Part shown: piece after piece, positions 1 through 42,794 of the stretch
How the letters are laid out: every line of letters begins with the position of its first letter
Position numbering within the stretch: position 1 is the stretch's first letter
NCBI GenBank assembly: GCA_003225055.1
Contig: QIAU01000165.1
Location: 1-42,794 of the forward strand
Source of the DNA: Acidobacteriota bacterium
GTDB lineage: Bacteria > Acidobacteriota > Terriglobia > Terriglobales > Acidobacteriaceae
DNA length: 42,794 bases
Direction: 5' to 3'
Program-made: the position numbers and the translations under genes
Notes under the pieces: model-generated
Told to the model about the DNA's origin: nothing
The model's input: only the letters and a program-made list of their open reading frames with translations
Databases searched by the model: none

Positions 1-229
1 GTACGTCGGTGGAATTAGCTTGTTGCAACTGCTGGCGCAATCAGCGATTACATTCGGGACAAGAAGACGCGATCTCTATTCAGTTCGAGTCACGTGCTGT
101 ATCGGAGGCGAACGGCACGACGGTTCCGGTTGGCCTCGACCTCAGGAGTTCGCTTTCGATACCGCCGTTAGAAGGAAGCCGCTCGCGGGTGCGGCGGACG
201 CGGGGCGCGATGGGAATTCAATCGGATCC

Positions 230-1802
230 GTGCGCACGGTGGTGTGGCAGGTTGTGTCAAGAAGACGCGCAAGCGTCATGCTGTACGAAAGATGAAGGTG
301 GGCCCTTCGGAGCCACCCTGTAGGGGGAGGCTTCAAACAGCCGTGAGCTGCTTCAGTCAAAAGCTGCGGTGGTGAACGGCACGGTTAAAAGGCGGGACAT
401 CAGATCACGTCATGTAGGGATTAGAGAGACGAATGTGGAGCAGCCGACAAGGCTGAGAACCTAGCGAGGTGCAAGTCCTCGTACTGTCAATTGCCTGTGT
501 TCGGACAGTTAGTAGATCCGGTGCGTGCGGAGGTAACGAAGCACGTTCTGCCCGGATGTCAAAGCCTCGGCCGCCCTGCGGCAGTATGCGCAGCGGTGGG
601 AACGACCTGGGAGGCGAGCAAATTCGGAGGCCTGAACATAAAGGAATACCTGCAGCCTCGAAAACTCTCTCCACGAAAAGTCGTGTTCGTGGGTAGTAGC
701 GGGACAGCCGACCCTAATGCATTCATGGGGAAGGCCGATGACGCGGAGGAAGAAACAGGCACATGCACTCCGTGGGACCGCCGTGGCATGGGGTCAGGCA
801 ACCGAAGAAAGATTCTCAGAAATAACGTCGGGAAGGTCCTGCTAGCAGCCGGGGCTGATAGCAACCGGCAAAGACTCCGAGAACTAGGCCATGGCCGAAG
901 TCGAGGAGAGGTAACAGGACCGGCGCATGAGTCCGTATGAGCGATGAGGGAGAGGTAACGCTCTCCTAAGAGACGGTACACGTCTCTGCGATGGAGGCAA
1001 CGCCGACATCGCGCAAAGGGACTCTGGGTACTTGGTGGTTCCGTCGTTCAGCGGGGCAGTCGGACGCTGTGCCGACAATGCGCCTCACGTATGAGACGGG
1101 ACTAAGCCTTGGGCAAACCACGGAAGTCGGGGCGTAGGCGGATCAGCGCTTAAACCTCGCCAAGCTGGGAAGGCGCAGGGAAGAAAGGCCAAGACTCCGA
1201 ACCGGACCTTGGGAAATCCGGCCGTCCGGGATTATCGGGGGGCCTCGGGAAACGTGGTCATGACGGGAATGTGAACCCACCTCGCAACCGAAAGGGTGAG
1301 GCTGGTAACCCCCCGTCTACAACTGGCGCGCTCGAGCTCTATCCCAACAAATGAACCTCCGATTACGCATCGAAACACCACTCGGACGACATCAGAACCG
1401 GAACTGCCTGCCCGGGCCGGGAAGAGCACGGAAGCAACCTACTTACTGACCGTGCGATGTCCGGTGTACAGGGGGCGTGACTCTAGTCTGGGCTTTCGTA
1501 CGGAACTTGAGAACCTGGTTGGCGATGATAAGGGAAAAGGCACAAGCGGAAGCCTCGTGAGGCCGAAAGTACCAATGCGCACGCCAGGGGCGGACTGCTC
1601 CATAGGAGCGTTGATCCGGAGTAATTTCCGAGGAGCAAAGGGAGCAGGTCACCCGTCCTGATCCGAGTCAACGGGCAACCGGAGGAACTCGATGACCTCG
1701 ACGGAAGGCGGCAGCTTTCAATGGGTGGCACGAGCCGGATGAGTCGTGAGGCTCAAGTCCGGAATCTGTGAGCGGCTCGGGGTGAAATTCCCCGGGCCTA
1801 CT
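230..1802 (+). ncRNA. Group II intron-like RNA without a reverse-transcriptase ORF (5' boundary tentative)
   Basis: The first 1.8 kb carries no convincing protein, but its 3' end looks like group II intron domains V and VI. From 1732 an AGCCGGA arm pairs with TCCGG near 1758-1762, with a GAG/CTC inner stem. Next comes a 9-bp hairpin (GGCTCGGGG/CCCCGGGCC, 1774-1798) and a 3' end in CTAC near 1801. Upstream text is rich in GAAA/GTAA-type loops and short stems, and around 1520-1640 it resembles the leader that normally precedes the intron reverse transcriptase. That gene, about 1.4 kb in the family, is absent: only about 100 bases separate this leader from domain V. GTGCGC at 230 fits the 5' consensus GUGYG but is only a candidate. 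Inference: an ORF-less derivative that would need a maturase from elsewhere, or a dead copy. Domain V/VI is the firmest part; the domain I-IV limits are not resolved. Confidence 0.6.
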
Positions 1803-1803
1803 C

Positions 1804-1824
1804 GGCGGTCGGCGGGTGACCGCC
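1804..1824 (+). terminator. GC-rich hairpin just after the intron 3' end
   Basis: GGCGGTC (1804-1810) and GACCGCC (1818-1824) form a perfect 7-bp stem with a 7-base loop. No T-run follows, so it is a weak terminator candidate. It may equally be exon structure flanking the intron insertion site. Confidence 0.3.
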
Positions 1825-1938
1825 GCCCCTATGCCAATCTGACGGGCAACCCTGAACTAATCCCAAGTTAAGAGTTGCCGACTATTCGGGTGTTGATCGC
1901 GAGTTTGCTATGAGGGAAGATGACGGTGTGAGGGAGAT

Positions 1939-2862
1939 ATGCGCATCGGGCTAGTGGTGCTTGCCCTTCTGTCTCTGGTCGGCGGCACGCACGCAGCGCT
2001 GAAGCCGCTCCACGCTGATCTCCAACCCCACGACAACAAAGCCGTTGCTGTATATAAGACAACAGCGCAGGGCGATTTGAGAATGAATCTGTACTTTCCT
2101 TCCGGCTGGAAGAAGAGTGGTCGGCGACCGGCGATCATCTTCTTCTTCGGTGGCAGCTGCGCGACTGGAACTCCGCAACAGTTCGCAAGCGCGGCGGAAT
2201 ACTTCGCGACGCGAGGCTTGGTTGCGGCCTCGGCGGAGTACCGGATCGAAAGCATACACCACACTGTTCCCCAGGCGTGCGCCGAAGACGCCAAGAGTGC
2301 GGTTCGCTGGTTACGCCTGAACGCGACGCGCTTGGGCATTGATGGCAAGCGAGTCATTGCCGGAGGTGGTTCATCCGGCGCCACCATGGCCGCCTTCGCG
2401 GCTTACAACACAACGTTTGAACCAGACGATGAGGAGGCCTCCGTCTCATGCGAACCGGACGCATTGGTGCTAATCAATCCCGCGTTCGGTTTCCCGAACC
2501 GCAGCGCCTTGACTCCAGAACAAGCTGAGGCTGCGAAGGGTCCGCTCGGCGCCTTCATCACCAGTTGGAGAGTGATCAAGGGCGGACCTCCGGCCATCCT
2601 GATCTTCGGCACTGAGGATCCGCTTCAAGAAAAGGCACGCGACTTCGCCCGCCAATTGATAGCTGCCGGGACCCGTGCCGAATTTTATACCGCCGAAGGT
2701 CAGAGACACGGGTTTTTCAACCGCAGCGATAGCTCGCCTTGGCACATCCTGGTTCTCCGGCAAATCGATTTCTTCCTTGGTTCCCTCGGTTACCTCAGCG
2801 GCGAGCCCACGATTGGAATTCCAGCCGATACCACAGTGACGTTGCAGAAGGTCCGTCCCTAA
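1939..2862 (+). CDS. Secreted alpha/beta hydrolase (acetyl esterase/lipase-like)
   Basis: The 307-residue protein begins with a signal peptide (hydrophobic residues 4-15, likely cleavage near THAA, 17-20). The mature part has an alpha/beta-hydrolase core. FFFGGS (68-73) sits where related esterases carry the HGGG oxyanion motif. GGSSG puts the nucleophile at Ser145. A late ILIFGTEDPL segment would supply the acid and QRHGFF the catalytic His. This layout fits the BD-FAE/acetyl-esterase branch, which removes acyl groups from polysaccharides or small esters; the substrate cannot be read. The ATG is preceded by AGGGAG, only two bases away, a tight spacing. The gene stands alone after the intron-like RNA and converges on the dehydrogenase-cytochrome gene, with 182 bases between stops and no clear terminator. 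Confidence 0.8.
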   Translation: MRIGLVVLALLSLVGGTHAALKPLHADLQPHDNKAVAVYKTTAQGDLRMNLYFPSGWKKSGRRPAIIFFFGGSCATGTPQQFASAAEYFATRGLVAASAEYRIESIHHTVPQACAEDAKSAVRWLRLNATRLGIDGKRVIAGGGSSGATMAAFAAYNTTFEPDDEEASVSCEPDALVLINPAFGFPNRSALTPEQAEAAKGPLGAFITSWRVIKGGPPAILIFGTEDPLQEKARDFARQLIAAGTRAEFYTAEGQRHGFFNRSDSSPWHILVLRQIDFFLGSLGYLSGEPTIGIPADTTVTLQKVRP

Positions 2863-3044
2863 CCTGCCTTCCCGCGAAGCGCGTCAATCCTGTGAGTGCG
2901 TGAAACGGACACCGTGGGAGACCTGCGACTAGCCGAAGTGAAACGCGGAAATGCCGAATGCTAGCGTTCGGAAATGAATATGCCTTTAGACAGAAGAGAG
3001 CCTTGCGGTCGTGCCCAGGTGACGCCCTAGCAGAACTTACGCGA

Positions 3045-4859
3045 TTAATTCCGCTTGGGCGACACGTGATGGCTGAGGCCCCACACATACGCTGCGAGCG
3101 CTGATACCTGGTCGGGCGTAAGTTGCGCCCCACCCATCGGCGGCATGGGGCTGCGATATTGTTTTGGTTGCGACACACCTTCGGTTATCGTTTTCGCAAT
3201 TCCGGCATAGCTACCATCGCTCCAAAGCCATTTCTTGCCCATTAGATCGGGCCCCAGAGGGGTGCCCTGACCGCTCTCACCATGGCAGCCAGTGCACGCT
3301 GCTTCCCCCACTTGGCCGCGGTAGATGCGCTCACCGAGAGCAACCATTTCTCGTGTCGCGCCGTCAGGAACGGGAAGGCTGCCCACTGCGGTCGCCCCGG
3401 CGTCTGGATGCGTCCCCTCTGGTGGTTGCGCCGCCACTTCAACAGGACTGCCGGCCGGAGCTGTTGCGCTCGGACATGCCGTGATGTTATCGGCACCGCC
3501 TTCGGCGCCACCATGATAGACAATCCGGTAGATCCGTCCGCGTATATCGTCGGAAACGTAGAGCGAACCGCCCGGTCCCACCGCCAAGCCAGAGGGACGA
3601 TGTTCGGCTTTGGCCGGCGACTTCACCGCGCCCGCGAAACCGTCCGCAAATATTTCGCACTGCCCGGATGCACGGTCCCCGGCGAGTGGCTGAAAAACCA
3701 CGTTGTAGCCACCCTGCGCATATGGCGCCCGATTCCACGACCCGTGGAAGGCGATGAAGACGCCGTCACGGTAGTGCGCTGGAAATTGTTTCTTGTCGTA
3801 CCGCACCATTGCATTAGGCGCCCAATGGGCGGGAAAGACCGCAGCGGGAGCAATCTTGTTCGCGCATACGCCGATCGTTTTGCCGCCGTCGCCACCGTAC
3901 TCCGGCGCCAGAACCAGTTTTTCCCTAAACGAATCGTAGTAGCACTCTGGCCAGCCATAGTCTCCCTGCGGCTTCAAGAGCAACAACTCTTCAGCCGGCA
4001 GCGTGGCCTCCTCGTCGGGTTTATAGAGGTCCGGCCAATTTGCGTGCAGTTGGTCCCGTCCGTGTTGGGTCACAAACAGTCGCCCACTTGAGCCGATGGC
4101 AAAACCTTCAGCGTTGCGGATTCCCGTAGCGAAGCGCTCAGCTGTTGAAAAGGTTTGGTTCGTCTTATTCGCGTCATAGCGCCAGATGCCGCCGCGCGTC
4201 TCAAGTTCCCTGCAGGGGTTCGCGCCGGGCGACTTGAGGGTCCGATTTTTCAGCTGGCAGGAATTGGTCGCGCTGGCGACATCGACGTACATCGTTCCTT
4301 CGGCGTCGATGATGAATGGATGCATCGGATGGTCGCCGCCCAAAGGCAATCCAGAGACGATGGTGTCGGCAGAGCCAGACGGCACGATGGAGCCGGCGGG
4401 CAATGAATAACGCACGATCCGATCATTGATCTCAGCGTAGATCGATCCTTTATACATGCCGATGCCTGTACCGCCTGCTCCGCCACTTTGGACGGTTTCG
4501 CCAAAGCGCTCGATCACATCGGCCTTTCCCGCACCGCTCTTGTCTTGCAGGGCCACGAGGAAACCGCCGGCATGCGGCGTGTCGTTGCCGTAGTAGCTGC
4601 CCGACCAGGTGTTGACGTAAAGAACCCCGCTCGGCGCAACTACCATGTGGCGAGCGTGACCAATGTCGTCAGCGAAGACCGTCGCGCAAAAACCAGATGG
4701 TAACTGCAACCCGCTGTCATCGTTCGGGCATGTTTGGCTTTTGGTTTCTGCCGCCGGATTGGATTGATTGTGAGCCGGCGCCAATAAAGTGCCTAAGCAC
4801 ACTGCGGCGAGCGCGACGCGGGCAGACAACAGAGTTTTGAACGTGTTGGATGATTGCAT
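3045..4859 (-). CDS. Secreted PQQ-type sugar (sorbosone) dehydrogenase fused to cytochrome c
   Basis: The 604-residue protein has an N-terminal signal segment (about 10-30) and a beta-propeller of the glucose/sorbosone dehydrogenase family (about 45-450), with recognisable stretches such as GIRNAEGFA, GDYGWPECY, FIAFHGSWNR and RPSGLAVGPGG. A Pro/Ala-rich linker follows (about 460-500), then a cytochrome c domain with haem motif CTGCH at 522-526 and a likely Met ligand in MPPM near 571-574. Known for the family: periplasmic oxidation of aldoses or sorbosone, with electrons passed to a c-type haem. Here the acceptor is built in. The propeller has several Cys residues that could form disulfides. 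ATG is preceded by GGGAG at six bases. The gene is monocistronic and convergent with the esterase. Domain calls are firm; the sugar is unknown. Confidence 0.85.
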   Translation of the reverse strand: MQSSNTFKTLLSARVALAAVCLGTLLAPAHNQSNPAAETKSQTCPNDDSGLQLPSGFCATVFADDIGHARHMVVAPSGVLYVNTWSGSYYGNDTPHAGGFLVALQDKSGAGKADVIERFGETVQSGGAGGTGIGMYKGSIYAEINDRIVRYSLPAGSIVPSGSADTIVSGLPLGGDHPMHPFIIDAEGTMYVDVASATNSCQLKNRTLKSPGANPCRELETRGGIWRYDANKTNQTFSTAERFATGIRNAEGFAIGSSGRLFVTQHGRDQLHANWPDLYKPDEEATLPAEELLLLKPQGDYGWPECYYDSFREKLVLAPEYGGDGGKTIGVCANKIAPAAVFPAHWAPNAMVRYDKKQFPAHYRDGVFIAFHGSWNRAPYAQGGYNVVFQPLAGDRASGQCEIFADGFAGAVKSPAKAEHRPSGLAVGPGGSLYVSDDIRGRIYRIVYHGGAEGGADNITACPSATAPAGSPVEVAAQPPEGTHPDAGATAVGSLPVPDGATREMVALGERIYRGQVGEAACTGCHGESGQGTPLGPDLMGKKWLWSDGSYAGIAKTITEGVSQPKQYRSPMPPMGGAQLTPDQVSALAAYVWGLSHHVSPKRN

Positions 4860-5449
4860 TGAAGACTCCCGAAGGTGTTTCCTCCCGTTGTGGGCTCCCT
4901 TCTAAGATGTTCTGAGATTAATGAACGATACGGCCCTTAGTCAAAAATAGCGAAAGGAAGGACTCGTTGGACTGCGCTGCGGGTATCGGCGTATAACAGC
5001 GGACCTCCGGCAGCGCGAGATGGGCTGGAATCATGGGCTGGAAATCCGTGGGTCTGGTGATCTGCCCAGGGACCCTTGCGAGCTCGTGCGCTTTTGCACG
5101 TCATTGCTTCAGATAATTTCAGTGTTGCCCGTCAGAACGGCCAATATGTTTCCGTCTTCTGGTTGGTCACCCGCGGCTACAGAAAGAGATCCTTCTTCGC
5201 GACCTTAATTTGGGACTTCGAAAACGGGCAGAGATAGGAATGTCGGATCGAAGTCTCTGAGGCGCTCGTCGCCATCGTTCTTTCGTTCTTTCGCAATGTG
5301 AGGGCCACGTGCCAAGTGTCTGATTTCTCTCCGAGGGACGCAGAAGTCGGATTGAGGAAGAGTAGCCGACTCGGTACCGATCCGCATGTCCCAATCCGGA
5401 TTACTTCCGAGTGCTCGGCCAGACTGTTTGATGTGCCGGCGTGCAAAAT
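4860..5449. other. 590-base gap, no recognised gene
   Basis: This stretch lies upstream of the minus-strand dehydrogenase gene and downstream of the minus-strand DUF4256 gene. Short open frames exist on both strands (for example minus 5177-5446) but lack a good ribosome-binding site or a recognisable domain. It should hold the dehydrogenase promoter near its left edge. Confidence 0.5.
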
Positions 5450-6040
5450 TTAGACCCTTAGCGAGCCACGGAACGCCCTAGCGGCATAATAAGATTCCGC
5501 ACCGTTGTGATACACGAAAACAGTGTCGTAGCGGCGATCACAAAAGAGGGCGCCGCCGAGTTTTCTGATAGCAGAAGGTGTTTTCACCCAGCTCGACGTT
5601 TTCGTATCGAAATTTCCAAGTTTCTGCAACTCTCGATATTGTTCTTCCGTTAAAAGCTCAATGCCCATAGCAGCTGCCATATCAATAGCGTTATCTTCTG
5701 GTTTATTTTCTTTCCTTGACTCCAGCGCTTCACGGTCGTAGCAAACACTTCTGCGGTCTTTAGGACTTTCCGCTGAACAATCATAAAAAATGTATTCGCC
5801 CGTCTTTTTATCATGACCAACAACGTCCGGTTCACCGCCAGTTTTTTCCATTTCATTGAGTGACCACAGTTTTTCAGCATTAGCTTCCAGCTTTGCTTGT
5901 AGTTTAGCCCATTCAAGACCTTTATGGCGGTTCATGTTTTTCTCAAAACGGGCTTTCAATGCTCTGAGTAGTTCTTCACGTTGTTCTGGTGACAAGTCCT
6001 TTTTATCGCTGTTAATGTTTCCCGCTCTTGTTGCTCTCAT
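5450..6040 (-). CDS. DUF4256 family protein
   Basis: The 196-residue cytosolic protein matches my memory of the DUF4256 family along its length: a charged helical N-terminus, then GGEPDVVGHDK, YIFYDCSAESP, AAAMGIELLTEEQYRELQ and a C-terminal stretch ending with YHNGAESYY. The biochemical role of the family is not known to me. Its ATG overlaps the stop of the preceding MmcQ-like gene in the arrangement ATGA, which indicates translational coupling. Base composition is clearly more AT-rich than its neighbours, with runs such as ttttatc and tttcttt, suggesting more recent arrival. Length is typical and no lesion is visible. Confidence 0.8.
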   Translation of the reverse strand: MRATRAGNINSDKKDLSPEQREELLRALKARFEKNMNRHKGLEWAKLQAKLEANAEKLWSLNEMEKTGGEPDVVGHDKKTGEYIFYDCSAESPKDRRSVCYDREALESRKENKPEDNAIDMAAAMGIELLTEEQYRELQKLGNFDTKTSSWVKTPSAIRKLGGALFCDRRYDTVFVYHNGAESYYAARAFRGSLRV

Positions 6041-6432
6041 AGTCGTCGCTTCCCGCGTTTCTTATCTGTTACTCCGCTGCGCTCCGCCACATGGGTTGTT
6101 TTTCGGCTTGTCTTTGCGTTCTTATCAATTCGCAGTTTCCACGCCGTTCGCAGTGCACCCGTCAGTACATCCTCGCTCGCAGCCGCCAGGCGAATATGCG
6201 TGTGTCCCATCTTTCCCCAGCCGCCAGGAATCGGCAGGAAAATCTCGGGCGCCTCCTCCACAAACGCCGCCTGCTGCTCCAGCGCAAGCATCAGATTTCC
6301 GTACCCCCCTGCTTGCGAGGCCAGCGAAGCAAATTTCCTGCCTCCTACACGAAAAGCCGGCAATCCTGCGTGGGAGTACTCTTCCACCCCCTCCAGGCTC
6401 AGTGCAATCCTGCGAAAGTCTGCTGCGGTCAT
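6037..6432 (-). CDS. MmcQ/YjbR family protein
   Basis: The 131-residue protein starting MTAADFRRIALSLEG fits the MmcQ/YjbR-like family of small proteins with a double-wing DNA-binding-type fold. Motifs typical of it are ALSLEGVEE..H, FRVGGRKFASL and GGWGKMGHTHIRL. The open frame extends 34 codons further upstream, but the ATG at 6432 has GGAG seven bases before it and gives the usual family length, so I chose it. Its final TGA overlaps the ATG of the DUF4256 gene. The Lys/Arg-rich C-terminal tail (about 115-131) is low in complexity. The family is often annotated as DNA-binding without a proven target, and I infer nothing more. Confidence 0.8.
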   Translation of the reverse strand: MTAADFRRIALSLEGVEEYSHAGLPAFRVGGRKFASLASQAGGYGNLMLALEQQAAFVEEAPEIFLPIPGGWGKMGHTHIRLAAASEDVLTGALRTAWKLRIDKNAKTSRKTTHVAERSGVTDKKRGKRRL

Positions 6433-6666
6433 TGGGTGACTCCGTAGATTACGGAGTATCTGACCATCATCGGACGGCATATGTCTACTGCTCCGGGCCG
6501 AATCATGGGCAAACCTTCGTAAGGCTTTGAGCAAGAGGCTTTCGGGAAGAGTTGCCGACGATCTGGGAGTTGGCCATCCCGCGCCAACTGAGAGATTGTT
6601 CCTTATTGTCGAGCGGCAGCAATGGCAATGGGGTGTGTGATCTACCGCTTGGATACGGTGCTTGGA

Positions 6667-7353
6667 TTACTTGCTCGTGGAGTCGACGGGGATCGGAGGC
6701 TCTCCGCCACTCGCGGCGCGTCGCCGAGACCGCCGGACCACCCTGACCTTCCCGGACGGTCCTCCTCCGCAGAAGAACTGATCGCGGCCATCGGACTCGA
6801 GCCCTGAAACGTACACACCAGTCGGCATCGCGAGCGTCTCCTGGACTTCTCCTGTCCGAGGATCGACCCGCCTTAAGTCGCTTTCCTCACCTTCCCAGGT
6901 GGCATGCCAGAGTTCTCCATCGACCCAAGTGACCCCGGTGACGAAGCGGTTGGATTCGATTGTGCGAAGAACGGCGCCTGTTTCGGGATCAACCTGGTAG
7001 ATCTTTCGGTTCCGGTAATGCCCAACCCAGAGTGACCCTTCGGCCCAGGCCAGCCCCGAGTCACCGCCGTTGCCGGGCGCGGGGATCGTGGCGAGCACTC
7101 GGCCACTCTTCGGATCGATCTTCTGAATGCGATTCTCGGCGATCTGAAACAGGTGCTGGCCGTCGAAGGCGGTTCCTGCATGCGCGGCGACATCGATGGA
7201 ACGCTGCATCTTCCCACTCGACGGATCGAAGGCGTTCAGCTTGTCCCCCGAAGCAAACCAGACGTGCTGCCCGTCATAGGTGACACCATTGACTCTGTCG
7301 GCACCCGGAAAGGGGCCATACTCACGAACGATTTCCGCGTTTGATCGGTTCAT
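6667..7353 (-). CDS. Beta-propeller protein (glutamine cyclotransferase/YVTN-like)
   Basis: The 228-residue protein contains repeated beta-propeller blades with the pattern WxxG.LWV/xxIxxxDPxTGxVxxTI. Examples are HVWFASGDKLNAFDPSSGK, LFQIAENRIQKIDPKSGRV and SLWVGHYRNRKIYQVDPETG. This suggests a quinoprotein-like or glutaminyl cyclotransferase-like propeller. No signal peptide is visible, so it is probably cytosolic. The C-terminal 25 residues are Arg/Pro-rich and look non-conserved. It starts nine bases after the stop of the upstream helix-turn-helix gene and is almost certainly co-transcribed with it. Function in this pair is unknown; ligand sensing for the regulator is conceivable but only inferred. 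Confidence 0.7.
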   Translation of the reverse strand: MNRSNAEIVREYGPFPGADRVNGVTYDGQHVWFASGDKLNAFDPSSGKMQRSIDVAAHAGTAFDGQHLFQIAENRIQKIDPKSGRVLATIPAPGNGGDSGLAWAEGSLWVGHYRNRKIYQVDPETGAVLRTIESNRFVTGVTWVDGELWHATWEGEESDLRRVDPRTGEVQETLAMPTGVYVSGLESDGRDQFFCGGGPSGKVRVVRRSRRRAASGGEPPIPVDSTSK

Positions 7354-7362
7354 GCTTCCATC

Positions 7363-8592
7363 CTAGTCGCCGGGCAGTGGAGCGGGGAGTAACAAGATCG
7401 TCGTGAATCCCGGCACGGGTGGCGTTATCCAGCGACGAGAGCGCGCCCGGCCGAACGACTGCACCTTGCCTTCTGCCGCAAGCGAGTCGAGTGCCCGCTG
7501 GACCGTGCGCTGGCTGGTACCAAGCGCCAGCGCCAGGGCCGAGCTCGACCACGACTCACCGTCGGTTAGGAACGCTAGCACATCACCATGCTCCTCTTCG
7601 ACGGGCCGGGCCAGCACGACGACTTCGCGTCCACGCCGCGGAACGAGGGCAAAGCCCCGCTTCGTCGCGCTGATGTCGCCTAGGCTCCGAAGCATCCTGC
7701 GAAGCCGCCCTATCTCGACCCGCAAACGCGCGCGATGCGATTCGTCGGTGAACCTTGCTCCGAATGCCCGCGCTAGTAGCAGGTCTCTCGCGACGTCTCC
7801 GGGCCACGCTTCAGCTAGCGCGCGTACGAGGGCGAACAACACTGGACGGCTTGCAAGTGAGACAACGTTGTTTGCGTGGCGCACGAGATTGCGGCATGCA
7901 TCCACGACGATGTCTTTCGACGCCAGTAACTCTTCAACGTCTTCGAGCAACAGCAGACGCTCGTCGCCACGCGCAAGCAGGCGCGCTGCCGGCGTATTCA
8001 GGACGCGGGATGCGCTTTCAACCTCCGCCATCAACGCAGGAATACCAGCTTGGTGCGCGGCGCGTTCGGCCCGAGCAAGCGCGGCGCGCGCTTCTTTCGT
8101 CCGCAAGCGCCGCATTGCGATTCCAGCAACCACCAGCTCGTGGAAAGTCCTCGACGCGGGCGGGAAAAGACTCGGATCGAGGTCAGCGAGCAGGCGCCCC
8201 GCTTCGTCGAGGTGCCCGATCAGAAGGAGTCGCCGGACTTCAAGATAGCGCGCAAACCCGGCGTTCAAGCGGTCGCCGTGCGCTTCGAGGGTCAACCGCG
8301 CAGCGTCCAGCATTCTCGCAGGCCAGCCCAGATCGCGCGAGGCGAAGGCGATTTCGGCCTCGGCTACTATGCATCTCGCGCGCGCCACGGGTTCTTTCGG
8401 ACCGAAGGCGCGCGCAGCATTCCGCAGGAGTTCCTTCGCCCGTGCGAAATCGCCAAGCTGCGCCATCGCGATGCCGCGAAGCGCGAGTGCCGGCGCATCG
8501 TCGCGCAGCGCGACTCGCTTCAACGCTCCAAGGGGATCCCCCGCCGAGAGTGCGCGAGCCGCAGCCGTAATCAGAGAGTCCAGAGAGTCCAT
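7363..8592 (-). CDS. Winged-helix transcriptional regulator with a long helical N-terminal region
   Basis: The 409-residue protein has an Ala/Leu/Arg-rich, probably TPR-like helical region (about 1-260). A helical Arg-rich block follows, then a C-terminal winged helix (about 340-390) whose recognition helix reads GTSQRTVQRALDSL, followed by the wing EGKVQSFGRARSRRW. I placed the start at MDSLDSLITAA (8592). The frame runs 22 codons further but that extension looks non-coding; the ribosome-binding site is weak either way. The gene is divergent from the first DUF899 gene, with 113 bases between starts and an inverted repeat in the middle. It may therefore control both directions, which is inference. 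It leads the beta-propeller gene by nine bases. Confidence 0.7.
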   Translation of the reverse strand: MDSLDSLITAAARALSAGDPLGALKRVALRDDAPALALRGIAMAQLGDFARAKELLRNAARAFGPKEPVARARCIVAEAEIAFASRDLGWPARMLDAARLTLEAHGDRLNAGFARYLEVRRLLLIGHLDEAGRLLADLDPSLFPPASRTFHELVVAGIAMRRLRTKEARAALARAERAAHQAGIPALMAEVESASRVLNTPAARLLARGDERLLLLEDVEELLASKDIVVDACRNLVRHANNVVSLASRPVLFALVRALAEAWPGDVARDLLLARAFGARFTDESHRARLRVEIGRLRRMLRSLGDISATKRGFALVPRRGREVVVLARPVEEEHGDVLAFLTDGESWSSSALALALGTSQRTVQRALDSLAAEGKVQSFGRARSRRWITPPVPGFTTILLLPAPLPGD

Positions 8593-8635
8593 CCGAATCC
8601 CGCCACACTTGTCACTCCCACCCCTTCGATGCCCC

Positions 8636-8651
8636 GCGCTAAATATAGCGC
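8636..8651. promoter_or_regulatory. Inverted repeat in the divergent regulator/DUF899 promoter
   Basis: GCGCTA (8636-8641) and TAGCGC (8646-8651) are perfect 6-base arms around AATA. The site sits between the divergent starts at 8592 and 8706, where an operator for the adjacent winged-helix protein would be expected. Binding is inferred only. Confidence 0.35.
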
Positions 8652-8705
8652 ATGGCAATCAAACACCAAGTCACATCGAGAATGGAACGAAAGGAGACAA
8701 AGACA

Positions 8706-9476
8706 ATGCCCACACACGAGACCGGAACACGAGAACAATGGCTGAAGGCTCGGCTCGAGTTGCTCAAGGCGGAGAAGGAACTCACGCATCGCAGCGACCA
8801 GGTGGCACGACAGAGGCAGGAACTGCCGTGGGTGCCAATCAATAAGGGGTATCGCTTCGAAACCGACGATGGGAGCGCCTCGCTGGCAGACCTTTTCCGT
8901 GGCCGCTCGCAGCTCCTCGTCTACCACTTCATGTTCGGGCCTGACTTCGCCGCTGGTTGTCCCTCTTGTTCGTCGATCGCAGACGGCTTCAACGGCATCG
9001 CCGTGCACCTGGCCAATCATGACGTGATGCTCTGGGCCGTCTCGCGCGCCCCCATTGCGAAGCTGCAGGCGTACAAGCGTCGGATAGGCTGGACGTTCCC
9101 TTGGGCGTCCTCTGTCGGCGGTGACTTCAATTTCGACTTCTGTGCTTCGTACACGGAGGAGCAGCAGCGCGCAGGCATCGAGTACAACTTCACCCGCGAG
9201 CCGGAGTTGCTGTGGCGACCTGGTCAGGAAGGTGGTGGCCAGGCTGCGGAGGACAAGTTTGCAGCCATGTGCGGAACCGATGCGAACACCTACCATCGCG
9301 AGAGGCCGGGCACGAGCGCATTCGCGCTTGAGGACGGCATCATCTACCACACCTATTCCACCTATGCGCGCGGAGTCGACGGCCTCTGGGGGATGTACCA
9401 GTGGCTCGACCGAGCCCCAAAGGGGCGGAACGAGACGGGCGTCTGGTGGCGTCGCCAGGACGAGTACGGCAAGTGA
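8706..9476 (+). CDS. DUF899 family thioredoxin-like protein, copy 1
   Basis: The 256-residue protein is a full-length DUF899 member. It has the N-terminal helix with LLKAEKELTHRSDQVARQRQ, then LPWVPINKGYRF, LADLFRGRSQLLVYHFMFGP, the Cys pair GCPSCSS, VSRAPIAKLQAYK and IGWTFPWASS, then DFNFDF and a C-terminal W/Y-rich end. The family has a thioredoxin-like fold, and the CPSC motif is in the position of a redox-active CxxC. Its biochemical role is not established to my knowledge. ATG at 8706 has AAGGAG nine bases upstream; the frame opens earlier at 8652 without such a site. It is followed by a DUF2182 gene, one possible start of which overlaps the stop as TGATG. Confidence 0.87.
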   Translation: MPTHETGTREQWLKARLELLKAEKELTHRSDQVARQRQELPWVPINKGYRFETDDGSASLADLFRGRSQLLVYHFMFGPDFAAGCPSCSSIADGFNGIAVHLANHDVMLWAVSRAPIAKLQAYKRRIGWTFPWASSVGGDFNFDFCASYTEEQQRAGIEYNFTREPELLWRPGQEGGGQAAEDKFAAMCGTDANTYHRERPGTSAFALEDGIIYHTYSTYARGVDGLWGMYQWLDRAPKGRNETGVWWRRQDEYGK

Positions 9477-9529
9477 TGAGCAGCGTATTGGTTGTAGCGA
9501 CGCAATTGCGGGACAGGAGATCACGACCC

Positions 9530-10324
9530 ATGACTTTCGAGCGAACTTCACAGCAAGTGTTCTTCGGCACCTCAGCGCTGCTCTTTGCCGCAAGCGCAGC
9601 GCTGACGACCGTCTGGTGTGGCTCCATGTCAGCAATGGGAGAGATGCCGATGCCAGGCGGCTGGACGATGTCGATGACATGGATGCCGATGCCTGGACAG
9701 ACATGGCTGGGAGCCGCGGCGTCATTCGTTGGCATGTGGGTCGTGATGATGGTGGTGATGATGCTGCCGTCGTTGGTGCCTACGCTGTTGCGCTATCGCC
9801 AGAGGGTTGGCAGCACAGGCGAAACGCGCCTGAGTTGGCTGACTGCACTGGTGGCGATGGGGTACTTCTTCGTGTGGACTATATGCGGAGCGGCCGTCTT
9901 TCCGTTGGGTGCGACGCTTGCCGAGATCGAAATGCAACGGCCGACGCTGGCGAGAGTTGTTCCGATCACGGTCGGGGTTGTCGTCGTGATCGCCGGCGCG
10001 CTCCAATTCAGCGCGTGGAAGGCCCATCACCTTGCCTGCTGTCGGGAGCCATGGGGACGCGAGCGTACGTTGCCGGCGGATGCTGGCGCGGCTTGGCGAC
10101 GCGGGCTGCGCCTCGGCCTCCACTGCACTTACGGCTGCGCTGGCTCTACGGCGATCCTCCTCGTCATCGGGGTCATGGATCTGCGGGTCACGGCTCTTGT
10201 CACGGCAGCAATCACTGCCGAACGGCTCGCACCGAACGGCGAGCGCGTCGCGCGAACCATCGGGATTGTCGTGGTCGGGGTAGGGCTGCTCTTGATTGCG
10301 AGGGCAGCAGCCGGGCTCGGATAA
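9530..10324 (+). CDS. DUF2182 predicted metal-binding integral membrane protein
   Basis: The 264-residue protein is membrane-embedded with about six or seven hydrophobic segments. It begins with a Met/Trp-rich stretch (WCGSMSAMG, MPMPGGW, MSMTWMPMPGQ), then WVVMMVVMMLPSLVP, which is typical of DUF2182. Later landmarks are YFFVWTICG, LQFSAWKAHHLACCR and GLRLGLHCTYGCAG, whose Cys, His and Met residues could bind copper or another metal. The start at 9530 has AGGAGA nine bases upstream. A second ATG at 9476 overlaps the DUF899 stop (TGATG) and would add 18 polar residues; I prefer 9530 but cannot exclude coupling. Its position right after DUF899 suggests one transcript. The function of the family is undetermined. 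Confidence 0.85.
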   Translation: MTFERTSQQVFFGTSALLFAASAALTTVWCGSMSAMGEMPMPGGWTMSMTWMPMPGQTWLGAAASFVGMWVVMMVVMMLPSLVPTLLRYRQRVGSTGETRLSWLTALVAMGYFFVWTICGAAVFPLGATLAEIEMQRPTLARVVPITVGVVVVIAGALQFSAWKAHHLACCREPWGRERTLPADAGAAWRRGLRLGLHCTYGCAGSTAILLVIGVMDLRVTALVTAAITAERLAPNGERVARTIGIVVVGVGLLLIARAAAGLG

Positions 10325-10369
10325 CGCGCCGCACTGTGCGCATTGTTCAAATCGTGCCAGCGGCTCAAC

Positions 10370-10389
10370 TAGGTACACACTTGTTCCTA
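10370..10389. promoter_or_regulatory. HxlR-type operator candidate
   Basis: TAGGTAC (10370-10376) and GTTCCTA (10383-10389) are inverted arms matching in six of seven positions around ACACTT. HxlR-family operators are typically short TA-rich inverted repeats of this kind. The site lies 116 bases before the HxlR start. Confidence 0.45.
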
Positions 10390-10505
10390 ATTGCGCCTGG
10401 AGCGCAAGAATTGGCAAGCTGTGACAGTGACGGCGAAACGAAGACGTGAGAGGCAAATAAGCGCGGTTATTTCGCAGAGACGTTTTCGCAGAAGTGAAGA
10501 GCGGC

Positions 10506-10850
10506 ATGAATACGATGCAAGGACCAAAAATGGCCTCGTCCATCTTCATCGGCAGATGGACACCCAAGATTTTGTTTTCGCTAAGAGAGAGGCCTTATCG
10601 CCATGGGCAGTTACGCCGCCAGCTCGGGAGCGTGTCGCAGCGCATGCTGACCAGAACTCTCCGCAATCTCGAATCCGCGGGTTTAATCGCCAGGCGTGTG
10701 ACCCAATCGAAGGCCATTACTGTCGAATATTCGCTGACCAAACTGGGAAGGACAATCATCGCTCCACTCAGAGGCATGTGCCGCTGGGCAAAGCGATACC
10801 GCAAAGACGTGAGCGCTGACGTGCGACTTCGGGAAGCCGAAACAGGGTAA
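10506..10850 (+). CDS. HxlR family transcriptional regulator
   Basis: The 114-residue protein has the HxlR winged helix: IGRWTPKILFSL (helix 1), FxxL-like region HGQLRRQLGSVSQRMLTRTLRNLESAGLI (recognition helix), a wing with VEYSLTKLG, and a C-terminal helix. The redox-sensing Cys that many HxlR proteins carry just before GG/GKW is missing here (MASSIFIGRW), so aldehyde or quinone sensing by that residue is unlikely. The only Cys is in MCRWAKRY. The start is uncertain: GTG 10494, ATG 10506 and ATG 10515 are in frame and the ribosome-binding site is weak. Downstream lie a dead SDR gene, a 46-residue protein and DUF899 copy 2. HxlR-SDR pairs are common, so this was probably its target unit. Confidence 0.8.
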   Translation: MNTMQGPKMASSIFIGRWTPKILFSLRERPYRHGQLRRQLGSVSQRMLTRTLRNLESAGLIARRVTQSKAITVEYSLTKLGRTIIAPLRGMCRWAKRYRKDVSADVRLREAETG

Positions 10851-10938
10851 ACGCAAAATCTTTCTTGCGGGATGTACCCTCCCACGACGAGCGATGCGCA
10901 ATAGCAAGCAGAAAGGGCAACCATAGAAGGAGAACCAT

Positions 10939-11072
10939 ATGAACATCGAGTACAAAACAATCTTAATCACCGGCGCCAACCGCGGTATCGGTCTGCCCTG
11001 GTTGAGGAGGCCTTGAGGAGAGGCGCGAAGCTGGTGTATGCCGGTACGCGCCAGCCGCCGCGAACGAATTAG
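10939..11072 (+). pseudogene. Remnant of a short-chain dehydrogenase (5' end only, frameshifted)
   Basis: ATG 10939 has a strong AAGGAG (10927-10932). It opens MNIEYKTILITGANRGIG, the nucleotide-binding TGxxxGIG motif of SDR enzymes. One base is then missing near 10993-10994. In the shifted frame the expected continuation ALVEEALRRGAKLVYAGTR is intact and runs to a stop at 11070-11072. The rest of the enzyme (about 200 residues) is gone. The gene therefore carries both a frameshift and a large deletion. The intact promoter side and ribosome-binding site suggest it was the first gene controlled by the HxlR regulator. Confidence 0.8.
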
Positions 11073-11091
11073 AAGTTCAGAGGAGGGACAT

Positions 11092-11232
11092 ATGTGCCCA
11101 GCATGCATCGCAAGCACAGCAGTGATGGTTGCCGGAGCCGCATCCACGGGAGGAATTCTGGCGGTGTGCATCGGCAAGTTCAGAAAATTTTCAGAGCGAG
11201 TGGTCTGTTTCAGAAAACAAAAGGAGAAATGA
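11092..11232 (+). CDS. 46-residue CPAC-motif small membrane protein
   Basis: The protein starts MCPACIASTAVMVAG, continues with a Gly/Ala/Val-rich hydrophobic stretch (about 5-27) and ends with a basic tail (KFRKFSERVVCFRKQKEK). It looks like a single-span small protein with a CxxC pair at its very N-terminus and two further Cys (26 and 39). I recall similar short MCPAC proteins near redox or stress genes in proteobacteria, but no function. AGGAGGG (11081-11087) is an excellent ribosome-binding site five bases from ATG. The end of the gene contains the AAGGAG used by the next gene, whose ATG follows one base after this stop. The frame opens earlier (11038) but that extension lies in the SDR remnant. 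Confidence 0.7.
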   Translation: MCPACIASTAVMVAGAASTGGILAVCIGKFRKFSERVVCFRKQKEK

Positions 11233-11233
11233 T

Positions 11234-12037
11234 ATGTCAACAAGCAGAGAGAGAGACAAGGAGTACCCGAAAGGGCATGTCGCGATGAAGACACCCCCGA
11301 TCGTGTCGGAGCAGGAGTGGGAGGCTGCGCGGCAGCAGCTCCTCGTGAAGGAGAAGGCCTTGACCCGTTCCCGTGATGCGCTGGCCGCCGAGCGTCGACG
11401 GATGCCGTGGATGGCGGTGGAGAAGAAGTACGAGTTCGACGGGCCCAAGGGTAAGGTTAGCCTGCTCGACCTGTTCGAGGGCCGCAGGCAGTTGATCGTC
11501 TATCGCGCCTTCTTCGAGCCCGGGGTGTTCGGCTGGCCCGAGCACGCCTGCCGCGGCTGCTCCCTGGGCGCCGATCAGGTCGCCCAGCTGGCCCATCTGA
11601 ACGCTCGCGACACCACCCTCGCCTACGCCTCACGCGCGCCGCAGACGGACATCGCGCGCCTGAAGGCGCGGATGGGCTGGGAGATGCCCTGGTACACCAT
11701 CACCGACGGCTTCGACGCGGACTTCGGCGTCGATGAATGGCACGGCCACAACGTGTTCTTCCGCGACTGCGAGCGGGTGTTCCGCACATACTTCATCAAC
11801 GGCCGCGGCGACGAGGCGATGGGGACCACCTGGAGCTACCTCGACAGCACGCCGCTCGGCCGCCAGGAGACTTGGGAGGACTCGCCAGAGGGTTACCCCC
11901 AGACCCCGCCGTACAAGTGGTGGAACTGGCACGACAACTACGAGGCCGAGGCCTCGCCTGACCCGAAGTGGGTCGAGGTGTCCGACGCTGGAGAAGCCGC
12001 CTTTCGAAAGCGCGACGCAGAGGCGAAAGCGAGCTAA
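11234..12037 (+). CDS. DUF899 family thioredoxin-like protein, copy 2
   Basis: The 267-residue protein is a second DUF899 member, clearly different from copy 1. Landmarks are VSEQEWEAARQQLLVKEKAL, RRRMPWMAVEKKYEF, LLDLFEGRRQLIVYRAFFEP, the Cys pair CRGCS, ASRAPQTDIARLKARMGW, EMPWYTI and a Trp-rich C-terminus (YKWWNWHDNY). Compared with copy 1 it has FF/EPGVFGWPEHAC before the CxxC. ATG 11234 has AAGGAG at 11221-11226, seven bases away, inside the end of the small CPAC gene, so the two are translated from one message. The frame opens at 11129 but the added residues are non-homologous. The last 20 residues are Lys/Ala-rich. Confidence 0.85.
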   Translation: MSTSRERDKEYPKGHVAMKTPPIVSEQEWEAARQQLLVKEKALTRSRDALAAERRRMPWMAVEKKYEFDGPKGKVSLLDLFEGRRQLIVYRAFFEPGVFGWPEHACRGCSLGADQVAQLAHLNARDTTLAYASRAPQTDIARLKARMGWEMPWYTITDGFDADFGVDEWHGHNVFFRDCERVFRTYFINGRGDEAMGTTWSYLDSTPLGRQETWEDSPEGYPQTPPYKWWNWHDNYEAEASPDPKWVEVSDAGEAAFRKRDAEAKAS

Positions 12038-12039
12038 AG

Positions 12040-12126
12040 AAGGGCGACCACTTCGCCGCCTTCGAGCAGCCGGCTCTTTTCACACAGGAGCTGCGCGAAT
12101 GCTTCCGCAGGGTGCGCGGAGCATAG
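12040..12126 (+). pseudogene. 3' remnant of an epoxide hydrolase-like alpha/beta hydrolase
   Basis: Three bases after the DUF899 stop an open frame reads KGDHFAAFEQPALFTQELRE and closes with a stop at 12124-12126. This is the typical C-terminus of epoxide hydrolase-like alpha/beta hydrolases, where the His before FAA is the catalytic one. Everything upstream of that His is lost, so this is a deletion scar. Confidence 0.65.
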
Positions 12127-12139
12127 CCAGGAGGAGATC

Positions 12140-12410
12140 TTGGCGGACTGTGATCTCACCACCGCGCGCAAAGGAAAGACGATGACGAAGCATATGACTG
12201 GAGACAGTGAGGTCAAGCGCGACCTCAGGAAAATGAAAACAGCGCCCCAGGCGCTAACGGCGAGAACGATGACAGACTTCATGAGAGATGAACCTTCAGC
12301 ACCTGCGGTGGTTGATCGGGGTACTTTCCAGGCCGAGCTGGACGCATTGCGGATTCGAGAGAAGGCTCACACAAGAGAAGGCGACACCATTGCAGCCGCC
12401 CGCCGACGGC
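12140..12410 (+). pseudogene. 5' fragment of a third DUF899 gene, cut at a junction
   Basis: A TTG at 12140 preceded by AGGAGG (12130-12135) opens a frame that later reads VVDRGTFQAELDALRIREKA and HTREGDTIAAARRRL. This is the N-terminal helix of a DUF899 protein just before the expected RRRLPMV motif. At about 12405-12411 homology stops; the frame continues to 12484 only as the complement of a methyltransferase gene. The first 40 codons do not look like DUF899, so the true old start may be ATG 12269. The gene has lost about 80 percent of its length and cannot make a working protein. Confidence 0.7.
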
Positions 12411-12947
12411 TTGGGCAAGCACCGCGATCTGGCGCAACGTGGCCGCGATCGCCGGCTGGCTGGCGTCAAAGCCGACGGTATTGAGCCGCTCCCACCAGGA
12501 ACCGCCCGCCTCGAAATCGACCGGCACCAGCCGCAGCCACTCCGGGATGCCGAAGCCGAGCTCGATCAGGCGCTGGCGCTTCCAGGCCTGGGGACCGGGT
12601 TGGTCGACCTCGAATACCTTTAGCCTGGAGGCGATCTCCGGCCTGCGCTGGGCGAAACTGTCGAGGCCAGCTCCGAGGATAACGTGTTGGCTGACGCCGC
12701 GGCCAGCCTGTTCCACAACCAGATCCTCGATGAAGCGAGCCCGGGCCACGATGGAGGCGCGGAAGAGGCTCGTGGCGTGCGGCTCCATGTCCGGACGGCG
12801 GCGCCAGCCGTCGTCCGGGGCCGCCAACTGGAGGCCAATCTCGTCTTCGAGCACATGTGGCAGCGGATCGACCTGGACGTGCATGGCCCGCCACAAGGCG
12901 ACCCGAACCGCCGTGCTGTCTGGCGCCGCGGCTCGCTTATCATGCAT
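12405..12947 (-). pseudogene. 5' fragment of a SAM-dependent methyltransferase (leucine carboxyl methyltransferase-like)
   Basis: ATG 12947, with GAGGAGAG seven bases upstream, opens a protein containing ARARFIEDLVV, GVSQHVILGAGLDSFAQR (the SAM-binding loop), VFEVDQPGPQAWKRQRL and FEAGGSWWERL. These fit the class I methyltransferases of the LCMT/TIGR00027 type. After FDASQPA the expected strand is missing and the text jumps to AATLRQIAVLA, suggesting an internal deletion of roughly 15 residues. At about 12411 it meets the inverted DUF899 fragment and homology ends; the frame runs on to 12279 through foreign sequence. Missing the C-terminal third, it is probably inactive. Confidence 0.7.
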
Positions 12948-13732
12948 GATGTTCTCTCCTCGGGCCTGAATTGCTGAGCTACGATGTCGTCCAGATTATC
13001 AGCCGCTTCGTGGCTATTCCGATCCAGCACCGCAGGCTCACCGCAGCGGAGCTCAGCGAACGTTTCGTGCTGGCCTGCCCCCAGGAGCTAACTGCTTTGC
13101 ACCTGCCAGAACGGAGCCGCTAATTATTGTCCGGGTGGGTCTGTCCCGCCAGTTTGTTGCCCGCGCGGCCTGGAGAGCGGCGATTCCCAAATGTGGCGCG
13201 TCTATGGCTCTACGCAACACTTGCGGGCGAGCGACGGGCAAGCCACGGTCTCAACATCTGAGGCAAACGCTCGTGCTTCCGGAAGGGCTCGTACGAGCGC
13301 CCTCATGCGATCGGCCGGTCTTGGAACCATAATGCCGGTGCGAACGCAAGCGGCGTCCCATCCAGCTTCGCGTATGGATAATGAAGCAGTTGAGGGGATA
13401 TTCAGGCTGTGCTGGCGCGAAGCTGATGTCCCGTCCTATCGCGAGTGCAGGCGATTAACGTCATGCAACCCCGAAAAAACACGCAGCGGCTATCACTCAT
13501 CGCTGCGGTGAGTAGGGACACGTGACCACCAGTTGGTGAAATCTCGATTGCACTCAAGACCCGATCAATGCACCTAAGACAGATCTTGCGGGTGCCGCGC
13601 GTGATCCTGGTGTTTTGGAAAGCGTGGCAAAGGGCTGAAGAATTTCGGTTTGCACCCTGTGCGGCTACATTTACACGTCCATGGTGCCCACAGTTGCAAA
13701 AAACGCAAGGGTCAGTACCCCCAAAAGCTCGG
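12948..13732. other. 785-base gap without a recognised gene
   Basis: The left edge must hold the promoter and ribosome-binding site of the methyltransferase fragment. Beyond it, short frames exist on both strands (for example plus 13191-13511), but none has a convincing ribosome-binding site or domain. Given the decay on its left side, it may contain further unrecognisable gene remnants. Confidence 0.5.
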
Positions 13733-15517
13733 TCAAGTTGCACAACGCAGCCAGTCACCTCGCCGATTGCGCACAAGCAGTTCGCAGAAACGCGGGTAAG
13801 CGTATAAAGGAGCCGTAAAGGGCAGATGCCTGGAGAAGAAGAACTGGCAGTCGGGGTCGCGAACGGCGAAGGCCTCGCTGGCGTGACGCAGAGCATCGCT
13901 CTCTCGGGAGGCGGCAGCGGCCGCAAGGGCAAGTTGCGCCGCCGGCACATACTGCCGCCGTGCCCGCGCGAGCATCTCCGAGTAGAGCGCATCGGCTTGC
14001 TCTGTTTTGCCCCACTTGCCATAGGTCACACCCAGGAATGCCATCGACCATGCCAGTCGACCCGACATGGCTAAGGCCGATTCCCCTGCCGCGACAGATT
14101 CTTCCAAGTTTCCATCGATATGCAGGACCAGCTGGAGAAGCATCTGGGCCAGAAAGGAGTCAGAATCAAGCTCCACTGCCCGTTGGCAAGACTGTACAGC
14201 CTCCAGTTTTTTACCGGCATTGCCACAGGTCAGCCCGTACACGGCGTGCGCGTAGCTTGAAAGCGGATCAGCTTTCAAAGCCAGCTTCGCTTGCTCAACA
14301 CCCTCCGCAAGCCGACCTTCGGAAAACTGGAGGTAGAACAAGGCATACCAGTCACGCGACTGGGTGTAGCTGGGATTCAGCTCAATGGCGCGAAGAAACT
14401 CCTGTTCGGCTTTCGCGCGGTCCCATGCGCACATCAGAGAGGCCATTGCCAGAGCATTACGCGCTTCCGCGAGAGACGGACCTAGCGCGACCGCCCGGTG
14501 GGCGGCTTCCAAGGCTTTTGGCGTGTTCGCTTCAGGACGAGCGAAGCCATAATAACCGAGCACCGTCTGGGAATCTGCGAGTCCAGCCCAAGCCAATGCG
14601 TAATCGGGGTCGAGTACAACCTCTCTCTCGAAGCACTCTGCGGCACGTGAGATGACGCCGCCACGGCGATACAGAAGCTCTCGACCCTTCACATACAGTT
14701 GGTACGACTCTAGAGTGTTAGTCTCCGCGGTCACGAGCCGTTCCTGCTCCCCTGCCTTCAACGTGACCTTTAACCGCTCCGCGATGCTTCGGGCAATCTC
14801 ATCCTGGATCTCGAAAATGTCCTTCACCTCCCGGTCGAATCGATCCGACCAGAGGTGGTATCCATCTTCTACATTGACAAGCTGAGCGGAAATTCGGAGC
14901 TCGTTACCGGCTCTGCGGACGCTGCCAAGGAGAACCGTGCGCACGTTCAGTTGCCTGCCCACTGAGCGGATGTCGATGTATTTGCCCTTAAAGGAAAACG
15001 CAGACGTTCGCGCCACCACATGAAGCTGGTCAATCTGCGCGAGGGCATTGATGATCTCCTCCGTCATCCCGTCGGCGAAGAATTCGTCCTGCCTATCAGC
15101 GCTCATGCTGGTGAAGGGCAACACGGCAATGGAATCAACAGCAGGGCTTTGTGAAAGTGCACGAGAGGGGCGCAGGTTATCTGCGGCTTCGTGCAGGGCA
15201 CCTATGAAGCGGTAACCCCGTTTCGTAAGCGTCTCGATGAAGCGAGGCGTCTCCGCATCGTCGCCGAGCGCCTCCCGCAATTTCTTTACGGCATTATTTA
15301 GACCTTGATTGAAATCTACGAATGTATCCGCGGACCAGATTCTTTTCTGAAGTTCCTCGCGGCTCACTACTTCCCCAGAACGCTCAAGCAGTGCGCACAG
15401 GAGTTGGAACGGTTGAATCTGCAGTTTTACCCTTAAGCCGTGGCGGCACAGTTCGCCCGAACGAAGATCAACTTCGAAATCAGCGAAACGAATTTCTGGT
15501 TTTGCTGGCACAGCCAC
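13733..15517 (-). CDS. Winged-helix / TolB-like / TPR regulator
   Basis: The 594-residue protein has three parts. Residues 8-107 form an OmpR/CadC-type winged helix (FADFEVDLRSGEL, FQLLCALLERSGEVVSREEL, then NNAVKKLREALGD and TLTKRGYRFIG). Residues 128-260 form the TolB/FlgO-like segment (SIAVLPFTSMSADRQDEFFA, FADGMTEEIINALA, GSVRRAGNELRISAQLV). Residues 270-594 carry tetratricopeptide repeats (for example FEREVVLDPDYALAWAGLAD, FLRAIELNPSYTQSR). This architecture is very common in Acidobacteriota, where such proteins are cytosolic transcriptional regulators with protein-protein interaction repeats. It is transcribed away from the secreted-protein genes at 15.8-18.5 kb and may control them, by position only. 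Length and motifs look intact. Confidence 0.88.
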   Translation of the reverse strand: MAVPAKPEIRFADFEVDLRSGELCRHGLRVKLQIQPFQLLCALLERSGEVVSREELQKRIWSADTFVDFNQGLNNAVKKLREALGDDAETPRFIETLTKRGYRFIGALHEAADNLRPSRALSQSPAVDSIAVLPFTSMSADRQDEFFADGMTEEIINALAQIDQLHVVARTSAFSFKGKYIDIRSVGRQLNVRTVLLGSVRRAGNELRISAQLVNVEDGYHLWSDRFDREVKDIFEIQDEIARSIAERLKVTLKAGEQERLVTAETNTLESYQLYVKGRELLYRRGGVISRAAECFEREVVLDPDYALAWAGLADSQTVLGYYGFARPEANTPKALEAAHRAVALGPSLAEARNALAMASLMCAWDRAKAEQEFLRAIELNPSYTQSRDWYALFYLQFSEGRLAEGVEQAKLALKADPLSSYAHAVYGLTCGNAGKKLEAVQSCQRAVELDSDSFLAQMLLQLVLHIDGNLEESVAAGESALAMSGRLAWSMAFLGVTYGKWGKTEQADALYSEMLARARRQYVPAAQLALAAAAASRESDALRHASEAFAVRDPDCQFFFSRHLPFTAPLYAYPRFCELLVRNRRGDWLRCAT

Positions 15518-15835
15518 CTCCGATCCCCTGGCAGGTTCTCTCTCGAACGGTGGCCCAATTTAGGTCGCTATTCTGCCGCAAAAGACCGTTTAATTCAATG
15601 GGTTAGGCGGTTATCTGCAGAACAGGAAAAGAACAGTCATGGGAAATTGACCCTCTGACCCGGACAGTGCGATCAAGTTAAGTTCGTTCAGCTGCTGTCT
15701 GGGGGCACAACACAACCGGTTCCTGTAGTTCGGGGCACTGTGCTTCAGCGGCGAATACGTAAACGACCGTTGCGTTTAGGGCCGAGACTAGACGGTCGCC
15801 GGTTAATTTCCGAAGAGTTCAAAAGGAGAATACCA

Positions 15836-16303
15836 ATGAAATCCAGAATAGCCAGTAAATGTCTGGGCAGTCTGTTCGCCGTAGTTCTAACGATAGCCAT
15901 GGCAGCTCCTGCTCATGCAGAAGACCCCGTGTGCTCACTTGCGCGCTCTGCTGGAAAGTGGTCGTTCACGGACCAGGGCACGGTCCTTCCCATTGGTCCG
16001 AGGACCGCCGTCGGTGTATTCACGTTCGATGGGACGGGAAATCTGCACAATGGGGTTGCGACTTCCAGCCTCGCCGGCGCCGTTGCCAGCGAGACCTTTT
16101 CTGGGACCTACGCCGTGAATCCGGATTGCACCGGCACAATCAGTGTCGAGATTTTCGCATCGGGAACCGAGATTTTGGCTGTGACTCTCAGCATCGCATT
16201 CGACGAGGACATGAAGCACATGCGAGGGATCTTCACGTCGGCGGCAACGCCAAACGGAACGCAGCTCCCGACTGTGATCAACCTTGACGCGCGAAAGCAA
16301 TAA
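15836..16303 (+). CDS. Secreted 155-residue protein of unknown function
   Basis: The protein has a clear signal peptide (MKSRIASKCLGSLFAVVLTI.. with AHAE cleavage near 27). A beta-rich mature domain follows, with GKWSFTDQGTVLP, GVFTFDGTGNLHNG, FSGTYAVNPDCTGTISV and FTSAATPNGTQLP. Proteins with the FSGTYxVNPDCTG pattern occur as small secreted proteins in Acidobacteriota, but no activity is known to me. AAAAGGAG (15821-15828) lies seven bases before ATG 15836; the frame opens at 15740 but the extra 32 codons are not protein-like. It is followed after 77 bases by a larger secreted protein whose domains have a similar style. Confidence 0.75.
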   Translation: MKSRIASKCLGSLFAVVLTIAMAAPAHAEDPVCSLARSAGKWSFTDQGTVLPIGPRTAVGVFTFDGTGNLHNGVATSSLAGAVASETFSGTYAVNPDCTGTISVEIFASGTEILAVTLSIAFDEDMKHMRGIFTSAATPNGTQLPTVINLDARKQ

Positions 16304-16380
16304 GTTCGGCGATTACATTTTTCGCGGACGATGGACCACGCTCGGGCCTATTGAACGAAAACTCAAAAAAGGAGGCCTCC

Positions 16381-18480
16381 ATGAGACCCCGGATCGCAGG
16401 GTTGTGCTTGGCTGTCCTAGTGCTCGTTTTGCGCGGCCCAAGCGTCAGCGCGGCCGCAACGATCTCCATCTCGCCAAGCTTGGCATCCGTACCAGTCGGT
16501 GACATTCAGCAGTTCACAACGACGACGGACCCGACCGGGCCTATCTCATGGAGCCTTGAAATTACGTACTACACGGGGTGCCCGCAACACTGTGTTTCCC
16601 ACCGCTCCACTTGTAGTGGCTGTGGGACAGTGTCGCCCACAAGCACGGAAAGCGGGACGCCAACGACCTACACCGCCCCATCCACGCCGTATCATTTCCC
16701 TAACGGCGCACAAGTGGCAAGACTGTGGGTCGTCGCGAGCCGGGGTTACCTATCTGCGATGGCGATGATAACCATTCCGCCGATCTCGGTTGTCGCCTCC
16801 CCCAATCCGGGGACCGTTCCTTTGAGCATGACGCAGCACGTGACTGCAACCGTCGCGAACGATGGGACCAACCAGGGCGTAACGTGGAGCGTACAGCAAA
16901 TCGGCGTGCCTTGCTCGCCCGCTTGCGGCACCGTGAGTCCGACGAAGACAGCCAGCGGGACACCGGCTACATACACTGCACCGGCAATTTCTCCAGTGCT
17001 ACCAGTTGTGAGCGTGGTAGCAACCTCGGTCGATGATCCCACGAAATCCGGCAGCAGCACGCAGATCCTGACGACTGCCGGCGGGCGTCTCATTTGCAGC
17101 GCGGGTTCTGGCAAGGAATCCTTGCTGACTGGCAAGTACGCATTCCTTCTCCAGACGTTTGGAGTTTGGGGAGGGACTAGCACTGCGGGCAGCATCACAG
17201 CGAACGGGATTGGAAAGATCACGGGTGGCGAAGAGGACATTATTTACTTCAGCGGCGCCGGGCATGTCCCTCCGACGATCAGCACCACTGCGAGTTTGTA
17301 CTCCGTGGGGCCTGACCATCGTGGCTGCCTGGTCCTGACAGGCACCGACGGAGAGACAACATTCTTGCGATTCGGACTGGGCTGTGTTAATGCCAGCGGA
17401 ACTGCTACTGCGGGTCAGTTCATCGAGTTCGACGATACGACAGGGGCAGGAACACGCGGAGCCGGTTCTCTTCGGCTGCAGGACCCGACCGCTTTTGCGG
17501 CCAGCCATTTCAAGGGTAATTACGTTTTTGGGACTGTCGGACGAACCCCGACTGTGGCAGGAACCGCGATCATCGGCTCGGTCGGCATCGTGGGAACGTT
17601 TGAATCCGATGGCGTCTCGGCAATTCCCGCCTCCGACATTGATCTCAATCTCGGAGGAAGCATCACCAGCAAGGCTCAATCGGCTGGAACCTTCCAGTGC
17701 TGCGATGGCAATGGGCGAGGAAGCGGCTTGTTCACGGACCTGAGCCCGCAAATTAATTTCGTTCTGTACCAGATCGACAACACAGAGGCGTTCTTCATGA
17801 TGACCAACGATCTCTGGGGTACCTCTGGCGAAGCGATCGCTATCCCCTCTGGGACAAGCTTCTCCCAATCCTCTCTGAACGGCACTGCTGTGCTTCGTGA
17901 GACGGCGCAGTCAGCCGCCGGACCAGTCGTGGATCTTGCTACCGTCAGCGCCGAAGGACTGGGCAACCTTAGGACGAACGACAACGTGAACTCGGCAGGA
18001 GTGTTTGCCACGAGCAATACAGCTCTGACTTATCAAGTTGCTTCCAATGGTCGCGTGACTTTGGCCGGGACCAGCACGCCGCCCGTGCTGTATCTGTATG
18101 GGCCCAATCAGGGCTTCTTGCTGGGAACCGATGCCAATGTGACTTTCGGCATCCTGGAGCCGCAGACGGGAAGCCCGTTCAGCGATTCGTCCTTTTCCGG
18201 TGCCTACACTCTGGTGGTCGAGAATCCCTCGTCCGCCACGGTGATGATGGAATCCGGCGTCCTGACTGCACTCGGAAACGGAAATGCTTCCGGCACACTG
18301 GACCAGTCTAGTTCGACAGGCTTGGCAGCAAACCAGGGCTTGAACGTTGTCTACTCCATCTCCGGGAAAGGAACGGGAAGTGTGGGGAGCGGCACCACGG
18401 CGGTTGTCATTTCGAGCAGAAAGCTGGCGTTCATCAGAGACACCGATCCGAATCCTACAATTTCCGTAGTCGAAAAATAG
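16381..18480 (+). CDS. Large secreted protein with Ig-like repeats
   Basis: The 699-residue protein has a signal peptide (about 1-27, ending SVSAAA). Two Ig-like (BIG2-type) modules follow: each begins with a variant of ISPSLASVPVG or PNPGTVPLSMTQ and ends in CGTVSPT.(S/K)T.SGTP.TYTAP, near residues 80-100 and 175-195. The remaining 470 residues are built from repeated beta-rich segments of the form GxYxFLxx..GxGxITGG or FSGAYTLVVENPSS, with many Gly, Ser and Thr. It is probably cell-surface or exported and adhesive or structural; no catalytic motif is seen. GGAGG (16371-16375) is five bases before ATG 16381, which I chose over the in-frame 16351 start. Confidence 0.75.
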   Translation: MRPRIAGLCLAVLVLVLRGPSVSAAATISISPSLASVPVGDIQQFTTTTDPTGPISWSLEITYYTGCPQHCVSHRSTCSGCGTVSPTSTESGTPTTYTAPSTPYHFPNGAQVARLWVVASRGYLSAMAMITIPPISVVASPNPGTVPLSMTQHVTATVANDGTNQGVTWSVQQIGVPCSPACGTVSPTKTASGTPATYTAPAISPVLPVVSVVATSVDDPTKSGSSTQILTTAGGRLICSAGSGKESLLTGKYAFLLQTFGVWGGTSTAGSITANGIGKITGGEEDIIYFSGAGHVPPTISTTASLYSVGPDHRGCLVLTGTDGETTFLRFGLGCVNASGTATAGQFIEFDDTTGAGTRGAGSLRLQDPTAFAASHFKGNYVFGTVGRTPTVAGTAIIGSVGIVGTFESDGVSAIPASDIDLNLGGSITSKAQSAGTFQCCDGNGRGSGLFTDLSPQINFVLYQIDNTEAFFMMTNDLWGTSGEAIAIPSGTSFSQSSLNGTAVLRETAQSAAGPVVDLATVSAEGLGNLRTNDNVNSAGVFATSNTALTYQVASNGRVTLAGTSTPPVLYLYGPNQGFLLGTDANVTFGILEPQTGSPFSDSSFSGAYTLVVENPSSATVMMESGVLTALGNGNASGTLDQSSSTGLAANQGLNVVYSISGKGTGSVGSGTTAVVISSRKLAFIRDTDPNPTISVVEK

Positions 18481-18697
18481 CGAATCGATTGCGGGGTGGG
18501 CAAAGTGCTGAGGATCTCGATTGCACACATTGATCCCGGGTTCTGACGGGCAAGCCAGAAGTTGACCGGAGCAAAGCCGACCTTCCCATTACCGATCTGG
18601 CTCCATTGCCGACCGGATTGATTCCGGGTTGCCATCCAGAAATAAGCCTGACTTTTGGGCGATCTCTTGCTAACCGAGGGGAGCCGCGGTAGTCTAA

Positions 18698-18710
18698 CTC
18701 GGTAACCGAG
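18698..18710. promoter_or_regulatory. Palindrome upstream of padR-like gene
   Basis: CTCGG-TAA-CCGAG is a perfect inverted repeat just before the ribosome-binding site of the PadR gene. A partial copy (AACCGAGG) lies at 18672-18679. PadR proteins usually repress their own operon through such palindromes; binding here is inferred. Confidence 0.4.
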
Positions 18711-18721
18711 AGGAGACCTTT

Positions 18722-19057
18722 GTGAGTAAGCCGTCCGACCTGGTCCAGGGGACGCTGGACATGCTGATCCTCAAAATACTGGCATTGGAACCCTTGAATG
18801 GATGGGCCATCAGCCAGCGTTTGAAACAAATGTCCAGCGAGGTGCTGGGCGTCAGCGACGGTTCGCTTTACCCCGCACTCCATAAGCTCGAACATCGCGG
18901 ATGGATTCGCGCGCATTGGAAGCCGAGCGAAAACAATCGTCGCGCCAAGTTCTACTCGCTCACGCGGTTGGGACGGAAGCAACTGGAAAAAGAGACCGCC
19001 AACTGGAACCGCGTCTCGGCGGCGATCTCCGGCATCGTGCAGCTCAAAGAGGCCTGA
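18722..19057 (+). CDS. PadR family transcriptional regulator
   Basis: The 111-residue protein opens LVQGTLDMLILKILALEPLN and continues with GWAISQRLKQMS, GSLYPALHKLEHRGWI and AKFYSLTRLGRKQLEKE, which is the complete PadR winged helix and start of the C-terminal helix. It begins with GTG (18722), preceded by AGAGGAG seven bases away. Its stop is two bases before the ATG of the ADOP permease, and the permease ribosome-binding site (AAAGAGG) lies inside the last codons. In Acidobacteriota this PadR-ADOP pairing is standard. The regulator is expected to repress the pair and respond to a small molecule, but no ligand can be named. Confidence 0.92.
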   Translation: MSKPSDLVQGTLDMLILKILALEPLNGWAISQRLKQMSSEVLGVSDGSLYPALHKLEHRGWIRAHWKPSENNRRAKFYSLTRLGRKQLEKETANWNRVSAAISGIVQLKEA

Positions 19058-19059
19058 AT

Positions 19060-21735
19060 ATGGACATCGAACAATGGCTCTATTCCTTGCCGCCGCGTTT
19101 GCGCTCCTTTTTCCATCCCCATCAGGTTGATCAAGAAATGAAAGAAGAGCTTCGCGAGCATCTCGAGCAGCAAATCAGGGAAAACATCGCGAAAGGCATG
19201 TCGCCGGAAGAGGCACGCCGCTCCGCCGTGCGCACGATGGGTGGGATCCCGCAGATCGAACAGCAGTGCCGGGATGCTCGCGGCGGAAGCGTCTTGGATG
19301 ACTTTACTCAGGACTTGCGTTACGGCTTGCGGCAACTGCTCCGTAGCCCAGGGTTTTTCGCGGTGGCAATTCTGTGTCTGACTTTGGGTATTGGCGCAAA
19401 TGCCGCCGTGTTCAGCTGGGTCGAAGGGATTTTATTCCGTCCGTATCCCGCAGTCGCGCATCAGGAGCGGCTGTTCGCGCTGGCCGGGACGGCACGTGGC
19501 GAAACCGGAGCAGGCGGACTCTCATGGCCTGATTTCCAGGACCTGCGCAGAAATTGTTCTCTCTGCGAGGAAGCTTTCGTCAGCAAGATTACCGGAAGCA
19601 CTCTCAGCGTTGGCGATCACGCCGAGACCGTGCGCGGGAGCATCGTTTCCGCCAACTATTTTGCTGCCATCGGCGTTCGTCCCATTCTTGGGCGAGGCTT
19701 CGAGCCGGGCGAGGACGTCGGCAGCGACTCCCATCCTGTCGTCGTCATCAGCTACCAGCTGTGGCGTGATCGATATAAAGGAGATCCGGAAATCGTTGGC
19801 AGAATGCAGCGCTTTGATAATGTGCCGCACACCATCATCGGCGTTACGCCAGAGGGATTTTATGGGACCTTCGTCGGCTGGGGAATGCAGTTCTGGGTCC
19901 CGGCGTCGATGGAAGAAACCTTCGAGAGCGGCGGCTATAAACTCGAAGACCGCGATGCGCGATGGATCGAAGCGTATGTGAGACTCAAGCCGGGAGTCAG
20001 ACAGTCGCAGGCACAGCAGGAAATCTCGGCAATTGCTGCGCGATTGGAGACGAGTTACCCGGCCACCAACCGTGGGCGCAGCATCGGGATATGGCCCTTG
20101 TGGCAGACGCCATTCAACCATGCCCGAACTATGCTGCCGACACTCGAAGTCATGGTAGCCGTCGTTGCTTTTGTTCTGCTTATCGCCTGTGCGAACGTGG
20201 GCAATCTGTTGCTGGTGCGGTCCTTCGCCCGTCGCCACGAGATGAGCGTTCGTCTCGCGATTGGCGCCAGCCGCGTGCGTTTAGTGAAGCAGCTTCTCAC
20301 CGAAGGCCTCATCCTGTCCGCACTCGGCACAGCCGGTGGACTTCTGGTCGCGTACTGGTGCCGGCATGCGCTGGTGTTGTTGTTGCCGACACGCTCAGGA
20401 GTAGCAATGTACCTGCCTGGGCAAATGGACGCGCGCGTGATGGCAATGAGCGCCATCGTCTGCTTGCTCGTGACATTGATTGTGGGGATAATTCCCGCCT
20501 TTCGAACCCGTCACCTCGATCTGGCCGGGCCTTTGAAGGCCGACTCCACCGGTGTGGTCGGGGCCCGGGGAAGAGCCTGGATGCGCTCCGGCCTCGTCGT
20601 CTTCCAGGTTGGTCTCAGCTTCATTCTGCTGGTGGGAGCAGCCTTATTGCTCGAGAGTCTGGAAAAGATTCGAAGCACAAGCCCCGGCTTCATTACGACC
20701 AGCGTGGTAACGACCGGGGTCTCATTAGTGGCAGCAGGATACGATGTCCCCCGAGCGAAGATCTTTCAGGACGAACTGATCGATCGGCTCAGTGCGCTTC
20801 CGGGCGTGGAGTCCGCCGCTTTCGCCTGCGTGACGCCGTTGGGCTACGCCACGTACTCTTCCACCCCGATCGTTGTGGACGGCTACCAGCCTTCGCTGGA
20901 AGAACAACCTTCCGTCGAATACAACCAGGTGGGTCCGGGATATTTCGCGACGCTGGGAATCCCCCTTTTCTCCGGCCGGGAATTTGTGCGCACCGATGAC
21001 GAGAACGCGCCGCTGGTCGCCATCGTGAATCGAACTATGGCGACGCGCTACTGGGCAGGTGAGGATCCGGTCGGCCGTCGACTTCAAGTGAAGGGTCGCT
21101 GGACGCGCGTGGTCGGTGTGGTCGCCGATTCGAAGTATGAGAGCATGCGCGAGATTCCGAGGCCGTTTTTCTATGTGCCCCTGCGGCAGGATTTCGAGCG
21201 AGGACCTGCTCTGAACATCCGCACCCGTCAGTCGCTGTCGAGTATGCGGGCCGCGCTCGTCCGCGAAGTGCGCGCTTTGGACGCAAACCTTGCACTTTAC
21301 GAGATGATTACACTCCAGGAACAAGTCAACCGCTCGACCTCGCCGCAACTCGTAGCGGTCACCTTGGTCTCGATCTTGGGGGGTCTGGCGCTTCTTCTCG
21401 CTGGGGTTGGCCTGTACGGGGTCATGTCCTACGCGGTAGCGCAGAGCACGCGGGAACTTGGATTGCGCATGGCACTTGGAGCTGGCGCGGCCAACCTGCT
21501 CCGGCTCGTCATTTCGCGCGGCCTGCGATTAACCGCAGGAGGTGTCCTCTTCGGCACGGTGGCAGCCCTGGCTGTGACGAGATTACTCGGACAGCTTCTC
21601 TATAACGTGAGCCCGCACGATCCGGTAGTATTCGGACTGGCTTTAGCAGTGATGACCACCACTGCCATCTTCGCTTGTCTATTGCCTGCGTGGCGGGCAA
21701 GCCGGACCGATCCCGCGCGCGTCCTGCGAGATTGA
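19060..21735 (+). CDS. ADOP family ABC transporter permease (MacB/FtsX-like)
   Basis: The 891-residue membrane protein belongs to the acidobacterial duplicated orphan permease family. The N-terminal cytosolic helix pair (1-80: EMKEELREHLEQQIRENIAK, SPEEARRSAVRTMGG) is followed by DLRYGLRQLLRSPGFFAVA and CLTLGIGANAAVFSW (first transmembrane helix). A periplasmic MacB-type domain, FtsX helices near FVLLIACANVGNLLLVRSFA, a second permease unit after RSGLVVFQVGLSFILLVGAA and the closing FtsX unit (GLYGVMSYAVAQSTRELGLR) complete it. No ATP-binding gene is adjacent, hence 'orphan'; such proteins must pair with an ATPase elsewhere. Transported cargo is unknown. Translation is coupled to the PadR gene. 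The open frame extends into the PadR gene, but ATG 19060 is clearly the start. Confidence 0.93.
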   Translation: MDIEQWLYSLPPRLRSFFHPHQVDQEMKEELREHLEQQIRENIAKGMSPEEARRSAVRTMGGIPQIEQQCRDARGGSVLDDFTQDLRYGLRQLLRSPGFFAVAILCLTLGIGANAAVFSWVEGILFRPYPAVAHQERLFALAGTARGETGAGGLSWPDFQDLRRNCSLCEEAFVSKITGSTLSVGDHAETVRGSIVSANYFAAIGVRPILGRGFEPGEDVGSDSHPVVVISYQLWRDRYKGDPEIVGRMQRFDNVPHTIIGVTPEGFYGTFVGWGMQFWVPASMEETFESGGYKLEDRDARWIEAYVRLKPGVRQSQAQQEISAIAARLETSYPATNRGRSIGIWPLWQTPFNHARTMLPTLEVMVAVVAFVLLIACANVGNLLLVRSFARRHEMSVRLAIGASRVRLVKQLLTEGLILSALGTAGGLLVAYWCRHALVLLLPTRSGVAMYLPGQMDARVMAMSAIVCLLVTLIVGIIPAFRTRHLDLAGPLKADSTGVVGARGRAWMRSGLVVFQVGLSFILLVGAALLLESLEKIRSTSPGFITTSVVTTGVSLVAAGYDVPRAKIFQDELIDRLSALPGVESAAFACVTPLGYATYSSTPIVVDGYQPSLEEQPSVEYNQVGPGYFATLGIPLFSGREFVRTDDENAPLVAIVNRTMATRYWAGEDPVGRRLQVKGRWTRVVGVVADSKYESMREIPRPFFYVPLRQDFERGPALNIRTRQSLSSMRAALVREVRALDANLALYEMITLQEQVNRSTSPQLVAVTLVSILGGLALLLAGVGLYGVMSYAVAQSTRELGLRMALGAGAANLLRLVISRGLRLTAGGVLFGTVAALAVTRLLGQLLYNVSPHDPVVFGLALAVMTTTAIFACLLPAWRASRTDPARVLRD

Positions 21736-22712
21736 TTTTTCCAGACGCGCTGTGCGAGTCGGGCAATTGTTTTATTCCTGAGTAACGGGCACCATCGAAG
21801 CATTCAGAATTCATCCCCCCAATTTGGCGGAGGATGAAACAGCGCAGCGGCGGACGCCCGACCGCTCAGAAACCAGTTCACATACTCTTCGAAGAGAATG
21901 CCCCATGCTTTAAATAGCATTGGCAGCTTTTCTTCAGGAAGGCCCCCGAAGAGAGCCCAATAAACACCGCTGTGCATTTTCTCAATAAGGTTCCTGGCGA
22001 TGTGAATACGCAGAAGCAGGATGGCCCTGGTGGTTTGTCTTGGGAGCGAGTAGCGCGCCTACTCAGAGTCTCGCTGGATGAGTACGAGGTTGGTTTGCAA
22101 CATTGCAACTGAGAGTGGTGGGTACGTTCGTAACGGAAAAGGCGCTTGAGGAATTTTGTCAAAACTGTGGAAGAAAAGGCGGCCCAAGGCTGAATTTCCG
22201 ACTCATGGAACCAAGTGTCTTGCCGTTCCAGATCCAGGGAAGTGGCGGCCTCTGTCACTCCGGCATCGACAGTGGAACAACGAAGGCGAGCCAGACACCA
22301 CGCGATCCAAGCTGGGCCCGGACCCGGCCTGCCGTTTGTTGTGCACCCGGGTGCACAGATTGGCACATCTCTATCCCTTTGTCGTCCGCGACCAAAGAAT
22401 GGCGGTGATCGTCAGATTGGTTGCCCTCGAGCCGAGATCCAAGCGGGGCTCGCGACACCCCCTATGCAGTCGTTGTGCACTTCGGGTGCACAAACTTGGA
22501 CATCTCTTCCCTTGCGAGACCAAGGACCGGAGCTGATCGCCAGATTGGTTGCAGCCGACCCCGAGAGCAAAGGCCGAATTCCAATCGAGTGCGTCTGCAT
22601 AAACCAACACCGTAGGCGAAAATAAAGCGAAAGTCAATAGCAAATTTTGCGCTTGCGCAGCGAAAATTTCACCCGCCTTGGGAGCAAACGCTGCACGCGG
22701 TGACACGGCATG
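21736..22712. other. 977-base gap containing a tandem repeat, no recognised gene
   Basis: Frames on both strands (for example minus 21878-22366 and plus 22215-22625) have irregular Cys/Ser/Pro-rich translations without domains, so I do not call genes. A stretch near 22035-22110 could be read as the end of a decayed gene, but this is weak. The right half contains the repeat described separately. Confidence 0.5.
22333..22576. repeat. Two imperfect direct repeats of about 110 bases, each headed by a palindrome
   Basis: Copy A (about 22333-22440) and copy B (about 22469-22576) share the order TTGTGCAC..GGGTGCACA, then ACATCTC.T.CC, a GCGA.ACCAA core, then GATCG.CAGATTGGTTGC. Copy A carries the perfect 16-base palindrome GTGCACCCGGGTGCAC; copy B carries TGTGCAC-TTCGG-GTGCACA. 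The spacing is about 136 bases. It lies between the ends of an ADOP gene and a cytochrome gene, in non-coding sequence. It could be a dispersed repeat family, a structured RNA or a binding region. Confidence 0.65.
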
Positions 22713-22754
22713 CGAATAAAAGGGGGATGTCACTTAAATGCCCGACATCCCCTT
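22713..22754 (-). terminator. Rho-independent terminator of the diheme cytochrome gene
   Basis: On the minus strand a 9-bp stem GGGGATGTC/GACATCCCC (22744-22752 with 22723-22731) encloses a 12-base loop and is followed by CTTTTATT. It lies about 30 bases past the stop of the cytochrome gene. Confidence 0.8.
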
Positions 22755-22782
22755 GAGCTGTGCTCCGCAACCGATCAACCCC

Positions 22783-25074
22783 TCAAGGAACCTGGCCCGG
22801 GTTGCAAGTGAAGGTACCTGTGCTTGGTGTCAGGAGGAACTTCGTAAGTTCGTCCGGCTGATTGGGATCACCCGTCGTGTTGGCGGTGGGATCGGCTGAC
22901 AACCAGAAACGGTTGAATGTCACCAGAGAGTTCGGCATGGAGTGGTCGCGAAAGATCTGAGAATCTCCCCCACACACGGTGATCGGAACGTCGATTTCGG
23001 GCGCTTCTGCGCGAAAGAAGTGGGAGCTGCCGGGGGTAATGTTCTGGTAGTGGTCGAAATTGAAACCTTCGACCAGGGCCACATGGCATGTGCGGCAACT
23101 GCGAGCATACACGTCTTGATAGAAGTTGTATGCATTTGGGTCGGTTGCGCGATCAGGCCAAGAAGAGTCAATGTAAGTCTTGTTCAACACCTTCCTGAAC
23201 CCTGGCTGATTGGCATACCAACCATTGATGAGAGCTTGCTCGGCTGGCGTCGGGCCTGCCTTCAGCACATTCTGATTCAAGAAGTAGATCTGTTGTTCCT
23301 GGTCCTGCGCGCGCAAACCAAGTTTGCTGGAAAACTCGAAGTTCCCAGTGTCGTAGGGTAGGAAGTGGCCCCCGACGTTAGCTGCGCCCGAGCCGTCTTC
23401 AGGAAACTTGCCAGCATAGTGATCTCCACCGTGGCAGACCACGCAGGTTCCTGGTACAAACTTTTCCCGTCGGCCGTCGAGGTTGACAGAGGGGAGCAAC
23501 TGGCCGCTCGGGCCAAAAATCAGGAAGCGAACAAACGGCTGATTGTTGTTCACCCCCTGGCTCACCGTGTAGTCCATGGCCACGCAAGCCACCAGGTTCT
23601 TGTTGTGGTTGGCGTTGTCCACCGCGGTATCAATCTCAGCTTGAGGGGAATTGAAGAAATCTGGCGGACCCAAGTGATTACAGACCACTGCGGCCGTCTG
23701 GTTCGGGCCGTAAGAAATGGACTGGTGAACCCGGGCGAGATTGAGGTCCACCTTGTTGATGTAGGAGGCGAAAAACGTCGGGACTCCGCGCTGGGCGTAA
23801 GGGCCGAACTTGACCGCGCGCTTCCAGTCCTGGAAGGTAATAGGCGCAATCAGGTTCCCGGCGGCGTCACAACCACTAACCGCGCCGATAGCTTTGTAGT
23901 ACTGGCAGGCTCCCATACGGGTGTCGAGGCCCTTCTCGGCGAGAAAGGCGTCGGCGCGCGGGACGATGTCGGACGGAAGGGGAGCCGGCAAAAGGAAATT
24001 CACCGATGCGATGGTTGAGCCGTTCCGCGTCGCGGTCATTGACTGCACCAGGGGCGCGCTCACGTTGGGGAGAATCGTCGTGCCTATTTCCCCGAGCGAA
24101 AACGCCTCCTGGAGAATTTGCACTTTCAATGCAGGGGCCCCCTCGCAGGATAGCAACACCGAGGCCGGTGGCGGCAAGAGGAAGTTGAAGACCAGTGAGT
24201 AGTCTCCCAGTTCATTCATGCGGACGGAGGTGCCCATCGGTTGATCGTTTGCATCCAGTAGCCTTGCGGTGGCAGTTACGTGCACCCCGAAGAACTCGTT
24301 CAGGGTTCCGCACGGGGAACCGTCCTGCAGCGTGAGCGTACCGCTGAGCAGAAAGCTTTGACCGTCAAAGCCGGGGGCGCTGCTGAGGTAGTCGGTGGTG
24401 GCCACGGTCGGCATTGGCAGGTTGTTGGTGAAGAAGAAAGCCGCTGAGCACGGAGTTGGCGCAGGTCGGCCGGGCGGCTGGCAGAAGGCGGCGTACGCGT
24501 TCCCGGGAGGCAGGTTGGAAATGAGATATTCACCCCGAAGATCGGATTTCACCGGGCCGGTTGCCGGATAGGTGGCGTTAGTGATGGTGTCCTGCATGTA
24601 GACCGAAACGTCTGGAGCATGGACATCGTGCTCGATTCCATTTGTGTTCGTTGTTCCCCAAAGCACAGACGAGCGGTACGTTTCACCCGTGGGAGCGGCA
24701 GCGGGAGGGGCAATGTAGGGCACGGGACGTGCTTCCGATTCAGACGTGCTGCTGACGCCATCGGTATTCACGGCAAGGCGCTTTTCGGTATACCCGCCCA
24801 ATCCGTTTGAGACCAGGACATAAGCAAAGTGAATGCCTGGACCGGTAGGTAGGGTCCAAGTGGTAGTTGTGGCATCGACGTCCTGAATGGCGCCATCAGT
24901 CGATCTCCAACGGTAATGCAGCGTGGCGCTAGAAGTGTCGGACGCTTGTACCGAAATCGTAACGGTCGGACCCCGGCGCGAAAAATCGGCACTTAAGGAT
25001 AGACCAAACAGTAGAATGCAAACAGAAATTCCGACTGCGACAACAATTGCGACAACACGTGACTTGTGGCGCAT
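22783..25074 (-). CDS. Membrane-anchored diheme c-type cytochrome, multidomain
   Basis: The 763-residue protein has an N-terminal transmembrane anchor (about 8-28). A beta-sandwich of PKD/Ig type (about 35-105, ending VLVSNGLGGYTEKRLAVN) and a carboxypeptidase-regulatory-like domain (about 130-215, with LRGEYLISNLPPGNAY) follow. The C-terminal half has two haem motifs, CVVCH (544-548) and CRTCH (660-664), plus many other Cys. The second part resembles the cytochrome modules of large secreted oxidoreductases in Acidobacteriota, but I cannot assign a substrate. It should sit on the periplasmic side of the inner membrane and pass electrons. GGGAGG lies five bases before ATG 25074 and a strong terminator follows, so it is a single-gene unit. 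Alternative: a di-haem peroxidase-like protein, less likely because the spacing motifs are absent. Confidence 0.78.
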   Translation of the reverse strand: MRHKSRVVAIVVAVGISVCILLFGLSLSADFSRRGPTVTISVQASDTSSATLHYRWRSTDGAIQDVDATTTTWTLPTGPGIHFAYVLVSNGLGGYTEKRLAVNTDGVSSTSESEARPVPYIAPPAAAPTGETYRSSVLWGTTNTNGIEHDVHAPDVSVYMQDTITNATYPATGPVKSDLRGEYLISNLPPGNAYAAFCQPPGRPAPTPCSAAFFFTNNLPMPTVATTDYLSSAPGFDGQSFLLSGTLTLQDGSPCGTLNEFFGVHVTATARLLDANDQPMGTSVRMNELGDYSLVFNFLLPPPASVLLSCEGAPALKVQILQEAFSLGEIGTTILPNVSAPLVQSMTATRNGSTIASVNFLLPAPLPSDIVPRADAFLAEKGLDTRMGACQYYKAIGAVSGCDAAGNLIAPITFQDWKRAVKFGPYAQRGVPTFFASYINKVDLNLARVHQSISYGPNQTAAVVCNHLGPPDFFNSPQAEIDTAVDNANHNKNLVACVAMDYTVSQGVNNNQPFVRFLIFGPSGQLLPSVNLDGRREKFVPGTCVVCHGGDHYAGKFPEDGSGAANVGGHFLPYDTGNFEFSSKLGLRAQDQEQQIYFLNQNVLKAGPTPAEQALINGWYANQPGFRKVLNKTYIDSSWPDRATDPNAYNFYQDVYARSCRTCHVALVEGFNFDHYQNITPGSSHFFRAEAPEIDVPITVCGGDSQIFRDHSMPNSLVTFNRFWLSADPTANTTGDPNQPDELTKFLLTPSTGTFTCNPGQVP

Positions 25075-26134
25075 ATTGACCTCCCGGTCAGGTTATGTGA
25101 GTAGCTGGCTGGCCGTGAATTGACGCTATTTGGTTGCGGGTCCTCGCTTGGGCGAGGAACTTCACATCTCTCCCCGCGCGGTGTTTCCTCGCGACTTCCG
25201 ACGCGGTGAATGAGCGAAAAAGAAAGCAAAGCAGAACGCCGCATACAGTCCCTGCGACTAGCGGAAAGATTTCGCGCGCGCTCTGACCTCATCACTCCCC
25301 GGACACTCGGTCGGCCTCCGATAAGCATCCAGGTATGGGTCTCCTGATACGAACGAACGTCCCTGAAAGACGCTACGACATCGACCAGGTCAACGTTGTA
25401 GCCAACGCAAAAATAGGGGCTCGCACTACTGGGGCCGCCCGTTGGCTGCCACCCCGCCGTGTTGAATAGGTAGTCGATATTAAAGGTGCCGATGAGCTGC
25501 TGAGCCTGTCCGAAGCTGCTGACGAAAAGAACTCTGAACAAAAAGAATCGCAGTGTGAACTCTCGGAAAGAGCAGGCCATCGCAAGCCCCCCGCGTGTTC
25601 CGACGGTCCCAATGAGACTACCGGTCTAACAATCGTGACGGCGGCCCATATTTGCTTTCCTTCAAAGAACAGGCACAATACAAGACTCCTCACACCTACA
25701 TAACATCAGGTGTAAGATTCGCTTCACCAGAATTGGAATTCAGTGTCGGGACCGACGCGCCGACTCACTCTCAGCACCGGGGGGAAGGTGACACGGCTGA
25801 GTGGCAACACAATATACCCAGACGGATATTTGTCAAGAACAATGTCACAATTCACATTTGCGCCACAATGTGAGCTTCAGTCTGTGATTGCCGTCACAAA
25901 AAGTTGAACGGGAATGAGAACCAATTTCTCGTATGAAGGGGCTGTGGTTTGCGCGGATGGGTCGTTGCCGCGTTTCTTTTGATCAGCCTGTTGCTGCAGG
26001 CTATCATGCTCCAATGCTGCTATAGCTCAATGATCGCCGGAGGGATGCCAGTTACCTGGCACCCCTCGCTCGGACCCCGGACGGGCGCTCCTTAGCGCAT
26101 CCGGTTCTTATCTCAGATACCTGGCGGGAAAGGC
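25075..26134. other. 1.06-kb AT-richer gap with several inverted repeats; one doubtful gene
   Basis: A minus-strand frame from 25580 starts with a signal-like sequence (FLFRVLFVSSFGQAQ) and about 75 plausible residues, then runs into the cytochrome gene in another frame; it could be a broken secreted-protein gene, but the ribosome-binding site is poor. The rest is AT-rich and intergenic in character. Inverted repeats are ACACCT/AGGTGT (25692-25713), CACATT/AATGTG (25853-25872) and a 10-bp hairpin with one mismatch at 26042-26065 (GGGATGCCAG/CTGGCACCCC around TTAC). The cytochrome promoter should be near 25.1 kb. Confidence 0.45.
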
Positions 26135-27132
26135 GTGCATCGGGATAGGTCACGTGGTTGTTTCGGTCGCAAGCCGGTGCCAACGCCAGTTCTGGCAAGT
26201 TGCTTGTTTCCTAAACATATTGCTGTCCATGATGTCCACCTGAAGAAGGTCTCAGCTCTTCCGCATTTCTCCAAAAGCTTTGATGCGGCCGCCACATCTG
26301 GGATCACCGCGAGCGATTCTGCGAACAACGCGAGAAAGCTGGATGCTCCTGAACTCAGATATCGGATTCTGGAGCGTCTCGGAGAGGGATTTTTTTGCGT
26401 TCCGGACGCGTTCCCGGTTGGTTTGTCTTCGGCCTTGGCGAGGAAGCGTGGACTGGAAACCTTCCCCGAGATCAAAAAGGATCAAGAAACATTTCGAGCG
26501 ATTGCCCAACACCCCGGTCTTAAGGAGACGGCGACCTTATCCGACGAGGAGAGGCTTTTGGTATACAAGGAATTTAAGAAACTCCGTGGTGCAGTGCATC
26601 TCGAGAGGTTAAACGATCAGTTTAGATTCAAGACCGGACTGAAGGAACAGACGGGTGACATCTCAGTTGAGGGACTAATAATCCGAAATGGCACAATTAA
26701 AATCCTTAAGCGAGAGAGCACCTTTCTTACTTGCCCGGTGTGTCTTGCCGCAGGCACTAGGATTGAGACTCCTTACGGATCGGTTCTAGTGCAGAATGTA
26801 AAGCCGGGCGGCAGGGTATGGACGCTGGATGCAAGGGGTCACAAGATCTCTACGCCCGTCCTCAAAACTCCGCAGTCCCAATTTCGTTGCATCATCGGGT
26901 GGTTCACCTGATTCTGAGCGATGGCCGCGAACTATGGGTGTCTCCCAGCCATCCCACAGCAGATGGCCGCACCGTCGGGGAGCTGGAGGGAAACGGCACC
27001 TATGATAGATCGCTGGTAAAGAGTACTGAGTTGATTCCGTATCAGGAATATAAGACTTATGATTTGCTTCCGGCCGGGAACACGGGTTTCTATTGGGCAA
27101 ACGGTATTCTTCTGGCGAGCACCTTGCGTTAG
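26135..27132 (+). pseudogene. Hint-domain (intein/hedgehog-type) protein, broken by a one-base frameshift
   Basis: The first frame (GTG 26135 to stop 26911) gives about 190 residues of charged helical sequence (for example LSDEERLLVYKEFKKLRGAV, GLIIRNGTIKILKR). It then gives CPVCLAAGTRIETPYGS and VKPGGRVWTLDARG, the start of a Hint domain with its N-terminal Cys. Near 26868-26880 homology moves into the next frame, which continues VPISLHHRVVHLILSDGREL, WVSPSHPTADGRTVGEL, then TYDLLPAGNTGFYWANGILL to stop 27132. Together they make one uninterrupted Hint domain, so a single base was lost. Hint domains in such proteins normally self-cleave or ligate a neighbouring domain. The start is uncertain: no ATG occurs in the first 150 codons. 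It is either a recent pseudogene or a sequencing error. Confidence 0.72.
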
Positions 27133-27343
27133 CATTGCCTTCCTGTCACAGGCGGGTTTAACCGTCCGCTTTCGGACACAGCCTTCCACGAGCGGACATC
27201 CGCTGCGGCTCGCGCCTTCTAGGTTCAACATGCATTATCTTCGCGATCAGTAGATTACGGTCGTTGCGGAAGGTATGGTAATTGCGTCTTGACGAGCAGG
27301 GCTTGTGATGTGCTTCTCTTAACAAGCAGTAGGAGGTCGTAGG

Positions 27344-27628
27344 ATGAGTGGGCTAGCTCAAGATCTTCGTTATGCGCTTCGGCAGTTGCGCAAGTCTCCT
27401 GGTTTCACAATTGCAGCCGTTTTCACATTGGCGCTGGGCATCGGTGCAAACGCGGTGGTGTTCAGCCTGTTGAATGAGCTAGTGCTGCGACCTCTGAACG
27501 TTCCGGGTTATATCCGTTCATCGTGCGCAAAGACGAGTATTCGTGAACTGAACTTTGTTTCAGATGAGTTCAAGCGCAGGACGAGCGATCCGCCAAAAAC
27601 CGCCTGGCTCCGCCTAAGAACGACATGA
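27344..27628 (+). pseudogene. N-terminal fragment of an ADOP permease
   Basis: An AGGAGG seven bases before ATG 27344 opens [20 protein letters not shown] and [20 protein letters not shown], the first transmembrane segment of an ADOP permease. The cytosolic N-terminal helix pair is absent, as in some members. After RPLNVPG the expected text ([12 protein letters not shown]) continues in another frame for about 12 residues, so there is a frameshift near 27505, then all homology ends. The remaining 750 or so residues are missing. The frame runs on to 27628 through non-homologous sequence. It lies 250 bases upstream of the first TonB receptor. Confidence 0.78.
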
Positions 27629-27878
27629 CCACCAGAGGTCTTCGGACATTGCGGAAATTCGTCAATTTACCTGATAGAATGCCGCCCCGTGATTGACACA
27701 ACGCTTGCACGCCATCGGACGCGCCACGCTGTCTTCCTGTCCTCGACCTTGAGGAAACGCGTAAGTAATGCGTTCGTCTGGGCACGACCAAAACGGCTCT
27801 TTGCATCCCGCCCATTCTCGCAATGGCGGTGGGGAAAAGTTTGACGACGTGAGATTCTGCGGAAAGAGGAGAATTTCA

Positions 27879-30800
27879 ATGAGAATACGTTCAAACCGAC
27901 GAGTAGCCTACTTTGTTGGGTTGATTTTCGCGTTGGAGTTGAGCATCACCTGCACCGCCTCCGCGCAGGTCGAGTCCGGCACGATCAACGGCACTGTCGT
28001 CGACAGCAGCGGAGCAGTAATTTCCGGAGCGCGCGTGACCGTCACCAGCAGCGCGACCGCTCAGGTCCGGAGCACCGTAACGAATAGCAGCGGTGAGTAC
28101 TCGGTGCCGTTTCTCGCTCCGGCGACATACGATGTAGAGGTTTCGAAAGACGGCTTTGCGACTGTCTTGCAACGTGGCCTGGTTCTGCAGGTCGACCAGA
28201 CTCTGGGAATTAAGTTCACGCTCAAGCCCGGATCCGTGCAGCAGAGCCTTGAGGTTACCGAGCAAGCTCCTGTGTTGCAGACGGAAACGGCGACGCTGGG
28301 CAACGTTGTGAACGGCCAGCAAATTCAGACGCTTCCACTGAACGGTCGCAATTTCATGGATTTGGCGAGCCTGACCGCTGGCACCACTCCTGCCGAGCCG
28401 GGTTCGCGCAACCAGGCCGAGGGGGGCTTCTCCTCGAACGGCAACCGCAGCTATGACAACAACATCATGCTCGACGGGGTTGATAACAACAGCCTCTCAC
28501 CCGACCTACGCAACGGAACGGACTTCATGGTTAGCCCGCCGCCTGATGCTATCCAGGAGTTCAACGTGGAAACGAATGGCTACGGGCCGGAGTTCGGGCG
28601 CGGAGGCGGCGCGGCGGTGAACATTGCCATTAAATCAGGTACAAACGATTTCCACGGAAATGTTTGGGAGTACTTGCGGAATGAGAAATTTGATGCTCGC
28701 AATTACTTCGATACAACACAAACGAAAAAGCCCTCCTACAAGCAGAACCAGTTCGGTTTTACTTTCGGAGGCCCGATCATCAAGAACCGTACGTTTTTTT
28801 TTGGGGACTATCAGGGAACGCGCATCCGCAACGCAGAAACCTTTGTATCGCCGGTGCCCAGCTTGCTAGAAAGAACCGGCGATTTTAGCGACGGCTTTCT
28901 AGGTTCGCCGGTAGATCCCGCTACCGGAAACCCCATTACTGCAAGCGATGCAAACATCGATCCGCTTGCCTTGCAACTCGCGCAGCTTTATCCGGCTCCG
29001 AACATTCAAGGCATTGCCGGCCTACAACCTGCGGAGTTTGTCTACAATCCCGTACAAGCCATCAACACCGATCAGTTCGACATTCGTGTCGACCATTCTC
29101 TTAGCCAGTCCATGCCGGCCTTTGTACGCGTAAGCTACTCGAAAAACCATTTGAACAATCCCGGCCAATTGCCTGGCCTGGCCCTCGGTTCGCCTGGGAC
29201 GCTGCAAGGCAACACAATGCAGAACAACTCAACTGGCGTCGCCATCGGCCTCACGCGAATCTTCACCCCAACTGTCGCCAATGAGCTGCGCGTCGGTTAT
29301 GCGCGTTTGGATATTACACAACTGCCCTTCTTCGGCACCGTCAACACCAACGAACAGTATGGCATTCCGGGAATTCCGTTTGTGTCCGGCCTTACCGGTG
29401 GCCTGCCCGTACTCACTTTCAGCGACGTGCAACAACTCGGCGCAGAAGGTTGCGTGCCCACGATGGAAATCACCAACGTGTACACGTACCGCGACGTCTT
29501 CAGCCTGAGTCGCGCCAAGCACAAAATGAGCATGGGCTTTGAGGGCCGCCCGGGCGAGTTCACCATCTTTCAACCTTGTGATGGCCGTGGTCACTGGAAT
29601 TATGGAGGTAGCTTTACCGGCTCAGGATTTGGGGACTTTCTCCTGCAGCTTCCCGACTCGGCGGACATCGCCACGCTGCATAATATCGATTACAAGCGGT
29701 CGAACTACGGCGTCTTTTTCGGCGATAACTGGCATGCGACCACCCGCCTGAACTTAAATCTGGGCCTGCGTTGGGAGTACCACAGTCCGGTCTGGGAGAG
29801 AAAGAATCAGCAGGCAGTTTTGGGATTTGATGGCAACTACTATCTGGCTAGCCAGGCCACGCTGCCTTCCAGCTTCATTTTTCCTGTGAAACAAAGTCCG
29901 TGGGGCAAGTACTTGAATGTGCCTCATCGCAGAGACTTTGCGCCTCGCTTCGGCTTCGCTTACGAAATTAACAAAGCAACCATCCTTCGGGGCTCCTATG
30001 GGATTTTCTGGCAGGCGGAAGAAATCGGCACGTACAGCAATCCCAGTCCGGGCTTTAACCCTCCTTACTACATCCTTGCGGTCTTTAATTCGCTAGCCGG
30101 CCCGACCGTGAACCCTACGGTCAATAAACTTACGAATGGTTTTCCGTCGAATGCAATCACCTCGGGCTTCGACCCGACCAGTGTGGGTTACACGCGCCTG
30201 CAATCGAATTTCGCCGACGGGTATGTGCAGGAGTGGAACCTCACGGTCCAGCGCCAGATTGGGTCCAGTTCCAGCCTCGAGATCGCTTATATGGGCAGTA
30301 AAGGCACGCATCTGATCAATGGTGCTACCGGCAATCAGGCCACGCCAAGTCCCGACCCCACGGCGGACATCCAAGCACGGCGACCCATTCCGAGTTTGTT
30401 CGCCGAGACATTCGATATATTTTCCAACGCCTATTCCAACTACCACGGCCTTGGAATTACCTTCCGCCGAAACTTTTCGCGCGGGTTCACCGCCAATGTG
30501 GCCTACACATGGAGTCACGCTCTGGATATTGCTTCCAGTTCGAATCTGGGGAGTGGAAATAACGGCTATTACCGCTCGGAAGACCATCTAAACTGGGAAT
30601 ACGGAAACGCCGACATCGATCAGCGGCACCGCCTCACGGCCTATTACGCATGGCAACTGCCTTTCGGCAACGGCCGGGCTTTTGCATCGAATGCCTCCGG
30701 AGTACTGAACCAGGTCATCGGCGGTTGGACCACATTAGGAATTTGGAGTTGGCACACCGGCAATTACTTTACGCCCGTAATTGACATTGATTACTCCAAT

Positions 30801-31208
30801 TCGGGTGCCCCACAAGCTCGACCCGATCTTATCTGTAACCCTAACCACAACGCTCCCCATACAACCTCAAATTGGGTCAATGACAGCTGTTTTGCCTTGC
30901 CTGCCCAGGGGACTTACGGCAACGCGGGACGCAACATTCTTCTCGGTCCCGGCTACTTCAATACCAATCTCTCTCTGATGAAAGACTTTCATTTCACGGA
31001 GTCGCGGTATCTCCAATTCCGAGTCGAATTCTTCAACACCTTTAATCACCCAAACTTTACCGGAATCAGCGGCCTGACGGCCTTTGCTCCACCCGAGGTC
31101 CTTCCCGGGCAGCCGCAGACAGGCACGCTCGATCTCTCGCAGATGGGCACCATCCTGAGTGCGTTCGCACCGCGACAAGTGCAGTTCGCGCTGAAGTTCT
31201 ACTTTTGA
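27879..31208 (+). CDS. Oar-like TonB-dependent receptor 1
   Basis: The 1109-residue outer-membrane protein has a signal peptide (1-30, ending ASAQ). A carboxypeptidase-regulatory domain follows (about 33-118: GTINGTVVDSSGAVISGARV, NSSGEYSVPFLAPATYDVEV). The plug begins near 120 with LPLNGRNF at 153-160, then MLDGVDNN and a large beta-barrel ending LKFYF with a terminal aromatic residue. Barrel landmarks include IKSGTNDFHGNVWEYLRNE, NQFGFTFGGPI and FFFGDYQGTR. Such receptors are abundant in Acidobacteriota and import or bind large oligosaccharides or peptides. AGAGGAGA lies six bases before ATG 27879; the frame opens at 27768 in non-homologous text. Its stop is ten bases before the start of the hydrolase gene, so the two are co-transcribed. 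Confidence 0.93.
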   Translation: MRIRSNRRVAYFVGLIFALELSITCTASAQVESGTINGTVVDSSGAVISGARVTVTSSATAQVRSTVTNSSGEYSVPFLAPATYDVEVSKDGFATVLQRGLVLQVDQTLGIKFTLKPGSVQQSLEVTEQAPVLQTETATLGNVVNGQQIQTLPLNGRNFMDLASLTAGTTPAEPGSRNQAEGGFSSNGNRSYDNNIMLDGVDNNSLSPDLRNGTDFMVSPPPDAIQEFNVETNGYGPEFGRGGGAAVNIAIKSGTNDFHGNVWEYLRNEKFDARNYFDTTQTKKPSYKQNQFGFTFGGPIIKNRTFFFGDYQGTRIRNAETFVSPVPSLLERTGDFSDGFLGSPVDPATGNPITASDANIDPLALQLAQLYPAPNIQGIAGLQPAEFVYNPVQAINTDQFDIRVDHSLSQSMPAFVRVSYSKNHLNNPGQLPGLALGSPGTLQGNTMQNNSTGVAIGLTRIFTPTVANELRVGYARLDITQLPFFGTVNTNEQYGIPGIPFVSGLTGGLPVLTFSDVQQLGAEGCVPTMEITNVYTYRDVFSLSRAKHKMSMGFEGRPGEFTIFQPCDGRGHWNYGGSFTGSGFGDFLLQLPDSADIATLHNIDYKRSNYGVFFGDNWHATTRLNLNLGLRWEYHSPVWERKNQQAVLGFDGNYYLASQATLPSSFIFPVKQSPWGKYLNVPHRRDFAPRFGFAYEINKATILRGSYGIFWQAEEIGTYSNPSPGFNPPYYILAVFNSLAGPTVNPTVNKLTNGFPSNAITSGFDPTSVGYTRLQSNFADGYVQEWNLTVQRQIGSSSSLEIAYMGSKGTHLINGATGNQATPSPDPTADIQARRPIPSLFAETFDIFSNAYSNYHGLGITFRRNFSRGFTANVAYTWSHALDIASSSNLGSGNNGYYRSEDHLNWEYGNADIDQRHRLTAYYAWQLPFGNGRAFASNASGVLNQVIGGWTTLGIWSWHTGNYFTPVIDIDYSNSGAPQARPDLICNPNHNAPHTTSNWVNDSCFALPAQGTYGNAGRNILLGPGYFNTNLSLMKDFHFTESRYLQFRVEFFNTFNHPNFTGISGLTAFAPPEVLPGQPQTGTLDLSQMGTILSAFAPRQVQFALKFYF

Positions 31209-31218
31209 CCTGTGAGGC

Positions 31219-33270
31219 ATGGAGCAAATGCAACTTGATCTCAGGCGCAGTCTGTCCGTCTGCCTTTACGCTGCATTTCCCATTGTTACCGCGATTTTTG
31301 GGCATGCGCCACAGGCCTCCGCGCAAGCTGACGCCAAACTCGTTGCGCCCTTGCTCCAGCGCCGCCTGCAAACCGAGACTGTCGTGGCTGAGCAGCTGCG
31401 TCATTTCATGCTGGCCCGCGTTCCGCCGCTGCGCCTCCCGCCGGACGCGACTCAGTGGACCACCGAAACAGAGCGGCTTCGCGCACGCGAACTGGGGGTC
31501 ATTTATCACGGCTGGCCGGAGAGTTGGATCGATGCGCCGCCAAAATTTGAGCAAGTAGGAACACTCGAGAGCCGCGGTTACCGGATCCGCAAGCTGCGCT
31601 ACGAAGTGGTCCCCGGCATGTATTCGGCGGCTCTGTTATATGAGCCTGAACACTTCTCAGGCAAATTGCCTGCGGTCCTCAACGTGCATGGCCATGGGCC
31701 CGGCGGCAAAGCCGTCGAGCATAAGCAGAAACGCTGCATCAATCAGGCCCGGCGCGGCATGCTGGCGCTCAGTTTGGAATGGTTTGGATTTGGCGAGTTG
31801 AATTCGCCCGAAAACGACCACAGCTTCGTAGGCCACCTGGACCTAGTCGGCGCTAACGGCCTCGGTTTGTTTTATATCGAAATGCGCCGCGGCCTCGATT
31901 ACTTGTATAACGACCCGCGGGTCGATCGCTCGCGGATCGCTGTCACTGGCCTTTCGGGCGGCGGATGGCAGACGATCGTCCTCAGCTCGCTCGATGCGCG
32001 CGTCTTTGCGGCCATTCCCGTCGCGGGCTTTTGCTCGCTGACCACTGCCATCGAACATCCCGAGTACGCCGGCGACGACGCCGAGCAAAACGCCAGTGAC
32101 TTTCGCCAGGGCACTGATTACGCCCAGCTTGTGGCCATGCGCGCGCCGCGCCCCACTCTCCTTATCTACAATGCTGAGGACGACTGCTGCTTTCGCGCCG
32201 GAGTGGTTAAACAAGGCGTTTATTTCGACATTCAGCCTTTCTTCAAGCTCTTCAGCCAGGAAAAGAACCTTCGCTGGCATGAGAACTACCAGCCCGGTAC
32301 GCACAACTATCAGCGCGACAACCGCGAAGCGCTTTACGGTTTCTTGAACTCCGTCTTTGGACTCAACGCCTCGCCGGCTGAAGATGGAGACACCGACGGA
32401 GAAGTCAGAAGCTACGACGATCTTGTGGTGGGCCTACCCAAGGACAACTTGACGATTCTCGGTTTGGCGCGAAGGCTTGCAAAGTCCAATTACAAAGCCG
32501 CTGATGGAGCGAGCCCGGCCATCAAGAAACGGGAACTGCTTAGCACCGTCACAAGGTATCAGCCGGTCAAGGTTGAGCATGCCACGGTCATTGACAGCCT
32601 TGCGGCAAAAGGCGTCGAGAGTTATGCCTATCGCTTCGACTTCGGCAACGGTTTGAGTGCGACCGGTGTACTATTCCGCTCTTTGGCCACTGCGGATGAT
32701 GCGTCAGCAGCGATCTTGATGTCCGATGAAGGGATGAAGGCAACGACGGATGACGTTGCCAACCTCGCCTCCAGCGGCAAGCGCGTCCTCGCGCTCGAAC
32801 CGCTCTTCTTTGGTCAGAACATTCCCGGCACCGGCGATTTGGGTATTTCTTCCTATTCGCAGATGCTCAATGGACTTGGCGAACGCGCGCTCGGTTTGGA
32901 AGCTGCTCAAGTGGCCGCGGTAGCCGAATGGCTGAACACCGGATTACAGCATGGCAGCCCAACTCCCGGTTCGGCCCTTGCTGCAAAAACCGCGCATCGG
33001 CCGGTCGCGCTGCTCACTTCGGGTCCGCGGTCGCAAGCGGTCGCGTTGACTTCTGCGGCGCTCGAACCGCAATTGTTTGCCTCGGTCGACGCGCGGCATT
33101 CTATCCCGAGTCTGGAGTATGTACTGGAGCACCCGCTCAAGTACAGCGAAGTGCCGGAATTGATGTGCCTCGACTTATTTCGCGATTTCGACTTCGATGT
33201 GCTTGCAGCCCTTGCAGCCCCAGCAAAGGTTCATCTCAACGCGGCTGATTCGAAGCCGATAACGTGGTAG
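31219..33270 (+). CDS. Secreted two-domain alpha/beta hydrolase (acetyl xylan esterase-like)
   Basis: The 683-residue protein has an N-terminal signal segment (about 10-36, ASAQ). An alpha/beta-hydrolase domain follows, with VLNVHGHG (153-160), ALSLEWFGFGE and the nucleophile elbow GLSGGG (Ser247). LLIYNAEDDCCF gives the likely acid and PGTHNY the likely His near residue 355. The C-terminal half (about 400-683) is a second hydrolase-like fold without an obvious nucleophile motif. Proteins like this are annotated as acetyl xylan esterase or DUF-type hydrolases near sugar genes. The gene follows the TonB receptor by ten bases, suggesting that imported or surface-bound carbohydrate is deacylated in the periplasm (inference). 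The start is ambiguous: ATG 31219 or ATG 31228. Confidence 0.82.
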   Translation: MEQMQLDLRRSLSVCLYAAFPIVTAIFGHAPQASAQADAKLVAPLLQRRLQTETVVAEQLRHFMLARVPPLRLPPDATQWTTETERLRARELGVIYHGWPESWIDAPPKFEQVGTLESRGYRIRKLRYEVVPGMYSAALLYEPEHFSGKLPAVLNVHGHGPGGKAVEHKQKRCINQARRGMLALSLEWFGFGELNSPENDHSFVGHLDLVGANGLGLFYIEMRRGLDYLYNDPRVDRSRIAVTGLSGGGWQTIVLSSLDARVFAAIPVAGFCSLTTAIEHPEYAGDDAEQNASDFRQGTDYAQLVAMRAPRPTLLIYNAEDDCCFRAGVVKQGVYFDIQPFFKLFSQEKNLRWHENYQPGTHNYQRDNREALYGFLNSVFGLNASPAEDGDTDGEVRSYDDLVVGLPKDNLTILGLARRLAKSNYKAADGASPAIKKRELLSTVTRYQPVKVEHATVIDSLAAKGVESYAYRFDFGNGLSATGVLFRSLATADDASAAILMSDEGMKATTDDVANLASSGKRVLALEPLFFGQNIPGTGDLGISSYSQMLNGLGERALGLEAAQVAAVAEWLNTGLQHGSPTPGSALAAKTAHRPVALLTSGPRSQAVALTSAALEPQLFASVDARHSIPSLEYVLEHPLKYSEVPELMCLDLFRDFDFDVLAALAAPAKVHLNAADSKPITW

Positions 33271-33336
33271 TCTTCCGTGAAAGCGTCGATTGCCAAGACA
33301 ACTCGGACGCGAACATAGGACTCTGCGAAGAATCTT

Positions 33337-34665
33337 TTAGCTCTCGACGGGGTGGTCCTGAATCACCTCCGCCGCGGCATTCCAGTACTGCTTCTTGCCC
33401 GACCAGTAGGATTCCGCCGACATAATGCATGCCACGGAATGGGAGAAACCTTCGTCAACAGTACAATGAGGCTGCCCGCGTGAGCGCATGCATTCGAACC
33501 AGTTGGCCGTATGTTCCAGCGTCATGTCTCCCATGCCCATGGGGGGCAGCTTGGTTTCACCCGGTAAGAGAACGTCTTGAGACGTCCTTGATTTATCGAT
33601 ATCTGGATTATCTTCGTGATTTCCCCTCTCCTCGACCAGACTGTAGCGAGGACTGCCCTCCCCGCCATGGTTGATGAGCGTCGCCTTTTTGCCCATGTAC
33701 CGTGTGAACGATGGGGCATCGTTTCCAAAACTGGTCGAATAACTCACCAGAAAGCCTTTCGGATATTCCAGTAACGCGTGAAAGGTATCAGCGTTTTCCC
33801 GGCCGTCGTGCCAGGCAAAAATTCCGCCATGGGCCACAACGGACCGAGGAAAGTTGTCATCCATGAACCAATGCACGAGGTCTGTAGCGTGGCTCATCCA
33901 CTGGTCAGGGATGCCACTCGAGAAATCCTTGTATAAGCGGAATTCGCAGTAGACCTGCGGATCAAAGGGACGATATGACTTCGTCATTAGCCATTTGCGC
34001 CAATCAGTATCTTGCTCTCGGATCTGTTTGGATTCCGGGCGCCCACGCCACCTGGGTCCGTGATAATTCCAAACTATTTCTACTTTCGTCACGTCTCCGA
34101 GAGCCCCGGTCTTCACCAACTCGTGCGCCGCACGCGGGTAAGGCTCGCTGCGATGCTGTGTACCCACCTGCACAATGCGGTTGTGTCGCTTGACCGCATC
34201 ACGCGCCGTCTTCACCTCCGCGAGGATGTTTCCCATTGGCTTCTCAACGTACGCATCTTTGCCCGCTTCTGCAGCCATGCTCAAAACGGGCGAGTGCGAG
34301 TGCTCTGGGGTGGAAATGACGACCGCATCGATATCGTTTTGCGTGAGAACATCTTCCAGATACTGGTAGGCTCGCGGCGCACGGCCATAGTGGCTCGTGT
34401 TCTGCTGGACGGCTTTTTCGCGGCGGACGTTCCACAAATCGCAAACAGCGGTCATCTCTACATTATGAGTGGTCTTATGTTGAGCGATAATCCAAGCCAG
34501 CTCCTGGCCCCGGTTCCCCGGGCCAATATGTGCTAGGGATATTCGATCGTTGGCTCCGAGAATTCTTGCGTATGAAACCGCGTTGGGCATAACCGCGGCG
34601 CCGATTAGAGCCGCTGATCCGGTCAGGAAACTCCTCCGATCCGTTTTTGTCTCTGATTTGCTCAT
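33337..34665 (-). CDS. Tat-exported Gfo/Idh/MocA oxidoreductase
   Basis: The 442-residue protein starts with a twin-arginine signal (DRRSFLTGSAALIGAAVMP, residues 9-27). Its NAD(P)-binding Rossmann motif reads AHIGPGNRGQE (45-55). The family landmarks VVISTPEHSHSPV and VEKPMG (140-145) follow. The C-terminal substrate domain contains FSSGIPDQWMSHATDLVHWF and GHPxx-type His residues, and a typical late segment is TANWFECMRSRGQPHCTVDE. Members catalyse NAD-dependent oxidation or reduction of sugars, inositols or related compounds, and Tat export implies periplasmic action with pre-bound cofactor. GAGG is four bases before ATG 34665. The gene converges on the TonB receptor-hydrolase operon with 66 bases between stops, which fits a shared role in carbohydrate use. 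Confidence 0.9.
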   Translation of the reverse strand: MSKSETKTDRRSFLTGSAALIGAAVMPNAVSYARILGANDRISLAHIGPGNRGQELAWIIAQHKTTHNVEMTAVCDLWNVRREKAVQQNTSHYGRAPRAYQYLEDVLTQNDIDAVVISTPEHSHSPVLSMAAEAGKDAYVEKPMGNILAEVKTARDAVKRHNRIVQVGTQHRSEPYPRAAHELVKTGALGDVTKVEIVWNYHGPRWRGRPESKQIREQDTDWRKWLMTKSYRPFDPQVYCEFRLYKDFSSGIPDQWMSHATDLVHWFMDDNFPRSVVAHGGIFAWHDGRENADTFHALLEYPKGFLVSYSTSFGNDAPSFTRYMGKKATLINHGGEGSPRYSLVEERGNHEDNPDIDKSRTSQDVLLPGETKLPPMGMGDMTLEHTANWFECMRSRGQPHCTVDEGFSHSVACIMSAESYWSGKKQYWNAAAEVIQDHPVES

Positions 34666-35221
34666 ATTTCCTCAGCATCATGCGCTTGGATCCGTATATC
34701 CAGAAAAGCTCGACGCCAATGTAGAAACCGGGATTTGCTGCCTGTTAATGGCATCGTATGGCATCGATAGAACCGCTAGTGCTATGGGGTTCTCGTGTTC
34801 AAAGATAGAAATCCGGCGGCGACCATCCTACTCGTGTCGCCGATAATGTCAACCGGGCGAATAATAATCGGCATGCGGCCGGGCCGTTGTATCCGACGTA
34901 TTACCTGTGCTGCCGGAACTTGCAGCAAAATCCCTTTTCTCGTTAATCGGCTCGTGAGAAGTCGATTGCAGCCACATCCCGGATAACGAGCAAAGCGGAA
35001 GTAACGCCTCACGCGCTTGTAGCCGATGATTCTTCGGCTCAACCGGATCGACCGGGAGATTGTCGACTCGCCCCTCTTGGCAGCGGTTCGGCGCTTCCGC
35101 ATGGTCGCTAACCCAACCGGCAGTGCGGCGGCCTCAGATTCCGGCCGGGCATCCCATCAGACTGGTGCGGAAGGATACACTACGATGTTCGAATGGTGCC
35201 TCCGGGAGAAAAACAGATAAC
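34666..35221. other. 556-base gap, no recognised gene
   Basis: It holds the promoter of the minus-strand MocA gene. Short frames such as minus 34782-35102 lack ribosome-binding sites and domain features. Sequence around 34780-35200 is mixed in composition with no repeat that I can name. Confidence 0.45.
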
Positions 35222-35551
35222 GTGCCGTCTCCAGAGAAGGATCGGTTAGCTGCTGAGGCGATGCAATGCTGGGTCGATTTCCAGGAAGGCCTTTCCTCGG
35301 AAAAGCGGAAATATCCCGTGCAACAGTTCCGAGCTTTTTGGGAGGTCACAAAACGCTACGCCGAGTTGACAAGATCTGATCCTCTGATTCATAGGAGTGT
35401 CGCGGGTGCTGTTAATGGACTTCTCGATTTCCTCGAAGTGGAACGTAAGCGCGTTCCAGGTGACGTTCTTCGAGATGCTGAGCGCCTGGAGTGCCTCCTT
35501 TTTAACGGATATGACCCGCATTTCGAGGGGGATGAACTACCGGGCTTGTAA
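35222..35551 (+). CDS. Hypothetical 109-residue protein
   Basis: From a GTG at 35222 the frame gives an acidic, helical protein with plausible composition: EKDRLAAEAMQCWVDFQEGL, YPVQQFRAFWEVTKRYAELT, VNGLLDFLEVERKRVPGDVL and a C-terminus ending FEGDELPGL. I do not recognise a family. The start is uncertain: the same frame opens at 35060, but the part before GTG looks random. GGGAG lies about 11 bases upstream of GTG, which is long. No membrane segment is seen. It precedes, in opposite orientation, the frameshifted AlbA_2 gene. Confidence 0.45.
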   Translation: MPSPEKDRLAAEAMQCWVDFQEGLSSEKRKYPVQQFRAFWEVTKRYAELTRSDPLIHRSVAGAVNGLLDFLEVERKRVPGDVLRDAERLECLLFNGYDPHFEGDELPGL

Positions 35552-35712
35552 AGAGAGGCGACCATGTGTAGGTACCTTCGTGAGCTTTCGGCAAGGTTGT
35601 TTGCGTAACTCGGAATCCTGTTCCAAATTCAGAACAAAACCTCGAATCCTACGCCCTGCCTCAGAGCCCGCGCCGAATTCGGCTTCGGTGTTCCAGGAAG
35701 AAGATAATTGTT

Positions 35713-36674
35713 TCAAGTCAAAACTTCGCGAAGCGTTATGGACCCTTGCTGTGGTTCCATTTCATCCGCATAAATCGTCCAGAGAATGAAAGTGTCGTCG
35801 GCATGACCGTCCAGGTACGTTTTGCTTACCGTAAATCCGATCTCGAGAATGCTTGAGGACATCTCTAGGATGGAAAACTTCGACGTTGTTGCTGAATTGC
35901 CTGGCCTGTAGGCCAGGATACAGGCTACTGATGTCATTCCAAATTCCACTCCGTCCGACCGGGCGCACGTGATCGGCGCGGGAAATATAAAGATTGCTTC
36001 GACATATTTCCCAACGCGTTTGCCACTGTTATCAATCGTCACCCGCACCCTAAATTCGTTCGAAAACGGTGGATCACCGGTAAATTCAGTCGGCTTGGCA
36101 AGAGCGTGGAAGTTCGCCTTCAAAATCGGTCCGGTCTTTCTGCCAAAATACGAGGCGACCAAATCGTGCTCCATGGGCAACGATTCGGTACCGGAACGCC
36201 GGTAGTATTTTTTGTCATACAAATTTTGGTGGGGTGGATTGTCGCTTTCCGGAATATCAATAACCATCACTTGCGGTGCATCTTGGGGAATGAGCTTCTT
36301 CCGCATGCCTCTGATTGGTGGCTTTATCTGCGAATTGACCACGCGATCGAACGTTTCAATATTCGCAACATGGATGGCTTGGATGGAGACCGGCTTCGTC
36401 TTATCCGCTGGATCGGTGGCTAAGCCGCATACGAGGACGCCGCCCCCGAATTTGCCATGGCAGAGACATCTTTCGCGAGTTCATTTCTGGCGGCATCGTC
36501 AAACTTCGAGGAGGCGGTCTTGTATTCGAGAACTTCAGATTCTCTGACCGCTTCCGTGATGAGGGCCTGCACACTCGTGATATCGTTGAGGAGATCGAAT
36601 AATCCTGGCAGAGAGGTGGAATTTACGGACCTGTTCCAGTAAACCCTAAAAATTCCTCCGTCAATCGGAAGCAA
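35713..36674 (-). pseudogene. AlbA_2 (Schlafen-like) DNA-binding domain protein, one-base frameshift
   Basis: The upstream frame (36674-36420) reads SEVLEYKTASSKFDDAARNE and LAKDVSAMANSG, the start of an AlbA_2/Schlafen domain. At a run of five C on the plus strand (36443-36447) the frame breaks. Adding one G on the coding strand restores GGGVLVCGLATDPADKTKPV and SIQAIHVANIETFDRVV, which joins seamlessly to the second frame (36342-35713: VNSQIKPPIRGMRKKLIP, DIPESDNPPHQNLYDKKYYR and RRSGTESLPM). The restored protein would be about 320 residues. The domain binds nucleic acids or nucleotides and occurs in regulators and phage-defence proteins. A homopolymer slip could be a true mutation, phase variation or a sequencing error. 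The gene is AT-rich compared with its surroundings. Confidence 0.8.
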
Positions 36675-36793
36675 AGATAAGGCATGCCCCCAAGAAAAAT
36701 ACCTCTACCATCAAATCCACTCCCGAATGCCTCACGGCGTAGTACCGGCAGACCAGGGCAAGAGACGAACGAAACGCCCGGCAAGTCGCCGAG

Positions 36794-36827
36794 CATTTTC
36801 CTGTCATTTTTCCTGTCATTTTCCTGT
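36794..36827. repeat. Three tandem copies of an 11-12-base unit
   Basis: CATTTTCCTGT, CATTTTTCCTGT and CATTTTCCTGT follow each other without gaps. On the minus strand each unit reads ACAGGAAAATG, containing a ribosome-binding-like AGGAAA and an ATG. It lies 120 bases upstream of the AlbA_2 gene start. Confidence 0.75.
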
Positions 36828-37130
36828 TGACTCTCGTCCCTTTCGGGAGGACAATCCCCCTAAATCGCCTCTCCGAAGAGCAGTTCTCTCCACTCGGAGT
36901 GCACACCCCCTGAGGCGTCGGTTTAATCGCCCCTGATCTGGCAACGAAGAAAGACAGAAAACTGATTCTTGCTTCGCGATGGAGGACGTATACGTACGCC
37001 TTCGGGCTTTCGTTACCCGCTCCACGTCTTGGATGGGGGCCCTGGCTCGGTGGATGAACGACCGCCAATGCGGGACACATAGCACTTCTCATTTCCACAA
37101 GGACTCATTTAACTGAAGCAGGAGGTCCCT

Positions 37131-37358
37131 TTGACTAAAAATAGGAAGAAGCGCCAGCGCACAAAAGTAACGGAGGAATCGCTGCTCCGGGTCCATCGAC
37201 TTCACTCTGGCATTTATGCTCGCATCGCCGAGAAACTTGGAGTTGATCCCTCCTACGTCAGTAGGGTTGCAAAGGGCGAGCGACAATCACAGGAGGTGAA
37301 AAGCGCGCTCTTATCTGAGCTCGCTACTATCGGAAAAGGCGCCCTCGCAATGGAGTGA
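37131..37358 (+). CDS. Small helix-turn-helix protein (TTG start)
   Basis: The 75-residue protein is basic at its N-terminus (MTKNRKKRQRTK) and then has a helix-turn-helix: HSGIYARIAEKLGVDPSYVS and RVAKGERQSQEVKSALLSEL. This is the XRE-like pattern IAxxLGVxxSYVSRVxxGxR, and I recall similar short proteins in Acidobacteriota. The start codon is TTG, chosen because AGGAGG (37120-37125) is five bases upstream and no ATG fits. It is probably a DNA-binding regulator. Its target is unknown; it is divergent from the AlbA_2 gene and convergent with the GTG-start gene at 37.5-38.0 kb. Confidence 0.72.
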   Translation: MTKNRKKRQRTKVTEESLLRVHRLHSGIYARIAEKLGVDPSYVSRVAKGERQSQEVKSALLSELATIGKGALAME

Positions 37359-37546
37359 TGGAGAGCCTCAACAATCCGTTCGCTTGGCGAGTTTCTGGAG
37401 GTACGCAGGCGCACGCCTTCGGTGGGAGCGAGGCTGGAAAGTTGGAGATGCCCAGGGGACTCCGGCAGAGTTTCCCCGACCTCGCCACGTGGTCAACAAA
37501 CCGTCCGCAGGTTGTGTTTACACAAGGAACCATCTCGGTCCAGGCC

Positions 37547-37966
37547 TCACTCCCGGCCCAGAATCAGTAACAGGCAAAAGGGAGCATTGCTAATCGCTTC
37601 TTCGCTTATTGCCGCGATCCGCTGGCTCGGGAGCCAATCGACAACGCTCCCAAGGCGGTTGGAATAGTACATGACGCGATACACCTTGCACGGATGGTAC
37701 TTCAGCGCCTCTCTCAACCTGATCAGTAGCGACCAATGCCACCTTCCCACGCGGCCTTTCATTTCGGCTAAAAGCCAGGTAGCCATCCATCGCCAAAAAG
37801 CAGGTCTAGTCGCCAAGGTAAAGCTGCCCTCCGCTGATTCCCAACCGCGGATGGTAAGTAGCGAATGGGCGTCGGCCTGATCGATCAACTGTCCGAAAGG
37901 GTCGATGTCGAAATGAGATTGTAAAAATTGAGAGGAGGGAAAAACTGCTAAAGTAGGTCTAGCCAC
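37547..37966 (-). CDS. Hypothetical 139-residue protein (GTG start)
   Basis: The frame starts with GTG (37966) after a perfect AGGAGG five bases upstream, which is my main reason to call it. The translation is well balanced: FPSSQFLQSHFDIDPFGQLI, SLLTIRGWESAEGSF, WRWMATWLLAEMKGRVGRWH and LREALKYHPCKVYRVMYYSN. A hydrophobic C-terminus (APFCLLLILGRE) could be a short membrane-associated segment. I recognise no family. A 14-bp hairpin lies 30 bases upstream in its probable leader. It converges on the small TTG-start helix-turn-helix gene. Confidence 0.5.
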   Translation of the reverse strand: MARPTLAVFPSSQFLQSHFDIDPFGQLIDQADAHSLLTIRGWESAEGSFTLATRPAFWRWMATWLLAEMKGRVGRWHWSLLIRLREALKYHPCKVYRVMYYSNRLGSVVDWLPSQRIAAISEEAISNAPFCLLLILGRE

Positions 37967-37996
37967 GTGAGCCTCCTACGTAGGTTCATCTGGTTA

Positions 37997-38030
37997 GGGC
38001 CGGGTGAGTGTTTCAGCACTCGCTCGGTCC
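37997..38030 (-). promoter_or_regulatory. Long leader hairpin upstream of the 139-residue gene
   Basis: A 14-bp stem (37997-38010 with 38017-38030, including three G-U pairs on the plus strand) encloses the 6-base loop TTTCAG. It lies 31 bases upstream of GTG 37966, so it would be in that gene's 5' leader. No T-run follows on either strand, so it is not a standard terminator. Confidence 0.5.
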
Positions 38031-38122
38031 GATTGACATCCTAGGCCGCTTAGGTGGATATGTAAAGCAAATTCTGCTTTTATTCCTCCTTTTTTCGCCC
38101 GTCTTTGTAAACATTTTCAGGG

Positions 38123-38152
38123 TTGTCTCTAAACCCGCTACGGTGCTACCTT
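38123..38152 (+). promoter_or_regulatory. Promoter candidate placing transcription start at or next to the ATG of the 56-residue gene
   Basis: TTGTCT (38123-38128) and TACCTT (38147-38152) are separated by 18 bases. A start seven or eight bases downstream of the -10 falls at 38159-38160, the A of the ATG. The sequence before the ATG (AGCGGCC) has no ribosome-binding site. Confidence 0.4.
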
Positions 38153-38159
38153 AGCGGCC

Positions 38160-38330
38160 ATGGATCCGGCAGTCTCCAGATACCTCTCAGAATTGGGCAG
38201 GAAGGGCGGCCGGGCGCGGCTCAGGACTATGACTCCGGAAGAACGCCGCCGAATCGCCACGAAGGCCTCCAAAGCCGCCGCAATAGCTCGTAGGAAGAAA
38301 GCCAAACAAAAAAGAAAGAAAACAGCATGA
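38160..38330 (+). CDS. Basic 56-residue protein, probably leaderless
   Basis: The protein MDPAVSRYLSELGRKGGRAR continues with LRTMTPEERRRIATKASKAA and a tail rich in Lys, Arg and Ala (AIARRKKAKQKRKKTA). The pattern SRYLxELGRKGGxARLxxMTPEERRxIAxKASxAAAxAR belongs, as I recall, to a widespread family of short, very basic bacterial proteins; its role is unknown, and nucleic-acid binding is a reasonable guess from charge. No ribosome-binding site is present, while a plausible promoter sits right upstream, so translation from a leaderless message is likely. It precedes the second TonB receptor by 132 bases. Confidence 0.75.
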   Translation: MDPAVSRYLSELGRKGGRARLRTMTPEERRRIATKASKAAAIARRKKAKQKRKKTA

Positions 38331-38462
38331 AGTTACAACTTTAGTAGAGTTGGCAAGCAATTATTGGCTGATCTTGTTCTGCTGGTTGTTCCTCTTGATG
38401 CGAGTGGGGCTCCTTTTCTTGCTGCTTGGCAATTTTTGGAATCGCTGTGCAGGAGACCACTT

Positions 38463-41400
38463 ATGAATGACCGAAAATGGACAAGACTCTGCTTGTTGTT
38501 GATGTTGAGCTCTTCCACTGTCGTGTGGTCGCAGACCGGCCTTACTTTCCTGCGCGGCACGGTTACCGATCCTTCGGGTGCCGTGCTTGCCGGCGCAGAC
38601 GTTACTCTTGAAAACGCCGCCACCGCGTTTCGCGTAGCGCACACCACAGATCAGGACGGGGCTTTCGAGTTCCCTCAAATCTCGCCTGGCAAGTATACGG
38701 TTACAGTGAGCAAAGCAGGCTTCGGGAAACAGGTAAAAACCGCCGAACTGCTCGTAAGCCAGCCTGCCACGATAAATTTTGCGCTCTCGGTTCAGGCCAT
38801 ACTTGAAAGCATCGAGGTTAGCGACATCGCGCAGACGGTAAATACCACTGACGCGACGATCGGAAACGCCGTGAGCAATTCAACCATTCAGGCTCTTCCC
38901 ATGGAAGGGCGTAATGTGCCGGATTTACTCAGCCTGCAGCCTGGCGTCGTGTATCTAAATTCGCGCGCGACCAACCCTGACCAAGACAGCAGAAGCGGCG
39001 CTGTTTCTGGCGCTCGTTCCGACCAAAGCAACGTCACGCTCGACGGAGTGGACAACAACGACCAGAGGCAGGGTTACGCCTTCGCCGGTGTGCTGCGCTC
39101 AACCCTGGATTCGGTGGAAGAATTTCGAGTCACTACAACGAACTCCAACGCCGACAGCGGACGGTCGTCAGGCGCCCAGGTGACGCTCGTGACCAAGAGC
39201 GGAACCAACAACTTTCATGGCAGCGTTTACGAGTACAACCGCAATAACGTGGGCCATGCCAATGACTGGTTTAACAAGGCAGCCCAGATTTCGGCAGGGC
39301 TGCCGAACAGGCCCGGCCAATTGATTCGGAACACCTTTGGAGTGACCTTCGGAGGACCGATCAAGAAGGACAGCGTGTTCTTCTTTCTGAACTACGAAGG
39401 CCAGAAAACGCAAGAGAACCAGCAGCAGAATCTGACGGTGCCGACTCCGTCATTCAAGGCAGGCAACGTCCGGTACACCCATGGGAGCGGCAACGTCGTC
39501 ACGTTGACCCCGGCCGACATAAAGACTATGGACCCGAATTGCACGAGCAGTTGTCCGTGGGGGCGCGGTGAGGACCCAAACGCTCTGGCAACACTGAACG
39601 CCTACCCCGACCCCAATTCTCCGGGAGGGGATGGGTTGAACACCGGCGGCTTTACCTGGTCTGCTCCGGATCCTGCCCGGCTGAATACCTACATCGCCAA
39701 AGTGGACTATCAGTTGAGCTCAGGCCAGCGACTGTTCGTGCGCGGCAATCTGCAGGGAGACAGAAGTTCCCTAGCGCCTCAGTTTCCGGGCGGTCCTGCC
39801 AGTGCCTCGCTCGTAAGTACCTCCAAGGGGCTGGCGATTGGTCATATCTGGACCGTCAGCAGCACTCTGATCAACAACTTCCGCTATGGCTACATTCGCC
39901 AGGCTTTGAACAACGTCGGGGCAGGGAACAATTCCTTCTCAGATTTTGCGGGAATCAGCCCTCTCACCTCCGAAAACACTACCACGCTCCTGAATGTTCC
40001 CGTGCACAACTTTGTCGACGACTTTACCTGGGTGAAGGGTAAACACACGCTGCAGTTTGGCGCGAATTATCGGCTGGTCCACAACAACGTATCTTCGAAC
40101 AGCGTCTCTTTCAGCTCAGCTACCACTGGTGGTGCAAACATCAGCCAGGCCGCGATCGCCGGAACCGGCCAGAGCCTTGATCCGGCTGCGTTCGGATTCC
40201 AGACGGTGTCGGGAGATTTTTCTACCAGCTACGACAATGCAATCACGAACATCGCAGGTTTGTTAAGCACCATCAATGTGCACAACAACTACAGGGTAAC
40301 CGCCCCAACCACGGCTACACTGTTGCCGATTGGGACGTTGATTCCGCGTAGCTTCAAGGCCAACGAATTCGAATGGTACGTGCAGGATTCCTGGCGGGTA
40401 AGACCCAATCTGACCATCACAATAGGTGTGCGACACACCCTCTTGCAGACCCCGTATGAAGTGAACGGGCAACAGGTTGCTCCGACAGTCGACCTCGACC
40501 AATGGTTCATCAATCGAGCCATTGCGGCTGCTCAGGGGCTGGGAAATCAGCCGGAATTCTCGTTTGCTCCGTCCGGCCAGGGCCGAGGAGGCAGGCCCTA
40601 CTGGCCTATGAATAAACTGAATTTTGCCCCGCGCATTGCAGTTGCCTATTCTCCAGATTCCAAGACTTCGGTTCGTGGCGGTATCGGCATGTATTACGAC
40701 CATTTCGGTGAAGGGATTGTCGACGGTTTCAGCCAGTTTGGTTCGTTCGGTCTGACCAGCACGCAGGCGGCTCCGTCCAACATTTTCACTCCCGACGATG
40801 TACCCCGCTATACGGGCCGAAACAACGTACCGGCGTTGCCAGGCGGCGCGCCACCGTCGAGGGTGACGTACCCTGCTTTTCCGCCCAACGACCCCAGCAC
40901 TACGGGATTTACTTTCAACTCCAATGGAATTGACGGCCGAATCAAGACCCCATATTCCATTGCAGCTGACTTCTCCATCCAACGGCAGATCGGGAAGGGC
41001 TGGACGTTCGAAGCGGCTTACGTAGGGCGCTTTGGTAGGCATTTATTGCAGCAGCGCGATCTAGCTGCTGCAACGAATCTTGTGGACCCCAAGTCAGGAG
41101 TGGATTACTACACTGCTGCACGGATGATGTCACAGTTTGCCTTAGTGCATGGTGAAGACCCGTCAGCAACCATATCGCCAATTCCTTACTTCGAGGACTT
41201 GTTTCCAACCGCAGCCGCAGGAGGGTTGAGCGCAACGCAAAACATCTACACTGGGTCCGGCGGCTCCGACAGTTGTCCTTCAGGCTTCCGCTGGGCGAAC
41301 CGCCCGGGAAGAGAAGTTGGCGCACCTTTCCGTCTTGGTCTGCTCGCCACCCAACTTGCCAATGGCGGAGTTTCGCCCGTCTGCGCCAATTTGCCCCCGG

Positions 41401-42299
41401 TGCCCTTCTGGGATCCGCAGTTCTCCTCTCTCTTTGCGTGGTCCTCTCTTGGGACCAGCAGCTACAACGCTGGTCAGTTCATCATGCGTCATCCGATGAG
41501 GCACGGCCTGCAGGTAGATTTCAGCTACACCTATTCGAAATCCCTCGATTTGGGCTCGGACACAGAACGCGTGAATTCGCAGGGCACGACTTCCACCACA
41601 TCCGCGATCCCACTCGGCACGAGCACGATCCTCAGCTACATTGCGAATCCGTGGAATCCGGGGTTGAATCGTGCGCCGTCGGACTTCGATCTGCGCCACG
41701 TAATCACCGCTAACTGGGTTTACGAACTGCCTTTCGGAAAGGGCAAAGCGTTCGCTGGAGGTGCGGTGGGTCTGCTGGATGGGATTATTGGCGGCTGGCA
41801 ACTCTCCGGCTTGAATCGTTGGAGCAGTGCCTTTCCATTTAGCGTGATTGATACGCGGGGCTTCACGCAGAATTTCCTTTTCACCAGCAACATGGTGCAG
41901 ACCGCTCCCATTCAGCCGGGCTTATTCCTAGTGAACGGAGCACCATTTGCCTTTCGCGATCCCAGCGCTGTGGTGGCCGGCGTACAAATTACATCCGGCG
42001 TTCCGGCCACACTGACCCCGATGCGCTTTGCCTATCCAGGGGAGGCCGGGAGCCGCAACAACTTTCGTGGGCAAGGCTATTTCGGGATTGACATGGGCTT
42101 GGCGAAAAGTTGGAAAATCCGCGAGAATATGAACCTAAAGTTTGCTTGGGAGGTTTTTAACATAACGAACTCCGTTCGTTTCGACACGAATACGAATACT
42201 TCCCTGGATAACGGCTCGGATGACGGCTCATTTGGCCTTTATCGCAGGACTCTCACAGTTCCTCGAGTGCAACAGTTCTCGTTACGGTTCGGTTTCTAG
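38463..42299 (+). CDS. Oar-like TonB-dependent receptor 2
   Basis: The 1278-residue outer-membrane protein has a signal peptide (1-23, ending VVWSQ). A carboxypeptidase-regulatory domain follows (about 28-112: RGTVTDPSGAVLAGADVTLE, DGAFEFPQISPGKYTV). The plug starts near 115, with LPMEGRNVPDLLSLQPGV at 145-162 and VTLDGVDNNDQ. The large beta-barrel ends QQFSLRFGF with a terminal Phe. Barrel landmarks include VTKSGTNNFHGSVYEYNRNN, FGVTFGGPIKKDSVFFFLNY and WVYELPFGKGKAF. It differs strongly from receptor 1, so it is not a local duplicate. AGGAGA lies six bases before ATG 38463; the frame opens earlier but without homology. The following gene region is convergent and decayed, so the receptor appears to be expressed alone. 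Confidence 0.93.
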   Translation: MNDRKWTRLCLLLMLSSSTVVWSQTGLTFLRGTVTDPSGAVLAGADVTLENAATAFRVAHTTDQDGAFEFPQISPGKYTVTVSKAGFGKQVKTAELLVSQPATINFALSVQAILESIEVSDIAQTVNTTDATIGNAVSNSTIQALPMEGRNVPDLLSLQPGVVYLNSRATNPDQDSRSGAVSGARSDQSNVTLDGVDNNDQRQGYAFAGVLRSTLDSVEEFRVTTTNSNADSGRSSGAQVTLVTKSGTNNFHGSVYEYNRNNVGHANDWFNKAAQISAGLPNRPGQLIRNTFGVTFGGPIKKDSVFFFLNYEGQKTQENQQQNLTVPTPSFKAGNVRYTHGSGNVVTLTPADIKTMDPNCTSSCPWGRGEDPNALATLNAYPDPNSPGGDGLNTGGFTWSAPDPARLNTYIAKVDYQLSSGQRLFVRGNLQGDRSSLAPQFPGGPASASLVSTSKGLAIGHIWTVSSTLINNFRYGYIRQALNNVGAGNNSFSDFAGISPLTSENTTTLLNVPVHNFVDDFTWVKGKHTLQFGANYRLVHNNVSSNSVSFSSATTGGANISQAAIAGTGQSLDPAAFGFQTVSGDFSTSYDNAITNIAGLLSTINVHNNYRVTAPTTATLLPIGTLIPRSFKANEFEWYVQDSWRVRPNLTITIGVRHTLLQTPYEVNGQQVAPTVDLDQWFINRAIAAAQGLGNQPEFSFAPSGQGRGGRPYWPMNKLNFAPRIAVAYSPDSKTSVRGGIGMYYDHFGEGIVDGFSQFGSFGLTSTQAAPSNIFTPDDVPRYTGRNNVPALPGGAPPSRVTYPAFPPNDPSTTGFTFNSNGIDGRIKTPYSIAADFSIQRQIGKGWTFEAAYVGRFGRHLLQQRDLAAATNLVDPKSGVDYYTAARMMSQFALVHGEDPSATISPIPYFEDLFPTAAAGGLSATQNIYTGSGGSDSCPSGFRWANRPGREVGAPFRLGLLATQLANGGVSPVCANLPPVPFWDPQFSSLFAWSSLGTSSYNAGQFIMRHPMRHGLQVDFSYTYSKSLDLGSDTERVNSQGTTSTTSAIPLGTSTILSYIANPWNPGLNRAPSDFDLRHVITANWVYELPFGKGKAFAGGAVGLLDGIIGGWQLSGLNRWSSAFPFSVIDTRGFTQNFLFTSNMVQTAPIQPGLFLVNGAPFAFRDPSAVVAGVQITSGVPATLTPMRFAYPGEAGSRNNFRGQGYFGIDMGLAKSWKIRENMNLKFAWEVFNITNSVRFDTNTNTSLDNGSDDGSFGLYRRTLTVPRVQQFSLRFGF

Positions 42300-42324
42300 G
42301 ACTTGACAAAGGGAACGGAAAAAA

Positions 42325-42562
42325 TCAGAACGTGGGCGGCGTATTCACCCACAGAATTACGGTTTGCTTGTTAGTGGGATTGAACCAGCGATGGCCACGG
42401 TTGCTCTCGAACCAGAAGCTATCGCCCTGCTCAAGGACGTGGCACTCGACTTCGTCGAGCCACACTTCGCAACGTGCCCTCCAGCATATATATAAAGGAA
42501 GTCCTCGCCCTGGTGCATGCACGCGCCGTCGCTCCCGGTTCCCGGTGGGATTCGGTTGCTTT
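42325..42562 (-). pseudogene. Decayed cupin domain (end of an XRE-cupin regulator), multiple frameshifts
   Basis: Three consecutive frames carry pieces of one cupin: RIPPGTGSDGACMHQGEDFL, then YMLEGTLR, then CEVWLDEVECHVLEQGDSFW and FESNRGHRWFNPTN with the end VILWVNTPPTF. This C-terminus is typical of XRE-family regulators with a cupin sensor domain (such as those of sugar or polyamine genes). At least two frameshifts (near 42495 and 42478) break it, and the XRE part is missing. It is joined at about 42562 to the end of a DUF4143 gene. Confidence 0.75.
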
Positions 42563-42794
42563 GGCTTGAGGTCTGCGCAGGCGAAATGAAAGCCCTTCTC
42601 TAAGGTTGGCGCAGAGCTGCGCTTGATTTCGATGGCCCACAACTGCCCGCCTGGCAAGGTGAGAACGAGATCGATTTCGGCCCCAGCCGAGGTACGATAG
42701 AATCTAGCTTCGGTGCTCTGTGGGGCGGCCACAATCAGCGTTTCGATCACGAAGCTCTCCCAGCTCTGGCCCACGGCTGGATGTCCAAGCAACT
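42563..42794 (-). pseudogene. C-terminal part of a DUF4143 AAA-ATPase, cut by the window edge
   Basis: The frame reads GQSWESFVIETLIVAAP, RFYRTSAGAEIDLVLTLPGG and AIEIKRSSAPTLEKGFHFAC, the PD-(D/E)xK-like DUF4143 domain with E, D and ExK residues in the right order (AEIDLVL, IEIKRSS). In intact proteins this follows an AAA ATPase domain. The domain would need about 20 more residues after ADLKP, but here it passes straight into the cupin remnant. The upstream part of the gene lies beyond the window, so I cannot say whether it is otherwise intact. Confidence 0.72.

Follow-up and report, generated by a model that had tools for sequence, protein, structure and literature searches.

Two genes for DUF899 proteins lie close together in a 42,794-nt stretch of an Acidobacteriota genome (contig QIAU01000165.1; hereafter the window), and a preliminary description had joined them with a DUF2182 membrane protein, a 46-residue CPAC protein and two regulators into one redox cassette at 8592–12037. 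Which of these genes belong together, how might they be controlled, and what could they do? Almost no experimental literature exists on DUF899, DUF2182 or DUF1326 under these names. Comparison with related loci supports the idea of a DUF899-based thiol-redox unit that has its own regulator nearby, but the conserved module spans 6667–10324 and the two DUF899 genes are of different lineages. We suggest a mobile, self-regulated thiol-redox module in which DUF899 works with a swappable membrane Cys protein under a box-binding regulator, a reading to which we give slightly less than an even chance.

The conserved module and its neighbours

The features discussed below are:

6667–7353, minus strand: beta-propeller protein, 228 aa, Glu_cyclase_2-like, invariant Cys195 (Pfam PF05096, E 5.7e-12)
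7363–8592, minus strand: regulator, 409 aa, weak TPR and winged-helix domain matches (Pfam, below cut-off)
8596–8619, plus strand: 24-nt box AATCCCGCCACACTTGTCACTCCC, proposed operator (conservation and regulator association)
8640–8645, plus strand: TAAATA, putative -10 promoter element of DUF899 (40/42 loci have A at +45 relative to the box start)
8706–9476, plus strand: DUF899#1, 256 aa, CPSC motif (Pfam and predicted peroxiredoxin-like fold)
9530–10324, plus strand: DUF2182/PpoB2-type membrane protein, 264 aa, Met-rich loop, HCxxxC (Pfam PF09948)
11092–11232, plus strand: small MCPxC protein of 46 aa paired with DUF899#2 (membrane-like from hydropathy only)
11234–12037, plus strand: DUF899#2, 267 aa, CRGC motif (Pfam)

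In the module, the propeller and regulator genes diverge from DUF899#1 and the DUF2182 gene. No other genes accompany DUF899#1 as widely as the propeller and regulator genes. Of at least 591 loci ranked by similarity to DUF899#1, the 80 best were compared; among their 82 DUF899 genes, 62 adjoin the regulator and 46 adjoin DUF2182. The propeller gene cluster spans 33 genus or group labels, which were assigned by hand, and no neighbour cluster besides the four module genes exceeds 11 such labels. The divergent arrangement is found in most of these loci and across phyla; in five loci all module genes are co-directional, so module membership survives rearrangement. In a sample of 396 genomes, DUF899 and DUF2182 genes were neighbours on one strand in 7 of the 10 genomes that had both above cut-off, among the places listed. 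The GC content of the module is 0.62–0.65 compared with 0.57 for the window.

A recurrent DUF899-DUF2182-HxlR neighbourhood had been expected, and its first two members do recur. The HxlR gene is real (Pfam E 5.6e-23), but its relatives occur in only 3/80 loci, each time more than 7 kb from DUF899, and we rejected it as a member of the module. The winged-helix regulator does stand beside the DUF899 gene, as had been proposed, but its gene falls outside the 8592–12037 interval. A defence role was also rejected, as PADLOC gave no match for five proteins.

The regulator is undescribed. Its Pfam matches (GntR, HTH_29, Trans_reg_C and TPR) all remain below cut-off, a PDB sequence search returned no match, and it occurs in 9/396 genomes; mean column identity among 34 sequences is 77%. 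The propeller protein scores 46 bits against a PF05096 cut-off of 22.3 with the profile matched in parts only, which marks it as similar to the propeller-type glutaminyl cyclotransferases; among PDB entries it is related to glutamine cyclotransferases and to further propellers. Cys195 is invariant in an alignment of 34 sequences. No signal peptide was seen by eye, and the protein is taken to be cytosolic.

A 24-nt box linked to the regulator

The conserved non-coding element of this locus is the 24-nt box at 8596–8619, 3 nt upstream of the regulator ATG, and it looks like the operator of the regulator. Every regulator that diverges from DUF899 has the box (76/76; these comprise 74 rated as close, that of the window and that of L097, whose DUF899 gene is more distant), as do 5/8 regulators without DUF899 beside them; the other three lack it. 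Fifteen of the 24 box columns are invariant across 42 loci, made up of one from each of 29 named genera, the window and 12 plasmid or other loci, and omitting loci with fewer than 14/24 matches (5/75: L131 and L210–L213, where the stretch lay upstream of DUF899 and not of the regulator). The 14 plasmid regulators were hand-picked from 76 records and are not a random sample. As the regulator frame is open upstream, the box could have been coding sequence; read as codons in that frame, it varies at second positions but hardly at all in 7/8 third positions, a pattern by which we rejected conservation as protein.

Presence of the box is linked to presence of the regulator. It was found in 7/8 genomes with the regulator, the exception being G267, and in 0/6 without it (Fisher p 0.005). 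Among 59 DUF899 genes without a close regulator, 53 lack the box, DUF899#2 of the window among them, and 6 carry it; in all six cases the regulator is encoded elsewhere in the genome or replicon, with L163 and L165 coming from one genus and the regulator match in the L085 genome being cut by a contig end. The five co-directional loci are a further exception (0/5 with a box). Of the 100 box sites in a wider scan of 221 partly overlapping loci, 77 accompany both genes, 14 DUF899 alone and 9 the regulator alone, and none stands apart from both; this count includes repeats, and several of its rows without a regulator are start-calling effects, so that 76/76 and 6/59 are the cleaner figures. The genome of the window itself holds one site at up to 3 mismatches, and none for the reversed control. 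A 297-genome scan gave a seventh box-like site (G253, L231), which falls within a long ORF and which we attribute to chance.

An inverted repeat had been described next to each regulator. At the winged-helix gene there is one imperfect repeat (8630–8657; 12-nt arms, 83%), and at the HxlR gene there are only 6-nt arms and a self-palindrome. The former was rejected as an operator because its perfect core GCGCTAAATATAGCGC recurs in only 2/75 homologous upstream regions.

DUF899 and its membrane partners

The two DUF899 proteins are indeed different. Both far exceed the PF05988 cut-off of 27 bits (DUF899#1: E 4.6e-94, 314.6 bits; DUF899#2: E 3.4e-82, 275.8 bits), and in a quick tree they fall into different lineages with different partners. 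A PDB sequence search with DUF899 gave no match, and NCBIfam none for either DUF899 or for the DUF2182 protein. The model of DUF899#1 (pLDDT 78.7) has a peroxiredoxin-like fold, its closest VIA-align match being the thiol peroxidase 2a4v (Z 14.2, rmsd 3.1, 146 aligned). All 43 sequences of the alignment keep C84 and C87. The classical peroxidatic motif of peroxiredoxins is PxxxTxxC; the DUF899 consensus read by eye from the alignment, FGPDYxAGCPSC, lacks the Thr, and for this reason we do not file DUF899 as a peroxiredoxin.

Four types of Cys-bearing membrane protein (DUF2182, KCPxC, MCPxC or APTFA) occur next to DUF899: of 140 DUF899 genes, 98 have a single type as neighbour, none has two and 42 have none, with the motif classes defined in the very loci in which they were counted. 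Partner type changes 17 times on the quick DUF899 tree, in which Paraburkholderia was limited to 4 rows for each partner type. The 46-residue CPAC protein of the preliminary description is a real member of the MCPxC type with relatives at the same position elsewhere: a single nucleotide separates its stop codon from the start of DUF899#2, and 16/17 MCPxC ORFs in the 140 loci are followed by a DUF899 gene within 450 bp, which bears out the pairing. There is no firm homology among the partner types, so an equivalent role for them rests on position and cysteines: MCPxC and KCPxC gave a probability of 46.6 over 14 columns, and the idea that APTFA is a short DUF2182 found no support (hhalign probability 0.1). 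A C-terminal CC tail is present in 5/9 DUF899 proteins with a KCPxC partner compared with 6/131 others.

The DUF2182 protein was correctly recognized (PF09948, E 2e-45, 155.5 bits against a cut-off of 28.7). The family is now named PpoB2, 'Copper chaperone', and in this respect its role is less obscure than had been assumed: in Marinomonas, PpoB2 delivers copper to a tyrosinase, and it has been called the first protein of COG5486 to which a role was assigned (PMC2855505). No PDB match for its fold was found at E ≤0.001. The DUF2182 proteins linked to DUF899 share a Met-rich loop and conserved C171, C199 and C203. Other DUF2182 genes have a Cys-rich DUF1326-type neighbour in 17/20 loci (20 of 49 places listed), 12 on the same and 5 on the opposite strand. 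A quick tree of 57 DUF2182 proteins, in which every DUF2182 in a DUF899-centred locus was labelled DUF899-linked and which does not include PpoB2, splits the DUF899-linked and DUF1326-linked sets by one branch (SH-aLRT 100).

Relation to known systems

PpoB1-PpoB2 of Marinomonas mediterranea (tyrosinase and COG5486 copper chaperone) resembles the present pair as a two-gene unit with a DUF2182/PpoB2-type membrane protein; it differs in that the soluble partner is tyrosinase and not DUF899, and the accessible part of its description mentions no such regulator, propeller or box. DUF1326-DUF2182 pairs likewise place DUF2182 beside a soluble Cys-rich protein, but of another family and with a separate DUF2182 set. 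Peroxiredoxin Q/BCP shares the fold (VIA-align Z 13–14 for the DUF899 model), but DUF899 has CxxC in the active loop, 9–15% identity and a positional link to membrane Cys proteins. In mercury-resistance relays, the membrane CPxC/CC proteins MerT and MerC stand beside the soluble thiol enzyme MerA, a flavoprotein. A membrane CPxC/CC protein beside a soluble thiol protein, and the CC tails on DUF899, recall this arrangement; however, DUF899 is no flavoprotein, and no Mer family was among the Pfam matches of the ten small partner proteins scanned.

Proposed function and alternatives

In the module as we picture it, the winged-helix regulator would bind the 24-nt box between the divergent genes, switch on DUF899#1-DUF2182 and control its own gene, and the propeller from the same operon would probably tune it. 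In other genomes it may also switch on further DUF899 genes elsewhere. DUF899, as a predicted cytosolic CxxC protein of peroxiredoxin fold, would pass electrons or a soft metal, for example Cu(I), to and from the Cys/Met site in its membrane neighbour, which could be exchanged among the DUF2182, KCPxC, MCPxC and APTFA types; DUF899#2 and its MCPxC protein would be another unit built on this principle, but one that lacks the regulator. Copper or another soft metal is possibly involved, an idea that draws on the abundance of Met and on a single relative of DUF2182 that has been characterised. Such a scheme joins DUF899, DUF2182 and DUF1326 by partner swapping and makes the role of the first two testable by supplying a regulator, an exact candidate operator and predicted target genes; an inducing signal would give the first functional lead for DUF899. 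It is possible, if rather doubtful, that this is a new class of transmembrane thiol/soft-metal relay, in which a peroxiredoxin-fold CxxC protein pairs with one out of four or more membrane Cys proteins of no evident relationship and has moved across phyla together with a propeller-coupled regulator and its near-invariant 24-nt operator.

Two narrower readings give the pair one definite task, and we consider both unlikely to a similar degree. DUF899 and DUF2182 could serve copper supply or detoxification, with DUF2182 moving Cu(I) and DUF899 keeping it loaded as reductase or cuprochaperone. The copper transfer by PpoB2, the Met-rich loop with its three cysteines and the DUF1326-type neighbours of other DUF2182 genes agree with this, but the remaining partner types have no Met-rich loop, PpoB2 itself is outside our tree, and since no further neighbour cluster exceeds 11 labels, no cuproenzyme or Cu transporter appears as a general companion (clusters were counted by genus or group label only). 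Alternatively, DUF899 could be a peroxiredoxin that is recruited to the membrane and acts on organic or lipid peroxides by reducing them, the small membrane proteins acting as anchors or electron donors. The fold, a sub-threshold AhpC-TSA match (Pfam) and Ohr, SRPBCC and VOC genes near single regulator or DUF899 loci fit such a defence against peroxides or electrophiles; the CPSC active loop without the classical motif speaks against it, as does the lack of any peroxide gene as a general companion in these same label-counted clusters.

That the linkage mostly reflects inheritance of one mobile block, whose DUF899, neighbours and regulator have unrelated jobs, appears improbable. Patchy occurrence of the regulator, high identity across phyla and the deviating GC content would suit it, but membership is kept through inversion, the box occurs at DUF899 genes far from the regulator in regulator-bearing genomes, and partner type has been exchanged repeatedly at one position. 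More improbable still is the original picture of a 3.5-kb cassette with two local regulators, left over from a larger detoxification unit. The genes are adjacent, and some of the reported traces exist: an SDR-like GANRGIG start (sub-threshold, E 0.062) and a third DUF899 fragment (E 3.7e-5, below cut-off) that runs into an LCM methyltransferase on the opposite strand (E 3.6e-40). An epoxide hydrolase was not recovered, two short ORFs examined at 12971–13258 having no such Pfam match, and the distant HxlR relatives and the differing lineages and partners of the DUF899 genes also argue against one cassette. Relatives of the LCM gene, weak support for a former larger unit, occur in 4/80 loci, all of them Paraburkholderia and three within about 6 kb. 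The two DUF899 units of the window stand side by side next to rearranged fragments, and DUF899#2 is closest (89%) to a gene of its own phylum that has the same type of partner.

Gene layout of the window

The 42.8-kb contig that makes up the window belongs to a genome of 7.41 Mb. To judge by its relatives (L051 among them) and its gene content, the phylum is probably Acidobacteriota. The window holds a complete module of regulator, 24-nt box, DUF899 and DUF2182 and beside it a pair of MCPxC protein and DUF899#2, followed by rearranged gene ends.

Gene features of the window
6667-7353, minus strand: beta-propeller, 228 aa (Pfam Glu_cyclase_2)
7363-8592, minus strand: regulator, 409 aa, sub-threshold winged-helix matches
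8706-9476, plus strand: DUF899#1
9530-10324, plus strand: DUF2182 protein (current Pfam name PpoB2 'Copper chaperone')
about 10506-10850, plus strand: HxlR
10939-11060: SDR-like start (GANRGIG) with early stop, directly 5' of the MCPxC gene
11092-11232, plus strand: MCPxC protein, 46 aa
11234-12037, plus strand: DUF899#2, one base after the MCPxC gene
12299-12412 (extent of match), plus strand: DUF899 fragment, running into the LCM methyltransferase
within 12182-12947, minus strand: LCM methyltransferase, apparently shortened

The preliminary description had united positions 8592-12037 in one DUF899 redox cassette with local regulators. The observation holds in part: the genes are there and a DUF899 redox unit with its own regulator is right in kind, but its extent has to be redrawn: the conserved module spans 6667-10324, and two units of different lineages lie next to each other. 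Further downstream, the DUF899 fragment (plus strand) and the shortened-looking LCM methyltransferase (minus strand) abut near 12415 in the region 12182-12947, a junction that suggests a rearrangement point. Downstream of this patchwork, 13733-15517 encodes a further regulator, one that combines Trans_reg_C and TPR. The segments 18901-21732, 27768-31205 and 38364-42296 encode one MacB/FtsX-type permease and two large OMP_b-brl_4/CarboxypepD_reg outer-membrane proteins.

A conserved four-gene module

A scan returned at least 591 relatives of DUF899#1, the best 80 loci of which were kept for neighbourhood analysis. ORF clustering of these 80 gave a propeller cluster that spans 33 genus or group labels and a regulator cluster that spans 30; no neighbour cluster other than the module genes exceeded 11. 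Profile mapping of the same loci gave the order propeller (minus), regulator (minus), DUF899 (plus), DUF2182 (plus). Among their 82 DUF899 genes, the regulator was divergent at 57, co-directional at 5 and not close at 20, and DUF2182 was close to 46. All module genes share one strand in five loci (L049, L052, L073, L092, L099); in L092, DUF2182 lies about 900 bp past DUF899. DUF899 and DUF2182 both exceeded the cut-off in 10 of 396 genomes drawn from the window's phylum, as same-strand neighbours in 7 of the 10. Since the regulator was found in only 9 of these 396 genomes and yet shows a mean column identity of 77% (34 sequences from the nearest loci; propeller 75%), and since the GC content of the module (0.62-0.65) is above that of the window (0.57), the module has probably spread horizontally.

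The 24-nt box and its relation to the regulator

The box (AATCCCGCCACACTTGTCACTCCC, 8596-8619) lies in the intergenic region, three bases 5' of the regulator ATG. Of its 24 columns, 15 are invariant over 42 loci, made up of 29 from named genera or groups, 12 others and that of the window. A protein-coding origin of this conservation is spoken against by the codon-position pattern: in the regulator reading frame third positions are nearly fixed in 7 of 8 codons, whereas half of the second positions vary. About 20 bases beyond the box an A is conserved in 40 of the 42 loci; the window has TAAATA there, which would fit a -10 promoter element.

The box was present at 76/76 regulators divergent from DUF899 (74/74 scored as closely divergent, that of the window, and L097, where DUF899 is more distant); it was also seen at 5/8 regulators with no DUF899 next to them, and at 0/5 co-directional ones. 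In the window's own genome a single site was found at up to 3 mismatches and none with the reversed control. Among 14 genomes, the box occurred in 7 of 8 with the regulator versus 0 of 6 without. A scan of 297 genomes with a degenerate pattern and at most 1 mismatch gave 7 sites, 6 of them at a regulator or DUF899 and the seventh within an ORF.

The strongest evidence for assigning the box to this regulator, with DUF899 as its probable target, comes from distant DUF899 genes. A box lies no more than 400 bp upstream of 6 of the 59 DUF899 genes that have no regulator nearby (L057, L076, L085, L134, L163, L165); it is absent at the other 53, DUF899#2 of the window among them. G317 and G277, two genomes of one genus, carry the box at a second DUF899 gene (L163 and L165, respectively) and have the regulator at a different locus. 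L134 is on a Caballeronia plasmid that encodes the regulator elsewhere, and the genomes of L057, L076 and L085 encode it at other sites, with partial matches at contig ends for L085. At L086 there is no box, and the regulator was not found in that genome. The L057 genome (G429, Myxococcales) encodes three regulator paralogues, 81, 53 and 50% identical.

The regulator is not associated with DUF899 alone. Of 14 hand-picked plasmid regulators, 9 are divergent from DUF899. Each of the remaining five faces something else: an APTFA small protein without DUF899 in L132 (4613-4882, box present), an SRPBCC protein in L133, an MFS-like protein as judged by eye in L209, and other genes in L214 and L215.

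Membrane-like partner types of DUF899

The structure model of DUF899#1 (pLDDT 78.7) matches peroxiredoxins (Foldseek best E 4e-6; best VIA-align match Z 14.2, rmsd 3.1, 146 aligned), and C84 and C87 are invariant in 43 DUF899 sequences including DUF899#2. Immediate neighbours of DUF899 comprise four Cys-bearing types, each with a hydrophobic membrane-like stretch: DUF2182, KCPxC, MCPxC and the APTFA type of approximately 100 aa with an AAPTFA motif and one invariant Cys. Of the small partner proteins that were scanned, none gave a Pfam match over the cut-off. In 140 loci, 16/17 MCPxC ORFs lie at most 450 bp upstream of DUF899 on the same strand and 9/10 KCPxC ORFs within 450 bp of it; uniform chance predicts well under one, although 120 of the 140 loci are DUF899-centred. 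By partner, 140 DUF899 genes divide into 55 with DUF2182, 18 with MCPxC, 16 with APTFA, 9 with KCPxC and 42 with none, and not one of the 140 has two types. A quick tree of 124 sequences, 'none' omitted, implies 17 changes of partner type. A C-terminal CC tail occurs in 5/9 KCPxC-linked DUF899 proteins versus 6/131 others, uncorrected for kinship; the tailed proteins beside KCPxC are those of L100, L107, L116, L119 and L142.

Two things appear to be new: a regulon of regulator, box and DUF899, and the rule by which one of several membrane Cys proteins often accompanies DUF899. No paper on either was found in a literature search that covered few subscription papers.

DUF2182 and copper

In Marinomonas mediterranea, a DUF2182 relative, PpoB2, passes copper on to a tyrosinase (PMC2855505), and by this analogy copper is the leading metal candidate. 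Of 49 listed DUF2182 places in the window's phylum, 20 loci apart from DUF899 were covered. At 17 of these 20 a DUF1326-type gene adjoins DUF2182, and at 12 of the 17 it is on the same strand; the family was confirmed for four neighbours. In a quick tree of 57 proteins a single branch (SH-aLRT 100) separates the DUF2182 proteins of DUF899 loci from the rest, and a Met-rich MPG motif is present in all five of them that were inspected versus 1/20 of other DUF2182 proteins.
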